A stretch of 64,000 nucleotides of DNA from Pelagibius marinus (GCF_014925385.1 NZ_JACSDK010000009.1:124001-188000), one strand, 5' to 3'. Numbered from the stretch's first letter, positions 1 to 64,000 are shown. Made by a program: numbers and translations. Notes: generated by a model not told the origin, from the sequence alone.

Positions 1-557
1 TGCAGGCCTTGCGCTACAGCACCTTCAACGTGATCTCGGTCATGACCGGCAGCGGTTTCGCCACCGCCGACTACGGGCGCTGGGGCAGCTTCGTGGTCGC
101 CGTCATGTTCGTGCTGATGTTCGTCGGCGGCTGCGCCGGCTCGACCACCTGCGGCATCAAGATCTTCCGCCTGCAGGTGCTCTACGCCACGGCGCACGCC
201 CAGATCCACCGCCTGATGCAGCCCAACGGCGTGTTCTTTCCCTACTACAACAAGAAGCCGATCCCCGATCCCGTGGCCACCTCGGTGATGAGCTTCTTCT
301 TCCTCTTCGCCGCCAGCTTCGCGCTGCTGGCGGTCGGCCTGGGCCTCACCGGGCTGGACTTCATCACCGCCGTCTCCGGCGCCGCCTCGGCCATCGCCAA
401 CGTCGGCCCCGGCCTGGGCGATGTCATCGGGCCGGCCGGCACCTACACCACCCTGCCGGACAGCGCCAAGCTGCTGCTCTGCCTGGGCATGCTGCTCGGA
501 CGCCTCGAACTCTTCACCGTCCTGATCCTGCTCGCGCCCTCCTTCTGGCGGGGCTGA
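1..557 (+). CDS. trkH: TrkH-type potassium uptake protein, C-terminal part (5' end outside window)
   Basis: The reading frame is open from the left edge (frame starting at base 3) and ends at TGA 555-557, so only about the last 185 residues are present. They begin within a K+-channel-like repeat (TFNVISVMTGSGFATADYG, a filter loop in the Trk/Ktr/HKT superfamily). Membrane segments and a second loop, AIANVGPGLGDVIGP, follow. The end, LGMLLGRLELFTVLILL, is the signature C terminus of TrkH, which normally works with the NAD-binding gating protein TrkA in the inner membrane. No trkA is seen in the window. The assignment is firm at family level; TrkH versus the near-identical TrkG cannot be told from this part. 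Confidence 0.9.
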   Translation, partial: QALRYSTFNVISVMTGSGFATADYGRWGSFVVAVMFVLMFVGGCAGSTTCGIKIFRLQVLYATAHAQIHRLMQPNGVFFPYYNKKPIPDPVATSVMSFFFLFAASFALLAVGLGLTGLDFITAVSGAASAIANVGPGLGDVIGPAGTYTTLPDSAKLLLCLGMLLGRLELFTVLILLAPSFWRG

Positions 558-567
558 GAAAGTTGCC

Positions 568-1734
568 ATGGCTTCCATCCGTCCCCAGAGCCGCGCGCTC
601 ATCGAACGCCTGATCGGTTTCGACACCACCTCCGCCAAGTCCAACCTGGAGCTCATCGACTTCGCCCAGGACTACCTGGAAGGCCACGGCGCGCGCTGCC
701 GGCGCATCACCAATCCGGAGGGCACCAAGGCGAACCTCTTCGCCAGCCTCGGCCCGGAGGCGCCGGGCGGCGTGGTGCTGTCCGGCCACAGCGACGTGGT
801 GCCGGTCGGCGGCCAGTCCTGGGACAGCGATCCCTTCACGGTGGTGGAGCGCGACGGCCGGCTCTACGGCCGCGGCACCGCCGACATGAAGTCCTTCATC
901 GCCGTGGCCATGGCCCTGGTGCCGGAGTTCCAGGCGCAGCCGCTGAAGCATCCGCTGCACCTCGCCCTTTCCTACGACGAGGAGGTCGGCTGCACCGGCG
1001 TCGGCAGCATGATCGACGACATCGTCACCAACCTGCCGCGCCCGGAGATGGTGATCGTCGGCGAGCCGACGGACATGCAGATCGTGAACGGCCACAAGGG
1101 CTGCTACGTCTTCGAGACCCACCTCAAGGGCCTGGCGGCGCACTCCAGCCAGCCGCACCACGGCGGCAACGCCATCTTCGCCGCCGGCAAGCTGATCGCC
1201 TACCTGGCCGAGCTGGCTGCGCAAAAGCGCTCCGAGGCGCCGGCCGACAGCCCCTTCGATCCGCCCTACACCACCTTCAACCTGGGCCTCGTCGAAGGCG
1301 GCAAGGCGCTCAACATCGTGGCGCAGGACTGCAGCTTCGGCTGGGAGTTCCGCCCGATCCCCAGCGAGGACACCACGGCCATCATCCAGGGCTTCGAGGC
1401 CTATGCCCGCGACGAGGTCCTGCCGGCGCTCAGCGAGTTCGCGCCGGAGGCCAGCATCGAGACCCGGCACCTCTCCACCGTGCTGCCGCTCATGCCGGTG
1501 GAGGACAATCCCGCCGAGGCCCTGGTGCGCCGCCTCTCCGGCAGCAACGCCGAAGCGGGCGTGGTCTCCTTCGGCACCGAGGGCGGCCTCTTCCAGGACG
1601 CGGGCCTGGCGGCCGTGGTGTTCGGCCCGGGCTCCATCGACCAGGCGCACAAGCCCAACGAATTCATCGATCTGGATCAGGTCGCGGCCTGCGAGAAATT
1701 TCTGCTGAAGCTGCGCGACTGGGCGGCGACTTAG
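568..1734 (+). CDS. argE: Acetylornithine deacetylase (M20 family)
   Basis: This 388-residue protein is an M20 metallohydrolase that removes acetyl from N-acetylornithine to give ornithine for arginine synthesis. The metal-site motifs are visible: SGHSDVVPV near residue 71 (His ligand), GRGTADMKSF near 100 (bridging Asp), and the EEVGCTG catalytic/ligand Glu pair near 134. GEPT and a C-terminal His in IDQAHKPNEF follow. Length matches ArgE (about 380). It starts 10 bases after the trkH stop. argF and argD lie 4-6 kb downstream on the other strand, which supports the arginine role. The related succinyl-diaminopimelate desuccinylase (DapE) is possible but the sequence resembles ArgE more. Confidence 0.88.
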   Translation: MASIRPQSRALIERLIGFDTTSAKSNLELIDFAQDYLEGHGARCRRITNPEGTKANLFASLGPEAPGGVVLSGHSDVVPVGGQSWDSDPFTVVERDGRLYGRGTADMKSFIAVAMALVPEFQAQPLKHPLHLALSYDEEVGCTGVGSMIDDIVTNLPRPEMVIVGEPTDMQIVNGHKGCYVFETHLKGLAAHSSQPHHGGNAIFAAGKLIAYLAELAAQKRSEAPADSPFDPPYTTFNLGLVEGGKALNIVAQDCSFGWEFRPIPSEDTTAIIQGFEAYARDEVLPALSEFAPEASIETRHLSTVLPLMPVEDNPAEALVRRLSGSNAEAGVVSFGTEGGLFQDAGLAAVVFGPGSIDQAHKPNEFIDLDQVAACEKFLLKLRDWAAT

Positions 1735-1846
1735 TCCGCATCCTATGGGGTAGCCGGCATCTTCTCTTGCGACTCCAGGGCCATATTGGCGTAGGCTCGG
1801 ATCGACACGTCTCCCATCGAGCGCAGGTTGGGCAGGGAAGCAGGCG

Positions 1847-2725
1847 ATGCAAAAGATCATCCTGGGTATCCTGGCAATTCTGGCCGTCGCCGGCTGGGCG
1901 GCAGCCTATGTTTTCTACACGGAGTCAGGCGACCTCACCGAAAGATTGGTGAGCGCCGAGGCCGGGCGCGCCGAGGCCGAAGGGGAACTGAGCGCCGCAC
2001 AAGGCGATCTCAAGAAGCAGGCCGATGCGGTCGGCAGTCTGGCGGAGATCGAGAAAAAATTGGCGTCTGCCGAGGCCAACGCCGATGTCCTGGACAAGCA
2101 GTTGCAGGGCAAGAGGTCCGAACTGGCGGACTTAACAAAAGACATCGAGGCGCAGAAGCTTGAGCTCAGCAAGCTGGAACGTCAACTGAGGGAGCAGACG
2201 ACATCCCTTGAGACGGCCAGGCAGGATGCCGCGCTCGCCGAGCACGAGGTGGAACGGTTGCGCGCCGAGTCGGCCGAGCTGGCGCAGACGGCGGAGCGCT
2301 TGCAGAAAGAAGCGCCGGCTGAAGCCGCGGCGGCCGCTGCCGGCACGACCGCGCCGACCGCCGGCTCCATGGCCAAGCTCGAAGCGCCCGCCGGCGCTCC
2401 CGAGCCGCGGGCGATGGATGAGAAAAGCCGGATCGAGAGAAGCTTCAAGGTTCTCGACAAGAACGGTAACGGTGAGATCGACGAGTTCGAGTTCAGGCTG
2501 AACAGCGTCCGGCTTCTGGGTCTGCTCGACACCAACGACGACGGCTTCGTGACCCGCGACGAGACTCTCTTGCCGCCGGATCGCTTCAGCCTCTTCGACC
2601 AGGACGGCGACGAGAAGATTGTGCCGATCGAGTTTATCGAAGCCTTCCGGATTCTCGATCGCGGCGGCAAGGGTGTTATCACCCAGAAGGACTACGAGGA
2701 CTTCATCGAGAGCGCCGCGAAGTGA
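1847..2725 (+). CDS. Membrane-anchored coiled-coil EF-hand protein
   Basis: This 292-residue protein has an N-terminal membrane anchor (residues 4-23) followed by a long charged region, about 25-155, with the heptad-like Ala/Leu/Glu/Lys pattern of a coiled coil. An Ala/Pro-rich linker (155-188) leads to a C-terminal EF-hand domain. Three EF loops have good ligand patterns: DKNGNGEIDEFE (204-215), DTNDDGFVTRDE (228-239) and DQDGDEKIVPIE (251-262). A fourth, DRGGKGVITQKD (271-282), has Gly at the position-3 ligand and looks degenerate. The protein should sit in the inner membrane with its calcium-binding head outside, but no function is known to me. A short GCCGC-tga-GCGGC hairpin follows the stop, before convergent murI. 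Confidence 0.75.
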   Translation: MQKIILGILAILAVAGWAAAYVFYTESGDLTERLVSAEAGRAEAEGELSAAQGDLKKQADAVGSLAEIEKKLASAEANADVLDKQLQGKRSELADLTKDIEAQKLELSKLERQLREQTTSLETARQDAALAEHEVERLRAESAELAQTAERLQKEAPAEAAAAAAGTTAPTAGSMAKLEAPAGAPEPRAMDEKSRIERSFKVLDKNGNGEIDEFEFRLNSVRLLGLLDTNDDGFVTRDETLLPPDRFSLFDQDGDEKIVPIEFIEAFRILDRGGKGVITQKDYEDFIESAAK

Positions 2726-2741
2726 GCCGCTGAGCGGCGCT

Positions 2742-3584
2742 TCAGGCCGCCTCAAAGGACATCGGCGCGCCGAAGAAGCGGCTGGCGAAGGCGGAGACCC
2801 TGGCCGGGTCGCCGGTGGTGAGGAAGCGGCGTGCGCCGGCCGCCTCCGGCGCCGCGGTGAAGCGGTCGTGACGCGAGAGGTACTCGGCCAGGCTGTCGGC
2901 GACGATGGTCGGCTGGTCGAGCAGCTGCACCCCCGCCGGCAGGGCCTCGGCAAAGAGCCGCGCCACCAGGGGATAGTGGGTGCAGCCCAGCACCGCCGCC
3001 TCCGGCGCGCGGCCCTCGGTCTGCTGCAGCATCTCGGCGACGTAGCCGGACACCAGCTCCCGCAGCACGCTCTCGGGCTCGTCCGCCTCGATGGCGGCGA
3101 CCAGCTGCGGACAGGCCTGGCTGACCACCCGCATGTGCGGCGCACGCAAACCCACCTCGAAGGGGTAGGCGCCGGAATGGATGGTCCGCTGGGTGGCGAA
3201 GACCGCCACCATGCCGTCGGGCGACACCTTGCCCGGTACCTTGGTGCCGTCGCGCCAGGACACCCCGGCCAGCACTTCCACCATGGGCACGAAGACGCCC
3301 AGCACCCGGCGTTCCGGCGCCGCCTCCGGCAACCAGTCCTGCTGCAGTCGTCTCAGGGCGATGGCCGAAGCGGTGTTGCAGGCCAGCAGCACCAGCAGGC
3401 AGCCCTCGGCGAAGAGGCGCTCGACCGCGGCCAGGGTGAGATCGAAGATTTCCGCCTCCGTACGCCGCCCGTAGGGCGCATTGCCGTGGTCGCCCAGGTA
3501 GGTGAAGGCCTCTCGCGGCAGCCGGTCGGTCAGGGCGTGCAGCACCGTCAGGCCGCCGTGGCCGGAATCGAAGACGCCGATCAT
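2742..3584 (-). CDS. murI: Glutamate racemase
   Basis: This 280-residue protein of the Asp/Glu racemase family converts L- to D-glutamate for peptidoglycan precursors in the cytoplasm. It begins VFDSGHGGLTVL (the DSG.GG motif of MurI, with His where Val or Ile is usual). It contains GDHGNAPYG, and both catalytic cysteines are visible in ACNTASA and GCTHYPL. Length fits the family (about 265-285). It is convergent with the EF-hand gene 16 bases away and upstream of nothing obviously linked. Family assignment is firm; MurI rather than aspartate racemase is inferred from the conserved motifs. Confidence 0.88.
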   Translation of the reverse strand: MIGVFDSGHGGLTVLHALTDRLPREAFTYLGDHGNAPYGRRTEAEIFDLTLAAVERLFAEGCLLVLLACNTASAIALRRLQQDWLPEAAPERRVLGVFVPMVEVLAGVSWRDGTKVPGKVSPDGMVAVFATQRTIHSGAYPFEVGLRAPHMRVVSQACPQLVAAIEADEPESVLRELVSGYVAEMLQQTEGRAPEAAVLGCTHYPLVARLFAEALPAGVQLLDQPTIVADSLAEYLSRHDRFTAAPEAAGARRFLTTGDPARVSAFASRFFGAPMSFEAA

Positions 3585-3607
3585 TTCAGCCCCCGGACCG
3601 GCAAGCC

Positions 3608-4213
3608 CTACAGAACGATGTAGGGGAAGAAGGCGGTCTTGATGGTTTCTTCCAGCTGATCGTTGAGGTCGTTCATGGTGTCCTCGGTCAGCTTGTACCA
3701 GACCTTCTCGCGCTCGTTGAGGGTGATGTCCTCGGGCACCGTGACCGAGCGGCGCGCCTCGGCGCTGGCCGTGCCCTGCACCTGGCGGCCGTCGAGGATC
3801 TGCATGTCGATCACGATGTTGACCTCATAGCGCTCCGACTGATCGGTGGTCAGCAGGCCGGTAACGCCCTGCGACTTCGGCAACTCGGTCTCGATGGCCG
3901 AAGCCTGGCGCACGATGTAGCGGAAGGTCAGGCGGTCACCCTTGGCGACCAGGCGGTCCTGGCCCCAGCGCACCGCGGCGTCCTTGGGCGGCACCGGGAA
4001 GCGGTGGCCTACGTTCGGCGCCTCGGTCGTCGCCTTGTAGGCCTGCTCGACCTGGATATCGCCGACATCCAGGTTGATGTCGGGCAGATGTTCGTAGCTC
4101 ATGCCGGCAAACCTGTTGCCCGGGTCGTCCATGGCGCAGCCCGCCGCAAGAACGGCGAAGAGCGAGAAGACGACGACCTGGCCGAAGGGGGCGAGACGGA
4201 AAGGAACACGCAT
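3608..4213 (-). CDS. Putative lipoprotein of unknown function
   Basis: I do not recognise a named family. The ATG at 4213 is preferred because AGGAAG lies about 7 bases upstream. It gives 201 residues with a signal sequence rich in Phe/Val/Leu ending in the lipobox LAAGC (Cys near residue 26), so it is probably a lipid-anchored periplasmic protein. The mature part has no membrane segment. It is mixed alpha/beta in composition, ending ETIKTAFFPYIVL. It follows murI's start by 23 bases on the same strand, so lipoprotein-murI may be co-transcribed. An upstream in-frame ATG at 4234 is the main alternative start. Confidence 0.65.
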   Translation of the reverse strand: MRVPFRLAPFGQVVVFSLFAVLAAGCAMDDPGNRFAGMSYEHLPDINLDVGDIQVEQAYKATTEAPNVGHRFPVPPKDAAVRWGQDRLVAKGDRLTFRYIVRQASAIETELPKSQGVTGLLTTDQSERYEVNIVIDMQILDGRQVQGTASAEARRSVTVPEDITLNEREKVWYKLTEDTMNDLNDQLEETIKTAFFPYIVL

Positions 4214-4358
4214 GGCAGGCTTCCTGTCGAACATGGTTCGGGAATCGGACGAAGAGTCGGGTGCCTTCTTAGGCGGAAAGTATGAATAAGATGGGAATCG
4301 GGCAGGATCAAGGCGTGCGAGGGTCATCTGCGTGACCAGCCGGCCCGCGGAAGCCGCG

Positions 4359-5282
4359 CTATTCCCTGTAGATGTGCGCCAGGTCGTCGTCGTCGAAGCG
4401 GTAGACCTGGGTGCAGAACTGGCAGGTGACCTCCACCGCGCCGTCGGTCTTCAGATCCTCGATCTCTTCGCGCGGCATGGCCTGGAGGACGTTCTCCAGC
4501 TTCTCGCGCGAACAGCGGCAGCCGTCGGTGAGCGCACGCGGCTCAAAGACGCGCACCCCTTCCTCGTGAAACAGGCGGAACAGCAGATCGTTGAAGCCCA
4601 GGGAGTCGTCCAGCAGCTCCTCGTCACGCACGCTGGCCTGCAGCACCATGGCCCGGCGCCAGTCGTCCTCGTCCTCGATGGCGTGGACCGCCTCCTCCGG
4701 CAGGCGCTGCAGCACCAGCGCGGCGGAAAGCCAGTGTGCGCCGCGCCGCCCCGCCGCCAGCACGATGCCGCTCTGCAGCTGCTCGGACTGCATGAAGTAG
4801 TGCTGCAGGCAGTCGGCCAGGGTGTCGCCGGTCAAGGCGACGATGCCCTGGTAGCGGTCGCTGTGGCTGCCCTGGTGGTCCACCGTGAAGGCGAGGTGGC
4901 CCTTGCCGAAGAGCTGCGGCACCGTCGGCGGGCTGTCCAGGCCGGCGATCAGCTGATCGATGCGCGCCTGGTCGAAGCCGGCGTAGCCGCGCATTTCCCC
5001 TTCCGAGGTGACATCGACCACCAGCATGCGCAGGGGGCCGTCGCCGCTGGCCTGCAGGGTGAAAACGCCTTCGTACTTGATAAGGCTGGCCAGGCCGCCG
5101 CAGAGCGCAAGCATCTCCGCCAGCAACTGGGCCACCGGCTCCGGATAGTCGTGGCGTGCGAGAATCCGGTCGCAGACGTTCTCCAGGCGCAGCAGGCGCC
5201 CGCGGATCCCGGAGGACTCAAGGAGAAAGGGTTGGACGAGGTCGGCCTTCAGACCGCCCGGCCCGCTCGTACCTTCAGGCAT
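4359..5282 (-). CDS. hslO: Redox-regulated chaperone Hsp33
   Basis: Hsp33 is a cytoplasmic holdase activated by oxidative stress. The C terminus carries its zinc redox switch: CRCSREK, then 30-odd residues later CQFCTQVY (a CXC...CXXC set), where all four cysteines are present. The N-terminal domain starts DLVQPFLLESSGIRGR, as in the family. The ATG at 5282 is chosen because the longer frame runs back over the argF stop and adds residues absent from the family; this gives about 307 residues, the usual length being about 290-300. It follows argF by 16 bases on the same strand and is likely in the argD-argF-hslO transcription unit. Confidence 0.92.
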   Translation of the reverse strand: MPEGTSGPGGLKADLVQPFLLESSGIRGRLLRLENVCDRILARHDYPEPVAQLLAEMLALCGGLASLIKYEGVFTLQASGDGPLRMLVVDVTSEGEMRGYAGFDQARIDQLIAGLDSPPTVPQLFGKGHLAFTVDHQGSHSDRYQGIVALTGDTLADCLQHYFMQSEQLQSGIVLAAGRRGAHWLSAALVLQRLPEEAVHAIEDEDDWRRAMVLQASVRDEELLDDSLGFNDLLFRLFHEEGVRVFEPRALTDGCRCSREKLENVLQAMPREEIEDLKTDGAVEVTCQFCTQVYRFDDDDLAHIYRE

Positions 5283-5298
5283 CAGCCACCTATATCCG

Positions 5299-6222
5299 TC
5301 AGGAGAGGCACCACGCGAGAATGCCCTTCTGGGCATGCAGGCGGTTTTCCGCTTCGTCCCACACCACCGACTGCGGACCGTCGATCACCGAGGCGGTAAC
5401 CTCGTCGCCGCGGTGGGCCGGCAGGCAGTGCATGAAGATCGCCCCGGGCTTGGCCAGCGCCATGAGCCGGTCATCGACCTGGTAGGATTGCAGCAGGTTG
5501 TGACGGCTCTCGCCGTCGTCGTCGCCCATGGAGACCCAGGTGTCGGTCACCACCGCGTCGGCGTCCCGCACCATGGCGTCGGCGTCGCTGGAAACGACAA
5601 TCTTGCCGCCCTGGGACGCCGCCCAGTCCAGCACCGACTGGGGCGGACGCAGCATCTCCGGGCAGGCCAGGCGCAGTTCGAAGTTGAAGCGCACGGCCGC
5701 ATGGATCCAGGAGGTCGCCATGTTGTTGCCGTCGCCGGACCAGACCACCACCTTGCCCTCGATGGGCCCAAGGTGCTCTTCGAAGGTCATGACGTCGGCC
5801 ATGAGCTGACAGGGATGGGTGACGTCGGTCAGGCCGTTGATCACCGGTACCGTTGCGGCCTCAGCCATTTCCAGCAGGATCGACTGCTTGGTCGTGCGGA
5901 TCATGATCGCGTCGACATAGCGCGACAGAACGCGCGCGGTGTCGCCAACGGTCTCCCCGCGGCCCAGCTGGGTGCCGCTGGGCTCCAGCACCACGGCATG
6001 TCCGCCCAGTTGCGTGGCCGCAACCTCGAAGGAAACGCGGGTACGGGTTGAGGGCTTCTCGAAGATCATGGCCAGTGTCTTGCCGGTCAGCGGCTTGTCG
6101 CCGCTGCGGCTTTCACCGCGCTTCATGCGCAGGGCGTCGTCGAGCATGGCGCGCAGTTCGGCGGTTTCCAGCCGGTCGAGATCGAGAAAATGCTTGGGCT
6201 GCGGCAGCTTCAGTTCGGTCAT
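5299..6222 (-). CDS. argF: Ornithine carbamoyltransferase
   Basis: The product (about 307 residues from ATG 6222) joins carbamoyl phosphate to ornithine to make citrulline in arginine synthesis. All signature motifs are visible: the carbamoyl-phosphate loop [17 protein letters not shown], the SMG loop following VTDTW, and the C-terminal HCLPAHRG with the ornithine-binding Cys. The longer frame upstream of 6222 overlaps argD and is not needed. Only one base separates the argD stop (6224) from this ATG, so the two are translationally coupled. The next gene in the same direction is hslO. Confidence 0.95.
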
Positions 6223-6223
6223 G

Positions 6224-7402
6224 TCACGCCGCCTTCGCCCAGGTGCTGCAGGCGCGCTCGATGGCCTGCACGGCCTCGTCCACGTGACGCGCATCGATGA
6301 TCAGCGGCGGCAGCAGGCGCACCACGTTCTCCGCCGCGCCCACGGTCAGCAGGCCTTCCTCGCGCAGCTTGGCGACCAGCTCGGTATTGGGCACCACGCA
6401 CTTGAGGCCCAGCATGAGGCCCGCGCCGCGCACCTCCGCCAGCACTTCCGGAAAGCGCGCCGCGAGGTCTTCCAGCTTGCCGCGCAGCTGCTCGGCCGTG
6501 CGCTGCACATGGGGCAGGAAATCGGGCTCCAGCATCACGTCCAGCACCGCGTTGCCCACCGCCATGGCCAGCGGGTTGCCGCCGAAGGTGGTGCCGTGGA
6601 TGCCCGGCTGCATGCCGCCGCAGGCCTTCTCGGTCGCCAGGATGGCGCCGATGGGAAAGCCGCCGCCCAGTCCCTTGGCCAGCGCCATGACGTCGGGCCG
6701 GATGTCCGCCCATTCATAGGCGAAGAGCTTGCCGGTCCGGCCCATGCCGCACTGGATTTCGTCCAGCACCAGCAGCAGGCCGTACTCGTCGCAGACGTTG
6801 CGCAGGGCCTTCAGGTAGTCCAGGTCGGCGGCGCGGATGCCACCCTCGCCCTGGATCGGCTCCACCAGGATGGCGCCGGTCTCCGGACGGATGGCGTTGC
6901 GCAACTCGTTCATGTTGCCGAAGGGCACGTTGTCGAAGCCCTCGGCCGTCGGCCCGGTGCCCTCCAGGTATTTCGGATTGCCCGCCGCCGACAGCGTGGT
7001 CAGCGTGCGGCCGTGGAAGGCGCCGGTGCAGGAGATCACCCGCATGCGTTCCGGCTGGCCGGCGGCATAGTGATAGCGGCGCGCCAGCTTCAGCGCGCCC
7101 TCGATGGCCTCGGCGCCGGAGTTGCAGAAGAATACCTTGTCGGCGAAGGAGTTCGCCACCAGCCGCTCGGCCAGGCGCCGGCCCTCCGGGATCTCGTAGA
7201 GATTGGAGACGTGCCACAGCTTGCCGGCCTGTTCCTGCAGGACCTTCACCAGGTGCGGATGGCTGTGCCCCAGGGCATTGACCGCGATGCCGGCCGCGAA
7301 ATCCAGGAATCGTCGCCCGTCCGCCGTATAGAGATAGGGGCCTTCGCCGCGCTCGAAAGCGAGGTCGGCGCGCGCATAGGTATGCATCAAGGCGTCACTC
7401 AC
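6224..7402 (-). CDS. argD: Acetylornithine aminotransferase
   Basis: This 392-residue class III, pyridoxal-phosphate-dependent aminotransferase acts one step before ArgE in the arginine pathway. Motifs are [12 protein letters not shown], the PLP-phosphate site [41 protein letters not shown], the Schiff-base Lys in [14 protein letters not shown], and [11 protein letters not shown]. The start is GTG at 7402 with AGGAG about 9 bases upstream. An ATG five codons later (7387) is the alternative. It is the first gene of argD-argF-hslO. The 277-base region in front contains the hairpin at 7451-7471. ArgD enzymes often also serve lysine synthesis as DapC; that cannot be decided here. Confidence 0.93.
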
Positions 7403-7450
7403 GGACCGAACTCCTATACCTTGTCCAACAGGCCCCCACGGGCCCGCAAA

Positions 7451-7471
7451 GGGGCCCGACAGGCCCCTTTT
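7451..7471. terminator. GC-rich hairpin with T run, upstream of argD
   Basis: GGGGCC (7451-7456), a 5-base loop and GGCCCC (7462-7467) form a perfect 6-bp stem followed by TTTT on the plus strand. On the minus strand the copy is followed by TTT. It lies 49 bases before the argD start, between argD and the TraB-like gene that also runs on the minus strand. Its position suits a terminator for transcripts entering from 8.6 kb, or an attenuator in the arg leader; neither is shown. I see no other feature in 7403-7679. Confidence 0.4.
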
Positions 7472-7679
7472 GGCCTGAAAGGGCCGAAATGCCTCATATT
7501 CTGGGGCGGGGACGGTTCATTCTAGGGCCGGCACCGGGCTTGCCGGGGCCGGCCGGGTTCAGCTTACACGGCACGCGGCCGGGGCTGAAGGGGCGACACT
7601 ATTGGCAGAATGCCCCCCGCTGTCAACCGGAGCGCCCGGATTCCGGCGGCTTGCGGCGGATTCGGGCGACCCCGGCAGC

Positions 7680-8612
7680 CTAATAGAGCCGGGTGACCCG
7701 GTAGCCCTCCTTCTCGAGCAGGGAGAGAACGCCTTTCTCCCCGGGCAGTTGAAAGGCTTGCAGGCCCGCGAAGGTGGCGCCGCTCTCGAACATTGAACTC
7801 AGGCGCTTCGCCAGCATTCGGTTGCGCCCGAAAATCCACTTCTCCTCGATCCGTTCGTAGGCATCGGGACCCATGTTTGCTGCAAAGAACTCATTGTACT
7901 TCGCTATGAAGTCGACTCTGCCGGCGCGATAGGACTTCAGGTGATTCGCATAGGCGTCTTCAAGCGAGCCGGCCATAGCAAGATCGACCTTGAGAGCCGC
8001 GACGTAGTCGGCCACCGGCACGCTGTCCTGCAAAGCCGCCACCTCTTGCGGGTCTTCCAGTGAGATCAGAAGTTTGCCGTCCTGCTGCGCCCAATCAACC
8101 AGGCGCCTTCCGTGAAACTGATCCTGCGCGCCGAACCCGTTCCAAAGACGCGGCGGGAAGCTGAACATGTGGGACAGAGCAGAAGGCGCCAGCCGGTCGA
8201 CTTCGGCCGGCGAGAGATTGTAGCGTTCCGCCCTGGCAACGACGCCGCGGTAGGTGTCGTCGTCAAGCAGGTGACGCAGCGACTGGGCCGCCGGCAGGTG
8301 GAGCTGGTCTTTCCATTGCCCCATCTCGGCTTCATCGAAAATGAAGGAGAAGCTCACCTGTTCGGCCTTGCCGAAGGCTTGCATTACCGGCGCGGGCAGA
8401 TCCCGCAGAGCCGGGTCGTCATAGTAAAACAGAGCGAAGAGGTAACTCGGCCTCTGGCCCTCGCGCTCAACTTGCCAGAGCTGCCCCTCGGCATGTTTGA
8501 CCGGATGAGGATCGGAGGCAGCAGCCGAGCCCGCCCCCAATACCAGCACTAGTCCGAGGAGTGACAAGGTCCAGGCACGAAGAATGGCGCTGGTGTGTTG
8601 ATGCCGCGTCAT
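7680..8612 (-). CDS. TraB/GumN-family protein with lost active-site motifs (likely pseudoenzyme)
   Basis: The protein has about 310 residues from ATG 8612, with an N-terminal signal sequence (11-32). It aligns along its whole length with the next gene upstream (8756-9673). Both share LWQ near the start of the mature part and an end of the form G-x-LSLL-x4-GYRVTRLY. Where the paralogue has GTMHSTD, this one has FALFYYDD (59-66). Where the paralogue has AFEIV, it has SFSFIF, and GALHL is replaced by LQAFQL. The two GxxH motifs and a Glu, thought to form the metal site of TraB/TIKI-type proteins, are therefore gone while the scaffold remains. It is probably secreted to the periplasm. Confidence 0.75.
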   Translation of the reverse strand: MTRHQHTSAILRAWTLSLLGLVLVLGAGSAAASDPHPVKHAEGQLWQVEREGQRPSYLFALFYYDDPALRDLPAPVMQAFGKAEQVSFSFIFDEAEMGQWKDQLHLPAAQSLRHLLDDDTYRGVVARAERYNLSPAEVDRLAPSALSHMFSFPPRLWNGFGAQDQFHGRRLVDWAQQDGKLLISLEDPQEVAALQDSVPVADYVAALKVDLAMAGSLEDAYANHLKSYRAGRVDFIAKYNEFFAANMGPDAYERIEEKWIFGRNRMLAKRLSSMFESGATFAGLQAFQLPGEKGVLSLLEKEGYRVTRLY

Positions 8613-8755
8613 GGTGATCCCGCATTTCCGCCGTTGCACAGTTCCAGCTGCCCCGCCCAGGCGGGATCAATCGCCGGTTGCAGGTGAGCCTGGGCGGAAA
8701 ACCTTAAGATTCCGGCAATACGGGGATTTAGCCCAATGCGCGGGCGGGCTGCCGG

Positions 8756-9673
8756 TCAGTAGAGCCGGGTCACCCGGTAGCCGCGCTGCTGCAGCAGGCT
8801 GAGGATGCCCTCTTCGCCGGGCAGGTGCAGCGCGCCCACGGCCACGAAGGCGCGGCCCTGTTCCAGCAGCGGGACCATGCGCTCGGCCATGGTGTGGTTG
8901 CGGTCGTCGATCATGCGTTCGGCCAGGCGCTTCGCGGCGGCGGCATCGTCGACGCCGGAGTAGTCGTTGGCGAACGTCATAAGGGTCGCGGTGTCGCCCT
9001 TCAGGTAGGCGCGGAACATGGCATTGAACTGGCTCACGATGTGCTCGTGATCGTTCAACAGGTCGGCCACCAGGGTGACCTGCTCGGCCTCGCTCAATCC
9101 GTCGAAGATCTCGAGCTGCTCGGCATAGCTCTCCAGACCGTGCAGGGCCTTGCCGCGGCGCTGGGCCTCGCCCTGCAGCCAGAAATCGAAGGCCGGCTCA
9201 CCCTGGGCCTGGCGGATCACCTCGATGCGCGGACGCGCCAGGAAGAAGCTCAGCGCCCAGGGCTTCATGCGCTGCAGGCCCTCGGGCGTGACGCCGAAGT
9301 CGGCCACCGCCGCGGCGGTGCGCCCGAAAAGCTCGGCGCCGATGATGTCCTCCAGGTTCCGGCCCGGCGGCAGCTGGAGGGCCTGGGCCATGTCCGCCTC
9401 GCCGCCCTGGCCGGTGACGATCTCGAAGGCGGCGACCTGCGAGCGGTCGAGCGCCTGGTCGATCTCCCTGGGCAGCTCGCGCAGACGCGGGTCTGTCGAG
9501 TGCATGGTGCCGAGCAGGTAGCTGGCCGGGGCATCGTCCTTCTGCAGTTGCCACAGCAGGCCCTGGCTGAAGGGAATGTTCTCCGCGGCGGCGGCCGGCG
9601 TGAGCCACAGGAAGGCCGCGGCGAGAACCGCCAGCGGCGCCGTGAAAAGCTTGCTCTGGAGTGATTTCAGCAT
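8756..9673 (-). CDS. TraB/GumN-family protein (predicted metal-dependent hydrolase)
   Basis: The product has about 305 residues from ATG 9673 and a signal sequence ending near AAAA (27-30), so it is exported. The family hallmarks are intact: GTMH (55-58), a Glu in AFEIV (84), the RNHTM segment, GALH (280-283) and the end GILSLLQQRGYRVTRLY. The TraB/GumN/TIKI superfamily is proposed to be metalloprotease-like on the basis of its two GxxH motifs; bacterial members are mostly uncharacterised. It lies 143 bases upstream of its degenerate paralogue on the same strand, pointing to a tandem duplication. An in-frame ATG at 9697 would add eight residues. Confidence 0.8.
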   Translation of the reverse strand: MLKSLQSKLFTAPLAVLAAAFLWLTPAAAAENIPFSQGLLWQLQKDDAPASYLLGTMHSTDPRLRELPREIDQALDRSQVAAFEIVTGQGGEADMAQALQLPPGRNLEDIIGAELFGRTAAAVADFGVTPEGLQRMKPWALSFFLARPRIEVIRQAQGEPAFDFWLQGEAQRRGKALHGLESYAEQLEIFDGLSEAEQVTLVADLLNDHEHIVSQFNAMFRAYLKGDTATLMTFANDYSGVDDAAAAKRLAERMIDDRNHTMAERMVPLLEQGRAFVAVGALHLPGEEGILSLLQQRGYRVTRLY

Positions 9674-9727
9674 TGCCCGACTGACCTCAATCGTCACCTT
9701 TCGCCGGCTCCCGCAGCGCGGCGCTAC

Positions 9728-10594
9728 TCAGGGCCGGATCTTGTAGCCCGCCGCGAAGAGGCGCCAGGCCAGCACCGCCAGCGTCAGGTTCAGCGCGGCG
9801 AGCAGGCCGGCGCCCAGCGCCAGCGAGGTTTCCGCCTGGCCGATGAAGCCGGCCCGAAAGCCGTCGACGGCGTAGAACACGGGATTGAAGTAGATCCAGT
9901 CCCGGAACGCCTCCGGCAGCCGTTCCACCGAGAAGAAGGTCCCCGAGAGGAGCCCCAGCGGAACGATGAGGAAACCCTCCACCGCGCCGTAGTGGTCCCA
10001 GCGCTCGGCCCAGAGACCCGCGATGGTGCCCAGAAGCGCGAAGAGCAGCGCTGCCAATACGGCAAAGCCGAGGACAAACGTTACATCGAAGTATGAATAA
10101 TCCACGAAGACCGCGGTTCCCAGCGCGACCAGCGCGCCGGACATCAGCCCGCAGGTCGCCGCCGAGAGCACGAAGCCGGCGATGACCTCCAGCGCGCTGA
10201 GCGGCGCCATCTGCACGTCGGCGATGGTACCCTCCATCTTGTCCAGCACGATCATCGCCGCGGAGTTCTGGAAGGCGGTGTAGGCAAGGGCGTAGAGCGC
10301 CACGCCGGGCGCGATGAATTCCTTCAGGCCCACCCCCGGCAGCATCTCGCCGAGACTGCGCTGGCCGACCACGAAGACCAGCAGGAACAGCATGCTGGAG
10401 ACCAGCGGGCCGGCCAGGGTTTCCAGTCCGAAACGCAGGAAGCGGAACAGGCCGTAGCCGTAGTAGACCGTCCAGAGGCCGCGCCAGTTGAAGCGCCGGA
10501 AGGACAGTGGACGCCAGGCGCGAAAGGCCAGCACCGGCGCAGCGGCGCCCACCGCGGCGCCTTCCGCCTCGGGGCTGCCGCCGACCCCGGTCAC
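9728..10594 (-). CDS. ABC-2 type transporter permease
   Basis: This 288-residue membrane protein has about six hydrophobic segments and the ABC-2 signature FNPVFYAVDGFRAGFIG near the C terminus. It begins at GTG 10594, sharing GTGA with the stop of the upstream permease, so the two are translationally coupled. It is clearly paralogous to that neighbour (10591-11406): both have NWRGLWT near the N terminus, the SGTF.S..RLPE loop and the same ending, AAGYKIRP versus ATGYRLKP. ABC-2 permeases export polysaccharides, drugs or similar; the substrate is not evident. No ATPase gene adjoins the pair. Confidence 0.85.
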   Translation of the reverse strand: MTGVGGSPEAEGAAVGAAAPVLAFRAWRPLSFRRFNWRGLWTVYYGYGLFRFLRFGLETLAGPLVSSMLFLLVFVVGQRSLGEMLPGVGLKEFIAPGVALYALAYTAFQNSAAMIVLDKMEGTIADVQMAPLSALEVIAGFVLSAATCGLMSGALVALGTAVFVDYSYFDVTFVLGFAVLAALLFALLGTIAGLWAERWDHYGAVEGFLIVPLGLLSGTFFSVERLPEAFRDWIYFNPVFYAVDGFRAGFIGQAETSLALGAGLLAALNLTLAVLAWRLFAAGYKIRP

Positions 10595-11406
10595 GGCTTC
10601 AGCCGGTAGCCGGTGGCGAACATCCGGTAGGTCACGAACCAGAGGAAGAGGTTGACCCCGGCCATGACCACGATCCCCAGCGTCAGATTGCCGTCGGCGT
10701 GGCCGATGAAGCCGTAGCGGAAGCCGTCGATCATGTAGAAGAAGGGATTGAAGTGGGCCACGATCTGCCAGGTCTCCGGCAGCCGCTGGATGGAATAGAA
10801 GGTGCCGGAGAGGAAGGAGAAGGGCGTGATCACGAAGTTGGTCACCGCGGCGATGTGATCGAACTTCTCCGACCAGATGCCGCCGATCATGCCGAGCAGC
10901 GACAGCATCAGCGAGGCCATGACGCCGTGGAAGAGGATGAAGAGCGGATTATGGATGGTGACCGGCACGAAGATCCACATGCCCAGGCCCACGGCGAGGC
11001 CGACCATGATGCCGCGGGTGACGCCGCCGCCGGCCATGCCCAGGGTCAGCTCGGCCGGCGAGAGGGGCGGCATCAGCACGTCGACGATGTTGCCCTGCAC
11101 CTTGGCGATGACCAGCGAGGAGGAGGTGTTGGCGAAGGCGTTCTGCACCATGGCCATCATGATGAGGCCCGGCGCCAGGAAGGTCGCGAAGGGCACGCCG
11201 CCGACGACCCGCCCGCCGCCGCCCAGCGCCAGGGTGAAGATCGCCAGAAACAGCAGCGTCGTCACCATGGGCGCCAGCAGGGTCTGCGTAAAGACGTTGA
11301 GGAAGCGGCGCACTTCCTTCATGTAGAGGGTCCAGAGGCCGCGCCAGTTCACGCGCCCCATGTGCCTGACGCGGGTGCCGCCAAGCGAGAGGGTCTGATG
11401 TTCCAT
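10591..11406 (-). CDS. ABC-2 type transporter permease
   Basis: This 271-residue integral membrane protein has about six membrane segments and the ABC-2 family motif FNPFFYMIDGFRYGFIGHAD. It resembles YadH-type permeases. It starts at ATG 11406 and overlaps the next permease by four bases. Two related, non-identical permeases in one unit suggest a heterodimeric channel, although two homodimers are possible. The nucleotide-binding subunit must be encoded elsewhere. recX starts divergently 53 bases away. Confidence 0.87.
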   Translation of the reverse strand: MEHQTLSLGGTRVRHMGRVNWRGLWTLYMKEVRRFLNVFTQTLLAPMVTTLLFLAIFTLALGGGGRVVGGVPFATFLAPGLIMMAMVQNAFANTSSSLVIAKVQGNIVDVLMPPLSPAELTLGMAGGGVTRGIMVGLAVGLGMWIFVPVTIHNPLFILFHGVMASLMLSLLGMIGGIWSEKFDHIAAVTNFVITPFSFLSGTFYSIQRLPETWQIVAHFNPFFYMIDGFRYGFIGHADGNLTLGIVVMAGVNLFLWFVTYRMFATGYRLKP

Positions 11407-11459
11407 AGCGCTTCACATAGTCCCAGCCGCCGCCGGACGCAAGGCGCGAAGGCGCGCCC

Positions 11460-12077
11460 ATGAGCCGGCAGGGCGACGAGGAGGCGGGGCGCAAAGCGGG
11501 CAAAACCCGGGGAAAACGGCGCCAGCCCTTGAAGGCCACGCCCGAGGGCCTGGAGCGCTCGGCGCTGTATTACCTGGAGCGCTACGACAGCTCCAGCGGC
11601 CACCTGCGACGCCTGCTGCGGCGGAAAATCCTACTCTCCGCCAAGGTGCACGGCACCGACCCCGACGAGGGCGCCGCGGCGGTCGAGCGCCTGATTGCGC
11701 GGCTGACCGGGCTGGGCCTGCTGGACGACGCCCGCTACGCCCGCGAGCGGGTGCGCGGCCTGCTGGCGCGCGGCACCTCGGCGGCCATGATCCGCGCCAA
11801 GCTGAGGGCCAAGAGCCTGCCCGCGGCGCTGATCGAGGCGGCCCTGGAGGCCGACGAGAACGCCGGACCCGGGCGCGAACTGCGCGCCGCCCTGCGCTAC
11901 GCCAAGCGCCGGCGCCTCGGCCCCTACCGCCTGGAGAACCGCCCCGGCGAGCGCGCCGAGCGGCGCGAGCGCGACCTGGCCGCCCTGGGCCGCCAGGGCT
12001 TCGACTACGAGACCGCCCGGCGGGTCATCGACAGCGAGGATCCGGCCGCCCTGGAAGCCGAGCTGGACACCGGCTGA
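11460..12077 (+). CDS. recX: RecX family regulatory protein
   Basis: This 205-residue, strongly basic protein is built from three-helix repeats typical of RecX, which binds RecA filaments and limits their activity. Recognisable stretches are YLERYDSSSGHLRRLLRRKI, LGLLDDARYARERV and RQGFDYETARRVID near the C terminus, the last being the most conserved part of the family. recA is not adjacent, unlike in many proteobacteria. The N-terminal 30 residues are Lys/Arg-rich and may bind nucleic acid. Confidence 0.85.
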   Translation: MSRQGDEEAGRKAGKTRGKRRQPLKATPEGLERSALYYLERYDSSSGHLRRLLRRKILLSAKVHGTDPDEGAAAVERLIARLTGLGLLDDARYARERVRGLLARGTSAAMIRAKLRAKSLPAALIEAALEADENAGPGRELRAALRYAKRRRLGPYRLENRPGERAERRERDLAALGRQGFDYETARRVIDSEDPAALEAELDTG

Positions 12078-12295
12078 CGGAGGACCGGCGCGAATTTCTG
12101 CCCGCCGGGCTGCATCCACCGGGCCCGCGGCTGCGTAGGTATGAAAAGAAGGCGCCCGCGACCGCAGCAGTCCGGGGCCTCCGGGGAGGTCACCCCAATT
12201 GTACTTGGTGCGGCGCAGCATTCCGACGCATAGTGGCGCGAGCGCCGACGCGAGAGCTTGAAGTTGCTTGGTCGCTCAAAACGGAAGAGGAAGCG

Positions 12296-12772
12296 ATGAT
12301 CCGGATACTCAAACTGATCACCCCCTTCGCCCTCACCTTTGCTTTGGCATGCGGCGCCGCCTACGGCATGGGCGGCGACAGCGGCAGTGACTCCAAGAAG
12401 CCGATGGATCCGAACTACACCGCCGCCAAGCAGCTGGTCGAGGACGGCAAGTACGCCGAGGCCATCCCGCTGCTGGAAAAGGTGGTCGCCGGTGACGACA
12501 AGAACGCCGACGCTTTCAACTACCTCGGCTACAGCAACCGCCAGCTCGGTAACAACGACGTCGCCCTGGCTCACTATCAGAAGGCCCTGGCCCTCGAGCC
12601 GCGTCACCGCGGCGCCAACGAGTACCTGGGCGAGCTCTACCTGACCCTGGGCGACCTGCCGAAGGCCGAGGAGCGCCTCGACGTGCTGGACGACGCCTGC
12701 TTCTTCGGCTGCGACGAGTACACAGAGCTGAAGAACGCCATCGCCGAGTACAAGGCCAAGGCCGGCAGCTGA
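12296..12772 (+). CDS. Exported TPR-repeat protein
   Basis: ATG 12296 has GAGGAAG just upstream and gives 158 residues. A signal sequence (about 1-24) is followed by two to three tetratricopeptide repeats: YTAAKQLVEDGKYAEAIPLLE, cut here to its core AEAIPLLEKVVAGD, then AFNYLGYSNRQLGNNDVAL and ANEYLGELYLTLGDLPKAEE. Two cysteines near the end (CFFGC) could form a disulfide or bind metal. TPRs mediate protein contacts; no partner can be named. The gene is convergent with the adenylate cyclase, 15 bases away. The 218 bases before it show nothing I can name. Confidence 0.8.
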   Translation: MIRILKLITPFALTFALACGAAYGMGGDSGSDSKKPMDPNYTAAKQLVEDGKYAEAIPLLEKVVAGDDKNADAFNYLGYSNRQLGNNDVALAHYQKALALEPRHRGANEYLGELYLTLGDLPKAEERLDVLDDACFFGCDEYTELKNAIAEYKAKAGS

Positions 12773-12787
12773 CCCTTCAGGGGCCGC

Positions 12788-14476
12788 CTACTCCGCCGCG
12801 CGCACCGCTGAAGGTGCTATGGCCGGCAGGTCCAGGGCGCTCTTCAACACGTGAATGTCCAGCGGCTGGCTGCGGCCGCGCACGTCGATCTGCTGATGCG
12901 GGAAGGCCGCGAGATCGATGCCGGCGTGGGCGGCCAGCGGGGCCGAGACGATGAGCTGCGCTTCATAGTCCTTGGTCAGCGCCTCCAGGCGGCTGGCCGT
13001 GTTGACCGCGTCGCCGATGGCGGTGAGTGACGTCGCCGGGCCGTAGCCCATCTCCCCGACGATGACCGATCCGCTGTGCAGGCCGATGCCGATGCGCAGG
13101 GGCTCCGGCAGGTCGGCGGCCAGGCTGCGGTTCAACTCCTCCAGATGCTCGGCCATGCGCCGCGCCGCCTCCAGGGCGTTGCGGCTGCCCACTTCGACGC
13201 CCCGCTCGATGCCGAACAGCGCCATCACGCCGTCGCCGATGAACTTGTCGATGCGCCCGCCGGCTTGCTCCACCGCCGTACCCATGGCGGTGAAATAGCG
13301 GTTGAGCACGAAGACCACGTCGTAGGGCAGGCGGTCCTCCGACAGGGAGGTGAAGCCGCGCAGGTCGGCGAAGAGGATGGCGATCTCGCGCTCGTCGCCC
13401 TGCAGGTAGCCGGCGCGCGGCTGCGCCAGGGCCGGGCCGGCGGCCGGCGGCAGCAGCGGCGTGATTTCACAGTCGGCGAAGACCGCGGTCTGACAGGCCA
13501 GCCGGACGTTGGGCGCGGCGCCGACGCGGGCCAGCACCTTTCGCTCCTCGGGCTCCGGCGGGGGCAGGCTGGCCCCGCCGCGGCCAACGCGCACACGGCA
13601 GGTGGAGCAGCGCCCGCGCCCGCCGCAGACCGAGGCGTGCGGCACTCGCGCGCTGCGGCTCGCTTCCAGGATGGTCACGCCCTTGCGCACGCTGACGCGG
13701 CGCCCGCCGGGATAGCTGAGGCGCACCATGCCCTGACGATGCTGCCACAGGCGCCACAACAGGCGGGCGACCAGCGTCAGGGCCAGCAGCACGAAGAAGC
13801 CGATGACCACGCCGTCGCGCAGCGCCAGCACGTCGTCGCGCTCGGCCGTCGAGGGGGCGTTGCTCAGCACCAGGATCTCGGCGATATAGTCCGGGTTCGC
13901 GGCGACGCGGCGCAGCACCTCGCGCCCGGCGGCCAGGTAGCCGGCCAGCGCCAGGGTCGGCAGCAGCACGGCGGCGGCGAGGCCGTAGGGGGCGAAGCGC
14001 GGGTACCAGCGCTTGAGGCGCAGCCAGAGGTGCAGGCCGATGCAGCCGTGGGTCCAGACCACCAGCACCAGCAGCGTCTGCTGCAGGGCGTCGCGCAGAT
14101 TGAAGCCCCACTGCACCGCCACGATGTAGAGATAGCTGTCGTCGACGCCATAGATCTCGTGCACCAGGCGGGTGCCCAGGATGTGCAGCGCCGCCAGCGG
14201 AATGATCAGCACCCCGAAGAGGTAGCGCAGGGCGTCGAGCGGCGGCATGGCCAGGCTCTCCCGCCGGAAGATCGCGTAGTAGGCCAGGCTCAAGTGAACC
14301 AGCAGCGCCGTGTAGAGCAGCACGGTGGGCAGCAGGCTGCGCCAGAACGCGACGAAAACCTCCTGCCCTGCTTCCAGGGCGGAGAAGGACACCACCCCCA
14401 ACGCCGTGTTCAAGAGATGCGTCAGGACATAGAAGAAGAGGGTAAGACCGCTGATCAGCCGCAGGCGCCGGACCAT
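12788..14476 (-). CDS. Membrane adenylate cyclase with adrenodoxin-type [2Fe-2S] domain
   Basis: This 562-residue protein has three parts. Residues 1-245 form a membrane domain of about six segments containing several histidines (20, 61, 98, 106, 143, 149). Residues about 250-345 form a ferredoxin with cysteines at 284, 290, 293 and 328 (C-x5-C-x2-C spacing). Residues about 360-545 form a class III cyclase domain. In the cyclase the two metal Asp residues are seen in ILFADLRGFT (371) and FIGDGVMALFG (415), with the adenine-specific Lys 411 and Asp 489, and Asn 492/Arg 496 in GDAVNTASRLE. It should make cAMP under redox control. Heme binding by the membrane histidines is possible but only inferred. 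Confidence 0.9.
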   Translation of the reverse strand: MVRRLRLISGLTLFFYVLTHLLNTALGVVSFSALEAGQEVFVAFWRSLLPTVLLYTALLVHLSLAYYAIFRRESLAMPPLDALRYLFGVLIIPLAALHILGTRLVHEIYGVDDSYLYIVAVQWGFNLRDALQQTLLVLVVWTHGCIGLHLWLRLKRWYPRFAPYGLAAAVLLPTLALAGYLAAGREVLRRVAANPDYIAEILVLSNAPSTAERDDVLALRDGVVIGFFVLLALTLVARLLWRLWQHRQGMVRLSYPGGRRVSVRKGVTILEASRSARVPHASVCGGRGRCSTCRVRVGRGGASLPPPEPEERKVLARVGAAPNVRLACQTAVFADCEITPLLPPAAGPALAQPRAGYLQGDEREIAILFADLRGFTSLSEDRLPYDVVFVLNRYFTAMGTAVEQAGGRIDKFIGDGVMALFGIERGVEVGSRNALEAARRMAEHLEELNRSLAADLPEPLRIGIGLHSGSVIVGEMGYGPATSLTAIGDAVNTASRLEALTKDYEAQLIVSAPLAAHAGIDLAAFPHQQIDVRGRSQPLDIHVLKSALDLPAIAPSAVRAAE

Positions 14477-14711
14477 GCTTGTTCCTCTACTTTCATTGCA
14501 TTGGCTGCGAGCGGCAGGGCAACCGGAGTAGGTTTCAGATCATAAGCGGGTGCTGCGGGCTTGAAAACGGGCCTCTGAGCCTGCTATTGGCCCTGCTGTT
14601 GGCCGGAGACGTCCCGCGGCCGGCGCGCCTTTCCCACGACTTGCGCCTGTTCGGGGGCAAAAACCGGCGGGAGCCGGCGGATCACTTTTGCGTAAGGAGG
14701 GGCCGGGCCCC

Positions 14712-14930
14712 GTGACCGACAGCGACAACCCCAGGCCCAGGCGGCGCCAGCGTCCGCAGCGCGTCTTCGACACTTCGGTGCCCTCGCCCTGCATCTCCGT
14801 CTGCCAGGTCGACCCCCGGACCGACCGCTGCATCGGCTGCCTGCGTCACGTCGACGAGATCCGCGACTGGCCGATCCTCACGGCCGAGCAGAAGCGCGCC
14901 ATCCTGGCCCAGCTGCCCCAGCGGAAATAG
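14712..14930 (+). CDS. DUF1289 domain protein
   Basis: This small protein has 72 residues from GTG 14712, preceded by AAGGAGG at about 10 bases. It carries the DUF1289 pattern: SPCISVCQVD, then RCIGCLRHVDEIRDW. Its four cysteines (CxxxC and CxxC) probably bind a metal ion or Fe-S cluster. Members are common in proteobacteria and mostly uncharacterised. The N terminus is basic (RPRRRQRPQR). It faces the cyclase gene divergently across 235 bases in which I see no clear feature. An in-frame TTG at 14688 is a weaker start. Confidence 0.82.
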   Translation: MTDSDNPRPRRRQRPQRVFDTSVPSPCISVCQVDPRTDRCIGCLRHVDEIRDWPILTAEQKRAILAQLPQRK

Positions 14931-14964
14931 TGCCGCCGGCGCGGAGGTGACGCGGAAGGACTGC

Positions 14965-15348
14965 TCAGGCGTGCAGCGGGGCGCCGAGATCCTGAGTCTC
15001 CGCGCGGCGCGCGAAGAGGGAGCGCATGATCTTTTCCTGAACCCGGAGATCCAGGTCGGTGAAGACGCCGGCCAGTTCCCGGCGCTCGCGGTCGACCCAG
15101 ATGACGACCGCCTGGCAGTCGAACGTCAGGGCCTCGTCCTCGATATCCAGCTCGACGGTCAAGGCGATCTTGTCGCCGGGGTAGTGCTCAGCACTGTAGG
15201 CGCCGGCGGAGAAACCGCGGCGTGACCAGTCTTTCAGGGGGTAGGCTTTGCCGTCGATGAAAACATGGCCATCGACCTCGGTGCCGCGCGGTTCAATGCG
15301 GCGATCAGAACAAGGGGACGAAAAACGCCTGAACAATGAAGAAAACAT
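14965..15348 (-). CDS. PilZ domain protein, putative c-di-GMP receptor
   Basis: This 127-residue protein is essentially one PilZ domain. Both c-di-GMP-binding motifs are present: the Arg motif RRIEPR (16-21) and DWSRRG (40-45, the D/N-x-S-x-x-G motif). A beta-barrel pattern of alternating hydrophobic residues follows (LTVELDIEDEALTFDCQAVV, cut here at 20). It should bind the second messenger c-di-GMP in the cytoplasm and act on an unknown partner. It is convergent with the DUF1289 gene, 34 bases away. Confidence 0.85.
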   Translation of the reverse strand: MFSSLFRRFSSPCSDRRIEPRGTEVDGHVFIDGKAYPLKDWSRRGFSAGAYSAEHYPGDKIALTVELDIEDEALTFDCQAVVIWVDRERRELAGVFTDLDLRVQEKIMRSLFARRAETQDLGAPLHA

Positions 15349-15454
15349 ACCTCAAGAATGCCCCAGGGTCCTGAAGCTTTCGTTAACGATTGTGCGAAGA
15401 CAGCGCAAATTCAATTTACGCGCAGGTTGCCCTGCAGCGCCGGGCGCGGCCGCG

Positions 15455-15742
15455 CTAGAAAGACCGCCGCAGCCGCACTTCCAGGGGGCGGAACCGGCTG
15501 CGGTCCATCAAGGTGGAGCAGGCCAGCGTCACCCGGCGGGACGGATCGAGGATGTCGCGCAGGCAGACGTGGCGCACGGCCCGGGAGTCGGTGAAGAAGG
15601 ACTCCACCTCCCACTGCCGGGCCGCCTTACGCATCTCCTGAAACCGCTGGCCGACCCACAGGCCGCCTTGCGTGAAGCGTTGCGGTGCGCTTCGGTACTG
15701 CATCTCCATTCCTTCAGCCTTTCTGCCCTTCTGCTTTGTCAT
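15455..15742 (-). CDS. Small basic protein of unknown function
   Basis: This 95-residue frame has coding-like composition and sits alone between the PilZ gene and a long intergenic stretch. I recognise no domain. The sequence is rich in Arg (RFRPLEVRLRRSF at the end) and has two cysteines. An internal ATG (residue 12, MEMQYRS) could be the real start. It could be a genuine small cytoplasmic protein or a chance frame in GC-rich DNA; conservation in relatives would decide. Confidence 0.45.
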   Translation of the reverse strand: MTKQKGRKAEGMEMQYRSAPQRFTQGGLWVGQRFQEMRKAARQWEVESFFTDSRAVRHVCLRDILDPSRRVTLACSTLMDRSRFRPLEVRLRRSF

Positions 15743-16133
15743 AAGGGCCTGCCTTCTTGTGGGGCGGGCGAGGCTTTGTTGAGTATCGCAGCGCGCCGGC
15801 GGCGATCAACGATTCCGCCTGTGGCATCGCGTGTGAAAAAAGGGGCATCACCGGCCCGTATCCATAGGAATTATTACCGTTACCACCTCCCGGCCCGACC
15901 GTGGAGCAGCAGTACCGTCGCGGCGGCATGTTGCGCAATAGCATATAACCCGCTGCTTTACATGATAAATTCTGACAACCCGGCCACAACTCCCTGACCA
16001 TCCGCGGCTTCGGAATCGGCCCGCCACACCCCAGAAAGGTCACGGCACACCATAGTCATCCGGCGTAGAACCTTTACTAAGCATTAATCAATTGGGCGTA
16101 ACCCAGAGGTTAAGCTTGGTTAGGAACCGGTAA
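15743..16133. other. 391-base intergenic region, no gene seen
   Basis: The stretch is lower in GC than its surroundings. It contains CATGATAAATT at 15961-15971, the same 11-mer seen twice in the dppA-DUF1028 intergenic region, though here without palindromic flanks. The last 50 bases should hold the promoter and ribosome site (TAGGAA at 16121-16126) of the histidine kinase. I find no tRNA, hairpin terminator or convincing small gene. Confidence 0.5.
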
Positions 16134-17702
16134 ATGGAGAGACCGACGCGCTACCTCCTGATGGCAGATGGCAACGAAGAAGCCGTCCGCCTGCAGGCCG
16201 CCCTGGCCGGGACGCGGCAGGGCACCGCCGACGACGCCGCTGCGCGGCGCGCGGCCTCCGCGTTCCGCGAGGAGGTCATCTGGGCAGGCAACCTGTTCGG
16301 CGCGGCCGCGGCCCTGCGCCAGGGCAACGTCGCCGCGGTGCTGCTGGAGGCCGGCTTCACCGGCTGCCGTCCCAGCGACGTGCTCAATCTGCTCTCCGGC
16401 ACCGCCCCGGACGCGCCCCTGATCCTGCTGGCCGACAACGATCACCTGCTCGTCGCCATGAATGCGGTGCGCCAGGGAGCCCATGACTACATCCTGAAGT
16501 CCGACCTCGACGACCCTGTCTTCCGTCACCGGTTGAAGTTCCGCATCGAGCGCTTCGCCCGGACCTGCCAGACCCGGCGGCGCCTGCAGCAGGCGGAAGA
16601 AAAGAAGACCCGCTTCGAATCCCTGGTGCAGGACAACAGCGACGCCATGCTGGTGCTCGACCTGCGCGGTCACATCAGGTTCGCCAATCCCGCCGCCGCC
16701 AACCTGTTCAGGCGCAACCCGGCCAGCCTGCTGGGCAGCAACCCGGGCATCCCGATCGACGACGGTGACACGATGGAAATCGTCATCGGCCGCCATCGCA
16801 GCAGCGACACGGTGGCCGACCTGCGCATCACCCGAACCACCTGGAACGGCGAGCCCGCCGTCCTGGCCACTCTGCGCGACATCTCGCTGCGCAAGCGCAC
16901 CGAGCGCGCCCTGCTGCTGGCCAAGCAGCAGGCGGAACTGGCCAGTGAAATGAAGTCGAAGTTCCTGGCCAACATGAGCCACGAGCTGCGAACCCCGCTG
17001 AATTCCATCATCGGCTTCACCGAGATGATGCAGCGCGGCGTCTTCGGCAAGATCGACAACCCGCGCTACGAGGACTACCTGGCGACCATCCGGAATTCCG
17101 GCCGCCACCTGCTGACGCTCATCAACAACCTGCTCGACCTCTCGAAGATCGAGGCCGGGCGCGAGGAGCTGGACGAGCAGACCGTCGACGTCCACGACCT
17201 GCTGCAGACCGCCATTCACGCCGAGGAGCCGACGGCGCGCGAGCATGGGCTGCGGCTCAGCTGCAACATCGAAGGCCCGGCGCGGCTGTTGCGCGCCGAC
17301 CCGGTGAAGCTGGATCAAATCGTGCTCAACCTGCTGTCCAACGGCATCAAGTTCACGCCGGAGGGCGGCAAGGTCACCGTGAGCGGTGAGGTGACGGAGA
17401 CGGGCGACTACAAGATCACCGTGGCCGACACCGGCTGCGGCATGAACGAGGACGACATTCCCGAGGCCATGGGGCTGTTCAGCCAGATCCGCAGCCCCTA
17501 CGTGCGCACGCGCGACCGCGGCACCGGCCTGGGCCTGCCGATCGCGCGCAGCCTGGCGGAGCTGCACGGCGGCACCCTGACCATCACCAGCCGCCGCGGC
17601 CTCGGCACCCAGGTGAGCGTGACCCTGCCGGCCGAGCGGGTACTGGACAACCCGCTGACCGCCCTGGCCTCCGGCCTGCCCCGGCAGCGCAGCCACGTCT
17701 GA
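16134..17702 (+). CDS. PAS sensor histidine kinase with degenerate N-terminal receiver
   Basis: This 522-residue protein has no membrane segment. Residues 1-140 look like a response-regulator receiver: the beta5 Lys is present (DYILKSD, Lys122), but the phospho-acceptor position reads LLEAGF (Glu72) instead of Asp. A PAS domain spans about 158-255, then a HisKA helix pair with MSHELRTPLNS (His283). The ATPase domain has N box NLLSNGIKF, G1 DTGCGMNED and G2 GTGLGLPIARSLAELHGG. It should be a cytoplasmic kinase. The Glu could mimic a constitutively phosphorylated receiver. No response regulator adjoins it, so its partner is unknown. Confidence 0.9.
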   Translation: MERPTRYLLMADGNEEAVRLQAALAGTRQGTADDAAARRAASAFREEVIWAGNLFGAAAALRQGNVAAVLLEAGFTGCRPSDVLNLLSGTAPDAPLILLADNDHLLVAMNAVRQGAHDYILKSDLDDPVFRHRLKFRIERFARTCQTRRRLQQAEEKKTRFESLVQDNSDAMLVLDLRGHIRFANPAAANLFRRNPASLLGSNPGIPIDDGDTMEIVIGRHRSSDTVADLRITRTTWNGEPAVLATLRDISLRKRTERALLLAKQQAELASEMKSKFLANMSHELRTPLNSIIGFTEMMQRGVFGKIDNPRYEDYLATIRNSGRHLLTLINNLLDLSKIEAGREELDEQTVDVHDLLQTAIHAEEPTAREHGLRLSCNIEGPARLLRADPVKLDQIVLNLLSNGIKFTPEGGKVTVSGEVTETGDYKITVADTGCGMNEDDIPEAMGLFSQIRSPYVRTRDRGTGLGLPIARSLAELHGGTLTITSRRGLGTQVSVTLPAERVLDNPLTALASGLPRQRSHV

Positions 17703-17718
17703 CGGCGCCCCGGGAGAC

Positions 17719-17744
17719 GGCGGCGTTGAACCACGGCGCCGTTT
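17719..17744 (+). terminator. Possible terminator after the histidine kinase
   Basis: GGCGGCGT (17719-17726) and ACGGCGCC (17733-17740) pair with one mismatch around a 6-base loop, followed by GTTT. The T run is short, so termination is uncertain. It lies 17 bases after the kinase stop, before the next plus-strand gene. Confidence 0.3.
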
Positions 17745-17792
17745 CGTGCGACTGAAGGGCAGCACACCTCGCCAACACTCGAAGTTTCGCCG

Positions 17793-18242
17793 ATGAACAA
17801 CCCTCCTTCGGGCCTGCGCCGACCACTCCTCGCCCTGCTGCTGCTTCTAAGCGCCGCCCTCGGCACGTCCGGCCCGGCCGCCGCGGCGCCGCTGGAAGAC
17901 GACCTGCTGGCCTTCGAGGGTCGCTTCCAATGGCAGGACGCCCGCCGGGACTACGTCTTCTCCGACCGCCCCGGCCTCGCCGGCCTGCTGGAGCCCATCA
18001 CCGAGGACAAGCTGAGCGCGCTGGCCGGCTGCATCGACGACCCTCGCCTTGCGGCCGCGCGCCTGGACGGCAAGGCGGTGACCCTGGGCGTCATGTGCTA
18101 CCAGGCACTGCGGCTCTTCGCCTATGTCGAGAGGGAGAACTGGCCCGGCCACATCGGCCCGCTGGCGACCCCGGAAGAGCGCCGCGCCGCCAAGCAAGCC
18201 TGGCGGACGGCCCTGGCCGAACACCGCTACGTCTTGCACTAA
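17793..18242 (+). CDS. Secreted protein of unknown function
   Basis: This 149-residue protein has a clear signal peptide (LLALLLLLSAALG with AAAA cleavage region near residue 30). The mature part is about 117 residues with two cysteines (GCIDDP and VMCYQAL) that could pair in the periplasm. I do not recognise the family. It contains an aromatic-rich middle (FQWQDARRDYVF). It is convergent with the GntR-type regulator (3 bases between stops) and shares no obvious operon. Confidence 0.65.
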   Translation: MNNPPSGLRRPLLALLLLLSAALGTSGPAAAAPLEDDLLAFEGRFQWQDARRDYVFSDRPGLAGLLEPITEDKLSALAGCIDDPRLAAARLDGKAVTLGVMCYQALRLFAYVERENWPGHIGPLATPEERRAAKQAWRTALAEHRYVLH

Positions 18243-18245
18243 ATT

Positions 18246-19037
18246 CTAGTCGGGAACCTGCAGGAACTTCGTCTGCAGCACCGCCTCGCGCTCTTCCATG
18301 TAGCGCTGGGCCGTGCACATGTGCTCGAACATGATCTCGCGTGCCGCCTTGGCGTCCTCGCGGCGCAGGGCGCGCAGCAGGCGCACCTGGTAGCTGAGGC
18401 CGCTCTCGCGCAGATCCGGGTTGGGCACGTCGTAGATACGCTTGCAGACGGTCAGGTCGCGCAGCAGCGACTGCAGGAAGCGGCACATGAAGGCCAGCAC
18501 CGGATTGTCGCAGTAGTCGACCAGGATGGAGTGGAAGTCGAGCTCGGCATGGCGCTGGCGGCGCTCCTCCTCCAGATCCTGGGGCGGATCCTCGTAGATC
18601 TGCATGATCTGTTCCAGGCGCTTGAAGTCGGCTTCCTCCAGCTTGCCGGCGATGCCGGCCGCCAGCTCCGGCTCCAGGATGCGGCGCAGGGCATAGATGT
18701 CGCCGATGGTCGGGTTCTGGAAAAAGAAGTAGTTGCCGAGCAGCTCCATGGCGCGGGATTCCGACAGCGCCTCGACGAAGGTGCCGCCGCCGGGGCCGGT
18801 GCGGCTGCGCACCAGGCCTTGCGTCTCCAGCACGCGCAGGGCCTCGCGGATGGTGCCCTTGCTGGCCTGGAAGCGGCCGATGAGTTCGCGCTCGCCGGGC
18901 AGGCGGTCGCCGGGCTTGAGGCCGCGGATGACGATCCAGTCCTTGATCTCCTCGGCGATGCGCACCGGGCGATTCTTGCCGCGCCGTTTTCCGCCCTCCT
19001 CCGGGGGTGTGACAGGACTGTCCAGGGTCTCGCTCAT
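18246..19037 (-). CDS. GntR/FadR-family transcription regulator
   Basis: In this 263-residue protein the N-terminal winged helix (about 22-92) has GDRLPGERELIGRFQASKGT and IREALRVLETQGLVRSRTGP. The C-terminal all-helical FCD domain (about 105-245) carries the metal/ligand pattern LDFHSIL and a His in FEHMCTAQRY. FadR-type regulators respond to small acids. It is the last gene of the peptide-transporter operon, 33 bases after dppF, so it likely senses a product linked to the imported substrate and controls the dppA promoter. The AT-rich palindromes at 24721-24768 are a candidate site. Confidence 0.87.
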   Translation of the reverse strand: MSETLDSPVTPPEEGGKRRGKNRPVRIAEEIKDWIVIRGLKPGDRLPGERELIGRFQASKGTIREALRVLETQGLVRSRTGPGGGTFVEALSESRAMELLGNYFFFQNPTIGDIYALRRILEPELAAGIAGKLEEADFKRLEQIMQIYEDPPQDLEEERRQRHAELDFHSILVDYCDNPVLAFMCRFLQSLLRDLTVCKRIYDVPNPDLRESGLSYQVRLLRALRREDAKAAREIMFEHMCTAQRYMEEREAVLQTKFLQVPD

Positions 19038-19070
19038 GTTCTTCTTCGACGCCTTCGGGTTTCCCGCCGC

Positions 19071-20075
19071 CTAGTCCCCGGCCGCTTCGACATTGGCCGG
19101 AGGCCAGGGCTCCCCCTTGCGCGGGTGGTGACAGGCATAGGCGGATTCGCCCTCGCGTTCCAGCACCGGAAGGGTTTCGCGGCAGAGATCACTCGCATGA
19201 GGGCAGCGCGCGGCGAAGGCACAACCGGGCGGCGGCGCCAGGGGGTCCGGCAGCTCGGCGATCCTGGCCTCGGCGCCGATGCCCTTCCTGCCCGGCACCG
19301 GCGCGGAGGACAGCAGCAGCCGGGTGTAGGGATGCAGCGGCCGGCGGAACAGTTCCCCGGCGGTGCCTTCCTCCACCACGCGGCCGAAATACATGACCAG
19401 CACCCGGTCGCTGACCGACTCCACCACCGCCAGGTCGTGGCTGATGAAGATGTAGGTCAGGTCGAAGTCCGCCTTCAGCTGGTCCAGCAGGTTCAGCACC
19501 TGGGCCTGCACCGAGACGTCGAGGGCCGAGACCGGCTCGTCGAGCACCAGGACCTCCGGCTCGGCGGCCAGCGCGCGGGCGATGCCGATGCGCTGGGCCT
19601 GGCCGCCGGAGAACTCGTGAGGATAGCGCTCCAGGAACTCGGGGCGCAGGCGCACCGCCTCCATGATCTCCATGAGCTTGTCCTGGCGCGCCGCCGCCGG
19701 CATCTGCAGCAGGTGAATGAGCGGCGCTTCGAGGATCTGGCGGATGGTCTTGCGCGGGTTCAGCGAGCTCAAGGGGTCCTGAAAGACGTACTGCACCCGC
19801 TTGGCCAGGGCGCGGCGGTCGAAGACCGCCGGGTCGTGCAGCAGGGCCCCGCCCAGGGAGACCTCGCCCTCCGTCGGCCGCTGCAGACCGACCAGCAGCT
19901 TGGCCAGGGTCGACTTGCCGCAGCCCGATTCGCCGACGATGCCCAGGGTCTCGCCCTGGCGCACCTCGAAGCTGACGCCCTGCACCGCGTGGACGGCAGG
20001 CTTGGGCCGGCCGAGCAGCGTGCGCCCGCCGCCGAAACGGCGGGTGACGTCCTGGATTTCCATCAGCGCGCTCAT
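19071..20075 (-). CDS. Peptide ABC transporter ATP-binding protein, DppF/OppF type
   Basis: The product is 334 residues from ATG 20075, sharing ATGA with the end of the preceding gene. The ATPase motifs are complete: Walker A GESGCGKST, Q loop FQDPLSSLNPRKT, signature FSGGQAQR, Walker B VLVLDEPVSALD and the switch His in FISHDLA. The C-terminal oligopeptide-transporter domain carries CAFAARCPHASDLC, a cysteine set that binds an Fe-S cluster in related DppD/DppF proteins. The frame stays open far upstream of 20075 but only as an out-of-frame shadow of the dppCD gene. Confidence 0.92.
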   Translation of the reverse strand: MSALMEIQDVTRRFGGGRTLLGRPKPAVHAVQGVSFEVRQGETLGIVGESGCGKSTLAKLLVGLQRPTEGEVSLGGALLHDPAVFDRRALAKRVQYVFQDPLSSLNPRKTIRQILEAPLIHLLQMPAAARQDKLMEIMEAVRLRPEFLERYPHEFSGGQAQRIGIARALAAEPEVLVLDEPVSALDVSVQAQVLNLLDQLKADFDLTYIFISHDLAVVESVSDRVLVMYFGRVVEEGTAGELFRRPLHPYTRLLLSSAPVPGRKGIGAEARIAELPDPLAPPPGCAFAARCPHASDLCRETLPVLEREGESAYACHHPRKGEPWPPANVEAAGD

Positions 20076-22035
20076 GCCGCCCCCCCGCCTTGCCCGTTGC
20101 GCGGCTTGATGCAGCGCACCTGGTGGGCGTCGTTGACGGCGTCGAGATCGATCTCGCCCTGGCGGCAGGCGTCTTCGGCATGGGGGCAGCGCTCGGCGAA
20201 GGCGCAGCCCGGCGGCAGCTTGTTGACCGCCGGCGGCAGGCCGGGGATGGCCTCCAGGCGGCGGCCCGGCTCGCCCAGGCGCGGCACGCAGGCGATGAGG
20301 CGCTCGGTGTAGGGATGCGCCGGTGCGCTCAGCACCTCCTCGGTGGGACCGATCTCGACGATACGCCCGGCGTACATCACCGCGACGCGGTGGCAGACCT
20401 CCGAGACCACGCCGAAGTCGTGGGTGATGAACAGCAGCGAGGCGTCGGTATCGTCGCGCAGCTGGTCCAGCAGCTTCAGCACCTGCGCCTGGACGGTGAC
20501 GTCCAGCGCCGTGGTCGGCTCGTCGGCGATCAGCAACTCGGGATCGTTGGCCAGCGACATGGCGATGGAGACGCGCTGGCGCATGCCGCCGGAAAGCTCG
20601 TGCGGATAGGCCGAGGCGCGGCCCGCCGCGTTGGGAATGCGCACCGCGTCCAGCAGCTTCACGGCGCTGGCCCAGGCTTCCCTGTAGGACACGGGCTTGT
20701 GGCTGCGGATCGCCTCGGCGATCTGGTCGCCGATGGTGAACAGCGGATGCAGCGTGGTCAGCGGGTCCTGAAAGATGTAGGCGACGCCGTCGCCGCGAAC
20801 CGCGCGCAGGCCGGCGGCATCGAGCCCCAGCAAGTCGCGCCCCTGCAGCAGCACCTGCCCGCCGACAATGCGGCCCGGCGGTGTCGCCACCAGGCCCAGC
20901 AGCGACAGCGCGGTCACCGACTTGCCGGAACCGGACTCGCCGACCAGGCCCAGGCATTCGTTGGGCCGGATGTCGAAACTGACGCGGTTCACCGCCTTGT
21001 AGACGTCGCTGCCGATGCGGAACTGGGTCTCCAGGTCATGCACCGCCAGGACGCTGCCTTGCTTCGCGCTCATCGCCGCCACGGCCTGGGCCGACGGTGC
21101 GGTCTGCGCCGAGGGACGGTCGACTTCCGTCATCGGCGCCGGGCGCGCCAGGGCGCCGGACTTGAGGCGCGGATCCAGCAGGTCGCGGATGCCGTCGCCC
21201 AAGAGGTTGATGCTCATCACCACCAGGAAGATCATCACGCCGGGAATGACCGAGACGTGCGGCGCGGTGATCAGCAGCTTGCGCCCCTCGCCCAGCATGG
21301 AGCCCAGGTCGGCGTCGGGCGGCTGCGCGCCGAGGCCGAGGAAGCTGAGGCCCGCGGTCTCCAGGATCATCCAGCCGACGGTGGTCGAGACGGTGATGAC
21401 GATGACCGGCAGCACGTTGGGCAGCACCTCGGTCAGAAGGATCGAGAGGTCCGACTTGCCGGAGAGGCGCGCGGCGTCGATGAACTCCCGCTTGGCGAGG
21501 CCCAGGGTGACGCCGCGGATGTTGCGCGCGAAGAAGGGGATGTTGACGATGGCGATGGCGAAGAGCGCGTTCAGCAGGCCCGGCCCCAGCGCGGCGACGA
21601 TGGCCAGCGCCAGCAGGATGTAGGGAAAGGCCATGAGCATGTCGATGCCGCGCATCAGCAGGGTGTCGGCGCGCCCGCCGAAGTAGCCGGCGAGAATGCC
21701 GATGGAAGAGCCGAAGAGCGCGGCGACGGAGGTGGCCGAAAGGCCGACCAGCAGGCTGACCCCGGTGCCCCACAGCAGGCGCGAGAGGATGTCGCGGCCA
21801 AGGTGGTCGCTGCCCAGCAGGTGGCCCTCGGCCAGCGGCCGGAGCAGGCGGTTGGCCGGATCGGTCGCGGCCGGGTCCTGCAGCGGCAGGAAGGGCGTCA
21901 GGATGACCAGCAGGATGATGACCAGCAGCAGCCCGGCGCCGAAGGCGGCGAGCTGGTTGCGCAGGAAGAGCTTCAGCGGCGAGGGCCGCCCGCTGCCGGC
22001 CTTGGCGGCCGGGGCCGTGGCGGTGGCGGCGGCGG

Positions 22036-22039
<4 letters not shown>
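20072..22039 (-). CDS. Fused peptide ABC permease and ATPase (DppC-DppD)
   Basis: One uninterrupted 655-residue frame starts at ATG 22039. Residues 1-292 are a DppC-type permease with six membrane segments and the ATPase-coupling loop [14 protein letters not shown] Pro/Ala linker (293-328) leads to a DppD-type ATPase: Walker A GESGSGKS (367-374), [10 protein letters not shown], signature LSGGMRQR, Walker [13 protein letters not shown] and the cysteine set [14 protein letters not shown]. No stop or shift is visible at the junction. The gene overlaps both neighbours by four bases (ATGA). Permease and ATPase are usually separate polypeptides; the fusion fixes their 1:1 ratio. Confidence 0.9.
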
Positions 22040-22983
<944 letters not shown>

Positions 22984-23041
22984 CTTGGGCGCTGTCTCCC
23001 CTGTTGGTCGTGGAGCGACTTGCGGGCGGCGGGCGGCCCCT

Positions 23042-23079
23042 TCCCCGGATCCCCCGCTACCTGCAGGGGCCACCGGGGA
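23042..23079 (-). terminator. Hairpin between dppA and dppB
   Basis: On the minus strand, outer arms TCCCCGG and CCGGGGA (23042-23048 with 23073-23079) enclose a second stem (23051-23057 with 23063-23069, one mismatch). There is no long T run after it, so an mRNA-stabilising element at the 3' end of the dppA message, or an attenuator, is more likely than a full terminator. A similar hairpin follows the binding-protein gene of the second ABC operon (35813-35850). Confidence 0.45.
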
Positions 23080-23095
23080 GGAACCTGGGCGGAAG

Positions 23096-24667
23096 TCAGC
23101 CCTTGGTGACGTCCTTCAGAATCAGGAAGAAGGACGGCTGCAGGGAGAAATTGCTCACTGCGGCGGAGGTCACCGCGTTCTGCTTCCAGTTGGCGATGAA
23201 GGCCCAGGGTGCGTCCTCATGCACGATGGCCTGCATCTCCTTATAGAGCTTCGCGCGCTCGGCCTGGTCGGTGCTGCTGCGCGCCGCCTCAAGCAGCTTG
23301 TCGACCTCCGGGTTGGAATAGTAACCCGAGTTGAAGCCGCCCTTGTCGGGCCAGGCTTCGCTGCGCAGGGCGAGGTAGGGGAGCGTATCCGGATCGTTGG
23401 TCATCCAGGCCATCTCCGCCATGTCGGCCTTGCCTTCCAGGCCCGGGTTCACCTTGCCGAGGAAGGTGTTCCACTCGTAGGTCTCGATGTCGACCTTGAG
23501 ACCCACCTTGGCGAGGTCCGCCTGGATCGCCGCACCCATGGGCACCGGGTCCAGCATGCCCGAGCCGCCTTCGGTGACGTAGAAGGTCAGCTCCGCGCCC
23601 TCATGGCCCGCGGCCTTGATCAGGTCCCTGGCCTTGTCCGGATCGTAGGGATAGGGGTCGAGCTCGTCGTTGTAGGCCCAGGAGAAAGCCGGCGGCGTCG
23701 GGCCGGCAGCGACTTCCGCGGTGCCCTGCAGCACGTTCTCCACCAGCGCCTTCTTGTTGATGGCGTAGTTCACCGCCTGGCGCACCTTCTTGTCGGCCAG
23801 GGGACCTTCCTTCACGTTGAAGATCAGGAACCAGACGTGCGGACCGGCCTGCTCGTAGACCTGGTAGCTGGCGTCGTTGCCGAAGGTGGCGACGGAATCC
23901 GGCGGCACCTCGACCATCATGTCGATACCGCCCGACAGCATCTCGGCGACCCGGGTGTTGGCGTCGGTGATGGGGCGGAAGACGATGGCCTCCAGCGAGG
24001 GCGCGCCTTCCCAGTAGTCCTCGTTGCGCACGACGACGACCTTGGCGTTGCTCTCCCACTCCGCAAAGCGGAAAGCACCGGTACCCGAGGGATGGCGCCC
24101 GAAATCCTTGCCGTGTTCCTTCACCGCCGCCGGCGAGACGATCAGGCCGGTCGGATAGGCGAGGTTGGACAGGAAGGGCGCGTAGGGCTCCTTCAGCTTG
24201 AAGGTCACCGTGTCCGCGTCTTCGGCGGTCACGCTGTCGATGGCGCTGAAGAAGAACGACAGCGGGAAGGGCCCGGTGTCGTGGAAGGGATGGTTCTCGT
24301 CGAGCATGCGGTCGAAGTTGAACTTCACCGCCTCGGCGGTCAGCGCGGAGCCGTCGTGGAAGGTGACGCCGTCGCGCAGGTCGAAGGTGTAGGTTGTGCC
24401 GTCGTCGCTGATGGTCCAGGACTCGGCCAGCGACGGTTCGACCTCCAGCGTGCCGTCCTTGTAGCGGACCAGCCCGTCGTAGACGTTCATCAGAATGCGG
24501 AAGTCGTTGACCGCGGTCACCGCATGGGGATCGAGCGACTTCGGCTCGGCGATCTGGCCGACGACCAGAACGCCCGGCGGCGTCTGCGCCTGCACGGCGC
24601 CGGCGGCGAGGACGCCGGTGGCCCCAAGGCCGGCCGCGAGAGCCGCTGCGTAGAGAATTTTTTTCAT
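23096..24667 (-). CDS. Peptide/nickel-type ABC transporter substrate-binding protein
   Basis: This 523-residue protein has a cleavable signal peptide (MKKILYAAALAAGLG..., cleavage near AVQA-Q, residues 26-28). The SBP family 5 fold is evident: LVVGQIAEPKSLDPH, the DGVTFHDGSALTAEAV stretch, PSGTGAFRF and VRQAVNYAINKKALVENVL. It captures oligopeptides or similar ligands in the periplasm and feeds the DppB/DppCD/DppF transporter. As first gene of the operon it faces DUF1028 divergently. The ligand cannot be read from sequence; nickel or glutathione is possible but less likely than peptide. Confidence 0.9.
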   Translation of the reverse strand: MKKILYAAALAAGLGATGVLAAGAVQAQTPPGVLVVGQIAEPKSLDPHAVTAVNDFRILMNVYDGLVRYKDGTLEVEPSLAESWTISDDGTTYTFDLRDGVTFHDGSALTAEAVKFNFDRMLDENHPFHDTGPFPLSFFFSAIDSVTAEDADTVTFKLKEPYAPFLSNLAYPTGLIVSPAAVKEHGKDFGRHPSGTGAFRFAEWESNAKVVVVRNEDYWEGAPSLEAIVFRPITDANTRVAEMLSGGIDMMVEVPPDSVATFGNDASYQVYEQAGPHVWFLIFNVKEGPLADKKVRQAVNYAINKKALVENVLQGTAEVAAGPTPPAFSWAYNDELDPYPYDPDKARDLIKAAGHEGAELTFYVTEGGSGMLDPVPMGAAIQADLAKVGLKVDIETYEWNTFLGKVNPGLEGKADMAEMAWMTNDPDTLPYLALRSEAWPDKGGFNSGYYSNPEVDKLLEAARSSTDQAERAKLYKEMQAIVHEDAPWAFIANWKQNAVTSAAVSNFSLQPSFFLILKDVTKG

Positions 24668-24720
24668 TACCGCCTCCCTGGTGGATCGGTTGTGCGCAGT
24701 TTCTGCGCGTTTACAGCTTC

Positions 24721-24738
24721 AATTTAGCATGATAAATT
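24721..24738. promoter_or_regulatory. AT-rich palindrome 1 in the dppA-DUF1028 divergent region
   Basis: AATTTAGCATGATAAATT matches its own complement in 16 of 18 positions around a CATG core. It shares CATGATAAATT with a second copy 30 bases away, about three helical turns. The AT content contrasts with the GC-rich genes on both sides. It is a good candidate operator for the FadR-type regulator encoded at the end of the dpp operon, or part of the overlapping promoters: the minus strand reads TATCAT, a plausible -10 hexamer. Confidence 0.5.
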
Positions 24739-24750
24739 CAAATGTAACGT

Positions 24751-24768
24751 ATTTTTTCATGATAAATT
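24751..24768. promoter_or_regulatory. AT-rich palindrome 2 in the dppA-DUF1028 divergent region
   Basis: ATTTTTTCATGATAAATT is a less symmetric copy (14 of 18 positions) of the first palindrome. The shared 11-mer CATGATAAATT sits at 24758-24768, exactly 30 bases from the first at 24728-24738. It lies 56 bases before the DUF1028 start. Confidence 0.5.
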
Positions 24769-24823
24769 GCTCGCCAGCGAACAACTGGCGGCAGGAACCC
24801 CGCCCCCAGGAACCTACTAGGGC

Positions 24824-25483
24824 ATGACCTTCACCATCATCGGCCGCGACCCGGAAAACGGGGCCATCGGCGTCGCCACCGCGACCGGCAGCATCGCCGT
24901 GGGCGCCCAGGTGCCGCACTGCCGCTTCGGCGTCGGGGCCGTGGCCACCCAGGGCTGGACCACCAACGTGCTCTTCGCCCGCCGCGGCCTGCCGCTGCTG
25001 GCCAAGGGGCAGAGCGCCTCGCACGTCATGCGCACCCTGGTCGCCGAGGACGAAGGCCGCGATTTCCGCCAGCTCGCGGTGATGGACCGCGCGGGCGCGA
25101 CCGCCGGCTGGACCGGCACGGCCAACAGCGACTTCAAGGGCCACCTCGAAGGCGACAACGTCATCGTCGCCGGCAACATTCTGGCGGGACCGGAGGTGCT
25201 GGAGGCCATGTCCGCCGCCTACCGGACGGAGTCGGCGCCGGACCTGGCCGGGCGCCTGCTGGCGGCGCTGAGCGCCGGCCAGGCGGCCGGCGGCGACAGC
25301 CGCGGCACCCGCTCGGCGGCGCTGCTGGTCGACGGCGGCAGGGGCGCGGCCCTCAATCTCAGGATCGATTACGACGAAAATCCGGTGGCCGCCCTGGCGG
25401 CGCTGCACGAACGCTCCAAGGACGCCGTCTACCGTGATTTCCTGAAACGCCTGCCCGACGAGCAGGACCCCGGCCGCTACTGA
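24824..25483 (+). CDS. DUF1028 family protein (Ntn-hydrolase-like)
   Basis: This 219-residue protein matches DUF1028 throughout: TFTIIGRDPENGAIGVATAT at the start, then GVGAVATQGW, the RQLAVMDR strand and TGTANSDFKGH. GNILAGPEVLEAM and the conserved AGGDSRGTRSAALLV complete it. The fold is thought to be of the Ntn-hydrolase type, and no signal peptide is seen. Members often neighbour peptide or amino-acid ABC transporters, as here with the divergent dpp operon. It may therefore hydrolyse an amide bond in the imported compound; this is inference. Confidence 0.87.
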   Translation: MTFTIIGRDPENGAIGVATATGSIAVGAQVPHCRFGVGAVATQGWTTNVLFARRGLPLLAKGQSASHVMRTLVAEDEGRDFRQLAVMDRAGATAGWTGTANSDFKGHLEGDNVIVAGNILAGPEVLEAMSAAYRTESAPDLAGRLLAALSAGQAAGGDSRGTRSAALLVDGGRGAALNLRIDYDENPVAALAALHERSKDAVYRDFLKRLPDEQDPGRY

Positions 25484-25501
25484 GACGCTCTCCGGCGGCC
25501 T

Positions 25502-28500
25502 CTATTGCGCCGCGAGGGCGTTGCCGCGCGGGGCCGCCGCCGAGGCAGACTGGGGTACCGCGGCCAGGGTGCAGTTCCAGCGATTTTCCCGCGTGCGATA
25601 GCAGGGCGCCCCCGGGCGCGGCGGCGTGGTCTCCTCGACGTCGTCGACCAGCTGCGGGGCCGGCACCGGGGCCGGCGGCGCGGGCGCGCGCTCCAGCAAC
25701 GGCTGCAGTTCCGGGCCCAGGGACTTTAGCAACTGCGTGGGCAGCGCCGAGGTGAAGCCGTAGCCGGCGGCGTCCGGTCCGGCCACATGGGCCGAGATAA
25801 CGCCGAAGAAGCGGTCGCCCAGGAAGAACACGAAGGTCGCGGTACGGTTCACGACCCGCGAGGAGATCAGTTCGCCGCTGCGCCCGAAGCGCTCGTAGCG
25901 GTGGTCGCCGGTACCGGTCTTGCCGCCGGCGATCAGCCGGTTGCCCTCGGCGTCGCTGAAGGCGCCGCTCGCCCGGCGGCCGGTGCCCTGCTCGACGGTC
26001 TCGACCAGCGCCTGGCGCAGGGTGGCGGCCACCTCGGCGCGCAGCACCCTCTCGCCCGGCGGCACCTGCAGGCGCATCACGGTTTCGAAGGGCGTGCCCT
26101 CGGCGAAGCGCAGGCGCTCGAAGCGGCCGCTGGGCAGGCGCAGGCCGTCGTTCAGGATGATGCCCATCAGTTCGGCCAGGGCGGCCGGCCGGTCGCCGGA
26201 GCTGCCGATCGAGGTGGCGTAGGACGGCACCAGCCAGTCGAAGGGGTAGCCGAGCCGCTGCCAGGTGACGGCCAGGCGCTGGAAGGCCTCCTCCTCCAGC
26301 AGGACGCGGATACGCTGATTCTGCGCGCGCCGCATCTTGGCGCGGAACAGCCAGCTGTAGGCGTCCTGACGGGCCTGGGCGCCGGCCTCCACGGCCTCGG
26401 CGAAGGAACTGCCCGGCCCGCGGCTGAGGAAGGCGGCCAGCCAGAGCTCCAGCGGATGGACCTTGGCGATGTAGCCGCGGTCGTTGAGGGAGAAGCTCTC
26501 GCGCGCGTAGCTGTCGTAGAGACCGCGCAGGTCGCTGTCACTCAGCGCGCGTCCGTGCCGCCGCTCTTTGAGAAAGGCGCCCAGCGCCGCCGGCCCGGCC
26601 TCCGGACGCAGGGAGCGGAAGACCACCGACTGGGCCGCGGCCGACTGCCGCGCCCGGCGCGACAGGCGCTCCAGGATCTCATCACGGTCGAGGCCGCGGT
26701 AGGCATCGTAGAAGCCGAGCATGAACTCCTTGCCCTCGCGGTCGGCGAAGCGGCTGAGATAGCCGTCGCGCAGCGGCGAGGCGGGGTCGCGCGGATCGCC
26801 CTGCTCGGCGACGATCCGTGCCACGTGGTAGCGCACCACGTCGCGCATCAGCCGGATGAAGACCAGGTTCACCGAGTTGTGCAGGGCATCGGCCACGGTC
26901 ATGACGCGGCCGTTGTCGCGCCTGTCGAAATTGACGAAGTGGTGCAGCCCGCCGCCGGTGAAGAAGCCCTCCTCCGGGTTGGCGGAATAGCGCCGCTGCA
27001 TGGCCGCGGCCAGCAGGCCGCGCAGATCCAGCTCGGGGCGCCCGGCCAGCGCCGCGGCGGCCCAGCGCGTAAGCGCGTCGCCCTTGAGGGCCCTGACGCG
27101 CAGCACCTCCACCGGCTGGCCGTGCAGTTCCTCGTGCAGCTCGGCGATGATCTCCAGATAGCTGACCAGGGTGCGCAGCTTGGCCGTGGAGCCGAGGTCG
27201 AGCTTGGTGCCCTCGTTGACGTCAAAGGGGCCGTCGTAGTTGTCGGCCTGCAGGCGCAGCCGGTTGCGGTCGGCGCCGCGCTCGTAGAGCAGCAGGCTGT
27301 AGATCACCTTGGCCGGGTCACCGCGGTCCAGCAGGCGCGGCGCGTCCAGACCCCTGTCCTTCAGGGCGGCGGGGTCGGAGAGGCTCTTCAGGGCGGCGGT
27401 CACCTGCTCCTGCACCTTCTTGTCCAGCGTCGTCTCCACCGTCAGGTCCAGGCGGTCCAGGTCGTAGAACGAGCCGAGTCCGAGCTGGCCGAGCAGGCGG
27501 GCGCGCAGCGTCGAGGCGGCCTTCCAGGACAGCTCCGAGGCCGGCGAGGCGGCGGCCGGCAGAGCCGTCGTGAAGCCGTTGCGCCGGGCCAGGGCCGCGT
27601 CGCGCAGGCGGGCGTCGATGACCCCGGCCTGGGCCAGCAGGCGCAGGTGGCTGTCGACCAGGCGGTCCAGGGCCGCGCGACCGGCCAGCAGGTATTCCGA
27701 GGGCCGCCGCTGGGCGATGAGCAGGCTCAGCGCCTGGCGGTAGACGGTGGCCTGGCGCTGCAGCGCCGCGGCGTCGGCGGCCGGGGCCGAGAGGCTGTCG
27801 CGCAGCGTCTCGAAATCGGTGCCGAACCAGGCCCAGAGACCGTCGGCGAGACCGATCACCTCGCCGTAGCCCGGCCGCGCGGCCAGCGGCGTGGAGTTCA
27901 GGTAATCGACGACGATCCGGCGGCGCGCCGCGGTGGTGTCGCGCCCGCCGAGGTAGCCGCGCAGGCTGGCGGAGATCATCTGCCGCAGCTTCTCGACCAC
28001 GCTGTCGGTGCGCCCTTCCGGCGAGTGGCGGAACTTTTCCATCTGGGTGGCCAGGGTGCTGCCACCCGGGCTCTGGCCGCCGGTCACCGTCTTCTTCACC
28101 ACCAGGTCGGCGAAGGCAATGGCCAGGCGGTCCCATTCCACCGCCGGGTTGGCGCGCGGAAAGCGCGGAGTCAGAAGCTCCCGGTTCTCGATGAAGAGCA
28201 GCGTCTTGACGATCAGCGGCGGCACCGCCTCGAAAGTCTCGAAAGCACGCTCGGGCGTGCGCGAGAGGAAGACCGGCGCGCCGTCGCGGTCGAGCAGGGC
28301 GAGGCCGGAGCGCGACTTGGCGCGGTAGGGCGCGATGCCGCTCTGCTGGAAATACCAGTCGAAGCGCTCGGAGACACGGGCCTGGGTTTCGACCCGGTAG
28401 CCCTCGGCGCGCAGGCTGTCGATGAACTCCGGCAGGCCGACGTAGCCGAGCCGCCGGTCATAGGGCCCGTCCTTGGGAAAGGCGATAACGTCGCTCGGCC

Positions 28501-28735
28501 CCTCGTCGACGCGGAAGGTCATCTCGCCGGCCAGGCGCGAAAAGAGTGCGGATTGCAGAGTGGAGGTCTTGGCCTCGATGACGGCCAGGCTGCCCAGCGC
28601 GGTCAGCAGGCAGAGGGTCGAGCCAAGGGTGGCGATACGCCGCCAGCCGCGTCCGAAAGGTGGCCGTCGTCGCGGCTTGGCGGGAGCTTCCCGCGGCACC
28701 GCCGGCTCGGTTGCCTTCAGCGAATCACCCGACAC
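25502..28735 (-). CDS. Divergent class A penicillin-binding protein (GT51 plus transpeptidase)
   Basis: This 1077-residue protein has a basic cytoplasmic tail and one membrane anchor (about 35-53). Residues about 170-310 form a GT51-like domain: FIENREL (Glu183) and GGSTLATQ (224-231) are kept. The usual HxG after the first motif is missing, and the second catalytic Glu position reads KLRQ (Gln252). The transpeptidase domain has all three motifs: STAK (Ser516), SVN (621-623) and KTG (939-941). The C-terminal tail is Pro-rich with two cysteines. It should cross-link peptidoglycan in the periplasm; glycan polymerisation by its GT51 domain is doubtful. About 400 residues more than PBP1a/1b lie partly between the SVN and KTG motifs. 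Confidence 0.85.
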   Translation of the reverse strand: MSGDSLKATEPAVPREAPAKPRRRPPFGRGWRRIATLGSTLCLLTALGSLAVIEAKTSTLQSALFSRLAGEMTFRVDEGPSDVIAFPKDGPYDRRLGYVGLPEFIDSLRAEGYRVETQARVSERFDWYFQQSGIAPYRAKSRSGLALLDRDGAPVFLSRTPERAFETFEAVPPLIVKTLLFIENRELLTPRFPRANPAVEWDRLAIAFADLVVKKTVTGGQSPGGSTLATQMEKFRHSPEGRTDSVVEKLRQMISASLRGYLGGRDTTAARRRIVVDYLNSTPLAARPGYGEVIGLADGLWAWFGTDFETLRDSLSAPAADAAALQRQATVYRQALSLLIAQRRPSEYLLAGRAALDRLVDSHLRLLAQAGVIDARLRDAALARRNGFTTALPAAASPASELSWKAASTLRARLLGQLGLGSFYDLDRLDLTVETTLDKKVQEQVTAALKSLSDPAALKDRGLDAPRLLDRGDPAKVIYSLLLYERGADRNRLRLQADNYDGPFDVNEGTKLDLGSTAKLRTLVSYLEIIAELHEELHGQPVEVLRVRALKGDALTRWAAAALAGRPELDLRGLLAAAMQRRYSANPEEGFFTGGGLHHFVNFDRRDNGRVMTVADALHNSVNLVFIRLMRDVVRYHVARIVAEQGDPRDPASPLRDGYLSRFADREGKEFMLGFYDAYRGLDRDEILERLSRRARQSAAAQSVVFRSLRPEAGPAALGAFLKERRHGRALSDSDLRGLYDSYARESFSLNDRGYIAKVHPLELWLAAFLSRGPGSSFAEAVEAGAQARQDAYSWLFRAKMRRAQNQRIRVLLEEEAFQRLAVTWQRLGYPFDWLVPSYATSIGSSGDRPAALAELMGIILNDGLRLPSGRFERLRFAEGTPFETVMRLQVPPGERVLRAEVAATLRQALVETVEQGTGRRASGAFSDAEGNRLIAGGKTGTGDHRYERFGRSGELISSRVVNRTATFVFFLGDRFFGVISAHVAGPDAAGYGFTSALPTQLLKSLGPELQPLLERAPAPPAPVPAPQLVDDVEETTPPRPGAPCYRTRENRWNCTLAAVPQSASAAAPRGNALAAQ

Positions 28736-28999
28736 CGCTTGGCATCCCTGGCTAGGGGCTGGCCTTCCATTTCGGAAGAGCGCGCCCGGTGGAACAAGTC
28801 CCCCTCGAACGTCTCCTCTACCAACTCCGGCAATGCCGGTCCCCGAAAAGCATCATGCCGAGAGAGTAAAGTTTTCTCAACCTTTATAAATAGTTAACAC
28901 GATTTCCCCAGGCGGGCTGCGGACTTCGAGGGGCGGGCGGCAGCGGCCGATTCGGCCCGCCGAGCCAAGCCGGGGTTTTGCCGTGGTAGCATGCGCCCC

Positions 29000-29947
29000 A
29001 TGACTGATCTCAAAAACATTCCCTTTCTCTCCGAAGCGGCGCTCGCCGGCCTCGGCATCACCACCGGCGAGGTCATCGAAAGCATCGAATCCATGATTGC
29101 CGGCAGCGCCCGTTCGGCGGTCTGGAGCGCCCCCAAGGCGGTGATCCAGCCCGGCGACGGCCGCTACATGATGGCCGCCCTGGCCGCCGCCGACGACCCG
29201 GCGCTGCTGGCGGTGAAGACGGTGGTGCTCAACCCCCGCAACACGGAGCGCGGCCTGGCGCAGATCAACGGACTGGTCACGCTGCTGAGCAGCGACACGG
29301 GCCTGCCCGTCGCGATCCTGGACGGCAACTGGATCACCGCGGTGCGCACCGCCGGCCTCAGTGCGACCGCTGCCAGGCACCTGGCGCGCGAAGACTCCGC
29401 CGTCGCCGCCTTCATCGGCGCGGGCGTGCAGGCGCGCAGCCACCTTGCCGCCTTCGCCGACATCTACCCCCTGGAGGAAGTGCGCATCTTCGCCCGCGGG
29501 CGGGCCAACATCGACAGGCTGAGCGAAGCGGCGGCCGCCCTGGGGCTGTCGGTGGTGGTCTGCGCCTCCCCGGAGGAAGCCGCAAGACCGGCGGACCTGC
29601 TCGTCACCTCGGTCACCTATTCACCGGCGCTGGAGCCCTTCCTGGACGCCGACTGGCTGAAGCCCGGCGCCTTCGCCGCGGTGACGGATCTCGCCGCCCC
29701 CTGGAAGAAGGAGAGCTTCACGGCCTTCGACCGTCTGGTCATCGACGACATGGCGCAGGAAGCGGCGCTGCCCAACAAGCTGGCCCCGCCCGAGGCCGTC
29801 TCGGGCGACCTGACGGGCCTGGTCCTGGGAGAGATCGCCGGCCGCGAGAGCCCGCAGGAACGCAGCGCCTTCATCTTTCGCGGCCACGCGCTGGGCGACC
29901 TTGCGCTCTCGGCCCTCGCCTGCCGCAAGGCCGGCATCGTCGACTGA
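29000..29947 (+). CDS. Ornithine cyclodeaminase/mu-crystallin family protein
   Basis: The product is 315 residues from ATG 29000 (an ATG at 28991 adds three). The family's NAD(P)-binding Rossmann motif is FIGAGVQARSHLAAF. Other conserved parts are KTVVLNPRNTERGLAQINGL and TAVRTAGLSATAARHLAR. The family includes ornithine cyclodeaminase, alanine dehydrogenase, ketimine reductases and opine-type enzymes, so the substrate is open. It stands alone: the PBP gene is divergent, with 264 bases between that include an AT-rich tract at 28866-28903 suited to a promoter. merR is convergent downstream. Confidence 0.82.
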   Translation: MTDLKNIPFLSEAALAGLGITTGEVIESIESMIAGSARSAVWSAPKAVIQPGDGRYMMAALAAADDPALLAVKTVVLNPRNTERGLAQINGLVTLLSSDTGLPVAILDGNWITAVRTAGLSATAARHLAREDSAVAAFIGAGVQARSHLAAFADIYPLEEVRIFARGRANIDRLSEAAAALGLSVVVCASPEEAARPADLLVTSVTYSPALEPFLDADWLKPGAFAAVTDLAAPWKKESFTAFDRLVIDDMAQEAALPNKLAPPEAVSGDLTGLVLGEIAGRESPQERSAFIFRGHALGDLALSALACRKAGIVD

Positions 29948-29980
29948 GTCGTCACCAAGCGGCGGCGGCGGATCGGGCTC

Positions 29981-30400
29981 TTATGCCTGCGACTCGAGCG
30001 CGTCCAAGACGGGGCATTCCGGCACTTCGTCTCCCGAACACCGCGACGCCGTCTCCGCGAGAATCCGCTCTATGCGTCTGAGGTCGGCGATCTTCGCCCG
30101 GACGTCGGCCAGGTGCCGCTCCGTGCGCTGCTTCACCTCGGCACAGGTTTGCGTGCCGCGGTCCATCAGCGCCAGCAGTCCCCGCACGTCATCGATCGAA
30201 AAGCCGAGTTCGCGCGCCCGCAGGATGAAGCGCAGGCGGGATACGTGACCCGCATCGTAGACGCGGTACCCGGCGCCGCTCCGCGGCGGATCGGGCATCA
30301 TGCCGATCTTCTCGTAGTAGCGGATGGTCTCCAGGTTGCAGCCGGTCCGGCGGGCCAGGTCGGCCCGCAGGAGACCTTTATCCGGGCTGAATGCCTTCAT
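29981..30400 (-). CDS. merR: Mercury-responsive regulator MerR
   Basis: In this 139-residue protein the N-terminal MerR-type winged helix spans about 10-75 (CNLETIRYYEKIGMMP, GYRVYDAGHVSRLRFI). A dimerisation helix follows. The three mercury-binding cysteines are present: TCAEV (86), RCSGDE (121) and ECPVLDAL (129). The 35-residue gap between the first two equals that in the classical Tn501 protein, and the third is one residue closer. It is divergent from merT, with the operator-promoter at 30414-30444 between them, and should repress and then, with Hg(II), activate that promoter. Confidence 0.9.
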   Translation of the reverse strand: MKAFSPDKGLLRADLARRTGCNLETIRYYEKIGMMPDPPRSGAGYRVYDAGHVSRLRFILRARELGFSIDDVRGLLALMDRGTQTCAEVKQRTERHLADVRAKIADLRRIERILAETASRCSGDEVPECPVLDALESQA

Positions 30401-30413
30401 CGCCTGAAACTCC

Positions 30414-30444
30414 TTGAGTCTGTAGTTACTACAGACTTTAGGAT
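30414..30444 (+). promoter_or_regulatory. MerR-controlled mer promoter and operator
   Basis: A -35 TTGAGT (30414-30419) and a -10 TAGGAT (30439-30444) are separated by 19 bases, the over-long spacing that MerR-type activators correct by untwisting DNA. Between them lies a perfect 8-bp inverted repeat, AGTCTGTA (30417-30424) and TACAGACT (30430-30437), with a 5-base centre. This is the expected MerR dyad, oriented to drive merT. Confidence 0.85.
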
Positions 30445-30475
30445 CAAATCAGCCCGAATTCGAGAGCCGAATGAT

Positions 30476-30874
30476 ATGAGCGAGAAACAAGCCGCAACGG
30501 CCTTGCCGGAAACCCCCGATACCGCACCCGACCATCGGCCGGGATGGTTCGCCGCGGGCGGCGTCGTCGGGGCGGTCCTCGCCTCCGCCTGCTGCATCCT
30601 TCCCCTTGTCCTGCTGTTTCTCGGCGTTTCCGGCGCCTGGATCGGAAACCTGACCGCTTTGCAGCCCTTCAAGCCCTATTTCGCGATTGTGGCGCTGGTC
30701 TTTGTCGGCCTCGGGTTCCGGCAGGTCTACTTCCGGCCCGCCGCAGGCTGCGCCGAGGGGACCCACTGCAGCCGGCCCCGGTCCTCCGTGATCGTCAAAC
30801 CGGCGCTCTGGATCGCAACCCTGCTGGTAGCGTCGGCGCTGACCGTCAACTGGTGGGCGCCGCTGTTCTACTGA
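30476..30874 (+). CDS. merT: Mercuric ion transport protein MerT
   Basis: This 132-residue inner-membrane protein has three membrane segments. The mercury-binding cysteine pair in the first is ASACCILP (Cys39, Cys40), and a second pair lies in the loop after segment two (Cys92, Cys98 in GCAEGTHCSRP). MerT passes Hg(II) from MerP into the cytoplasm. ATG 30476 is the first start after the mer promoter, about 25 bases beyond the predicted transcript start. merP follows 25 bases downstream. Confidence 0.9.
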   Translation: MSEKQAATALPETPDTAPDHRPGWFAAGGVVGAVLASACCILPLVLLFLGVSGAWIGNLTALQPFKPYFAIVALVFVGLGFRQVYFRPAAGCAEGTHCSRPRSSVIVKPALWIATLLVASALTVNWWAPLFY

Positions 30875-30899
30875 CCTCACTCTTTGGAGCAAACCGCTG

Positions 30900-31229
30900 A
30901 TGAAGTTTTCCCTCTCTCGCCTCGCCGGCTTTCTCCTTCTCGCGACGATCGGGCTTCACATGGGCGCCCCCCTCCCGCCGGCAGCGGCCCAGTCCGCCGG
31001 CGGCCAGGCAACTCTCCAAAGCGTCACCTTCACCGTCGACAACATGTTCTGCGCGCTCTGCCCCGTTACCGTCCGCAAGGCGATGGAGGGCGTGGAGGGC
31101 GTCAGTTCGGTCGAGATCGACTTCGAGGCCAAGACGGCCTTCGTCACCTTCGATCCGGCCATCACCACAGCCGCATCGATTGCCGCCGCTTCGAGCGATG
31201 CCGGTTATCCGGCCCGGCCGGGAAGCTGA
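30900..31229 (+). CDS. merP: Periplasmic mercury-binding protein MerP
   Basis: This 109-residue protein has a signal peptide (about 1-30) and one HMA-type metal-binding domain. The motif is NMFCALCPVTVRKAM (Cys51, Cys54), against GMTCAACPITVKKAI in classical MerP. The beta-alpha-beta pattern continues with VSSVEIDFEAKTAFVTFDP. It should bind Hg(II) in the periplasm and hand it to MerT. It is second in the merT-merP-GDCC unit. Confidence 0.9.
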   Translation: MKFSLSRLAGFLLLATIGLHMGAPLPPAAAQSAGGQATLQSVTFTVDNMFCALCPVTVRKAMEGVEGVSSVEIDFEAKTAFVTFDPAITTAASIAAASSDAGYPARPGS

Positions 31230-31254
31230 CCGGAAGACGGCGGGAAGCCCGATC

Positions 31255-31479
31255 ATGGAAATACGATCCGCCGGCGTCATCCTTCACTCAACGCTCACCT
31301 GCCCGCACTGCGGCCATGCCGTCACCGAGGCGATGCCGACGGACGCCTGCCAGTGGTTCTACGACTGCAAGGCCTGCAACGCCCTCTTGAGGCCGAAGCC
31401 GGGGGACTGCTGCGTGTTCTGCTCTTATGGAACGGTTCCCTGCCCGCCGGTCCAGACCGGCGGCGGCTGCTGCGGCTGA
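31255..31479 (+). CDS. GDCC-motif cysteine-rich protein of mer operons
   Basis: This 74-residue protein has 11 cysteines. Two CxxC-type pairs (LTCPHCGH, YDCKACNA) resemble a zinc ribbon. The C-terminal GDCCVFCSYGTVPCPP is the signature of the GDCCVxC family, members of which sometimes carry selenocysteine; here all positions are Cys codons. Such proteins are found next to merT and merP and are presumed to bind or pass on mercury. It starts 25 bases after the merP stop. No mercuric reductase follows; the next gene is a convergent LysR regulator 42 bases on. Confidence 0.82.
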   Translation: MEIRSAGVILHSTLTCPHCGHAVTEAMPTDACQWFYDCKACNALLRPKPGDCCVFCSYGTVPCPPVQTGGGCCG

Positions 31480-31521
31480 AACCGGCAAGCTTTCCCGCCC
31501 ACGCCGGATGACGCCGGGGGC

Positions 31522-32478
31522 TTACTCGTAGGTGCGGGCGCTGAGCGGCTTGGCGTCGATGGCCTCGCGCAGGGCCTGCAGCAGGCCGGCCTCGGCGCGG
31601 TTCAGGTGGGTCTGGGGGTTCCATACCAGGTAGATATCCACCGCCGGCGGGTTTTCGTAGGGCGGCAGGCGCCACAGCAGGCCGTCGCGCAGGTCGCGCG
31701 CTACCACGTGGATCGGCAGCGGCCCGATGCCGAGCCCGGCGATGATCATCCGCCGCACCTCCTCCAGGTGGGAGGAGTGGCCGACCACCCAGTCGTCGAG
31801 GTCGTGCTGGGCGCGCAACAGGGCGACGGGACGCAGGGCGTCGGCCAGCTGGTCGGTCTTGAAGGAGACGGAGGCGTGGCCCTTCAGGTCGGTGAGGCTG
31901 AGGCCCTCGCGCCCGAACAGCGGGTGCGGCGGGCCGCAGAAGAAACCGAAGTGCTCGCGGTAGATCATCTTGTAGTCGAGGCGCGGCGAGCGCTTGTGCA
32001 CCAGGCAGAGCCCGAAACTGGCCGACTTCTCCAGCACCGCGCGGGTCACCTCGGCGGAGGTATCGACCTCGATCTCGTAGGTCGCCTTGGGGTTCTCGGC
32101 ATGGAAGGCGGCCAGCACCTCGTCGAAGATCGGCGAGATCACGTGGCTGGCCATGGCGATGCGCACATGGCCGGTGATCTCGTCCTTCACGTCGCGGGTC
32201 AGCACCGCCACCCGGGCGACGTTGCCGTAGATCTCGACGCACTCCTTATAGAGCACCTCGCCGGCCGGGGTGACGCGGAAGATCGCCGGGCCGCGCTCGA
32301 TGAGGCGCTTGCCGAGGCGGGTTTCCAGACGTTTCAGCGCGTGGCTGACCGTGGGCTGGCGCAGGTAGAGACGCTTGGCGGCGCCGGTGACGCTGCCTTC
32401 CTGCACCACCACCATGAAGGTGCGCAGCAGATTCCAGTCCAGTTCCCGGGCCAGGCGTTCGCCGCTTTCCTGAAGCAT
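31522..32478 (-). CDS. LysR-family transcription regulator
   Basis: The product is 318 residues from ATG 32478, preceded by a strong AAGGAGG. The N-terminal LysR helix-turn-helix reads DWNLLRTFMVVVQEGSVTGA, then LRQPTVSHALKRLETRLGKR and LFERG-like LIERGPAIFRVTPAG. The rest is the two-lobed effector domain. The gene is divergent from the amine-transport/catabolic operon (from 32886). The two ATAG-N7-CTAT sites (32500-32536) just upstream of its start fit autoregulation plus control of that operon, the normal LysR arrangement. The effector is probably an intermediate of that pathway. Confidence 0.9.
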   Translation of the reverse strand: MLQESGERLARELDWNLLRTFMVVVQEGSVTGAAKRLYLRQPTVSHALKRLETRLGKRLIERGPAIFRVTPAGEVLYKECVEIYGNVARVAVLTRDVKDEITGHVRIAMASHVISPIFDEVLAAFHAENPKATYEIEVDTSAEVTRAVLEKSASFGLCLVHKRSPRLDYKMIYREHFGFFCGPPHPLFGREGLSLTDLKGHASVSFKTDQLADALRPVALLRAQHDLDDWVVGHSSHLEEVRRMIIAGLGIGPLPIHVVARDLRDGLLWRLPPYENPPAVDIYLVWNPQTHLNRAEAGLLQALREAIDAKPLSARTYE

Positions 32479-32496
32479 TCCGGCCTCCTTGGGGCA

Positions 32497-32517
32497 GTCA
32501 TAGATGTCATCTATGAC
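32497..32517. promoter_or_regulatory. LysR-type operator 1 (perfect dyad)
   Basis: GTCATAGAT (32497-32505), three bases, then ATCTATGAC (32509-32517) form a perfect 9-bp inverted repeat containing the LysR T-N11-A signature and ATAG-N7-CTAT. It lies 19 bases upstream of the regulator's ATG, where the bound protein would cover its own promoter. Confidence 0.7.
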
Positions 32518-32521
32518 CAGC

Positions 32522-32536
32522 ATAGCACTTATCTAT
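32522..32536. promoter_or_regulatory. LysR-type operator 2 (half-site spacing repeat)
   Basis: ATAG (32522-32525)-N7-CTAT (32533-32536) repeats the core of operator 1 exactly 22 bases on, so both lie on the same DNA face. Paired strong and weak sites are typical of LysR recognition and activation sites. Confidence 0.6.
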
Positions 32537-32606
32537 TTGCACAATGAACCCCCAAGGCAAAGACTGGCCCTCTCATACCGGCAGGCGATAAGCCGGATGG
32601 AGCAGA

Positions 32607-32872
32607 AGCCCGGATTTCTCAAACCATCGCGGGCGTCACGGAGGCGAATTTGCTGACAGGCCAGAAAAGACGCGAAGAGCGTATCGGCAATACGGTCGAG
32701 CGGCTTGACGCCGCCTGTCAGCAAATTCGCCCCGCCCTTCGGGTCGCCTCAGGAAGCCCGCACGCTGCGTCGAAGCCCTCAACCGTAGTCCCTGCTACGC
32801 TTTTCGGGCTTCTCCTATCGAGCGGGCTTCCTGAGGCGATGACGCTCCACGATGGTTTGAGAAGTCCGGGCT
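32607..32872. repeat. Nested palindromic repeat element, about 266 bp
   Basis: Outer arms 32607-32629 and 32850-32872 are inverted copies with two mismatches. Inside lie two side-by-side perfect 17-bp inverted repeats: GCGAATTTGCTGACAGG (32644-32660) with its complement at 32714-32730, and CGCCTCAGGAAGCCCGC (32745-32761) with its complement at 32822-32838. The second of these encloses GAAGCCC/GGGCTTC (32772-32778, 32806-32812) and CGTAG/CTACG. It codes for no protein. It could be a MITE or REP-like mobile repeat, or fold as RNA. It fills most of the gap between the LysR operators and the first permease gene. Confidence 0.75.
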
Positions 32873-32885
32873 AGGTTCAGATTTC

Positions 32886-33767
32886 ATGGCAGCAGTAGCA
32901 GCGGACGCGGACGCGCCGGGGCCCCGCCCCTGGCTGCTCATGTCGCCGGCCCTGACCGCGGTGGTCCTGCTGCTGGCCGTGCCGCTGTGCTTCATCCTGG
33001 TCTATTCCTTCTGGCTGCGCACCGCCGCCGGCGGCGAGCAGGTCGGCTTCTTCCTCGACAACTGGGCCGAGGTGCTGAGCGACGAGTTCTACCGCGACAT
33101 CCTGTTCCAGACCCTGCGCATCGCCGGCCTCTCGACCGTCGTCTGCATCCTGCTGGGCTACATTCCGGCCTACTTCATCGCTCGCTCGACGACGCGCCAC
33201 AAGGCGGCGCTGATCCTGCTGCTCATGCTGCCCTTCTGGATCAGCTACATCATCCGCACCATGTCGTGGATCAACATCCTGGGGGTCAGCGGCGCGCTGA
33301 ACGTCTTCCTCTTGTGGACCGGCATCATCTCGGAGCCGCTGCAGATCCTCTACAACGAGGCCACGGTGATCCTGGGGCTGGTGCACTTCCTGCTGCCCTT
33401 CATGATCCTCAACATCTACGTCAGCATCGACGGCATCGACACCAACCTGGCCGACGCCGCGCGCTCGCTGGGCGCCACCGGCTGGCAGACCTTCCGCGAG
33501 GTGACCCTGCCGTTGTCGATGCCCGGCCTGGCCGCCGGCAGCCTGCTCTGCTTCGTCCTCGGCGCCGGCACCTACATCACGCCGATGATCCTGGGCGGAC
33601 CGCGCAACGCCATGTTCGCCAACCTGGTCTTCGAGGCCATCATCACCCAGCTCAACTGGCCGCTGGGCTCGGCCCTGTCGCTGGTCTTGCTCGTCGTCCT
33701 CGGCGCCGTGGTGGTGGTCTACACCCGCTACGCCGGCATCGGCCAGCTCGCCAAGAGTTTCAAGTGA
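32886..33767 (+). CDS. Spermidine/putrescine-type ABC permease (PotB-like)
   Basis: This 293-residue inner-membrane protein has six membrane segments. The coupling loop is ADAARSLGATGWQTFREVTL, the EAA motif of this family. The N-terminal loop LTAVVLLLAVPLCFILVYSF and the FWISYIIRTMSW stretch are typical of PotB. It is the first gene of the nine-gene unit, and its ATG lies 14 bases past the right arm of the palindromic element. The next permease follows after 8 bases. Likely cargo is a polyamine or related amine. Confidence 0.9.
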   Translation: MAAVAADADAPGPRPWLLMSPALTAVVLLLAVPLCFILVYSFWLRTAAGGEQVGFFLDNWAEVLSDEFYRDILFQTLRIAGLSTVVCILLGYIPAYFIARSTTRHKAALILLLMLPFWISYIIRTMSWINILGVSGALNVFLLWTGIISEPLQILYNEATVILGLVHFLLPFMILNIYVSIDGIDTNLADAARSLGATGWQTFREVTLPLSMPGLAAGSLLCFVLGAGTYITPMILGGPRNAMFANLVFEAIITQLNWPLGSALSLVLLVVLGAVVVVYTRYAGIGQLAKSFK

Positions 33768-33775
33768 GGCCGGCC

Positions 33776-34570
33776 ATGAACATCTTCAGCAGCTGGAGCC
33801 TGATCCGCGCCTTCACCGTCCTGGTCTACCTCTTCATGTTCCTGCCGGTGGCGGTGGTCATCCTGCTGGCCTTCAACGCCAACCAGTTCGGCAGCTTTCC
33901 CATGGAGGGCGTCAGCTTCCGCTGGTTCATCGAACTGTGGCACAACGACGCCATCGTGCGCGCCTTCAAGACCTCGATGCTGCTGGGGGCACTGACCGCG
34001 GTGATCTCCGCCACGCTGGGCGTGCTCGCGAGCCTCGCCCTGGTGCGCTACGACTTCCGCGCCAAGAGCCTGATCACTACCGCCCTGATCGCGCCGATCC
34101 TGGTGCCGGAGGTGGTGCTGGCCGTCGCGCTGCTGCTGTTCCTGCGCTGGCTGGAGATGCCGAAGAGCTTTCCGCTGCTGCTGCTCGGCCACGTGATCTT
34201 CACCCTGCCCTTCGTGGTGCTGATCGTGCAGGCCCGCCTGGTGGCGGTGCGCCGCGAGTTCGAGGAAGCCGCGCTCAGCCTGGGCGCCAACGCCTTTCAC
34301 ACCTTCCGCGAGGTGACCTTGCCGCTGATCATGCCGGCGGTCTTCGCCGGCATCATCTTCGCCTTCACGATTTCCTTCGACGACGTCACCGGCACCCTGT
34401 TCTGGAAGCCGGGCGGCGTCGAGACGGTCCCCACGCAGATCTTCGCCATGCTGCGCAACTCCATAAGCCCGGAAATCAATGCGCTGGGCGCGGTGATGGT
34501 GGTGATCACCGTGGCGGTGCCCCTGCTGGGCGTCGCCATCGCCCGGCGCATGGCCGCCGCGCTCCGATAA
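33776..34570 (+). CDS. Spermidine/putrescine-type ABC permease (PotC-like)
   Basis: The product is 264 residues from ATG 33776; the longer frame to the left is a shadow of the first permease. It has six membrane segments and the coupling loop EEAALSLGANAFHTFREVTL. The middle ILVPEVVLAVALLLFLRWL and the ISFDDVTGTLFW stretch near the end match PotC. It pairs with the PotB-like protein to form the channel. Confidence 0.9.
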   Translation: MNIFSSWSLIRAFTVLVYLFMFLPVAVVILLAFNANQFGSFPMEGVSFRWFIELWHNDAIVRAFKTSMLLGALTAVISATLGVLASLALVRYDFRAKSLITTALIAPILVPEVVLAVALLLFLRWLEMPKSFPLLLLGHVIFTLPFVVLIVQARLVAVRREFEEAALSLGANAFHTFREVTLPLIMPAVFAGIIFAFTISFDDVTGTLFWKPGGVETVPTQIFAMLRNSISPEINALGAVMVVITVAVPLLGVAIARRMAAALR

Positions 34571-34637
34571 CAAGATATGCAGACCGATAACAACGAACCG
34601 CAAACCCACGAACACCAGACAGGGAAAGGTATGGGAG

Positions 34638-35792
34638 ATGGATAACACCACTCGCTATCAACGACTTCTCGAACGTTACCGCAACGGCGACCTCGACCGC
34701 CGCACCTTCCTCACGCTCTTGGGCGCCGCCAGCCTCACCGCCGGGCTGACCGGCGCGCCGCTGAAGGGACTGCAGCGACAGGCCATGGCCGCCACGCCGG
34801 AGAGCGTGCGCTTCGACGGCTGGGGCGGCGTCGTCTCCGAAGCCTTCCGCAAGCACGCCTTCGACCCCTATACCGAGAAGACCGGCATCAAGGTCGTCGA
34901 CGGCACCTTCGGCAGCGGCGACGAATACCTGAACCGCGTGAAGGCCGGCCAGGAAGGCGAATACAACATCTTCCACGCCTCCGGCGTCTTCGACTATGCC
35001 CGCTACGTGAACCTGGGCTACGACGTGGTGCTCAACGAGGCCAACATTCCGAACCTGAAGTACGTGATGTCGGCCCTGATGACGCCCTTCCGCGGCGTCA
35101 CCGGCGGCAAGCTCTCCGCCGCGCCCTACGACTACGGCACCACGGGCCTGGCCTACAACACCGAGAAGATCTCCAAGCAGGAGATGGAGGACAAGGGCGC
35201 CAAGATCCTCATCGACCCCAAGTACAAGGGCAAGATCGGCGGTTGGGGCGACTGGCGCACCCGCATCTGGTACGGCGCGCTGGCGACCGATCAGAACCCC
35301 AACAACATCCAGGACATGGACGCCGTCTGGGACGCCATCCGCGCGCACCGCGATCTGGCGCTGAAGTACTGGGGTTCGGGCGCCGAGCTGATGAGCCTGC
35401 TGGCCGAGGGCGAGATCTACGTCACCGAGGGCTGGTCGGGCCGCATCGCCGCGCTGCAGCAGCAGGGCCATCCCATCGCCTACTACGACGCGCCCAACAG
35501 CTACGCCTGGCAGGAATGCCTCATGGTGCTGAAGGGCAGCCCGCTGGAGGCCTGCGAGGAACTCCTGAACTTCATGCTGGAGCCGTCGGTTTCCATCGCG
35601 GTTGCCGAGGGGCAGAACTATCCCCCTTCGCTCGACCCCACCAAGGTCGACCTGGGCGAGAAGATCCCGACACTGCCGGCCTTCGACCCCACCGGCAAGC
35701 TGGCCAATCTCACCTTCGCGGATCCGGCCTACTGGAACGGCAACGAGGCGGAGTGGTCGAAGAAGTTCGGCCGCGTGCAGAAGGGCTACTGA
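34638..35792 (+). CDS. Polyamine-type ABC substrate-binding protein (PotD-like)
   Basis: In this 384-residue protein the N terminus DLDRRTFLTLLGAASLTAG, followed by AMA-A, looks like a Tat-type signal (DRRTFL), so it may be exported folded. The mature protein has the PotD fold: VRFDGWGGVVSEAFRK, YTEKTGIKVVDGTFGSGDEY, AAPYDYGTTGLAYNTEKI and VTEGWSGRIAALQQQG. The binding-site aromatic and acidic residues that hold polyamines cannot be placed without alignment. It follows the second permease by 67 bases and is followed by a strong hairpin. Confidence 0.88.
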   Translation: MDNTTRYQRLLERYRNGDLDRRTFLTLLGAASLTAGLTGAPLKGLQRQAMAATPESVRFDGWGGVVSEAFRKHAFDPYTEKTGIKVVDGTFGSGDEYLNRVKAGQEGEYNIFHASGVFDYARYVNLGYDVVLNEANIPNLKYVMSALMTPFRGVTGGKLSAAPYDYGTTGLAYNTEKISKQEMEDKGAKILIDPKYKGKIGGWGDWRTRIWYGALATDQNPNNIQDMDAVWDAIRAHRDLALKYWGSGAELMSLLAEGEIYVTEGWSGRIAALQQQGHPIAYYDAPNSYAWQECLMVLKGSPLEACEELLNFMLEPSVSIAVAEGQNYPPSLDPTKVDLGEKIPTLPAFDPTGKLANLTFADPAYWNGNEAEWSKKFGRVQKGY

Positions 35793-35812
35793 CCCGATTG
35801 GGTTATTGGGCC

Positions 35813-35850
35813 GCGGCGGGCCGGCCCTCCCCCGGCCCGCCGCACCTTTT
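35813..35850 (+). terminator. Strong hairpin after the binding-protein gene
   Basis: GCGGCGGGCCGG (35813-35824) and CCGGCCCGCCGC (35832-35843) form a perfect 12-bp stem with a 7-base loop, followed by ACCTTTT. It lies inside the operon, between the binding protein and its ATPase, where partial termination or 3' protection would raise the binding protein over the downstream enzymes. Confidence 0.65.
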
Positions 35851-35875
35851 CGTGCAAGAACCGGAGTAACCTCTG

Positions 35876-36970
35876 ATGAGCGATCGCGAGCCCGTCGTCG
35901 CACTGCGCCAGGTGATCAAGCGCTACGGCAATTTCACGGCGGTCGAGCCGATGGACCTGAACGTCGAGCCGGGCGCCTTCGTGACCCTGCTGGGCCCCTC
36001 GGGCTGCGGCAAGACGACGACCCTGCGCATGGTCGCCGGCCTGGCCGCCCCCAGCGGAGGCGACATCCTCATCAAGGGGTCTCGGGTCAACGAGGTGCCG
36101 ATCCACAAGCGTAACCTGGGCATCGTGTTCCAGAACTACGCCCTCTTCCCGCACAAGAACATTTTCGACAACGTCGCCTTCGGCCTGAAGTACCGCAAGG
36201 TGCCCAAGGCGGAGATCGCCGAGCGGGTCGCCCGCGCGCTGGAGCTGGTCCAGCTGCCGCAGATGGCCGACCGCTTCCCCAACCAGCTCTCCGGCGGCCA
36301 GCAGCAGCGCATCGCACTGGCCCGCGCCATCGTGGTGGAGCCCGACGTGCTGCTGCTCGACGAGCCGCTCTCGGCGCTGGACGCCAACCTGCGCGAGGAC
36401 ATGCGCGTCGAGCTGAAGAAAATTCAGCACCAGCTGGGCATCACCACCATCTTCGTCACCCATGACCAGTCGGAAGCCCTGGCCATGTCCGACAAGATCG
36501 TGGTTATGAACAAGGGCCGCATCGAGCAGGAGGGCTCGCCCGAGGAGGTTTACGCGCGCCCGCGTTCCGAGTTCGTCGCCCGCTTCCTGGGCAACTCCAA
36601 CCTGCTGGACGGCACCATCACCGCGCACAACGGCAGCAGCCTCAGCGTCGAGGTCGGCGGCCTGGGCCAGGTCGAAGCGGACGCGAACGGCGCCGCCGTG
36701 CCGCAGGACGGCCAGCCGGTGCGCCTGGTGGTGCGCGCGGAAAAGCTGCACCTCTCCACCGAGCCCAGTGGCGAGCCCGGCGCCACCCGGATGAACGGCC
36801 GCGTCGACACCGTTGACTACCAGGGACAGGCGGCCCGATATTTCGTGACCGTCGGCGCCCACAGCCTTCAGGTGATCAACCCGATCGACAGCCGCCCCTT
36901 CGCCGAGGGCGCCGAGGTCTGCGTGCATGTCCGGCCGCGGGACATCGTGCTGCTGACGCCCGAAGCCTGA
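35876..36970 (+). CDS. Spermidine/putrescine-type ABC ATPase (PotA-like)
   Basis: This 364-residue protein has Walker A GPSGCGKTT, Q loop FQNYALFPHKNIFDN, signature LSGGQQQR, Walker B LLLDEPLSALD and the switch His in VTHDQSEAL. The C-terminal TOBE domain (about 285-360) ends VCVHVRPRDIVLLTP. The ATG at 35876 follows GGAGTAAC. It energises the two permeases above. The aminotransferase starts 8 bases later, tying transport to catabolism in one transcript. Confidence 0.93.
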   Translation: MSDREPVVALRQVIKRYGNFTAVEPMDLNVEPGAFVTLLGPSGCGKTTTLRMVAGLAAPSGGDILIKGSRVNEVPIHKRNLGIVFQNYALFPHKNIFDNVAFGLKYRKVPKAEIAERVARALELVQLPQMADRFPNQLSGGQQQRIALARAIVVEPDVLLLDEPLSALDANLREDMRVELKKIQHQLGITTIFVTHDQSEALAMSDKIVVMNKGRIEQEGSPEEVYARPRSEFVARFLGNSNLLDGTITAHNGSSLSVEVGGLGQVEADANGAAVPQDGQPVRLVVRAEKLHLSTEPSGEPGATRMNGRVDTVDYQGQAARYFVTVGAHSLQVINPIDSRPFAEGAEVCVHVRPRDIVLLTPEA

Positions 36971-36978
36971 GTGACGAC

Positions 36979-38400
36979 TTGGCGACAAGAGAACAACCCT
37001 TGGGGACCACTGCCCTTATGACCGCCACCACCGCGCCCGCAGCCCAGACCCGCGAGCCCTCCAACCTCTTCTACCAGACACGCAACCGCCGCCCGGTCGT
37101 GGCGCGCGCCGAGGGCATCTATTTCTGGGACAAGGACGGCAGGCGCTACATCGACGGCTCCAGCGGCGCCATGGTGGCCAACATCGGCCACAGCAACCCG
37201 CGGGTCCTGGCCGCCATGCGCCGCCAGATGGAAGAGACCACCTTTGCCTACCGCCTGCACTTCGAGAACGAGGCGGCGGAGACCCTGGCCAAGCGCATCG
37301 CCCAGCGCGCGCCGCAGGGCCTGGACCGCATCTTCTTCGTCTCCGGCGGCTCGGAGGCCGTGGAGTCCTGCCTGAAGCTGGCCCGCCAGCACGCCGTGGC
37401 GACGGGCCAGGAAAAGCGCTGGAAGGTGATCTCGCGCTTTCCCTCCTACCACGGCGCGACCCTGGGCGCCCTGGCCGTCACCGGCTACACGCCGATGACC
37501 GCGCCCTTCGCGCCGATGATGCAGGAGATGCCCAAGATCCCGGCGCCGACCTGCTACCTGGACCGCGACAACCTGGACTGGGAGGCGCGCGGCCTGCGCT
37601 ATGCGGAGATGCTGCGCGAGGAGATCGAGCGCCAGGGGCCGGAGAGCGTGCTGGCCTTCATCATGGAGCCGGTGGGCGGCGCCTCGACCGGTGCCCTGGT
37701 CGCCCCCGACAGCTACTACGCGCGCGTCCGCGAGATCTGCGACGACTACGGCATCCTGCTGATTCTCGACGAGGTGATGAGCGGCGTCGGGCGTACCGGG
37801 CGCTTCCTCGCCTCCGAGCACTGGGACCTGCGCCCCGACATCATCGCCCTCTCCAAGGGCTTCGCCGCCGGCTATGCGCCGCTGGGCGCCATGGTCGCCG
37901 ACCGCCGCCTGGTGGAACCGGTGCTGGACGCCGGCGGCTTCATCCACGGCTACACCTACGCCGGCAACCCGCTGGCCTGCGCCGCCGGCCTGGCGGTGCT
38001 GGAGGAGATCGAAAGCCAGGACCTGATGGGCAACGCCACGCGCATGGGCGGTCTGCTGAAGGGCGGCCTCTGCCGCCTGATGGCGCGCTTCCCCTTCATC
38101 GGCGACGTGCGCGGCCTCGGCCTGCTGCTGGCCTTCGAGATGGTGGCCGACCGCCAGACCATGCAGCCGCTGCCCAAGGGGCTGAACGCCCACAGCCGCC
38201 TGGTGGATCTGGCCTACGAGCGCGGGCTGATCATCTATTCGCGGCGCACCCGAGGCGGCATTGAAGGCGACCACTTCCTGGTCTGCCCGCCGATGATCGT
38301 CGACGAAGCCCAGGTCGGCGAGATCCTGGGCCTGCTGGAAGAAAGCCTCGTCGCCTTCGCCGCCGAGGCCGGCCTGCCCGTTTCCAACAGCGCCGCGTGA
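36979..38400 (+). CDS. Class III aminotransferase (omega- or beta-amine type)
   Basis: This 473-residue PLP enzyme starts at a non-ATG codon at 36979, or at ATG 37018 (MTATTAPAA). Motifs are the phosphate-binding SGGSEAVESCLKLARQ, SYHGATLGALAVTG, the Asp holding the ring in LLILDEVMSGVGRTG, the Schiff-base Lys in ALSKGFAAGYAPLGA, and GYTYAGNPLACAAGLAV. This group includes beta-alanine:pyruvate, putrescine:pyruvate and taurine aminotransferases. Coupling to BKACE by a 4-base overlap suggests its product is a beta-keto acid; the exact substrate is inferred, not seen. Confidence 0.87.
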   Translation: MATREQPLGTTALMTATTAPAAQTREPSNLFYQTRNRRPVVARAEGIYFWDKDGRRYIDGSSGAMVANIGHSNPRVLAAMRRQMEETTFAYRLHFENEAAETLAKRIAQRAPQGLDRIFFVSGGSEAVESCLKLARQHAVATGQEKRWKVISRFPSYHGATLGALAVTGYTPMTAPFAPMMQEMPKIPAPTCYLDRDNLDWEARGLRYAEMLREEIERQGPESVLAFIMEPVGGASTGALVAPDSYYARVREICDDYGILLILDEVMSGVGRTGRFLASEHWDLRPDIIALSKGFAAGYAPLGAMVADRRLVEPVLDAGGFIHGYTYAGNPLACAAGLAVLEEIESQDLMGNATRMGGLLKGGLCRLMARFPFIGDVRGLGLLLAFEMVADRQTMQPLPKGLNAHSRLVDLAYERGLIIYSRRTRGGIEGDHFLVCPPMIVDEAQVGEILGLLEESLVAFAAEAGLPVSNSAA

Positions 38401-39341
38401 GCCCGACCATGGCCAACAACAAAGTCATCATCACCTGCGCGGTCACCGGCTCGATCCACACGCCGAGCATGAGTCCGCACCTGCCGGTTACCCCGGACGA
38501 GATCGCCGCCGGCGCGGTGGCCGCCGCCGAGGCCGGCGCGGCGATCCTGCACCTGCACGCCCGCCACCCCGAGGACGGCCGCCCCTCGGCCGACCCGGCC
38601 CACTTCATGGCCTTCCTGCCGCGCATCAAGCAGGCCTGCGACGCCGTGGTGAACATCACCACCGGCGGCAGCGCCCAGATGACCCTGGACGAGCGCCTGG
38701 CCGCGCCGCTGCAGGCCCAGCCGGAGATGTGCTCGCTGAACATGGGCTCCATGAACTTCGGCACCTTTCCACTGCTTGAGCGCTACGACGACTGGAAGCA
38801 CGACTGGGAGCCCGGCTTCCTGGAAGCCTCGCGCGATACCGTCTTCAAGAACACCTTCGCCGACATCGAGGGCGTGCTCGACCGCCTGGGCAACGGCTGC
38901 GGCACCCGCTTCGAGTTCGAGTGCTACGACAGCGGCCACATCCAGACCGTCGCCTTCTACCTGGCCCAAGGCCTGATCAAGCCGCCGGTCTTCCTGCAGT
39001 TCGTGCTCGGCGTGCTGGGCGGCGCCGACGCCTCGCCGGAGCAGCTCATGCACATGAAGGCGACGGCCGACCGCCTGCTGGGCGAGGCCTACCGCTTCTC
39101 CGTCCTGGCCGCCGGGCGTCAGCAGATGCCGCTTGGCACCCTGGGCGTCATCCTGGGCGGCAACGTGCGCGTCGGCCTGGAAGACAGCCTCAGCATCGGG
39201 CGCGGCCGGCTCGCCGAGAGCAACGCCCAGCAGGTGGAGAAGATCCGCCGCATCCTGGAAGAGCTGGGCTACGAGGCCGCCAGGCCGGACGAGGTGCGCG
39301 AGACCCTGGAGCTCAAGGGCGGCGACCGGGTGTCCTTCTGA
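38397..39341 (+). CDS. Beta-keto acid cleavage enzyme (BKACE, DUF849)
   Basis: This 314-residue protein starts at GTG 38397 inside the aminotransferase stop (GTGA); ATG 38409 is the alternative. It matches the Kce/BKACE family: VIITCAVTGSIHTPSMSPHL, the zinc-binding ILHLHARHPEDGRPS (His52, His54), NITTGGS and GGNVRVGLEDSL. The family condenses a beta-keto acid with acetyl-CoA to give acetoacetate and a shortened acyl-CoA; the founding member acts on 3-keto-5-aminohexanoate in lysine fermentation. Pocket residues set the substrate and would need modelling. It overlaps the next gene by one base. Confidence 0.9.
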   Translation: MSPTMANNKVIITCAVTGSIHTPSMSPHLPVTPDEIAAGAVAAAEAGAAILHLHARHPEDGRPSADPAHFMAFLPRIKQACDAVVNITTGGSAQMTLDERLAAPLQAQPEMCSLNMGSMNFGTFPLLERYDDWKHDWEPGFLEASRDTVFKNTFADIEGVLDRLGNGCGTRFEFECYDSGHIQTVAFYLAQGLIKPPVFLQFVLGVLGGADASPEQLMHMKATADRLLGEAYRFSVLAAGRQQMPLGTLGVILGGNVRVGLEDSLSIGRGRLAESNAQQVEKIRRILEELGYEAARPDEVRETLELKGGDRVSF

Positions 39342-39841
39342 TGGCCGAGATCAGCGTACGTCTGGCCGGCAAGGCCGACGCGCAGGCGGTCTACGGCTTG
39401 GTCGTGGAACTGGGGCGCGCAAGAGGCATGCCGGAAAAGGTGGTCTCCAGCGTCGCCGACATCGAGCGCGACGGCTTCGGCGACGACCCGGCCTTCGAGG
39501 CGCTCATCGCCGAGGTGGACGGCAAGCCGGCCGGGCTCTGCCTCTTCTTCGGCAGCTATTCCACCTGGCGCGGCCGGCGCGGCATCTATGTGCAGGACCT
39601 GGTGGTCCTGGAGAGCGCCCGCTCCCTGGGTCTCGGCCGCCGCCTGCTGGCCGAGGTGGCCGCACTGGCAAAGGCGCGGGGCGCCGCCTACCTCAGACTT
39701 TCCGTCGACGACGACAATCTTGGCGCCCAGCGCTTCTACCAGCGCACGGGCCTCAGGCATTCCACGCCGGAGCAGATCTACGTGCTGGAAGACGACGCGC
39801 TCGACGCCCTGGCCGAAAGCGCGAAAGGAGCGTCGGCATGA
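39341..39841 (+). CDS. GNAT-family N-acetyltransferase
   Basis: This 166-residue protein has the GNAT fold: SVRLAGKADAQAVYGLV at the start, the central VQDLVVLESARSLGLGRRLL with the acetyl-CoA pyrophosphate loop (R-S-L-G-L-G), and RFYQRTGLRHS near the end. It is similar in layout to diamine/polyamine N-acetyltransferases (SSAT type), but I cannot assign the substrate with certainty. The start ATG 39341 overlaps the BKACE stop (TGATG), and its own stop overlaps the amidohydrolase start. It thus lies in the same message as an enzyme expected to remove acetyl groups. Confidence 0.82.
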   Translation: MAEISVRLAGKADAQAVYGLVVELGRARGMPEKVVSSVADIERDGFGDDPAFEALIAEVDGKPAGLCLFFGSYSTWRGRRGIYVQDLVVLESARSLGLGRRLLAEVAALAKARGAAYLRLSVDDDNLGAQRFYQRTGLRHSTPEQIYVLEDDALDALAESAKGASA

Positions 39842-40875
39842 AGGTATTCTCCGCGCCTGAGCGGCAGAAGATTCACTACCCGCGCAATTTCCTGGTCAAC
39901 GGCGCGCCGCAGCCGAACCCGGAAGTGCCGGAGCGCGTCGACCGCCTGTTGCAGGCCGCGAGCGCCGGCGGCCACGACATCGCCGCGCCCGCCGACCACG
40001 GCCTCGGCCCCATCGCCGCCGTCCACACGCCGGAGTACCTCCGCTTCCTGGAGCACATCTACGAACGCTGGGCGCGCATCCCCGGTGCTTCCGAAGAGGT
40101 CATCCCCAACATCCACCCGGACCGCCGCGAGGCCAGCTACCCGCTCTCCGCCGTGGGCCAGGCCGGCTACCACATGGCTGACACCGCCTGCCCCATCGGC
40201 CCCGACTCCTGGGCGGCGATTCGCTGGAGCGCCAACTGCGCCGCCTCGGCCGCCGAAGCGGTGCTGGGCGGCGCGCCGGCCGCCTATGCGCTCTGCCGCC
40301 CGCCCGGGCACCACGCCTTCACCGACCTGGCCGGCGGCTTCTGCTTCGTCAACAACGCCGCCGTGGCCGCCATGGTGCTGCGGCAGAAACACGCCCGCGT
40401 CGCCATCGTCGACGTCGACCTGCACCACGGCAACGGCACCCAGGGCATCTTCTACCGGCGCGACGACGTGCTGACCGTCTCGGTCCATGCCGACCCGATC
40501 CGCTTCTACCCCTTCTTCTGGGGCCACGCGCATGAGCGCGGCGAGGGCGCGGGGACCGGCTATAACCTGAACCTGCCGCTGCCGCGCGGTTCGGAAGACG
40601 CGGCCTTCCTGGAGGCCCTCAACCGCGGCCTGGAAACGGTCGCCGCCTTCGCCCCCGGCGCCCTGGTGGTGGCGCTCGGCCTCGACGCCTTCGAGGGCGA
40701 TCCCTTCGGCGGCCTCGCGGTCAGCACCGAAGGCTTCAGCAGGATCGGCGCGCGCCTGGCCGGGCTCGGCCTGCCCAGTATCGTGATCCAGGAAGGCGGC
40801 TACCTCTGCGACGCCCTGGGTGATAACCTCGCCGCCTTCCTCGGCGGCTTCGAAGCCGATCACAAGACAAACTAG
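39838..40875 (+). CDS. Acetylpolyamine amidohydrolase (HDAC family)
   Basis: This 345-residue protein belongs to the arginase/deacetylase superfamily. The active-site residues are in place: RPPGHHA with His158 and His159, zinc ligands in DVDLHHGNG (Asp194, His196), Asp283 in GLDAFEGDP, and the catalytic Tyr322 in EGGY. Apart from the His pair these numbers are one less than those I recall for the Mycoplana ramosa acetylpolyamine amidohydrolase, and the loop HADPIRFYPFFWG is also typical of that group. It should hydrolyse N-acetylated amines to the free amine and acetate in the cytoplasm. It starts within the GNAT stop (ATGA). Confidence 0.88.
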   Translation: MKVFSAPERQKIHYPRNFLVNGAPQPNPEVPERVDRLLQAASAGGHDIAAPADHGLGPIAAVHTPEYLRFLEHIYERWARIPGASEEVIPNIHPDRREASYPLSAVGQAGYHMADTACPIGPDSWAAIRWSANCAASAAEAVLGGAPAAYALCRPPGHHAFTDLAGGFCFVNNAAVAAMVLRQKHARVAIVDVDLHHGNGTQGIFYRRDDVLTVSVHADPIRFYPFFWGHAHERGEGAGTGYNLNLPLPRGSEDAAFLEALNRGLETVAAFAPGALVVALGLDAFEGDPFGGLAVSTEGFSRIGARLAGLGLPSIVIQEGGYLCDALGDNLAAFLGGFEADHKTN

Positions 40876-40880
40876 AATCC

Positions 40881-41984
40881 ATGACGCAGACGGCAGACGT
40901 GATTGTCATCGGCGCCGGCATGGCCGGAGCCTCGGCGGCGGCGGAGATGACCCGCGGCGCCAAGGTGGTGGTGCTGGAGAGCGAGCCCCACCCCGGCTAC
41001 CACAGCACCGGGCGCTCGGCGGCCATCTTCATCCAGAGCTACGGCAACGCCGCCGTGCGGCAGTTGAACCGGGCGAGCCGCCCGCTGCTGGAAGCGCATC
41101 CCTTCGACCCGGAGGGCGCCGGCGTGCTGTCGCCGCGCGGCATCCTGACGCTGGCCGGCGCGGACGAGACCGCTCACCTCGACGCCCTGCTGGCGGAAAA
41201 TCCCGGCGTCGAGGAGATACCCCCTGACGAAGCGGTCGAGATGGTGCCGATCCTGCGCCGCGCGGCCATCGAACGCGCCGCCTTCGAGGCCGACGCCCTG
41301 GACATCGACGTCGACCGCCTGCACCAGCTCTACCTGCGCCACCTGAAACAGGCGGGCGGCAGCCTGGTCTGCAACGCCGGGGTCACCGGGCTCACCCGCG
41401 ACGGCGGGGTGTGGCGCGCCGAAACCCGCGCCGGCGTCTTCGAGGCGCCGCTGGTGGTGAACGCCGCCGGGGCCTGGGCCGACCTGACCGCCGCCATGGC
41501 CGGCGTCGAGCCGCTGGGCCTCCGGCCGCTGCGCCGCTCCGCCGCCATCCTGCCGGCCCCGCCGGGCCACGCGGTCGAGCGCTGGCCCCTGGCCGGCAAC
41601 GCGGCCGAGACCTATTACTTCAAGCCGGAGGCCGGGAAGCTGATGGTCTCGCCGGCCGACGAAACGCCGGTCGACCCGCACGACGCCTGGCCCGACGACA
41701 TGGACCTGGCCGAGGGCCTGGACCGCTTCGCCCGGGCCGTCGACTACGAGGTGACGCGCGTCGAGCGAACCTGGGCGGGCCTCAGGACCTTCGCGCCCGA
41801 CCGCGCCCTGGTGATCGGCTTCGATCCCACGGCCGAGGGCTTCTTCTGGCTGGCCGGACAGGGCGGCTACGGCATCCAGACCGCCCCCGGCGCGGCGCGC
41901 CTGGCCGCCGGCCTGCTGCTGGAGGAGACGGCGCCGACCGGGATCGACCCCGCCCCCTTGAGCCCGGCGCGTTTCCGGGACTAG
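40881..41984 (+). CDS. FAD-dependent amine/amino-acid oxidoreductase (DAO family)
   Basis: This 367-residue protein has the dinucleotide fold at the N terminus (DVIVIGAGMAGASAAAEM), the DAO-type GYHSTGRSAAIF stretch, a second FAD contact VVNAAGAWADLTA, and the C-terminal GFFWLAGQGGYGIQTAPGAA. The family covers D-amino acid oxidase, sarcosine oxidase and gamma-glutamylputrescine oxidase. It starts 5 bases after the amidohydrolase and is the last gene of the plus-strand unit. It probably oxidises an amine of the pathway to an aldehyde or imine. Its TAG stop overlaps the stop of the convergent aldehyde dehydrogenase (CTAG, 41981-41984). Confidence 0.87.
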   Translation: MTQTADVIVIGAGMAGASAAAEMTRGAKVVVLESEPHPGYHSTGRSAAIFIQSYGNAAVRQLNRASRPLLEAHPFDPEGAGVLSPRGILTLAGADETAHLDALLAENPGVEEIPPDEAVEMVPILRRAAIERAAFEADALDIDVDRLHQLYLRHLKQAGGSLVCNAGVTGLTRDGGVWRAETRAGVFEAPLVVNAAGAWADLTAAMAGVEPLGLRPLRRSAAILPAPPGHAVERWPLAGNAAETYYFKPEAGKLMVSPADETPVDPHDAWPDDMDLAEGLDRFARAVDYEVTRVERTWAGLRTFAPDRALVIGFDPTAEGFFWLAGQGGYGIQTAPGAARLAAGLLLEETAPTGIDPAPLSPARFRD

Positions 41985-43498
41985 ACCGCCATGTCGGCGG
42001 GCAGCACGGCCTCCGGCATGTTCTGGTAGCAGACCGGGCGCAGGAAGCGGCGGATCGACAGGGTGCCCACCGAGGTAGCCCCGAAGTTGGTCGAGGCCGG
42101 ATAGGGTCCGCCGTGCACCATGGCGTCGCAGACCTCCACCCCCGTGGGATAGCCGTTGGCGAGAACGCGGCCGGCCTTGCGTTCCAGGATCGGCATCAGG
42201 GTGCGCGCGTCTTCGGCGTCGCCGTCGTCCATGTGCAGGGTGCAGGTCAGCTGGCCCTGCAGGCTCTTGGCGATCTCCACCACCTCGTCGAAGCCGCTGG
42301 CCGCGACCACCAGGCCGAGCGGGCCGAAGACCTCCTCGCCCAGTTCCTCGTTGGCCAGCCAGTCCTTGCCGGTCGTCGAGAAGAGGTAGGGCGTGGCGTT
42401 GCGCAGGTCGCAGGTGGTGGTCAGCACCTCCTGCACGCCCGCCGCGCCGCTGATCCGGTCACGGCCGCTGCGGTAGGCCTCGGCGATGCCGTCGGTCAGC
42501 ATGGTCTGGGCATCGACCGGCTTCAGCGCTTCGGTGGCCGCGGCCATGAAGGACTGCAGGTCGGGACCGTCGACGGCCACCGCGATGCCCGGATTGGTGC
42601 AGAACTGGCCCGCGCCCATGGTCAGCGAGCCGGCCCAGCCCTGGGCGATGGCCGCGCCGCGCGCCGAAAGCGCCTGGGGCAGCAGGAACATGGGATTGAC
42701 CGAGCCCAGCTCGCCGAAGAAGGGGATCGGCTCCGGGCGCTGGGCGCAGAGGTCGAAGAGCGCGCGCCCGCCGGCCAGCGAGCCGGTGAAACCCACCGCC
42801 TTGATCAGCGGGTGCTGCACCAGGGCCTGGCCGACCGCGCGGTTGCCGCCCTGGATCAGGGAGAAGACGCCGGGATGGACGCCGCAGGCCTTGATCGCCG
42901 CGTCGATGGCCTGGGCCACGATCTCGCCGGTGCCGGGGTGGGCCGAGTGGCCCTTGACCACCACCGGGCAGCCGGCGGCCAGCGCCGCGGCGGTGTCGCC
43001 GCCGGCCACGGAGAAGGCCAGCGGGAAGTTGGAGGCGCCGAAGACGGCGACCGGGCCGATGGGGCGCTGCATGACCCGCAGGTCCGGGCGCGGCAGGGGC
43101 TGGCGGTCGGGCAGGGCCTCGTCATGGCGACGGTCCAGGTAGTCGCCCTTCTCGATGTGGGCGGCGAAGAGCCGGAGCTGGCCGGTGGTACGCCCGCGCT
43201 CGCCCTGCAGGCGCGCCTCGGGCAGGCCGGTTTCCTGGGTGCCGATCTCGGTGATGGCCTCGCCGCGCGCCTCGATCTCGTCGGCGATCTTGTTCAGCAA
43301 GGCGGCGCGTTCGGCGCGGGTCGAGTAGCCGTAGCTCCAGAAGGCCTCCTCGGCGGCCTCGCAGGCGGTGGCGACATCGCCCGGCGTGCCCACCGCGTAG
43401 CTGCGGGCGGGGCCCTGCGCGGGCGAGGTCTCGAAGGTTTTCTCGCCGGCGACCCAGGCGCCGGCAATCAGGTGCTTTCCAGTCAGGGCTAGGCTCAT
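41981..43498 (-). CDS. Aldehyde dehydrogenase, alpha-ketoglutaric semialdehyde dehydrogenase type
   Basis: The product is 505 residues from ATG 43498, preceded by AGGAAG. It is an NAD(P)-dependent ALDH with PVAVFGASNFPLAFSV, cofactor motif KGHSAHPGTGEIVAQ, GFTGSLAGGRALFDL, catalytic Glu in FGELGSVNP and catalytic Cys in GAGQFCTNPG. The HSAHPGT variant and SNFPLAFS are typical of 2,5-dioxopentanoate dehydrogenases used in sugar-acid and hydroxyproline breakdown. Its own promoter should lie in 43499-43616. It may act on an aldehyde from the neighbouring pathway or be unrelated; opposite strand and shared stops give no proof. Confidence 0.88.
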   Translation of the reverse strand: MSLALTGKHLIAGAWVAGEKTFETSPAQGPARSYAVGTPGDVATACEAAEEAFWSYGYSTRAERAALLNKIADEIEARGEAITEIGTQETGLPEARLQGERGRTTGQLRLFAAHIEKGDYLDRRHDEALPDRQPLPRPDLRVMQRPIGPVAVFGASNFPLAFSVAGGDTAAALAAGCPVVVKGHSAHPGTGEIVAQAIDAAIKACGVHPGVFSLIQGGNRAVGQALVQHPLIKAVGFTGSLAGGRALFDLCAQRPEPIPFFGELGSVNPMFLLPQALSARGAAIAQGWAGSLTMGAGQFCTNPGIAVAVDGPDLQSFMAAATEALKPVDAQTMLTDGIAEAYRSGRDRISGAAGVQEVLTTTCDLRNATPYLFSTTGKDWLANEELGEEVFGPLGLVVAASGFDEVVEIAKSLQGQLTCTLHMDDGDAEDARTLMPILERKAGRVLANGYPTGVEVCDAMVHGGPYPASTNFGATSVGTLSIRRFLRPVCYQNMPEAVLPADMAV

Positions 43499-43616
43499 CG
43501 TCTCTTCCTTGTGTGCAAAAGTACGCCAGGGTAGCGCTATCTTCGGCGCAGGGCTGCAGCATAGTCCCTGACAGCGGCTTGTCGACCCGTCGTTCGGACC
43601 AATCGGGGGATAAGTC

Positions 43617-44081
43617 TCAGCCGGCGATCTCGCGGGTGAGCAGCCCGCCCGCCTCGGCCACGGCGGCGGCCACCGGCGGCGAGAGGGGGGCGCCGGGGTC
43701 GAAGGCCTGACCCTCGATGGCGTAGACGACGCAGTGCGGCGGCAGGCTGCCCAGGGCGCGGGCCAGTTCCACGGCCTCGCCCAGGCCCAGGCCGTGGGTC
43801 GAGAAGGCGAAGCTCTCCGCCGGCAGGGGCGCGGCGGCGGCGTCGAAGCGCCGGATACGGCCGGGCGCGCCGGTCGGGGCCGAGGCGTCGACCAGGTAGA
43901 CCGCGCCGGCGCCGTCCAGGCAGGCCAGCAGGTCGGCCGCCTCGCCCCCGCGTTCCAGGATCTCCACCTGGGGCGGCAGGCGGCCCGCCAGCCAGCGCGC
44001 CACCGCCCGCCCGGCACCGTCGTCGCCGCGCTCCGGATTGCCGAGCCCGATCACCCGGCAGGGCTTGCCGCCGCCCGCCAC
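43617..44081 (-). CDS. [NiFe]-hydrogenase maturation protease
   Basis: This 154-residue protein starts at GTG 44081, three bases after the large-subunit stop. It matches the HyaD/HycI endopeptidase family: GLGNPERGDDGAG (the Glu16-type nickel-sensing residue lies in this loop), YLVDAS with the second conserved Asp, and FSTHGLGL with the conserved His. It clips the C-terminal peptide of the hydrogenase large subunit once the NiFe centre is in place. As last gene of the group 3b operon it is presumably specific for that enzyme. Confidence 0.9.
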   Translation of the reverse strand: MAGGGKPCRVIGLGNPERGDDGAGRAVARWLAGRLPPQVEILERGGEAADLLACLDGAGAVYLVDASAPTGAPGRIRRFDAAAAPLPAESFAFSTHGLGLGEAVELARALGSLPPHCVVYAIEGQAFDPGAPLSPPVAAAVAEAGGLLTREIAG

Positions 44082-44084
44082 GGC

Positions 44085-45374
44085 TCAGCCCCGGTCGACG
44101 TCGAGGCGCAGGAAGTGCGTGGCGCAGGAGATGCAGGGATCGTAGTTGCGCACCGTCTGCTCGCAGCGGTGCTGCAGCGCCTCGTCCGGCAGGTCCAGGA
44201 AGCCGCCGATGAAGCTGGTCAGGTCCTCCTCGATGCAGGCCTGGTTCTGCGAGGTCGGCGGCACGATGCGCGCCTCGGCGATGGTGCCGTCGCCGTTCAG
44301 GACATAGCGGTGCCACAGCATCCCGCGCGGCGCCTCGGTGGCGGCGAAGCCGACGCCCGCGGCAGGCTCAATGGCCATGGCCGGGCGCTCCGGCTCCTGG
44401 TAGTCGGCGATGATGCGCAGCGCCTCCTCGACCGCGTGCAGCGCCTCGACGGCGCGCACCACGATGCTCTGGTAGGGATTGCGGCAGACCTCGCCCAGGC
44501 CCGCCTCGCGCGCCGCCTGCTGCACCGCCGGCGACAGCTTGTCGAAATTCAGGCTGTAGCGCGCCAGCGGGCCGACCAGGTAGGCGCCGCCGTCGGTCAT
44601 GCGCGACTGCAGCGCCGTGGAGTGCGCCACATGGATTTCCCCGAAGTGGTCGTCGTAGTCCGCCGCGGCGATATCGAGGCCGCGGTTGGAGACGATATGG
44701 CCTTCGTTGAAGGGGTATTCGTCGGGGTGACGCAGGGAGACGAAGGTGTAGTCGCGCTCGCGGTCGGGGAAGTCGAAGCCGGCGACCCAGCGCAGCGTCT
44801 CCAGCGCCTGGTCGCGGGCCCGCTTCAGTGTCTCGGCCAGGGGCGCGAGCTCGCGCCGCCGCGGGGCACGGTAGAAGCCGCCGACGCGCACGTTGATCGG
44901 ATGGATCTCGCGCCCGCCCAGCAGGGTCAGGATGTCGTTGCCGGCCTTCTTCAGCGCCAGGCCGCGCCTGACCGCCTCGCCGTGATCGCGCGCCATGTCG
45001 ATGCCGCCCTGGTAGCCCAGGAAGTCCGGCGCGTGCAGCATGGTGACGTGCAGCACGTGGCTCTCGATCCACTCGCCGCAGTACAGCAGGCGGCGCAGTT
45101 CGCGCAGGGGGCCGTCGACGGTGATGCCCAGGGCGTTTTCCACCGCGTGCACCGCGCTCATCTGGTAGGCGACGGGACAGATGCCGCAGATGCGCGCGAC
45201 GATGTCGGAGAGCTCGTCGATGGAGCGCCCGCGCAGGAAGGCCTCGAAGAAGCGCGGCGGCTCGAAGATGCGCAGCTCGGCCTCCTGCACCTTGCCGTCG
45301 CGCACCACCACCTTGAAGGCGCCCTCGCCCTCGACGCGGGCCAGGTAATCGACCTTGATGGTCCTATTTCCCAT
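44085..45374 (-). CDS. Group 3b [NiFe]-hydrogenase large (alpha) subunit
   Basis: This 429-residue protein has the N-terminal [12 protein letters not shown] and the first NiFe-ligand pair in [10 protein letters not shown] (Cys63, Cys66). The second pair lies in DPCISCATH (Cys414, Cys417), followed by nine residues after His420 to be removed by the protease. The length and YHIG-like GYQGGIDMA region fit the cytoplasmic bidirectional NAD(P)-linked hydrogenases (sulfhydrogenase/group 3b). It overlaps the small-subunit gene by 11 bases. It should interconvert H2 and protons with the diaphorase subunits encoded upstream. Confidence 0.92.
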
Positions 45375-46146
45375 GGCGTTCGCTCTCCTTGCGGAAGGCC
45401 GACGCCCCCGCGTTGAAGCTGCGGTAGACGCGCTTCAGCGCCGCCGCGTCCATGCCCAGGTCCTGCAGGCGGCGGCTGAGGGAAACCGCGTTGGGCGACT
45501 CCATCGGCCCGAAGCAGCCGTAGCAGCCGCGGTCGTAGGAAGGACAGAGCGCGCCGCAGCCGGCGTGGGTCGCGGGACCCAGGCAGGGCGTGCCGTGGGC
45601 CACCATGACGCAGACGTTGCCCTTCAGCTTGCACTCGATGCAGGTGGAATGCGGCGGCGTCACCGGGCGGCGGCCGGCCAGGTAGGCTGAGACCACCTCC
45701 AGCAGCTGGCGCTTGCTGATCGGGCAGCCGCGCAGTTCGAAATCCACCGCCACGTGCTCGGCGATGGGCGTGGAGGTGGCCAGAGTCTCGATGTAGTCGG
45801 GCCGGGCGTAGACGACGGAGGTGTATTCCTTCACGTCGGCGAAGTTGCGCAGCGCCTGGATGCCGCCCGCCGTGGCGCAGGCCCCGATGGTCACCAGGAA
45901 TTTGGAGCGGCGGCGCACCTCCTGGATGCGTTCGGCGTCATGGGCCGTGGTCACCGAGCCCTCGACCAGGGAAAGGTCATAGGTGCCGGAGATCTCGGCG
46001 CGGGTCGCCTCCGGGAAATAGGCGACGTCGAGGGCGCCGGCGACGGCCAGCAGCTCGTCCTCGCAGTCCAGCAGGCTGAGCTGGCAGCCGTCGCAGGAGG
46101 CGAACTTCCAGACGGCCAGGCGCGGCTTCTTCTCTCCCCTTGCCAT
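45364..46146 (-). CDS. Group 3b hydrogenase small (delta) subunit
   Basis: This 260-residue protein has no signal peptide, so it is cytoplasmic. The proximal [4Fe-4S] cluster ligands begin with [17 protein letters not shown] (Cys18, Cys21), and [18 protein letters not shown] and [11 protein letters not shown] follow. Further cysteines ([13 protein letters not shown]) should bind more clusters. It carries electrons between the NiFe site and the FAD subunit. It starts one base after the stop of the FAD-protein gene. Confidence 0.92.
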
Positions 46147-46147
46147 T

Positions 46148-46996
46148 TCAAAGCTCCTTCAGGGCCAACAGGCCGCGCAGCCGCGCGTAGGGGAACACCG
46201 GCCCGTCGCGGCAGACGAAGACCGGCCCGAACTGGCAGTGGCCGCAGAAGCCCACCGCGCACTTCATGTTGCGCTCCATGGAGAGGTAGATGTCGTCGGC
46301 CGCGACACCGGCGTCCATCAGAGCGGCGATGGCGAAACGCATCATCACCTCGGGGCCGCAGACCAGCGCCACGGTCTGCGCCGGATCGAAGCTGCAGCGC
46401 GGAATCAGCGTGGTGACCACGCCGACGTTGCCGTGCCAGGCCGCCATGGCGTGATCCACGGTGACCTCCACCTCCGCGTCCAGGCGGCCGCGCCAAGCCT
46501 CCAGCTCGCGCCGGAAGAGGATGTCGTCCGGGCTGCGGGTGCCGTAGAGCAGCACGATCTTGCCGTAACGTTCGCGCTCGGCGAAGAGGCGGTAGAGCGC
46601 CGGGCGGAGCGGCGCCAGGCCCAGGCCGCCGGCCACCACCACCACGTCCTTGCCTTCCGCTTCCGCCATCGGCCAGCCGACGCCGAAGGGCCCGCGCAGG
46701 CCGACCGCCGCCCCGGGCTCGAGCTCGGTCAGGGCGCCGGAGACCGGCCCCACGGCGCGGATGGTGTGAACCAGGCGGTTCTGGTCGACGGGGTCGCCGC
46801 TGAAGCTGATCGGCACCTCGCCGACGCCGAAGACGGTCAGCATGTTGAACTGGCCCGGCGCGAAGGGCGCCAGCGCGCCTGGGTCTTCCGGCTCCAGCTC
46901 CAGGGTGAAGACCTCCGGCGCGTCGTGGTGACGCCTGGTGACGCGCGCGACCAGCGGCGCCATGGGGTCCAGCGGGGCTGTCTCCGGCGCCGCCAC
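46148..46996 (-). CDS. Group 3b hydrogenase FAD/NAD(P)-binding (gamma) subunit
   Basis: The product is 282 residues from GTG 46996, which shares its first G with the stop of the upstream gene; ATG 46963 is the alternative. It is ferredoxin-NADP reductase-like: the FAD motif [34 protein letters not shown] for NAD(P), and a C-terminal [2Fe-2S] site with Cys246, Cys251, Cys254 and Cys262. This is the sulfhydrogenase gamma type, related to dihydroorotate dehydrogenase electron-transfer subunits. It links the hydrogenase to NAD(P)H. Confidence 0.88.
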
Positions 46997-47457
46997 TAGC
47001 TCTTGGTCCCGTAGACGTCCAGCATCTGCAGGCGCGTGGCGTGCAGGCGCTCGATGATCACCGGCACGAAGCGCTTCATCAGCTCGTAGCCCAGATCGTG
47101 ATCGTCCTCGCACTTGCGGCGGATACAGGTGGCGTCGATGGAGATCGCGCGGATCCGCTCCAGCGCCTTGGCGTCGTAGGTCCAGCGGTAAGGCGGGATG
47201 AGCCAGGAGATGCCGACGATCTCCCCCTCGCCGACGGTCTGAAAGGTCATGGAGCCGTGCCCCGGCGCGCTCAGCTCCATCGCCACCCGGCCCTCGCGGA
47301 TCACGTAGAGCTGGTCCGCCGGATCGCCTTCGCGGAAAAGGTAGTCGCCCGCCTCGAAGCGCACGTTCTTGGCGCAGCCGCAGACCAGCTTGCAGAAATC
47401 ATCGGTGAGGTCCGCGAAAAAGACGTGTTCCTTGACGATGCGTTCCAGCCCTTCCAT
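46996..47457 (-). CDS. Cyclic-nucleotide-binding-domain protein in the hydrogenase operon
   Basis: The product is 153 residues from ATG 47457, about 11 bases after the beta-subunit stop. It is a lone cNMP-binding jelly roll: [20 protein letters not shown] (cut at 20), REGRVAMEL, and [12 protein letters not shown] in place of the phosphate-binding cassette, which lacks the usual Arg-Thr/Ser pair (...GE-L-A-L-R-A). There is no helix-turn-helix, so it is not a complete Crp. Such proteins recur inside group 3b hydrogenase operons; regulation or assembly of the complex is possible but unknown. Confidence 0.8.
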
Positions 47458-47468
47458 GGCCGTTCTCC

Positions 47469-48605
<1,137 letters not shown>

Positions 48606-48625
48606 CAGTCCCCGCTGTGTTGGCT

Positions 48626-48716
48626 GTTCGCGAACGACTTTCCGCGGGAACGTCATTGCGCTCCAGGGACGACTGTAATGGCTGTGCCCCGTCTTCGCAA
48701 AAGACAGGACGAAGAC
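48626..48716. promoter_or_regulatory. Palindromes upstream of the group 3b hydrogenase operon
   Basis: GTTCGCGAAC (48626-48635) is a perfect 10-bp palindrome about 20 bases before the beta-subunit start. GTCTTCG (48691-48697) and CGAAGAC (48710-48716) form a 7-bp inverted repeat further out. Either could be a regulator site for the operon. No -24/-12 (sigma-54) promoter is apparent to me. Confidence 0.35.
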
Positions 48717-48728
48717 ACTCCGCAATCC

Positions 48729-48747
48729 TTTGAGAAATCCGGGCTAG
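48729..48747. repeat. Solo copy of the end of the palindromic repeat
   Basis: TTTGAGAAATCCGGGCTAG repeats the outer arm of the element at 32607-32872 (right arm there: TTTGAGAAGTCCGGGCTAG at 32856-32874). Only this end is present; the inner stems are missing. It lies in the 249-base gap between ald and the hydrogenase operon. Confidence 0.6.
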
Positions 48748-48854
48748 TGCAGGGGAAACGGCGTTGCCCGGCCCCGGGTCCGGCCCCGAACCCGTTGCGA
48801 CGCGGACAACGCCAGCCCTTCTGCGGGTAAGGGGGCCGGCCCCTGTGCCGAACC

Positions 48855-49973
48855 TCAGGCCGCCAGGGCGGCGGCCGGCTCCACGTAGTCGTAGTCGAGG
48901 GCGCTTGCCACGGCCTCGAAGGTGACCATGCCGTTGATGACGTTGAGTCCCTTCAGGAAGTTCGGATCCTCGATCAGGGCCTCGCGGAAGCCCTTGTCGG
49001 CCAGCTTCAGCACATAAGGCAGGGTCACGTTGTTGAGCGCGAAGGTTGAGGTGCGCGGCACCCCACCCGGCATGTTGGCGACACAGTAGTGCACCACGTC
49101 GTCGACCACATAGGTCGGCTCGTCGTGGGTGGTCGGACGCGACGTCGCAAAGCAGCCGCCCTGGTCGATGGCCACGTCCACCAGCACGCTGCCGGGGCGC
49201 ATCTGGGCCAGAGTCTCGCGGGTCACCAGCTTGGGCGCCGCGGCGCCGGCCACCAGCACACCGCCGATGACCAGGTCGGCCTCGACCACCGCCTCGTCGA
49301 CCTTGGTCTTGGTCGAGTAGACCGTCTTCAAGGCCGGGCCGAAGCGCTGGGTCAGGCGCTCCAGCACCGCGACGTTCCTGTCGAAGACGGTGACGTCGGC
49401 CGCCGCGCCGAGGGCCATGTAGATGGCGTTCTCGCCGACCACGCCGCCGCCCAGCACCACCACCTTGGCCGGCGCGACGCCCGGCACGCCGCCCAGCAGC
49501 ATGCCGCGCCCGCCGTGGGCGCGCTCCAGGCAGTAGGCGCCGGCCTGGATCGACATGCGTCCGGCGACCTGGGACATCGGCGCCAGCAGAGGCAGGCGGC
49601 CATTGCCGTCGGTCACGGTCTCGTAGGCGATGCAGGTGGCGCCGCTGGCGACCAGGTCGCGGGTCTGCTCGGCATCCGGGGCCAGGTGCAGGTAGGTGAA
49701 GAGGATCTGCCCCTCGCGCAGCATGGCCCGCTCGACGGCCTGGGGCTCCTTCACCTTCACGATCATTTCGGCCTTGGCGAAGACATCGGCGGCAGCGCCG
49801 GCGGTCTCGGCGCCGGCGGCGCGATAGGCATCGTCGGAAAATCCGATGGCCGCACCGGCGCCGGTCTCGACCAGCACCTGGTGGCCGTGCGCGACCACCT
49901 CGGCGACACTGTCGGGGGTCAGCCCGACGCGGTATTCGTGATTCTTGATCTCCTTGGGCACGCCGATCAGCAT
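48855..49973 (-). CDS. ald: Alanine dehydrogenase
   Basis: The product is 371 residues from ATG 49973. It begins [20 protein letters not shown], diagnostic of the family, with IVKVKEPQ (substrate Lys), [10 protein letters not shown] (catalytic His) and the NAD motif [19 protein letters not shown]. It catalyses L-alanine to pyruvate plus ammonia with NAD in the cytoplasm. It is divergent from an Lrp-type regulator, a common arrangement in which that regulator controls ald in response to alanine. The longer upstream frame overlaps the intergenic promoter region. Confidence 0.94.
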
Positions 49974-50083
49974 GGCTTTCCTCCGGTCCGGCGGTTTCTT
50001 GGCTTGATGCCGATGGATAACCGCAAAAGCCTGTGCATGTCCTTGCGAAGTGGGCGGCAATTCGGGCCTGTTTTCGCAGATTC

Positions 50084-50113
50084 TTGCGTAAATCCCATCA
50101 GATCACGTATTAT
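50084..50113 (+). promoter_or_regulatory. Predicted promoter of the lrp-type gene, probably near-leaderless
   Basis: TTGCGT (50084-50089) and TATTAT (50108-50113) are 18 bases apart. Transcription would begin about 50119-50121, only 2-4 bases before the ATG at 50123, leaving no room for a Shine-Dalgarno sequence; none is visible in GTCTGCGG-type sequence there either. Confidence 0.45.
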
Positions 50114-50122
50114 CTGCGGTCC

Positions 50123-50611
50123 ATGGACCTCGACGCGCTAGATCGCAATATTATTACCCTGCTGCAGCAGGACGGCCGGATGAGCAATGCCGAGCTCGCC
50201 GAGCGCGTGAACCTGTCGCAGTCCGCCTGTCTGCGCCGGGTGCGGCGCCTGGAGGAGGAAGGCGTCGTCCAGGGCTATGTCATGCTGGTCAACCAGGCGG
50301 CCATCGGGCTGCCGCTCAACGTCTTCGTGGAGATTTCCCTGAAGGCACTGACCGAGGAAGCCCTCGACGCCTTCGAAGCGGCGGTGCGCGATTGCCCCGC
50401 GGTCATGGCCTCCTACCTGATGTCCGGCGACGCCGACTACCTGCTGCACATGGCTGTGGCCGACGCCGAGGACTATGAGCGCCTGCACCGCAACTACCTC
50501 TCGCGCTTTCCCTACGTCTCCCGCATCCGCTCCAGCTTCGCCCTGCGCACGGTCAGCAAGAAGACCGCTTTCGACCTCGGCGGCGCGGCGCAAGAGGCAT
50601 CGTCGACCTGA
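50123..50611 (+). CDS. Lrp/AsnC-family regulator, probable regulator of ald
   Basis: The product is 162 residues from ATG 50123. The N-terminal Lrp helix-turn-helix reads LDALDRNIITLLQQDGRMSN, then AELAERVNLSQSACLRRVRR and LEEEGVVQGY. The RAM ligand-binding domain follows, with VMASYLMSGDADYLLHMAV, the conserved G-x-x-D-Y/F-L motif. It forms octamer-like rings that bind amino acids. The divergent ald gene, 150 bases away, is the obvious target. No Shine-Dalgarno is seen; see the promoter entry. Confidence 0.9.
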   Translation: MDLDALDRNIITLLQQDGRMSNAELAERVNLSQSACLRRVRRLEEEGVVQGYVMLVNQAAIGLPLNVFVEISLKALTEEALDAFEAAVRDCPAVMASYLMSGDADYLLHMAVADAEDYERLHRNYLSRFPYVSRIRSSFALRTVSKKTAFDLGGAAQEASST

Positions 50612-50675
50612 GCACGCCGGAGAGGACGCGCATGCCGGCCGGAGATCACCCGCGGCCGGCCCGCAGGGAAGTGTC

Positions 50676-52970
50676 TCACCGCAGCGCCGCAATCACCGCC
50701 TGGCCGAGCGAGAGGCCGCCGTCGTTGGCGGGCACGCGGCGGTGACTCAAGACCTCGTAGCCCGCCGAACCCAACTCGCGGGAGAGGCCCTCCAGCAGCA
50801 ATTGGTTCTGCATCACCCCGCCGGAGAGCACGATGCGTCGCAGTCCCTGTGCCCCGGCAAGCGTGGCGGCAGCGCGGGCCAGGGCGTCGACGAGGCCGAG
50901 GTGGAAGCGCGCGGCGATGCGCCCCGCCATCTCATTCCGGTCCAGGTCGTCCAGCAGAGCCGTCCAGAGCGGTGCCCAGCCCAGAACCAGGCGCTCTTCC
51001 GACAGCAGGGCCACGGGATAGGCCGTTTGCTCTGCCATCCAGGGCCGCGCCAGGGCTTCCAGCTCCATGGCGGCCTGGGCCTCGTGGCTCTGGCCGTCGC
51101 GGCAGAGGCCCAGGGCCCCGGCCACGGCGTCGAACAACCGCCCGGCGGAAGAGGCCGGCGGCGCGTTCAGCCCCTGGGCGATCATGCGGTCCAGGGTTTC
51201 CAGCGGCCTGCCGGCCAGGCCCGCCGCCTGCGCGCGCCCGGTCATCCCGGCGGCCCTCAAATGGGCATAGGTGTTGCGCCAGGGCTCGCGCGAGGCCCTG
51301 GCGCCGCCGGGCATGGCGACCGGCAGGAAATGGCCCAGACGCTCGAAGCCCGCGTAGCCGCCGGCCAGGAACTCGCCGCCCCAGATAGTGCCGTCCGCGC
51401 CGAAACCGAGACCGTCGAGGATGAGGCCCAGGGCCTGCTCCTCCCCCGGCGCCAGGCCGTGTTCGGCCAGGCAGGCGGCGAGATGGGCATGGTGGTGCTG
51501 CACGGTGACCAGGCGCGCGCCGGTCTCTTCCGCCAGGGCCGCGCCCCACTGGGTGGAGAGGTAGTCGGGATGCTTGTCGACGGCGATGACCTCGGGATCG
51601 AAGTCGTAGATCTGCCGGTAGAGCGCCAGCATGGCGCGGTAGTCGGCGTGGGTCGCCACCTCCTCCAGGTCGCCGATGTGCTGGGAGACCACGGCCTGCC
51701 CCTGGCGCAGCAGGCAGAAGGTGGCCTTCAACTCGCCGCCCAGGGCCAAGACTCGCGGCGCCTCCTTGAAGGGCGCGGCGAGGTTCAGCGGTGCCGGCGC
51801 CATGCCCCGCGCCCGGCGCAGCACTGACGGCCCCGGCGCATCGAGGCGGATCACCGAGTCGTCCAGGCGGTTGACGATGGCGCGGTCGTGCATCAGCCAG
51901 GCCCCGGCGATGCCGGCGAGGCGCGCGCGGGCCTCGGCGTTGCCGGTCGCCTGCGGCTCGTCGCTGCGGTTGCCGGAGGTCAGCACGATGGGCCCCCCGA
52001 CGGCGCGCAGCAGCAGGTGGTGCAGCGGCGTGTAGGGCAGCATGACGCCGAGGCTGTCCTGCCCCGGCGCGACGCCTTCCGCCAGGGCTTCCCCTGCCGC
52101 GCGCAGCAGCACGATAGGCGCGGCGGGGCTTTCCAGCAGCTCGGCTTCTGCGTCGCTCACCCGGGCAAAGCGCCGGACCATGGCAAGATCGCGGGCCATG
52201 ACGGCAAAGGGCTTGCCGTAACGCCGCTTGCGCGCCCGCAGCGCCGCCACGGCCTCGGCGTTCAGGGCATCACAGGCCAGGTGGAAACCGCCGATGCCCT
52301 TCACCGCGACGATGCCGCCTTCCCTGATCAGGCGCGCCGCCTCCGCCAGCGGGTCCGCCACCGCCTGACGCCCCTCTTCCGTCTCCAGCCACAGCCGCGG
52401 CCCGCAGTCCGGGCAGGCGTTGGGCTGGGCATGGAAACGCCGGTCGGCCGGGTCCTCGTACTCGCGCCGGCAGGCCGGGCACATCTCGAAGACGCTCATG
52501 GAGGTGGTGGCGCGGTCGTAAGGGATCTCCCGCACGATGGAGAGGCGCGGGCCGCAGTGGGTGCAGTTGGTGAAGGCGTAGCCGTGACGCCGGTCGGCGG
52601 GGTCCAGCACCTCGGCGAGACAGGCCTGGCAGGTCGCGGCGTCGGGGACGATGCCGGTATGGACGGCGCCCTGGCCGCTCTCCGCGATGCTGAAACCGCC
52701 GGCGGGCGTGCGGCCCGCCAGGGCCTCGGCCTCCACCGCGTCGACGCGCGCCAAGGGCGGTGCCTCGGTCCGCAGGGCCTCCAGGAATCCCGCCAGGGCG
52801 GCGGCTTCGCCCCAGGCCTCGATCTCCACGCCCTCGCCGTCGTTGCGCACCAGCCCCGCCAGGCCCGCGTCCCGCGCCAGGCGCCAGACGTGCGGGCGGA
52901 AGCCGACGCCCTGGACCAGCCCGCGCACCCGGATGCGGCGGCCTTCGGTCTGGGCGAGCGGCAGGGCCAT
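50676..52970 (-). CDS. hypF: Carbamoyltransferase HypF
   Basis: This 764-residue protein makes the thiocarbamate on HypE that becomes the cyanide ligands of the NiFe site. Its domains are an acylphosphatase (about 12-90, VRGLVQGVGFRPHVWRLA), two zinc fingers (Cys114/117/136/139 and Cys164/167/186/189), a YrdC-like domain (about 200-385) and a Kae1-like carbamoyltransferase domain with VQHHHAHLAACLAEHGL and ILDGLGFGADGTIWGGE. Length matches the family (about 750). It is the last gene of the hup/hyp run, 11 bases after hupV, and likely serves every hydrogenase in the cell. Confidence 0.95.
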   Translation of the reverse strand: MALPLAQTEGRRIRVRGLVQGVGFRPHVWRLARDAGLAGLVRNDGEGVEIEAWGEAAALAGFLEALRTEAPPLARVDAVEAEALAGRTPAGGFSIAESGQGAVHTGIVPDAATCQACLAEVLDPADRRHGYAFTNCTHCGPRLSIVREIPYDRATTSMSVFEMCPACRREYEDPADRRFHAQPNACPDCGPRLWLETEEGRQAVADPLAEAARLIREGGIVAVKGIGGFHLACDALNAEAVAALRARKRRYGKPFAVMARDLAMVRRFARVSDAEAELLESPAAPIVLLRAAGEALAEGVAPGQDSLGVMLPYTPLHHLLLRAVGGPIVLTSGNRSDEPQATGNAEARARLAGIAGAWLMHDRAIVNRLDDSVIRLDAPGPSVLRRARGMAPAPLNLAAPFKEAPRVLALGGELKATFCLLRQGQAVVSQHIGDLEEVATHADYRAMLALYRQIYDFDPEVIAVDKHPDYLSTQWGAALAEETGARLVTVQHHHAHLAACLAEHGLAPGEEQALGLILDGLGFGADGTIWGGEFLAGGYAGFERLGHFLPVAMPGGARASREPWRNTYAHLRAAGMTGRAQAAGLAGRPLETLDRMIAQGLNAPPASSAGRLFDAVAGALGLCRDGQSHEAQAAMELEALARPWMAEQTAYPVALLSEERLVLGWAPLWTALLDDLDRNEMAGRIAARFHLGLVDALARAAATLAGAQGLRRIVLSGGVMQNQLLLEGLSRELGSAGYEVLSHRRVPANDGGLSLGQAVIAALR

Positions 52971-52981
52971 GGCGTCGCTCC

Positions 52982-54436
52982 TCAGTGCACCGTGCAGACG
53001 AGGCAGGGATCGAAGGAGCGCACCACGTGCTGGACCGCCACCGGCTCGGTTTCGCCCGGGCGCAGCGGCGCGCCGACCAGCGCCTGCTCCAGGGCGCCGG
53101 GCGTGCCCGCCGCATCGCGCGGCGAGAAGTTCCAGGTGGTGGGCGCGATGATCTGGTAGTTGGCGATGACGCCCTTTTCCACCTTCAGCCAGTGGCCGAG
53201 GGAGCCGCGCGCCGCCTCGGTGAGGCCGACGCCCTGGGCCGCCTGCGGCGTGAGCGCATGGTCGATGAAGCGCTCACCGGGGCGCACCTCTTCCACCCAG
53301 CGCTCCATGGCCATGACCACCAGGGCGATCTCCAGCAGGCGCGCCACCACGCGGGAATGGACGTTGCCGCCGCCGGCCGCCACCAGGTCGCGGATCAGCG
53401 GGTGGCCCGCCACCGCCTGGCGGGCCAGCGCCCCGGTCTCGATCACCTTGCCGTCCAGGCGCGGCGCCTTGCACCAGGTGTAGCCATCGCTTTGCTCTCC
53501 GTCGGGCCTGGTCTCGCCCTCGAAGGGCGCCTGCGGGCCGTCGGCCTCGCGGTACCAGGCATGACTCAGATCCTCGCGGATCAACGCCGTGTCCAGGCCC
53601 GCGACCTCTTCGCCGCGCGTGAAGACCCCGCGCCGGAAGAGCGCCGCCTCCCCAGCCCCGTAGGCGCCATAGCTCATGAAGCGGTCGCCGGCGCGGCCCA
53701 GGCGCTCCAGCTCCAGCGCCTCGGAGATCATGAGGAAGTGGCGGAAATCGCTGCTGACCGCCGGGCGCTCCTCGGCCCAGGCGGCCAGCTCGGCGGCGGA
53801 GGCCAGCGCGGCGATGCGCTCCAGCGCGTCGCCGTAGAGGTGGCGTTCGAGATAGCGGCGAAAGGCGGCCAGCACCGCGGCGAGGCGCGCCAGCTCGTTG
53901 GCGCTGACCGCCCGGGTCGAGCCGCCGGGCTGGATGCCCAGGGTGTGCGGCCACTTGCCGGCGAGAAGGCCCATGACGTGCATGAACTGGGCGCGCGCCG
54001 GCAACACGTCCTGGGCCGCCGTGCCCTTCACCGCCCGGAAGCGGTCCGCCGCTTCGGCGTACCAAGGCTCCCCGGCATAGGCCTCGCGCGCGAAGTCCGG
54101 CATGAAGAAGAGGTAGAAGTGGGTCAGGTGGTCGGCGACGTTTTCCGCCGCGTGGATCAGGTTCACCGCCAGGCGCCCGTTGGGCGGCATGACAACACCT
54201 TGCGTCTCGGCCAGGGCGTAGGCGGCGGCCACCGACTGGGAGACCGAGCAGATGCCGCAGATGCGCGGGGCGTAAACCAGGGCGTCGGCCGGCGGCTTGC
54301 CGCGCAGGATCTGCTCGAAGCCGCGGTAGAGCGGCGAGACCACCCTGGCCTCGCGCACCGCATCGCCGTCGATGTCGAGCTTCACCTCCAGGTCGCCCTC
54401 GACCCGGTTGAAGGGGCCGACGATCAGCCGGCTCAT
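52982..54436 (-). CDS. hupV: Regulatory (H2-sensing) hydrogenase large subunit
   Basis: This 484-residue protein has the ligand motifs RICGICSVSQ (Cys60, Cys63) and DPCLVCTVH (Cys478, Cys481, His484). It stops directly after that His, so it lacks the C-terminal peptide that proteases remove from catalytic enzymes. That is the hallmark of group 2b sensors (HupV/HoxC), which mature without cleavage. With HupU it binds H2 and signals to HupT. It starts 10 bases after hupU. Confidence 0.94.
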   Translation of the reverse strand: MSRLIVGPFNRVEGDLEVKLDIDGDAVREARVVSPLYRGFEQILRGKPPADALVYAPRICGICSVSQSVAAAYALAETQGVVMPPNGRLAVNLIHAAENVADHLTHFYLFFMPDFAREAYAGEPWYAEAADRFRAVKGTAAQDVLPARAQFMHVMGLLAGKWPHTLGIQPGGSTRAVSANELARLAAVLAAFRRYLERHLYGDALERIAALASAAELAAWAEERPAVSSDFRHFLMISEALELERLGRAGDRFMSYGAYGAGEAALFRRGVFTRGEEVAGLDTALIREDLSHAWYREADGPQAPFEGETRPDGEQSDGYTWCKAPRLDGKVIETGALARQAVAGHPLIRDLVAAGGGNVHSRVVARLLEIALVVMAMERWVEEVRPGERFIDHALTPQAAQGVGLTEAARGSLGHWLKVEKGVIANYQIIAPTTWNFSPRDAAGTPGALEQALVGAPLRPGETEPVAVQHVVRSFDPCLVCTVH

Positions 54437-54446
54437 GGGAGGCGGC

Positions 54447-55478
54447 TCATGACGTCTGCTTCCGGCGGTCGACCGGCGGCAGCACCAGGTGATCCTCGAC
54501 CGCGTTCTTCTTCAGCCGCGCCGGCGTCGCCGCCTTGGAGAGGGAGGCGAGCGCCACGAACCAGGCCTTGGGCATGTCGGTCGGCAGGCCGATGGGAATG
54601 CCGGAGACTTTCGGCGTCTCGGTGAAGGTGTGGCCCGGTTCCTCGAAGACCGGGGCCGTGCAGTTGATGCAGGGATAGCCGCCGTCGATGCAGGAGCCGG
54701 AGCCGTTCCACGGCCGGATGTTGCAGTCGGCGCGCGCCTGGGTGCCCTTGCAGCCCAGGTTCTCCATCATGCAGCCCAGGTCGCAGAGCTTCTCGGCGCT
54801 GGCCTTGAACTCGTAGAACTCGTTGCGCGCGCAGCCGTGGTGGACGAGGTGCACCGTGTAGGCCAGCGGGCGTTCCCACTCGTCCAGGTGCTGGGCGGTG
54901 AAGCTGCCGGCGGCGATCTGGTGCAGCGCCTCGGTCAGCCAGTCGGGATGGATGGGGCAGCCGGAGATGTTGACGACCGGCAGGCCGGCGCGCGAGCGGA
55001 AGTCGGCGCCCAGCAGGCCGCCGGCCTCCGTGCCGTCGTAGGCCAGGCCGCAGGCCTCCACCTCGTTGAGGCCCGCCGCGGTGATGCCGCCGAAGGCGGC
55101 GCAGCTGCCCACCGCCACCACGTAGTCCGCCTGCTGCGCCAGGTCCTTGAGCCAGGCCATGACCGGGCGGTCGCTGCCCGACATCATGTGGAAGCGCCCG
55201 CTGCCGTTGGGCCCGCGCATTACCGCGCCCTCCAGGCAGAGGATGTCCAGCGGCTCCTCCCCGGCGGCGATGCGCTCCAGGAGCTCGATGACGCCGCGCC
55301 CGCTGAGCTCGCTCAAGGAGGGGTGCCACAGCACCTCGATGTTCGCTGCCTCGAAGGCGGTCAGCAGGTCGGGGCCCTCGGCGCCCAGCAGCGACAGGGT
55401 GCAGCCGCCGCAGCCGCCGGACTGCAGCCACAGCATCCTGAGGCGGCGCTTCCCGCCGTTAGTCTTCGGCTGGGCCAT
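54447..55478 (-). CDS. hupU: Regulatory (H2-sensing) hydrogenase small subunit
   Basis: This 343-residue protein has no Tat signal, as expected for the cytoplasmic sensor. Cluster ligands are visible in LQSGGCGGCTLSLLG, VGSCAAFGGI, ISGCPIHPDWL, CARNEFYEF and CDLGCMMENLGCKG. Its start lies 20 bases inside the end of hupT, on the same strand. It should form a complex with HupV and relay H2 binding to the kinase. Confidence 0.93.
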   Translation of the reverse strand: MAQPKTNGGKRRLRMLWLQSGGCGGCTLSLLGAEGPDLLTAFEAANIEVLWHPSLSELSGRGVIELLERIAAGEEPLDILCLEGAVMRGPNGSGRFHMMSGSDRPVMAWLKDLAQQADYVVAVGSCAAFGGITAAGLNEVEACGLAYDGTEAGGLLGADFRSRAGLPVVNISGCPIHPDWLTEALHQIAAGSFTAQHLDEWERPLAYTVHLVHHGCARNEFYEFKASAEKLCDLGCMMENLGCKGTQARADCNIRPWNGSGSCIDGGYPCINCTAPVFEEPGHTFTETPKVSGIPIGLPTDMPKAWFVALASLSKAATPARLKKNAVEDHLVLPPVDRRKQTS

Positions 55479-56826
55479 GATCCGGTATCCTGAGGGTGAA
55501 GAGAGCGCCGCCGCCGGGCCGGTTGGCCGCGGTCAGGTCGCCGCCGTGCTTCTGCGCCATGGAATAGCTGACGTAGAGGCCGAGGCCGGTGCCCTGGCCG
55601 ATGGGTTTGGTGGTGAAGAAGGGCTCGAAGATCTTGTCCAGGTCGCCCGCGGCGATGCCGCTGCCGTTGTCGGCCACCTCGACCAGGATGTCGGCGCCCT
55701 GGCGGCGGGCGGCAATCTCGATCGCGCCGTCGTCGCGCCCCGCCAGCACATCGGTGGCGTTCTGCACCAGGTTGACGATGATCTGGTGCAGGTGCCCCTT
55801 GCGCCCCACCATCTCCAGGCTGTCCGGCAGATCGAAGCGCACCTGGGGCTTCACCCGCTCGGCCTTGATCACCCAGTCGGTCGCCGTGCGGATCAGCTTC
55901 ACCAGGTCGAAGCCTTCCTGGGTTTCCTCCTGGTTGCTGGAAAAGCGGCGCAGGTCCTGCACGATGTCGCTGACCCGCTCGGCGCCCTCCAGGGTGCCTT
56001 CCACCAGGGGCGAGATGTCGCGCACCACCCGGTCGATCTTCAGTTCCTCGCGCAGGGCTTTCAGCTCCGGGCAGGCGTCGTAGCGCTCACAGGCCTCCAG
56101 GTACCTGGTGATGGCGATGCCGTAGCGCTTCAGCGCGTGCATATTGCCGAAGACGAAGCTGATGGGATTGTTCAGCTCGTGCGCCACGCCGGCCACCAGG
56201 CGGCCCAGCGCGGCCATCTTTTCCGAGGCCACCAGTTGCTGCTGGGTCTGGGTCAACTGCTGGTGCGCCAGGTCCAGTTCGCGGTAGGCGCGGCGCAGTT
56301 CGCCCACCGGGCGGCCGACCAGCACCATGCCGGCCAGGCGCCCGCGGTGGTCGCGCCGGGCGGTGCAGTTCATGGCCAGCGGCGCGGCATGGCCCTCGGC
56401 ATCCACCAGCGAGACCTCGCAGTCGGCCAGCTGCCCGTCCTTCTGCACACGCTCGGGAAAGGCGGTGACGGTGGCGTGGCTCGCCGCCTCGAAGATCTCG
56501 GTCAGCGGCAACCCGGCCAGCTCCGCCTCGCGGCGGCCGAGCAGCTTCTCCAGCGCCGGGTTCACCTGCTGGATGCGGCCCTGCAGGTCGCAGACGATAA
56601 GCACGTCGGTCATGGCCGCCAGCACCGAGCTGATGAAGGTCTGCGCCTCCTCCAGCCGGGCGTTCTGCTTTTCCAGCAGGGTCTGCGAGGCGATGAGGTC
56701 GGCGTAGACCTCGTCCATCTTCTGGACCACCTCGATCCAGGCCTCCTCGCCGGCCCCGATGGGCAGGTCGGGGTCGTGCGGCGCTGCCTTGTGGCGCTTC
56801 ACGGCGTGCGGGTCGGACCAGGCCAT
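55459..56826 (-). CDS. hupT: Sensor histidine kinase of the H2-sensing pathway
   Basis: This 455-residue soluble kinase has a helical N-terminal part followed by a PAS domain (about 65-185). The phospho-acceptor motif is VAGVAHELNNPISFVFGN, an ATPase N box is LVQNATDVLAG, and G boxes are VADNGSGIAAGD and GQGTGLGLYVSYSMAQKHGG. HupT/HoxJ autophosphorylates without H2 and is held by HupUV when H2 is present. Gene order hupR-hupT-hupU-hupV supports the name. It starts 12 bases after the hupR stop. Confidence 0.92.
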   Translation of the reverse strand: MAWSDPHAVKRHKAAPHDPDLPIGAGEEAWIEVVQKMDEVYADLIASQTLLEKQNARLEEAQTFISSVLAAMTDVLIVCDLQGRIQQVNPALEKLLGRREAELAGLPLTEIFEAASHATVTAFPERVQKDGQLADCEVSLVDAEGHAAPLAMNCTARRDHRGRLAGMVLVGRPVGELRRAYRELDLAHQQLTQTQQQLVASEKMAALGRLVAGVAHELNNPISFVFGNMHALKRYGIAITRYLEACERYDACPELKALREELKIDRVVRDISPLVEGTLEGAERVSDIVQDLRRFSSNQEETQEGFDLVKLIRTATDWVIKAERVKPQVRFDLPDSLEMVGRKGHLHQIIVNLVQNATDVLAGRDDGAIEIAARRQGADILVEVADNGSGIAAGDLDKIFEPFFTTKPIGQGTGLGLYVSYSMAQKHGGDLTAANRPGGGALFTLRIPDHGPAED

Positions 56827-56838
56827 CGGCGGAAATCC

Positions 56839-58335
<1,497 letters not shown>

Positions 58336-58338
58336 GGC

Positions 58339-59403
58339 TCAGCAGATCCTCGGCAGCTGCTCGCCGGCCAGCCAGTCGACCACGCGCCCGCCGCCGAAAG
58401 AGGTGCGCATCTGCACCATGGCGTGCGGGTCCTCGGTGACCTGGCCGATGAGGGCGGCCTCCCGCCCCAGGGGATGGGCGCGCAGGACCTCCAGCAGGCG
58501 CCCGGCGTCCTCGGCGTCACAGAGGCAGATCAGCTTGCCCTCGTTGGCGACGTAGAGCGGGTCGAGGCCCAGCAGCTCGCAGGCCGCCGTGACCTCCGGC
58601 TTCACCGGAATGGCTTCCTCTTCCAGGACCATGCCGACACCGGCCTGGCGGGCAATCTCGTTCAGCGTGGCCGCGAGGCCGCCGCGGGTCGGGTCGCGCA
58701 GCACCGCGATCTCCGGCACCGCGGCCACCATCTCGGCCACCAGCCCGTGCAGGGCGGCGCTGTCGGAGCGGATCTCCGTGTCGAAAGCCAGATTCTCGCG
58801 CTGGGAGAGGATGGCGATCCCGTGGTCGCCGATCGAGCCCGACAGCAGGATGGCCTGCCCGGGCCGCGCGCGCTGGGCCGAGATCTCGACGCCCTCCGGC
58901 ACCACCCCGATGCCGGTGGTGGTGATGAAGACGCCGTCGCCGTTGCCCTTCTCGACCACCTTGGTGTCGCCGGTGACAACCGGCACGCCGGCCTCGCGCG
59001 CCGCCGCGGCCATGGAGATGACGATGCGCTCCAGGTCGGCCAGCGGAAAGCCCTCCTCCAGGATGAAGCCGGCCGTAAGGTAGAGCGGCTTCGCCCCGGC
59101 CATGGCCACGTCGTTCAGGGTGCCATGCACCGCCAGCGAGCCGATGTCGCCGCCGGGGAAGAACAGCGGCGAGATGACGTGGCCGTCGGTGGAGATCGCG
59201 AGGCGGCCCGGCGGCACAGCGCAGAGCGCCGCGTCATGGCCCTGGCGCAGCAGGGCGTTGTCCAGGTGGCGCAGGAAGAGATTGTCGATCAGCTCGGCCA
59301 TGCCGCGCCCGCCGCCGCCGTGGGTCATGTTGACGGTGCCGCGCAACGTCGACGTTTTTGCCGGGGCCTTATGTTTTGTCATCTTGGGGGCGATCATGTT
59401 CAT
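58339..59403 (-). CDS. hypE: Hydrogenase maturation protein HypE
   Basis: This 354-residue protein begins with the HypE glycine-rich stretch MTHGGGGRGMAELI and has DVAMAGAKPLYLTAGFI, VTGDTKVVEKGNGDG and LRDPTRGGLAATLNEIA. It ends LPRIC, whose terminal Cys receives the carbamoyl group from HypF and is dehydrated to thiocyanate. Its start shares ATGA with the hypD stop. It supplies cyanide ligands to iron together with HypC and HypD. Confidence 0.95.
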   Translation of the reverse strand: MNMIAPKMTKHKAPAKTSTLRGTVNMTHGGGGRGMAELIDNLFLRHLDNALLRQGHDAALCAVPPGRLAISTDGHVISPLFFPGGDIGSLAVHGTLNDVAMAGAKPLYLTAGFILEEGFPLADLERIVISMAAAAREAGVPVVTGDTKVVEKGNGDGVFITTTGIGVVPEGVEISAQRARPGQAILLSGSIGDHGIAILSQRENLAFDTEIRSDSAALHGLVAEMVAAVPEIAVLRDPTRGGLAATLNEIARQAGVGMVLEEEAIPVKPEVTAACELLGLDPLYVANEGKLICLCDAEDAGRLLEVLRAHPLGREAALIGQVTEDPHAMVQMRTSFGGGRVVDWLAGEQLPRIC

Positions 59404-60542
59404 GCCGCCGCTCCCTTCTTCTGCTCTTCAGGGCCCCGGAAGCGTCCGTAGCTCCAGTAGGCGGCGCAGGCCCCCTCGGAAGACACCATGCAGGAGCCCA
59501 TGGGATTGTCGGGCGTGCAGACCGTGCCGAAGAGCTTGCAGTCCGTCGGCTTCTTGGCGCCGCGCAGGATGGCCGGGCACTCGCAGGACTTCACCTCGCG
59601 GGAGTCCTTGGCGGCCAGCGGGAAGCGCTGCTCGGCGTCGAAGGCGGCGTAGCGCGCGCGCAGCTTCAGGGCGCTTTCCGGGATCGCGCCGAGGCCGCGC
59701 CACTCGAAGCTGCGGCGCGGCTCGAAGACCTCGGCCACCAGAACCTGGGCCTTGAGGTTGCCCTCGGGCGTCACCACGCGGGTGTACTCGTTCTCCACCT
59801 CGTGGCGGCCCTCGTTGATCTGGCGGATCGCCATGAGGCTGGCCTGCATGACGTCCAGCGGCTCGAAGCCGGCGATGACGACAGGTTTTTTGAAAGTCTC
59901 CGCAAAAGGCTTGTAGGGATTGGAGCCGATCACCGAGCTGACGTGGGAGGGTCCGAGGAAACCGTCGATCTTCACCTCTTCCTCGCCCGCCGTTTCCAGC
60001 AGGTGGCGCATGGCCGGCGGTGTCATCACGTGATTGGAGAAGACCGTGAAGTTGGTGAGGCCCAGGGCCTCCGCCTGCTTCACCGCAACCGCCGTCGGCG
60101 GCGTGGTGGTCTCGAAGCCGATGGCGAAGAACACCACCTCGCGCTCCGGGTTGTCGCGGGCGACCTTCAGGGCGTCCAGGGTGGAATAGACCATGCGCAC
60201 GTCGGCGCCGTCGGCCTTGGCCCGGATCAGGCTGCGCTGCTTGGTGCCGGGCACGCGCATCATGTCGCCGTAGGTGCAGAGGATGACCCCGTGGCGCTCG
60301 GCCAGCTCCACCGCGTCGTCCAGACGGCGCACCGGCAGCACGCAGACGGGGCAGCCGGGGCCGTGCACAAACTCCACGTTGTCCGGCATGAGGTCCTGCA
60401 CGCCGTAGCGGAAGATGGCGTGGGTGTGGCCGCCGCAGAACTCCATCAGGTGGTAGTCGCGCCCGGTATCGCTTTCGCGGGCGATGGCCTCGGCCAGGGT
60501 GCGGGCCAGGCCGCGGTCGCGGAATTCGCGGATGTACTTCAT
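59400..60542 (-). CDS. hypD: Hydrogenase maturation protein HypD
   Basis: This 380-residue iron-sulfur scaffold with HypC carries the Fe(CN)2CO unit. Conserved motifs are MEFCGGHTHAIFRYG, VHGPGCPVCVLP, FFAIGFETTTPPTAVA and FLGPSHVSSVIG. The C-terminal cluster ligands lie in CECPAILRG, CKLFGTVC and CMVSSEGACAAYWSYG. It overlaps hypC and hypE by four bases each. Length is normal. Confidence 0.95.
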   Translation of the reverse strand: MKYIREFRDRGLARTLAEAIARESDTGRDYHLMEFCGGHTHAIFRYGVQDLMPDNVEFVHGPGCPVCVLPVRRLDDAVELAERHGVILCTYGDMMRVPGTKQRSLIRAKADGADVRMVYSTLDALKVARDNPEREVVFFAIGFETTTPPTAVAVKQAEALGLTNFTVFSNHVMTPPAMRHLLETAGEEEVKIDGFLGPSHVSSVIGSNPYKPFAETFKKPVVIAGFEPLDVMQASLMAIRQINEGRHEVENEYTRVVTPEGNLKAQVLVAEVFEPRRSFEWRGLGAIPESALKLRARYAAFDAEQRFPLAAKDSREVKSCECPAILRGAKKPTDCKLFGTVCTPDNPMGSCMVSSEGACAAYWSYGRFRGPEEQKKGAAA

Positions 60543-60829
60543 GGCGTCTCTCCCCCCTGGACGTCGCCGGGCACCTCGCCCTGAACGGGCGCCAGCTCCA
60601 TGACCTCCTCGCTCAGCACGCCGGCCTCGGCCATGAGCTTCAGGGTGCGCTCGGCCTCCTCCGGGCTCACCTTGTGCAGCGCGTAGCCCACGTGGATGAG
60701 CACGAAGTCACCCAGGGCCACGTCCTCCACCAGCGCCAGGGAGATTTCCTTGGTCACGCCTTCCAGGGAGACGGTGGCCATGCCACCCTCGCCCAATTCG
60801 ACCACCTTGGCCGGCAATGCCAGACACAT
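60539..60829 (-). CDS. hypC: Hydrogenase maturation chaperone HypC
   Basis: The product is 96 residues from ATG 60829; the longer frame upstream runs into hypB and adds no family sequence. It begins MCLALPAKVVEL, with the essential N-terminal Cys2, and contains DVALGDFVLIHVGYALHKVS. HypC shuttles iron with its ligands to the large subunit precursor. It lies 14 bases after hypB. Confidence 0.94.
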   Translation of the reverse strand: MCLALPAKVVELGEGGMATVSLEGVTKEISLALVEDVALGDFVLIHVGYALHKVSPEEAERTLKLMAEAGVLSEEVMELAPVQGEVPGDVQGGETP

Positions 60830-60843
60830 GATACCTCTCCCCC

Positions 60844-61722
60844 TCAGCCTGTTTGTGCGTTGAATTGAGAAGCTGCGGCGCCCTGTGTCGCTTCGACCCG
60901 CTCGCGCGCCGCCGCGATCCAGGCCAGCCATTCAACCAGGCCCTCGCCGCTGCGCGCCGAGACCCGCAGCACCTCGATTGCCGGATTGACCTTGCGGGCG
61001 TTGGCGACGGCGGCTGCCACGTCGAAGTCCAGGTGCGGTAACAAATCAGTCTTGTTCAGCAGCACCAGGTCGGCGGCGGCGAACATGTCCGGGTATTTCA
61101 GCGGCTTGTCCTCGCCCTCGGTGACCGAGAGGATCGCCACCTTGTGCGCCTCGCCCAGGTCGAAGGCGGCGGGGCAGACCAGGTTGCCGACGTTCTCGAT
61201 GAAGAGGACGCTGCCGGCGGCGGGGTCCAGGTGCTCCACCGCGTGGCCCACCATGTGGCCGTCCAGGTGGCAGCCCTTGCCGGTGTTGATCTGCAGCGCA
61301 GGGGCGCCGGTGGCGCGGATGCGCTCGGCGTCCGCCGAGGTCTGCTGGTCGCCCTCGATGACGTAGGCGGGAAAACGTCCCTCCAGTTCCTCGATCGTAC
61401 GGACCAGCAAGGTGGTCTTGCCGGAGCCGGGGCTGGAGACCAGGTTCAGCGCCAGGATACCGCGTTCGGCGAAGAAGCGCCGGTTGGCGGCGGCGTAGCC
61501 GTTGTTCTTTGCCAGGATGTCCTGCTCCAGGGTCACCAGGCGGCTCTGGCTCATGCCGGGCACGGCGACGCCGGCCGGACCCTCGCCGTAGTGGTGCAGC
61601 TCGCAGTGGTCATGGGCATGATCATGGTGATGATCGTGGCCGTGGTGGTGATGATGGTGATGGGGCACGGCGGAACCTTCGATCCGCACTTCCCCTTCAC
61701 CGCAGCCGCAGACGTTGCACAT
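60844..61722 (-). CDS. hypB: Nickel-insertion GTPase HypB with His-rich region
   Basis: The product is 292 residues from ATG 61722, overlapping the hypA stop by one base. The N terminus [11 protein letters not shown] is the high-affinity nickel site. Residues 21-44 contain 16 histidines, a nickel-storage tail as in HypB of rhizobia and Rhodobacter. The G domain has [12 protein letters not shown] (P loop), [30 protein letters not shown] and LNKTDLLPH. It loads nickel into hydrogenase with HypA. Confidence 0.95.
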
Positions 61723-62063
61723 CAGTTCACCTCCAGTTCCTTGATCCGCAGTTCCTCGCCGCCGGTCACCTGCAGCTGGTGCGAGCCGCAGCGCGGGCAG
61801 GCATCGAAGCGTTGACCGATGGGCACCGTGGCGGCGCAGGGCAGGCACCAGGCTTGCGCCGGACACTCGATGATTTCCAGGCTGGCTTCGGCCGCCAGGG
61901 AGTTGCGCATGACCACGTCGAAGCCGAACTTCAGGGCCTCGATCTCCACGCCCGAGAGTGGGCCGATCTCCAGGCAGACCCGCTCGACGCGGGAGAAGTT
62001 CTGCAGCCGCGCCTGTTCCTCCAGGGTCTGCAGGATGCTCTGGCAGATCGACATCTCGTGCAT
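61722..62063 (-). CDS. hypA: Nickel metallochaperone HypA
   Basis: This 113-residue protein begins [18 protein letters not shown]; His2 is the nickel ligand. The zinc site has CLPCAATV (Cys pair) and CPRCGSHQL. It delivers nickel to the hydrogenase large subunit with HypB. It starts within the hupK stop (TGATG) and ends at the hypB start. Confidence 0.95.
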
Positions 62064-63220
62064 CAGGCGGCCCTCACTTCGTGGCGGACGCAGGGGTCGA
62101 CGGCGTTGACCAGCAGCTCCGCCAGGCGCCGGCGGGTCGCCGCCTCCGCCGCCGGCAATCGGGAAAGACTGCGTTGGGCGATGCCCGCGGCATCGAAGTT
62201 CCAGCGCGTCGGCGCCAGGATACGGTAGCGGGCGACGGCGCCGTCGCGCAACTCCACCGCATGAATGAGCAGGCCGCGCGCCGCCTCGACCGCGGCGAAA
62301 CCGACCCCTCCGCCCCGCGGCGCGTGCAGGGGCGGCGGCGTTTCCTCCTGAACGAGCGCGCGCAGCACCGCCGGCAGGCCCGCCAGTTCCACCAGGCGGG
62401 CGGTGAGCCGCGCGGCCAGGCCGCCGCTCTCCAGGCTCGCCAGCAGCGGATCGTCCAGATTGCGGGAGAAGGGCGTGGTCTCGGGCAGGGCCGCACCGGC
62501 GGCCAGCGGCAGCTCGCCGCCGTGCTTCAGCCAGGCCCGCAGGTCCTCGGCCGCCGGCACCGTCAGAGGAGTGGCCTGAACCGCCCCGGCGTCGCGCCAG
62601 CCGTTCTCCTCCACGGCGGCCAGCAGTTGCCCGGCGAGGCAGCCACTCTCTTCCGCCCAGGCCCGCAGGCCGTCCCAGCCGCGCCGCGCCCGCCAGTCTT
62701 CCAGCGGCTCGCCGAAGATCTCGCGGACCAGCAGGTCCTCCGCCGTGCCGATGACTTTGAGGGCTGCCACCCTGTCGGGGGCGGCTTCGCCGCCCAGGGC
62801 GAAGGGCGCTTCTTCCCCGAAGAGCGCCGCCGTCAGCGCCGGCAGCAGCTCCATCACCGGGCGCAGGCGTTCGGCCTGCGGCGGCAGGCCTAGAAAGCCG
62901 GGCCAGTCGAGGGCGATGCGCAGGCTGTGCTCGCGCAGGGTTTCCATCCCGGTCAACGCCGCACGCGCCGCGCGGGTCTGCGCAGACGGCGCGCTGCCGA
63001 GGGCCTGTTCCAGGGCGGTGACCGCCGCCTGGCTCTGGGCGGTGCCGCAGAGCGCGTAGACCAGCGGCACCAGGGTGAGTGCTTCCTCCGGCCTGCGCCC
63101 GCGCAGCAGCCCGCCGATGTCGCCGGGTTCGGTGAAGGCGATCCGGGCCGGGGCGCCACGCGGCAGGTCGATGACGACGCGGCCTTCTAGTGTCCGGCCG
63201 GGAGAGAGGACGCCGCTCAT
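62063..63220 (-). CDS. hupK: Hydrogenase expression/assembly protein HupK (large-subunit relative)
   Basis: This 385-residue protein resembles a hydrogenase large subunit but its NiFe-binding motifs have decayed. The first ligand pair reads [12 protein letters not shown] (only Cys58 remains of RxCGxC), and the last reads [11 protein letters not shown] at the C terminus (Cys377 only). The middle keeps [19 protein letters not shown] and [16 protein letters not shown], as in true large subunits. HupK/HoxV acts as a scaffold during assembly of the uptake hydrogenase. It overlaps hybE by four bases. Confidence 0.88.
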
Positions 63221-63801
63221 GCCTGGCTTTCCTCTCTCGCGGCAGGACCGCGCAGGAAGGCGCGGCGGCTGACGGTGGTGGGTTCGCTCCGGGATTCCTC
63301 AGCCCCCTCCGCTTCCGGTTCGGACTCTTCCTCCGCCGGCAGTTCGCCGCGCCAGATCATCGCCATCTCCGCTTCCGCCGGCTCTGCTTCGTCGGCGGCG
63401 AAAAGCTCCTCAAGCGCCGCCGCCGCCGTCGCCTCGGCGGCCTCCTGATCGGTGAACTCCAGGACCGGGGAGAAGAGCGAGCACATCCAGTAGCCGCCCA
63501 GGGCCTCTTCGCGCCCGCGGATGAACTCGAAGGCGCCGGCGGGAAAGGCGAAGCTCCGCTTGCTGCCGACCGGCAGATCGTCTTCTTCCTGCTGGCGCGG
63601 CAGCAGCATGAGGTTCAGGAACCAGGGGGTGATGAGGACCGAGAGCCAGAAGCCCTGCCACTCGCGGGTCCCCACCGCCTGCACCCGCAGCGCCGCGTTG
63701 AGGATCGGGACGCCCTCCATGCGCGTCGCGCCGATCGCCGCGAAGCAGCGTTCCAGCTGTTCTGCGGTTTCCTGGGCGGCGATGGTTTCGGGCGTGTCCA
63801 A
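63217..63801 (-). CDS. hupJ: Hydrogenase assembly chaperone HupJ (HybE family)
   Basis: This 194-residue protein starts at TTG 63801, just after the rubredoxin stop, with GAGG a few bases before. It matches HybE/HupJ: LERCFAAIGATRMEGVPILN, LRVQAVGTREWQGFWLSVLI, TPWFLNLMLLP, and GYWMCSLFSPVLEF. The last 70 residues are Glu/Ala-rich and likely disordered. The protein assists folding of the small subunit of uptake hydrogenases before Tat export. Next genes are hupK and hypA. Confidence 0.88.
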   Translation of the reverse strand: MDTPETIAAQETAEQLERCFAAIGATRMEGVPILNAALRVQAVGTREWQGFWLSVLITPWFLNLMLLPRQQEEDDLPVGSKRSFAFPAGAFEFIRGREEALGGYWMCSLFSPVLEFTDQEAAEATAAAALEELFAADEAEPAEAEMAMIWRGELPAEEESEPEAEGAEESRSEPTTVSRRAFLRGPAAREESQA

Positions 63802-63802
63802 C

Positions 63803-64000
63803 TCAAACCTCTTCGATCACCATGAAGTCCGCCTTGGCGCCGTCGCAGTTCGGGCAGGTCCAGTGCTCGGGCAGCTTGGCAAAGGGCGTGCCCGCCGGCA
63901 CCTGCCAGTAGTCGTCGCCTTCGGCCGGGTCGTAGACGTGCCAGCAGATCTTGCATTCCAGCCTGCTGTCGGCCTTCAGCTTGGCGGCGTCGCCGCCGTA
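63803..64000 (-). CDS. hupI: Rubredoxin of the hydrogenase cluster (HupI), 5' part outside window
   Basis: The frame is open at the right edge and ends at TGA 63803-63805, giving the last 65 residues. The two rubredoxin iron knuckles are seen: LECKICWHVYDP (first pair) and WTCPNCDGAKADF (second pair). It ends FMVIEEV. The rubredoxin HupI usually precedes hupJ/hybE and protects or supplies electrons during uptake-hydrogenase assembly. Its presence implies that hupSL and the rest of the cluster lie further right. Confidence 0.92.
   Translation of the reverse strand, partial: YGGDAAKLKADSRLECKICWHVYDPAEGDDYWQVPAGTPFAKLPEHWTCPNCDGAKADFMVIEEV

Follow-up and report, generated by a model that had tools for sequence, protein, structure and literature searches.

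What does a bacterium import and degrade with an operon that sets an ABC transporter beside a class III aminotransferase (AT3), a beta-keto acid cleavage enzyme (BKACE), a GNAT N-acetyltransferase, an HDAC-type amidohydrolase and an FAD-dependent dehydrogenase? Such an operon, comprising nine same-strand open reading frames assigned to families by profile search, fills positions 32886-41984 of the Pelagibius marinus window (the whole 64,000-nucleotide stretch of DNA analysed here). Sequence comparison indicates that the cluster is a real gene set widely shared among bacteria, and excludes a chance neighbourhood. The reading favoured here, with modest confidence, is that it would serve the uptake and catabolism of a beta-amino acid bearing a further amine at the chain end; the likeliest substrate is beta-lysine (3,6-diaminohexanoate) or N6-acetyl-beta-lysine. 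For comparison, 80 named AT3 loci from 43 genera were used, with partner genes counted within 8 kb, together with a class sample of 289 genomes.

Organization of the Operon and its Likely Regulator

Open reading frame calls and profile matches bear out the nine genes, single direction and families described in the first-pass annotation (Table 1). It had also described very close spacing from the ATPase gene onward, of which the one-base BKACE/GNAT overlap, the four-base overlap of GNAT with the HDAC-type gene and the five-base gap before the dehydrogenase gene stand, but not the junctions at AT3 and BKACE; an 8-base gap before AT3 requires TTG 36979, and an AT3/BKACE overlap requires GTG 38397. 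Start codons ATG 37018 and ATG 38409, which leave gaps of 47 and 8 bases, appear the better fit to the N-termini of relatives. The divergent LysR-type gene is likely the regulator of the operon and, because it is kept beside it, is counted as part of the unit; LysR proteins 58-60% identical to it adjoin six other full operons, and 56 of the 80 named loci have a LysR gene no more than 8 kb from AT3. The stem-loop is a possible attenuator candidate, although the region holds one terminator-like site against a shuffle mean of 4.4, and the stem-loop count is not significant.

Table 1. Features of the operon and its flank, in window coordinates.
Feature	Position	Strand	Basis or remark
LysR-type regulator	31522..32523	-	HTH_1, LysR_substrate; divergent from operon
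ABC permease, PotB-like	32886..33767	+	74-75% identity in six other full operons
ABC permease, PotC-like	33776..34570	+	73-78% identity in six other full operons
Periplasmic binding protein, PotD/PotF/opine-receptor fold	34638..35792	+	Predicted-structure fold search
GC stem-loop, perfect, 12 pairs	35813..35843	+	Between binding-protein and ATPase genes
ABC ATPase, PotA family	35876..36970	+	TIGR01187, 373 bits (cut-off 355.6)
Class III aminotransferase (AT3)	37018..38400	+	Profile match; alternative start TTG 36979
BKACE	38409..39341	+	PF05853; alternative start GTG 38397
GNAT N-acetyltransferase	39341..39841	+	Profile match; nearest solved relatives
Acetylpolyamine-amidohydrolase/HDAC-type deacetylase	39838..40875	+	Profile match; catalytic residues
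FAD-dependent DauA-like D-amino acid dehydrogenase	40881..41984	+	In all 7 full operons

Conservation of the Aminotransferase and its Partners

The order LysR, ABC transporter, AT3, BKACE, HDAC-type amidohydrolase and FAD dehydrogenase is kept in at least 7 of the 289 class-sample genomes, a lower bound obtained by tracing neighbouring pairs among the matches listed and then gene order, since contig breaks could conceal further full operons. Relatives of AT3 occur in 24 of these genomes (E<=1e-120), and the group is nearly restricted to one class, to which 22 of 23 matches among 398 phylum genomes belong.

Among the 80 named loci, 41 carry BKACE and 28 a 3-oxoacid CoA-transferase pair, none carries both and 11 carry neither; the deacylase is of HDAC type in 41 and of M20 type in 31, with both in one. 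The two choices run together, M20 accompanying the CoA-transferase in 28 of 28 loci and the HDAC type accompanying BKACE in 38 of 41. In pooled, overlapping sets, the gene immediately 3' of AT3 is BKACE in 54 of 59 loci and CtfA in 31 of 32. The 24 AT3 loci of the class sample divide into 14 with BKACE, three with CoA-transferase and seven with neither, and 17 of the 18 loci whose AT3 is at least 60% identical have one or the other; none of the set's partner genes accompanies the six remoter AT3s (48-59% identity). There are exceptions: eight non-truncated named loci have AT3 without BKACE or CoA-transferase within 8 kb (seven if L199, whose cleavage genes sit just past 8 kb, is dropped), and in the class sample M20 is missing from one of three CoA-transferase loci and 4 of 14 BKACE loci have neither HDAC nor M20 within 8 kb, all four having a DMFase-like gene. 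The AT3 tree implies at least five BKACE/CoA-transferase switches, at least six HDAC/M20 switches and at least 17 changes in GNAT, parsimony counts that depend on a quick, short-search tree in which 33 of 106 inner branches have less than 80% support.

The replacement of BKACE by a 3-oxoacid CoA-transferase makes it likely that the AT3 product is a beta-keto acid. A thiolase lies within 8 kb in 19 of the 28 CoA-transferase loci, and at the one locus checked (L206) the CoA-transferase scores above the cut-offs set for 3-oxoacid CoA-transferase, as does the thiolase for acetyl-CoA C-acyltransferase. The scheme proposed earlier, transamination to a beta-keto acid followed by cleavage, gains comparative support from this exchange; BKACE, which it had expected in homologous clusters, is missing from 39 of 80 named loci, yet in 28 of those 39 the CoA-transferase replaces it. 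Other genes recur near AT3 in the named loci: a 4HBT-type thioesterase within 8 kb in nine (family taken from the L204 copy), a DMFase-like gene in nine, a creatininase-family gene in 15 (14 of them CoA-transferase loci), a HipO-like M20 in six, and, with no assured place in the pathway, an alanine-racemase-like gene in six.

Proposed Pathway and Substrate

The ABC system would import the beta-amino acid, and GNAT, the proposed beta-lysine N6-acetyltransferase, would acetylate a free terminal amine and so prevent the later keto acid from cyclising; GNAT would be dispensable if the imported compound were acetylated already. AT3, proposed to be an N6-acetyl-beta-lysine transaminase, would hand the amino group at the beta position on to a keto acid and leave what is presumably 6-acetamido-3-oxohexanoate. 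This acid is the proposed substrate of BKACE, which, by a reaction type known for its family, would use acetyl-CoA to yield acetoacetate and 4-acetamidobutyryl-CoA. The HDAC-type enzyme, as a proposed 4-acetamidobutyryl(-CoA) deacetylase, would strip the acetyl group, alone or with a thioesterase, to give 4-aminobutyrate. GABA transaminase and succinate-semialdehyde dehydrogenase would complete the route from elsewhere in the genome, where GabT (604 bits) and SSADH (699 bits), both over cut-off, are adjacent at C16:11262-13972. Lysine 2,3-aminomutase was not found in the host genome, which is 98% complete (no TIGR00238 match at 1e-30 and no TIGR03822 match at 0.001), and the substrate would therefore be imported. 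Genomes with AT3 show no enrichment of KamA-family genes: 6 of the 24 have one, compared with 92 of all 289, and the figures are 3 of 24 and 84 of 289 when only those over cut-off are counted.

It is rather unlikely, though a serious contender, that the same chemistry serves another beta-amino acid whose amine is N-acylated or can be acylated, such as beta-ornithine, 3,5-diaminohexanoate or hydroxy-beta-lysine, perhaps freed from an amide conjugate by the accessory amidohydrolases. The logic of AT3, cleavage and deacylase fits such substrates equally, and the accessory hydrolases differ among the named loci (DMFase-like in 9/80, creatininase in 15/80, HipO-like M20 in 6/80), a variety which suggests that conjugates are opened first. 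Against this, no natural compounds of the kind are known to us to be commoner than beta-lysine and N6-acetyl-beta-lysine, and the relatives of GNAT take their names from lysine-like or diamine substrates. The earlier guess of beta-lysine or N-acetyl-beta-lysine remains the best candidate. The osmolyte use of such compounds is described in PMC1224877.

Proposed Acetylation and Deacetylation

The nearest solved relatives of the window GNAT include 2FE7, the thialysine acetyltransferase 12JC and several diamine acetyltransferases. Such thialysine/diamine N-acetyltransferases (PDB 12JC, 2FE7, SSAT2 2BEI) rank with the closest solved structures for both operon GNAT types that were searched, out of three, but the window GNAT scores only 84-85 bits to them, which denotes a shared family and does not imply the same enzyme. 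The HDAC-type enzyme has H158, H159, D194, H196, D283 and Y322 exactly as previously numbered, and its metal and catalytic residues recur in 55 of 55 operon-linked rows. It shares these six residues and full-length similarity with bacterial acetylpolyamine amidohydrolases (PDB 3MEN, 3Q9B, 6PHR; 352 bits to 3MEN); unlike them, it sits in what appears to be a beta-keto acid pathway, and M20 deacylases replace it in sister operons.

The first-pass annotation had proposed an acetylation/deacetylation pair, and had held that clusters lacking GNAT as a rule would speak against it. By comparison, the kind of GNAT and the HDAC/M20 exchange favour the pair, but GNAT is optional, being present in 32 of 80 named loci and four of the seven full operons, so that the GNAT part is not general. 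The same absences, including three full operons without GNAT and the 17 or more changes on the AT3 tree, could mean that GNAT and the amidohydrolase handle side products or resistance while the imported substrate stays unprotected. This is improbable, as 71 of 80 named loci carry an N-deacylase from one or other of two unrelated families, and N-acyl hydrolysis thus looks like a core step even without GNAT, whose absence would be accounted for by uptake of a pre-acetylated compound.

The Transporter

The earlier label PotBCDA holds at the family level, and the ATPase exceeds the cut-off of the polyamine-type subfamily TIGR01187, but the PotB, PotC and PotD equivalog cut-offs are missed widely (208/348, 202/326 and 36.5/582 bits). 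The binding protein, 60-75% identical in eight relatives, has in a search with an AF2 model (mean pLDDT 67) a fold equally compatible with polyamines, opines and GABA. Transporter, binding-protein fold and acetylpolyamine-amidohydrolase family would all suit a polyamine or diamine operon, in which (acetyl)polyamines were taken up, deacetylated and transaminated at the terminal amine to an aldehyde, with BKACE unrelated, and class III aminotransferases do include polyamine transaminases. We nevertheless hold this to be quite improbable: it leaves unexplained the AT3 partner (BKACE or CoA-transferase, never both, in 69/80 loci), a polar-amino-acid ABC system replaces the Pot-like one beside AT3 in 37 of the 80 named loci, and no glutamine-synthetase-like or aldehyde dehydrogenase cluster is among those common to at least 4 of 104 loci.

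The Beta-Keto Acid Cleavage Enzyme

The window BKACE matches PF05853 over positions 1-274 of 274 (356 bits; cut-off 24.8). H48, H50, E171 and E258 are present in it and in 59 of 59 operon-linked rows, and R237 in 55 of 59; the His/His/Glu set is presumably the zinc site. Its best model is NF053538 (3,5-dioxohexanoate:acetyl-CoA acetone transferase; 502 bits, cut-off 430), whose name refers to another acid than the one proposed here and so speaks against the favoured reading, and it does not reach the Kce model NF052387 (245 bits, cut-off 382). Two label changes suffice to divide the operon BKACEs from 29 non-operon rows, where shuffling gives about 24 on average, and the operon group has five typical positions, S60, S88, F198, V199 and F230, of which F198 and F230 may set specificity. 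BKACE15 of Paracoccus denitrificans (PDB 8RIO, 8RIP, 9HNF) is similar over its full length (371 bits) and conserves E171, the catalytic glutamate, along with the His/His/Glu set, but carries T and W where the window protein has F198 and F230, with V at 199; the operon BKACEs form a separate group. That BKACE acts here on 3,5-dioxohexanoate or neutral C5-C6 beta-keto acids, in an operon degrading a non-nitrogenous or aromatic-derived acid, is very improbable despite the NF053538 score and the acceptance by BKACE15 of beta-ketohexanoate, 3,5-dioxohexanoate and relatives, since AT3 and the deacylase would be left without use, the operon BKACEs differ at the five positions, and the physiological role of BKACE15 is itself stated as unknown in the paper that describes it (PMC11961710).

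The FAD-Dependent Dehydrogenase

The previous assignment as a DAO oxidase is right as to family and is amended to a D-arginine dehydrogenase DauA-like protein. The match to DauA (PDB 3NYC; 281 bits over residues 5-365, full length) keeps the motifs round the second Arg and the Tyr, but the equivalent of DauA E87, presumably the acidic side-chain contact, is I88 in the alignment. Five relatives have two E, two V and one Q at this position, and cationic specificity is therefore not assured. The earlier scheme left this gene without a place; ours gives it one only speculatively, in that the enzyme might act on the opposite enantiomer and by deamination yield the same keto acid, or might recycle the alanine that AT3 would form from pyruvate.

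Comparison With Known Systems

The first-pass annotation knew of no described pathway with this set, but the proposed chemistry matches a route reportedly worked out by Barker and co-workers. In about 1979-1981 they reportedly described L-beta-lysine degradation in Pseudomonas B4 by N6-acetylation, transamination to 3-keto-6-acetamidohexanoate and cleavage to 4-acetamidobutyryl-CoA, with deacetylation and thioester hydrolysis said to end in 4-aminobutyrate. The enzymes reportedly include N6-acetyl-beta-lysine transaminase (EC 2.6.1.65) and 4-acetamidobutyryl-CoA deacetylase (EC 3.5.1.51); to our knowledge both are orphan enzyme numbers, and we know of no genes for the route. The proposed order of chemistry would be the same, with one fitting candidate gene per step in the window, which adds an uptake system, a LysR regulator, a DauA-like dehydrogenase and exchangeable cleavage and deacylase steps. 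The Pseudomonas B4 route is known biochemically and from another bacterial class; since nearly all AT3 matches fall within a single class, the enzymes of Pseudomonas B4 are not necessarily orthologues.

The operon may supply missing genes for this route. We tentatively suggest, at somewhat under even chances, that an aerobic beta-lysine/N6-acetyl-beta-lysine route here gains its first set of genes, providing sequences for EC 2.6.1.65 and EC 3.5.1.51 and a modular design of BKACE or CoA-transferase with HDAC or M20. If so, an HDAC-fold enzyme would serve as a catabolic acetamidoacyl(-CoA) deacetylase interchangeable with M20 deacylases, a Claisen-type BKACE step would be interchangeable with a CoA-transferase/thiolase pair, and marine and soil Alphaproteobacteria (as far as record titles show their habitats) would consume an osmolyte produced by methanogens.

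Anaerobic lysine fermentation (Kce) would share with the proposed route a cleavage step of BKACE type, acting on an amino-substituted beta-keto acid that derives from a lysine isomer. The window BKACE fails the Kce model and passes another NCBIfam model, and its host has no lysine 2,3-aminomutase match. Lysine fermentation uses a dehydrogenase to make the keto acid, which here would arise through an aminotransferase.

Organization and Conservation of the Operon

The operon comprises nine consecutive plus-strand genes, as the first-pass annotation had proposed, with a divergent LysR gene beside it. Pfam and NCBIfam searches assign the nine to two ABC permeases, a binding protein, a PotA-family ATPase, a class III aminotransferase (AT3), a beta-keto acid cleavage enzyme (BKACE), a GNAT acetyltransferase, a histone-deacetylase-fold (HDAC-type) amidohydrolase, and a DAO-family FAD enzyme. 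The amidohydrolase residues previously likened to those of acetylpolyamine amidohydrolase (His158, His159, Asp194, His196, Asp283, and Tyr322) were all found at the positions claimed, and the small intergenic gaps described earlier stand except for two, which are altered by start codons (ATG 37018 and ATG 38409) that probably lie later than first assumed. A GC stem-loop of 12 pairs separates the binding-protein and ATPase genes.

Several features of the flanking sequence were also observed. The LysR gene is separated from the first permease by a palindromic element some 270 bases long, in which inverted repeats of 26, 21, and 19 bases are nested. This element has one other near-full copy in the genome (87%) and may be a small mobile element located in the operon control region. 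A search of the window against Rfam gave no match. The end of an aldehyde dehydrogenase gene meets the operon head-on, with a [NiFe] hydrogenase-type large subunit gene farther out, and candidate genes for a MerT-like membrane protein and a MerP-like heavy-metal-binding protein were noted by eye upstream of the LysR gene. Elsewhere in the window, one class III aminotransferase is largely covered by two separate GABA-transaminase profile matches, as would fit a split or frame-broken gene.

Coordinates of the operon and of other features noted in the window, the rest of the genome (G000; C, contig), and related loci (L)
Feature	Location	Strand
MerT-like and MerP-like candidates	window 30500-31230	
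LysR gene	window 31522-32523	divergent
Palindromic element	window 32607-32872	
Second copy of palindromic element	C1:13899-14165	
Nine-gene operon	window 32886-41984	plus
Aldehyde dehydrogenase	window 41981-43480	minus
[NiFe] hydrogenase-type large subunit	window 44085-45374	minus
Two GABA-transaminase matches	window 6251-7354 (G000:C9:130251-131354)	minus
Second BKACE and adjoining aminotransferase (L003, L106)	G000:C15:136521-138658	
Third BKACE	C9:204564	
KamA-family radical SAM gene and 'hypothetical protein'	L209 3456-4730 and 15369-15770	
Creatininase-family amidohydrolase (one of 16 loci)	L161 7061-7852	

A single sample of 289 genomes of the class served for searches with the amidohydrolase, BKACE, and AT3, which at thresholds of 1e-40, 1e-60, and 1e-120 matched 86, 62, and 24 genomes, respectively. 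Around chosen matches, 71 longer stretches (10-20 kb) were retrieved, four of them from the window genome. The LysR gene, both permeases, the binding protein, ATPase, AT3, BKACE, amidohydrolase, and DAO occur in the same order in at least seven of the 289 genomes (the window genome, G041, G080, G105, G168, G257, and G265). The operon is genuine, conserved, and catabolic. The gene order that had been put forward for checking was borne out for AT3, BKACE, and amidohydrolase; the GNAT precedes the amidohydrolase, lying between it and BKACE, in only four of these seven operons. In most genomes carrying either, the amidohydrolase and BKACE are not adjacent, and the AT3-BKACE group is a minority. 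Relatives of AT3 at this level are nearly restricted to the class, which holds 22 of the 23 matches among 398 genomes of the phylum.

Exchange of Partners Around the Aminotransferase

The strongest evidence for the pathway logic is the variation in the genes that accompany AT3. An alignment of 13 AT3 sequences was scanned against named GTDB contigs, and the best 80 of 536 relatives were taken as a set of named loci, in which neighbors were counted within 8 kb of AT3. BKACE is present at 41 of the 80 and the A and B subunits of 3-oxoacid CoA-transferase (CtfA and CtfB) at 28, the two never together; neither is found at the remaining 11, among which contig ends truncate three (L140, L154, and L200) and one, L199, has CtfB, an M20 enzyme, and a thiolase at 1.6-10 kb. 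The deacylase is of the HDAC type at 41 loci and of the M20 type at 31, with both at one, and its type follows the cleavage enzyme: the HDAC-type enzyme is present at 38 of the 41 BKACE loci and the M20 enzyme at all 28 CoA-transferase loci, which also include 19 of the 20 loci with a thiolase. At L206, the sole locus scored, the CoA-transferase subunits score above the cut-offs for 3-oxoacid CoA-transferase, as does the thiolase for acetyl-CoA C-acyltransferase. The L199 record is titled Bacillus subtilis and has this proteobacterial cluster, with an AT3 68% identical; either the label is wrong or the assembly is contaminated, probably.

The 24 AT3 loci of the class sample are less tidy than the named loci, with BKACE at 14, CoA-transferase at three, and neither at seven. 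Seven of these 14 BKACE loci have an HDAC-type enzyme, three an M20 enzyme, and four neither, all four having a DMFase-like gene; M20 is present at two of the three CoA-transferase loci, and no partner genes of the set lie beside six class-sample AT3s of 48-59% identity. When named, plasmid, and class-sample loci are pooled (the sets overlap; L064 and L169, for instance, share one sequence), BKACE is the next gene after AT3 at 54 of 59 loci, and CtfA is at 31 of 32. A quick tree built from 110 AT3 rows, in which 33 of the 106 inner branches have weak support, requires at least five changes of cleavage enzyme, at least six of the HDAC/M20 deacylase, and at least 17 of the GNAT. Since two unrelated cleavage routes swap behind AT3 and were not found together, the AT3 product is likely to be a beta-keto acid, and since two unrelated N-deacylases replace each other, N-acyl hydrolysis is likely to be a core step of the pathway. 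With such a swap of two cleavage chemistries and two deacylases round one aminotransferase, the logic of the pathway is put to a clean natural experiment.

The Beta-Keto Acid Cleavage Enzyme

The operon BKACE passes the NF053538 model, named for 3,5-dioxohexanoate (502 against 430 bits), and does not pass the cut-off of the model for Kce, the BKACE of lysine fermentation. BKACE15 of Paracoccus denitrificans, whose catalytic base is E171, accepts 3,5-dioxohexanoate and neutral C5-C6 beta-keto acids, and its physiological role is there called unknown by its authors (PMC11961710). E171 and the His/His/Glu set are kept in all 59 operon BKACE rows. On a quick tree, these rows are split from 29 non-operon rows (drawn from fetched loci, two being the same gene) with two label changes, against a mean of about 24 in shuffles. 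The two groups differ at positions 60, 88, 198, 199, and 230, where the window enzyme has S, S, F, V, and F; BKACE15 has T at 198 and W at 230, but V at 199. We infer that the acyl pocket of the operon enzyme has changed; neutral substrates would be more in keeping with an acetamido-protected acid than with a free amine. One non-operon row comes from an operon-like locus, L089, with LysR, the same transporter type, BKACE, and DAO; its function may differ, since AT3, GNAT, and the operon-type amidohydrolase are absent there. In the window genome, a second BKACE adjoins a class III aminotransferase that shares 42% identity with the operon AT3, and there is a third BKACE.

Proposed Acetylation and Deacetylation, and Accessory Functions

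The nearest solved structures to the window GNAT are 2FE7 ('probable N-acetyltransferase') and 12JC (thialysine acetyltransferase), at 84-85 bits, followed by SSAT2 at 67 bits, and a second GNAT type (at L204) has 12JC and 2FE7 as its top solved matches. Going by the entry names, such enzymes act on the terminal amines of lysine-like compounds. The earlier suggestion that the GNAT protects an amine gains from these relatives but not as a general need, the gene being optional (32 of the best 80 of 536 loci). This fits some carriers importing an already acetylated compound and others a free one, and weakens the idea of essential acetylation inside the cell. Operon-specific residues were sought in the amidohydrolase and rejected: differences were weak, and its tree needs six or more changes of operon label.

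The operon DAO is DauA-like and is without the acidic side-chain contact of DauA. It may deaminate the other enantiomer, a role with which the RidA gene lying within 8 kb of AT3 at two of the same 80 loci would be in line, or it may recycle alanine. DAO itself lies within 8 kb of AT3 at seven of the 80. The binding-protein model (mean pLDDT 67) informs on fold class only. Accessory amidohydrolases vary by lineage (DMFase-like at nine of the 80, creatininase family at 15, HipO-like at six), which hints that the compound taken up may be an amide conjugate. A creatininase-family enzyme was seen near AT3 in 16 loci overall, 14 of which are named CoA-transferase-type operons. DctP-type TRAP transporter genes replace the ABC system near AT3 at L131, L132, L143, L144, and L157.

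Proposed Pathway and Comparison With Known Systems

The pathway logic is well supported by this comparison of gene neighborhoods, and beta-lysine or N6-acetyl-beta-lysine is a plausible substrate. The terminal amine would be acetylated where needed; AT3 would transaminate the compound to 6-acetamido-3-oxohexanoate, which BKACE and acetyl-CoA would convert to acetoacetate and 4-acetamidobutyryl-CoA; and deacetylation, together with hydrolysis of the thioester by the deacetylating enzyme or by a thioesterase, would yield 4-aminobutyrate for GABA transaminase and SSADH, whose genes are adjacent on contig C16 of the window genome. No thioesterase gene was seen in the window, and one lies within 8 kb of AT3 at nine of the best 80 of 536 loci.

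Endogenous lysine is not implied as the source, since no lysine 2,3-aminomutase match was found in the window genome and KamA-family matches occur in six of the 24 genomes with AT3, compared with 92 of all 289 (over the cut-off, three of 24 compared with 84 of 289). As a genomic partner of AT3, the aminomutase was not found and was rejected; on a Rhizobium sp. CB3171 plasmid (L209), a radical SAM gene of the KamA family lies some 9 kb from AT3, scores below the lysine 2,3-aminomutase cut-off (259 against 525), and was not counted as support. The 'hypothetical protein' at that locus matches BKACE over a short stretch only.

In the CC-licensed PMC literature, no paper was found on an aerobic beta-lysine gene cluster, none joining 'beta-lysine' with 'acetamidobutyryl' or the two gene-product names, and no mention of EC 2.6.1.65 or EC 3.5.1.51, for which we know of no sequences. 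Three papers contain one or another of the metabolite names; their titles point to metabolomics, feeding, and fungal work. If the proposal is right, N6-acetyl-beta-lysine, a methanogen osmolyte (PMC1224877), gains a testable fate. Many proteins now annotated as 'aspartate aminotransferase family', '3-keto-5-aminohexanoate cleavage', or 'histone deacetylase family' could likewise be named specifically, the over-broad BKACE name would be corrected, and genes would be assigned to a catabolic route reportedly known from enzyme purifications only. That route is the one reportedly described by Barker and colleagues in Pseudomonas B4, with the same sequence of steps as that proposed here for the operon.
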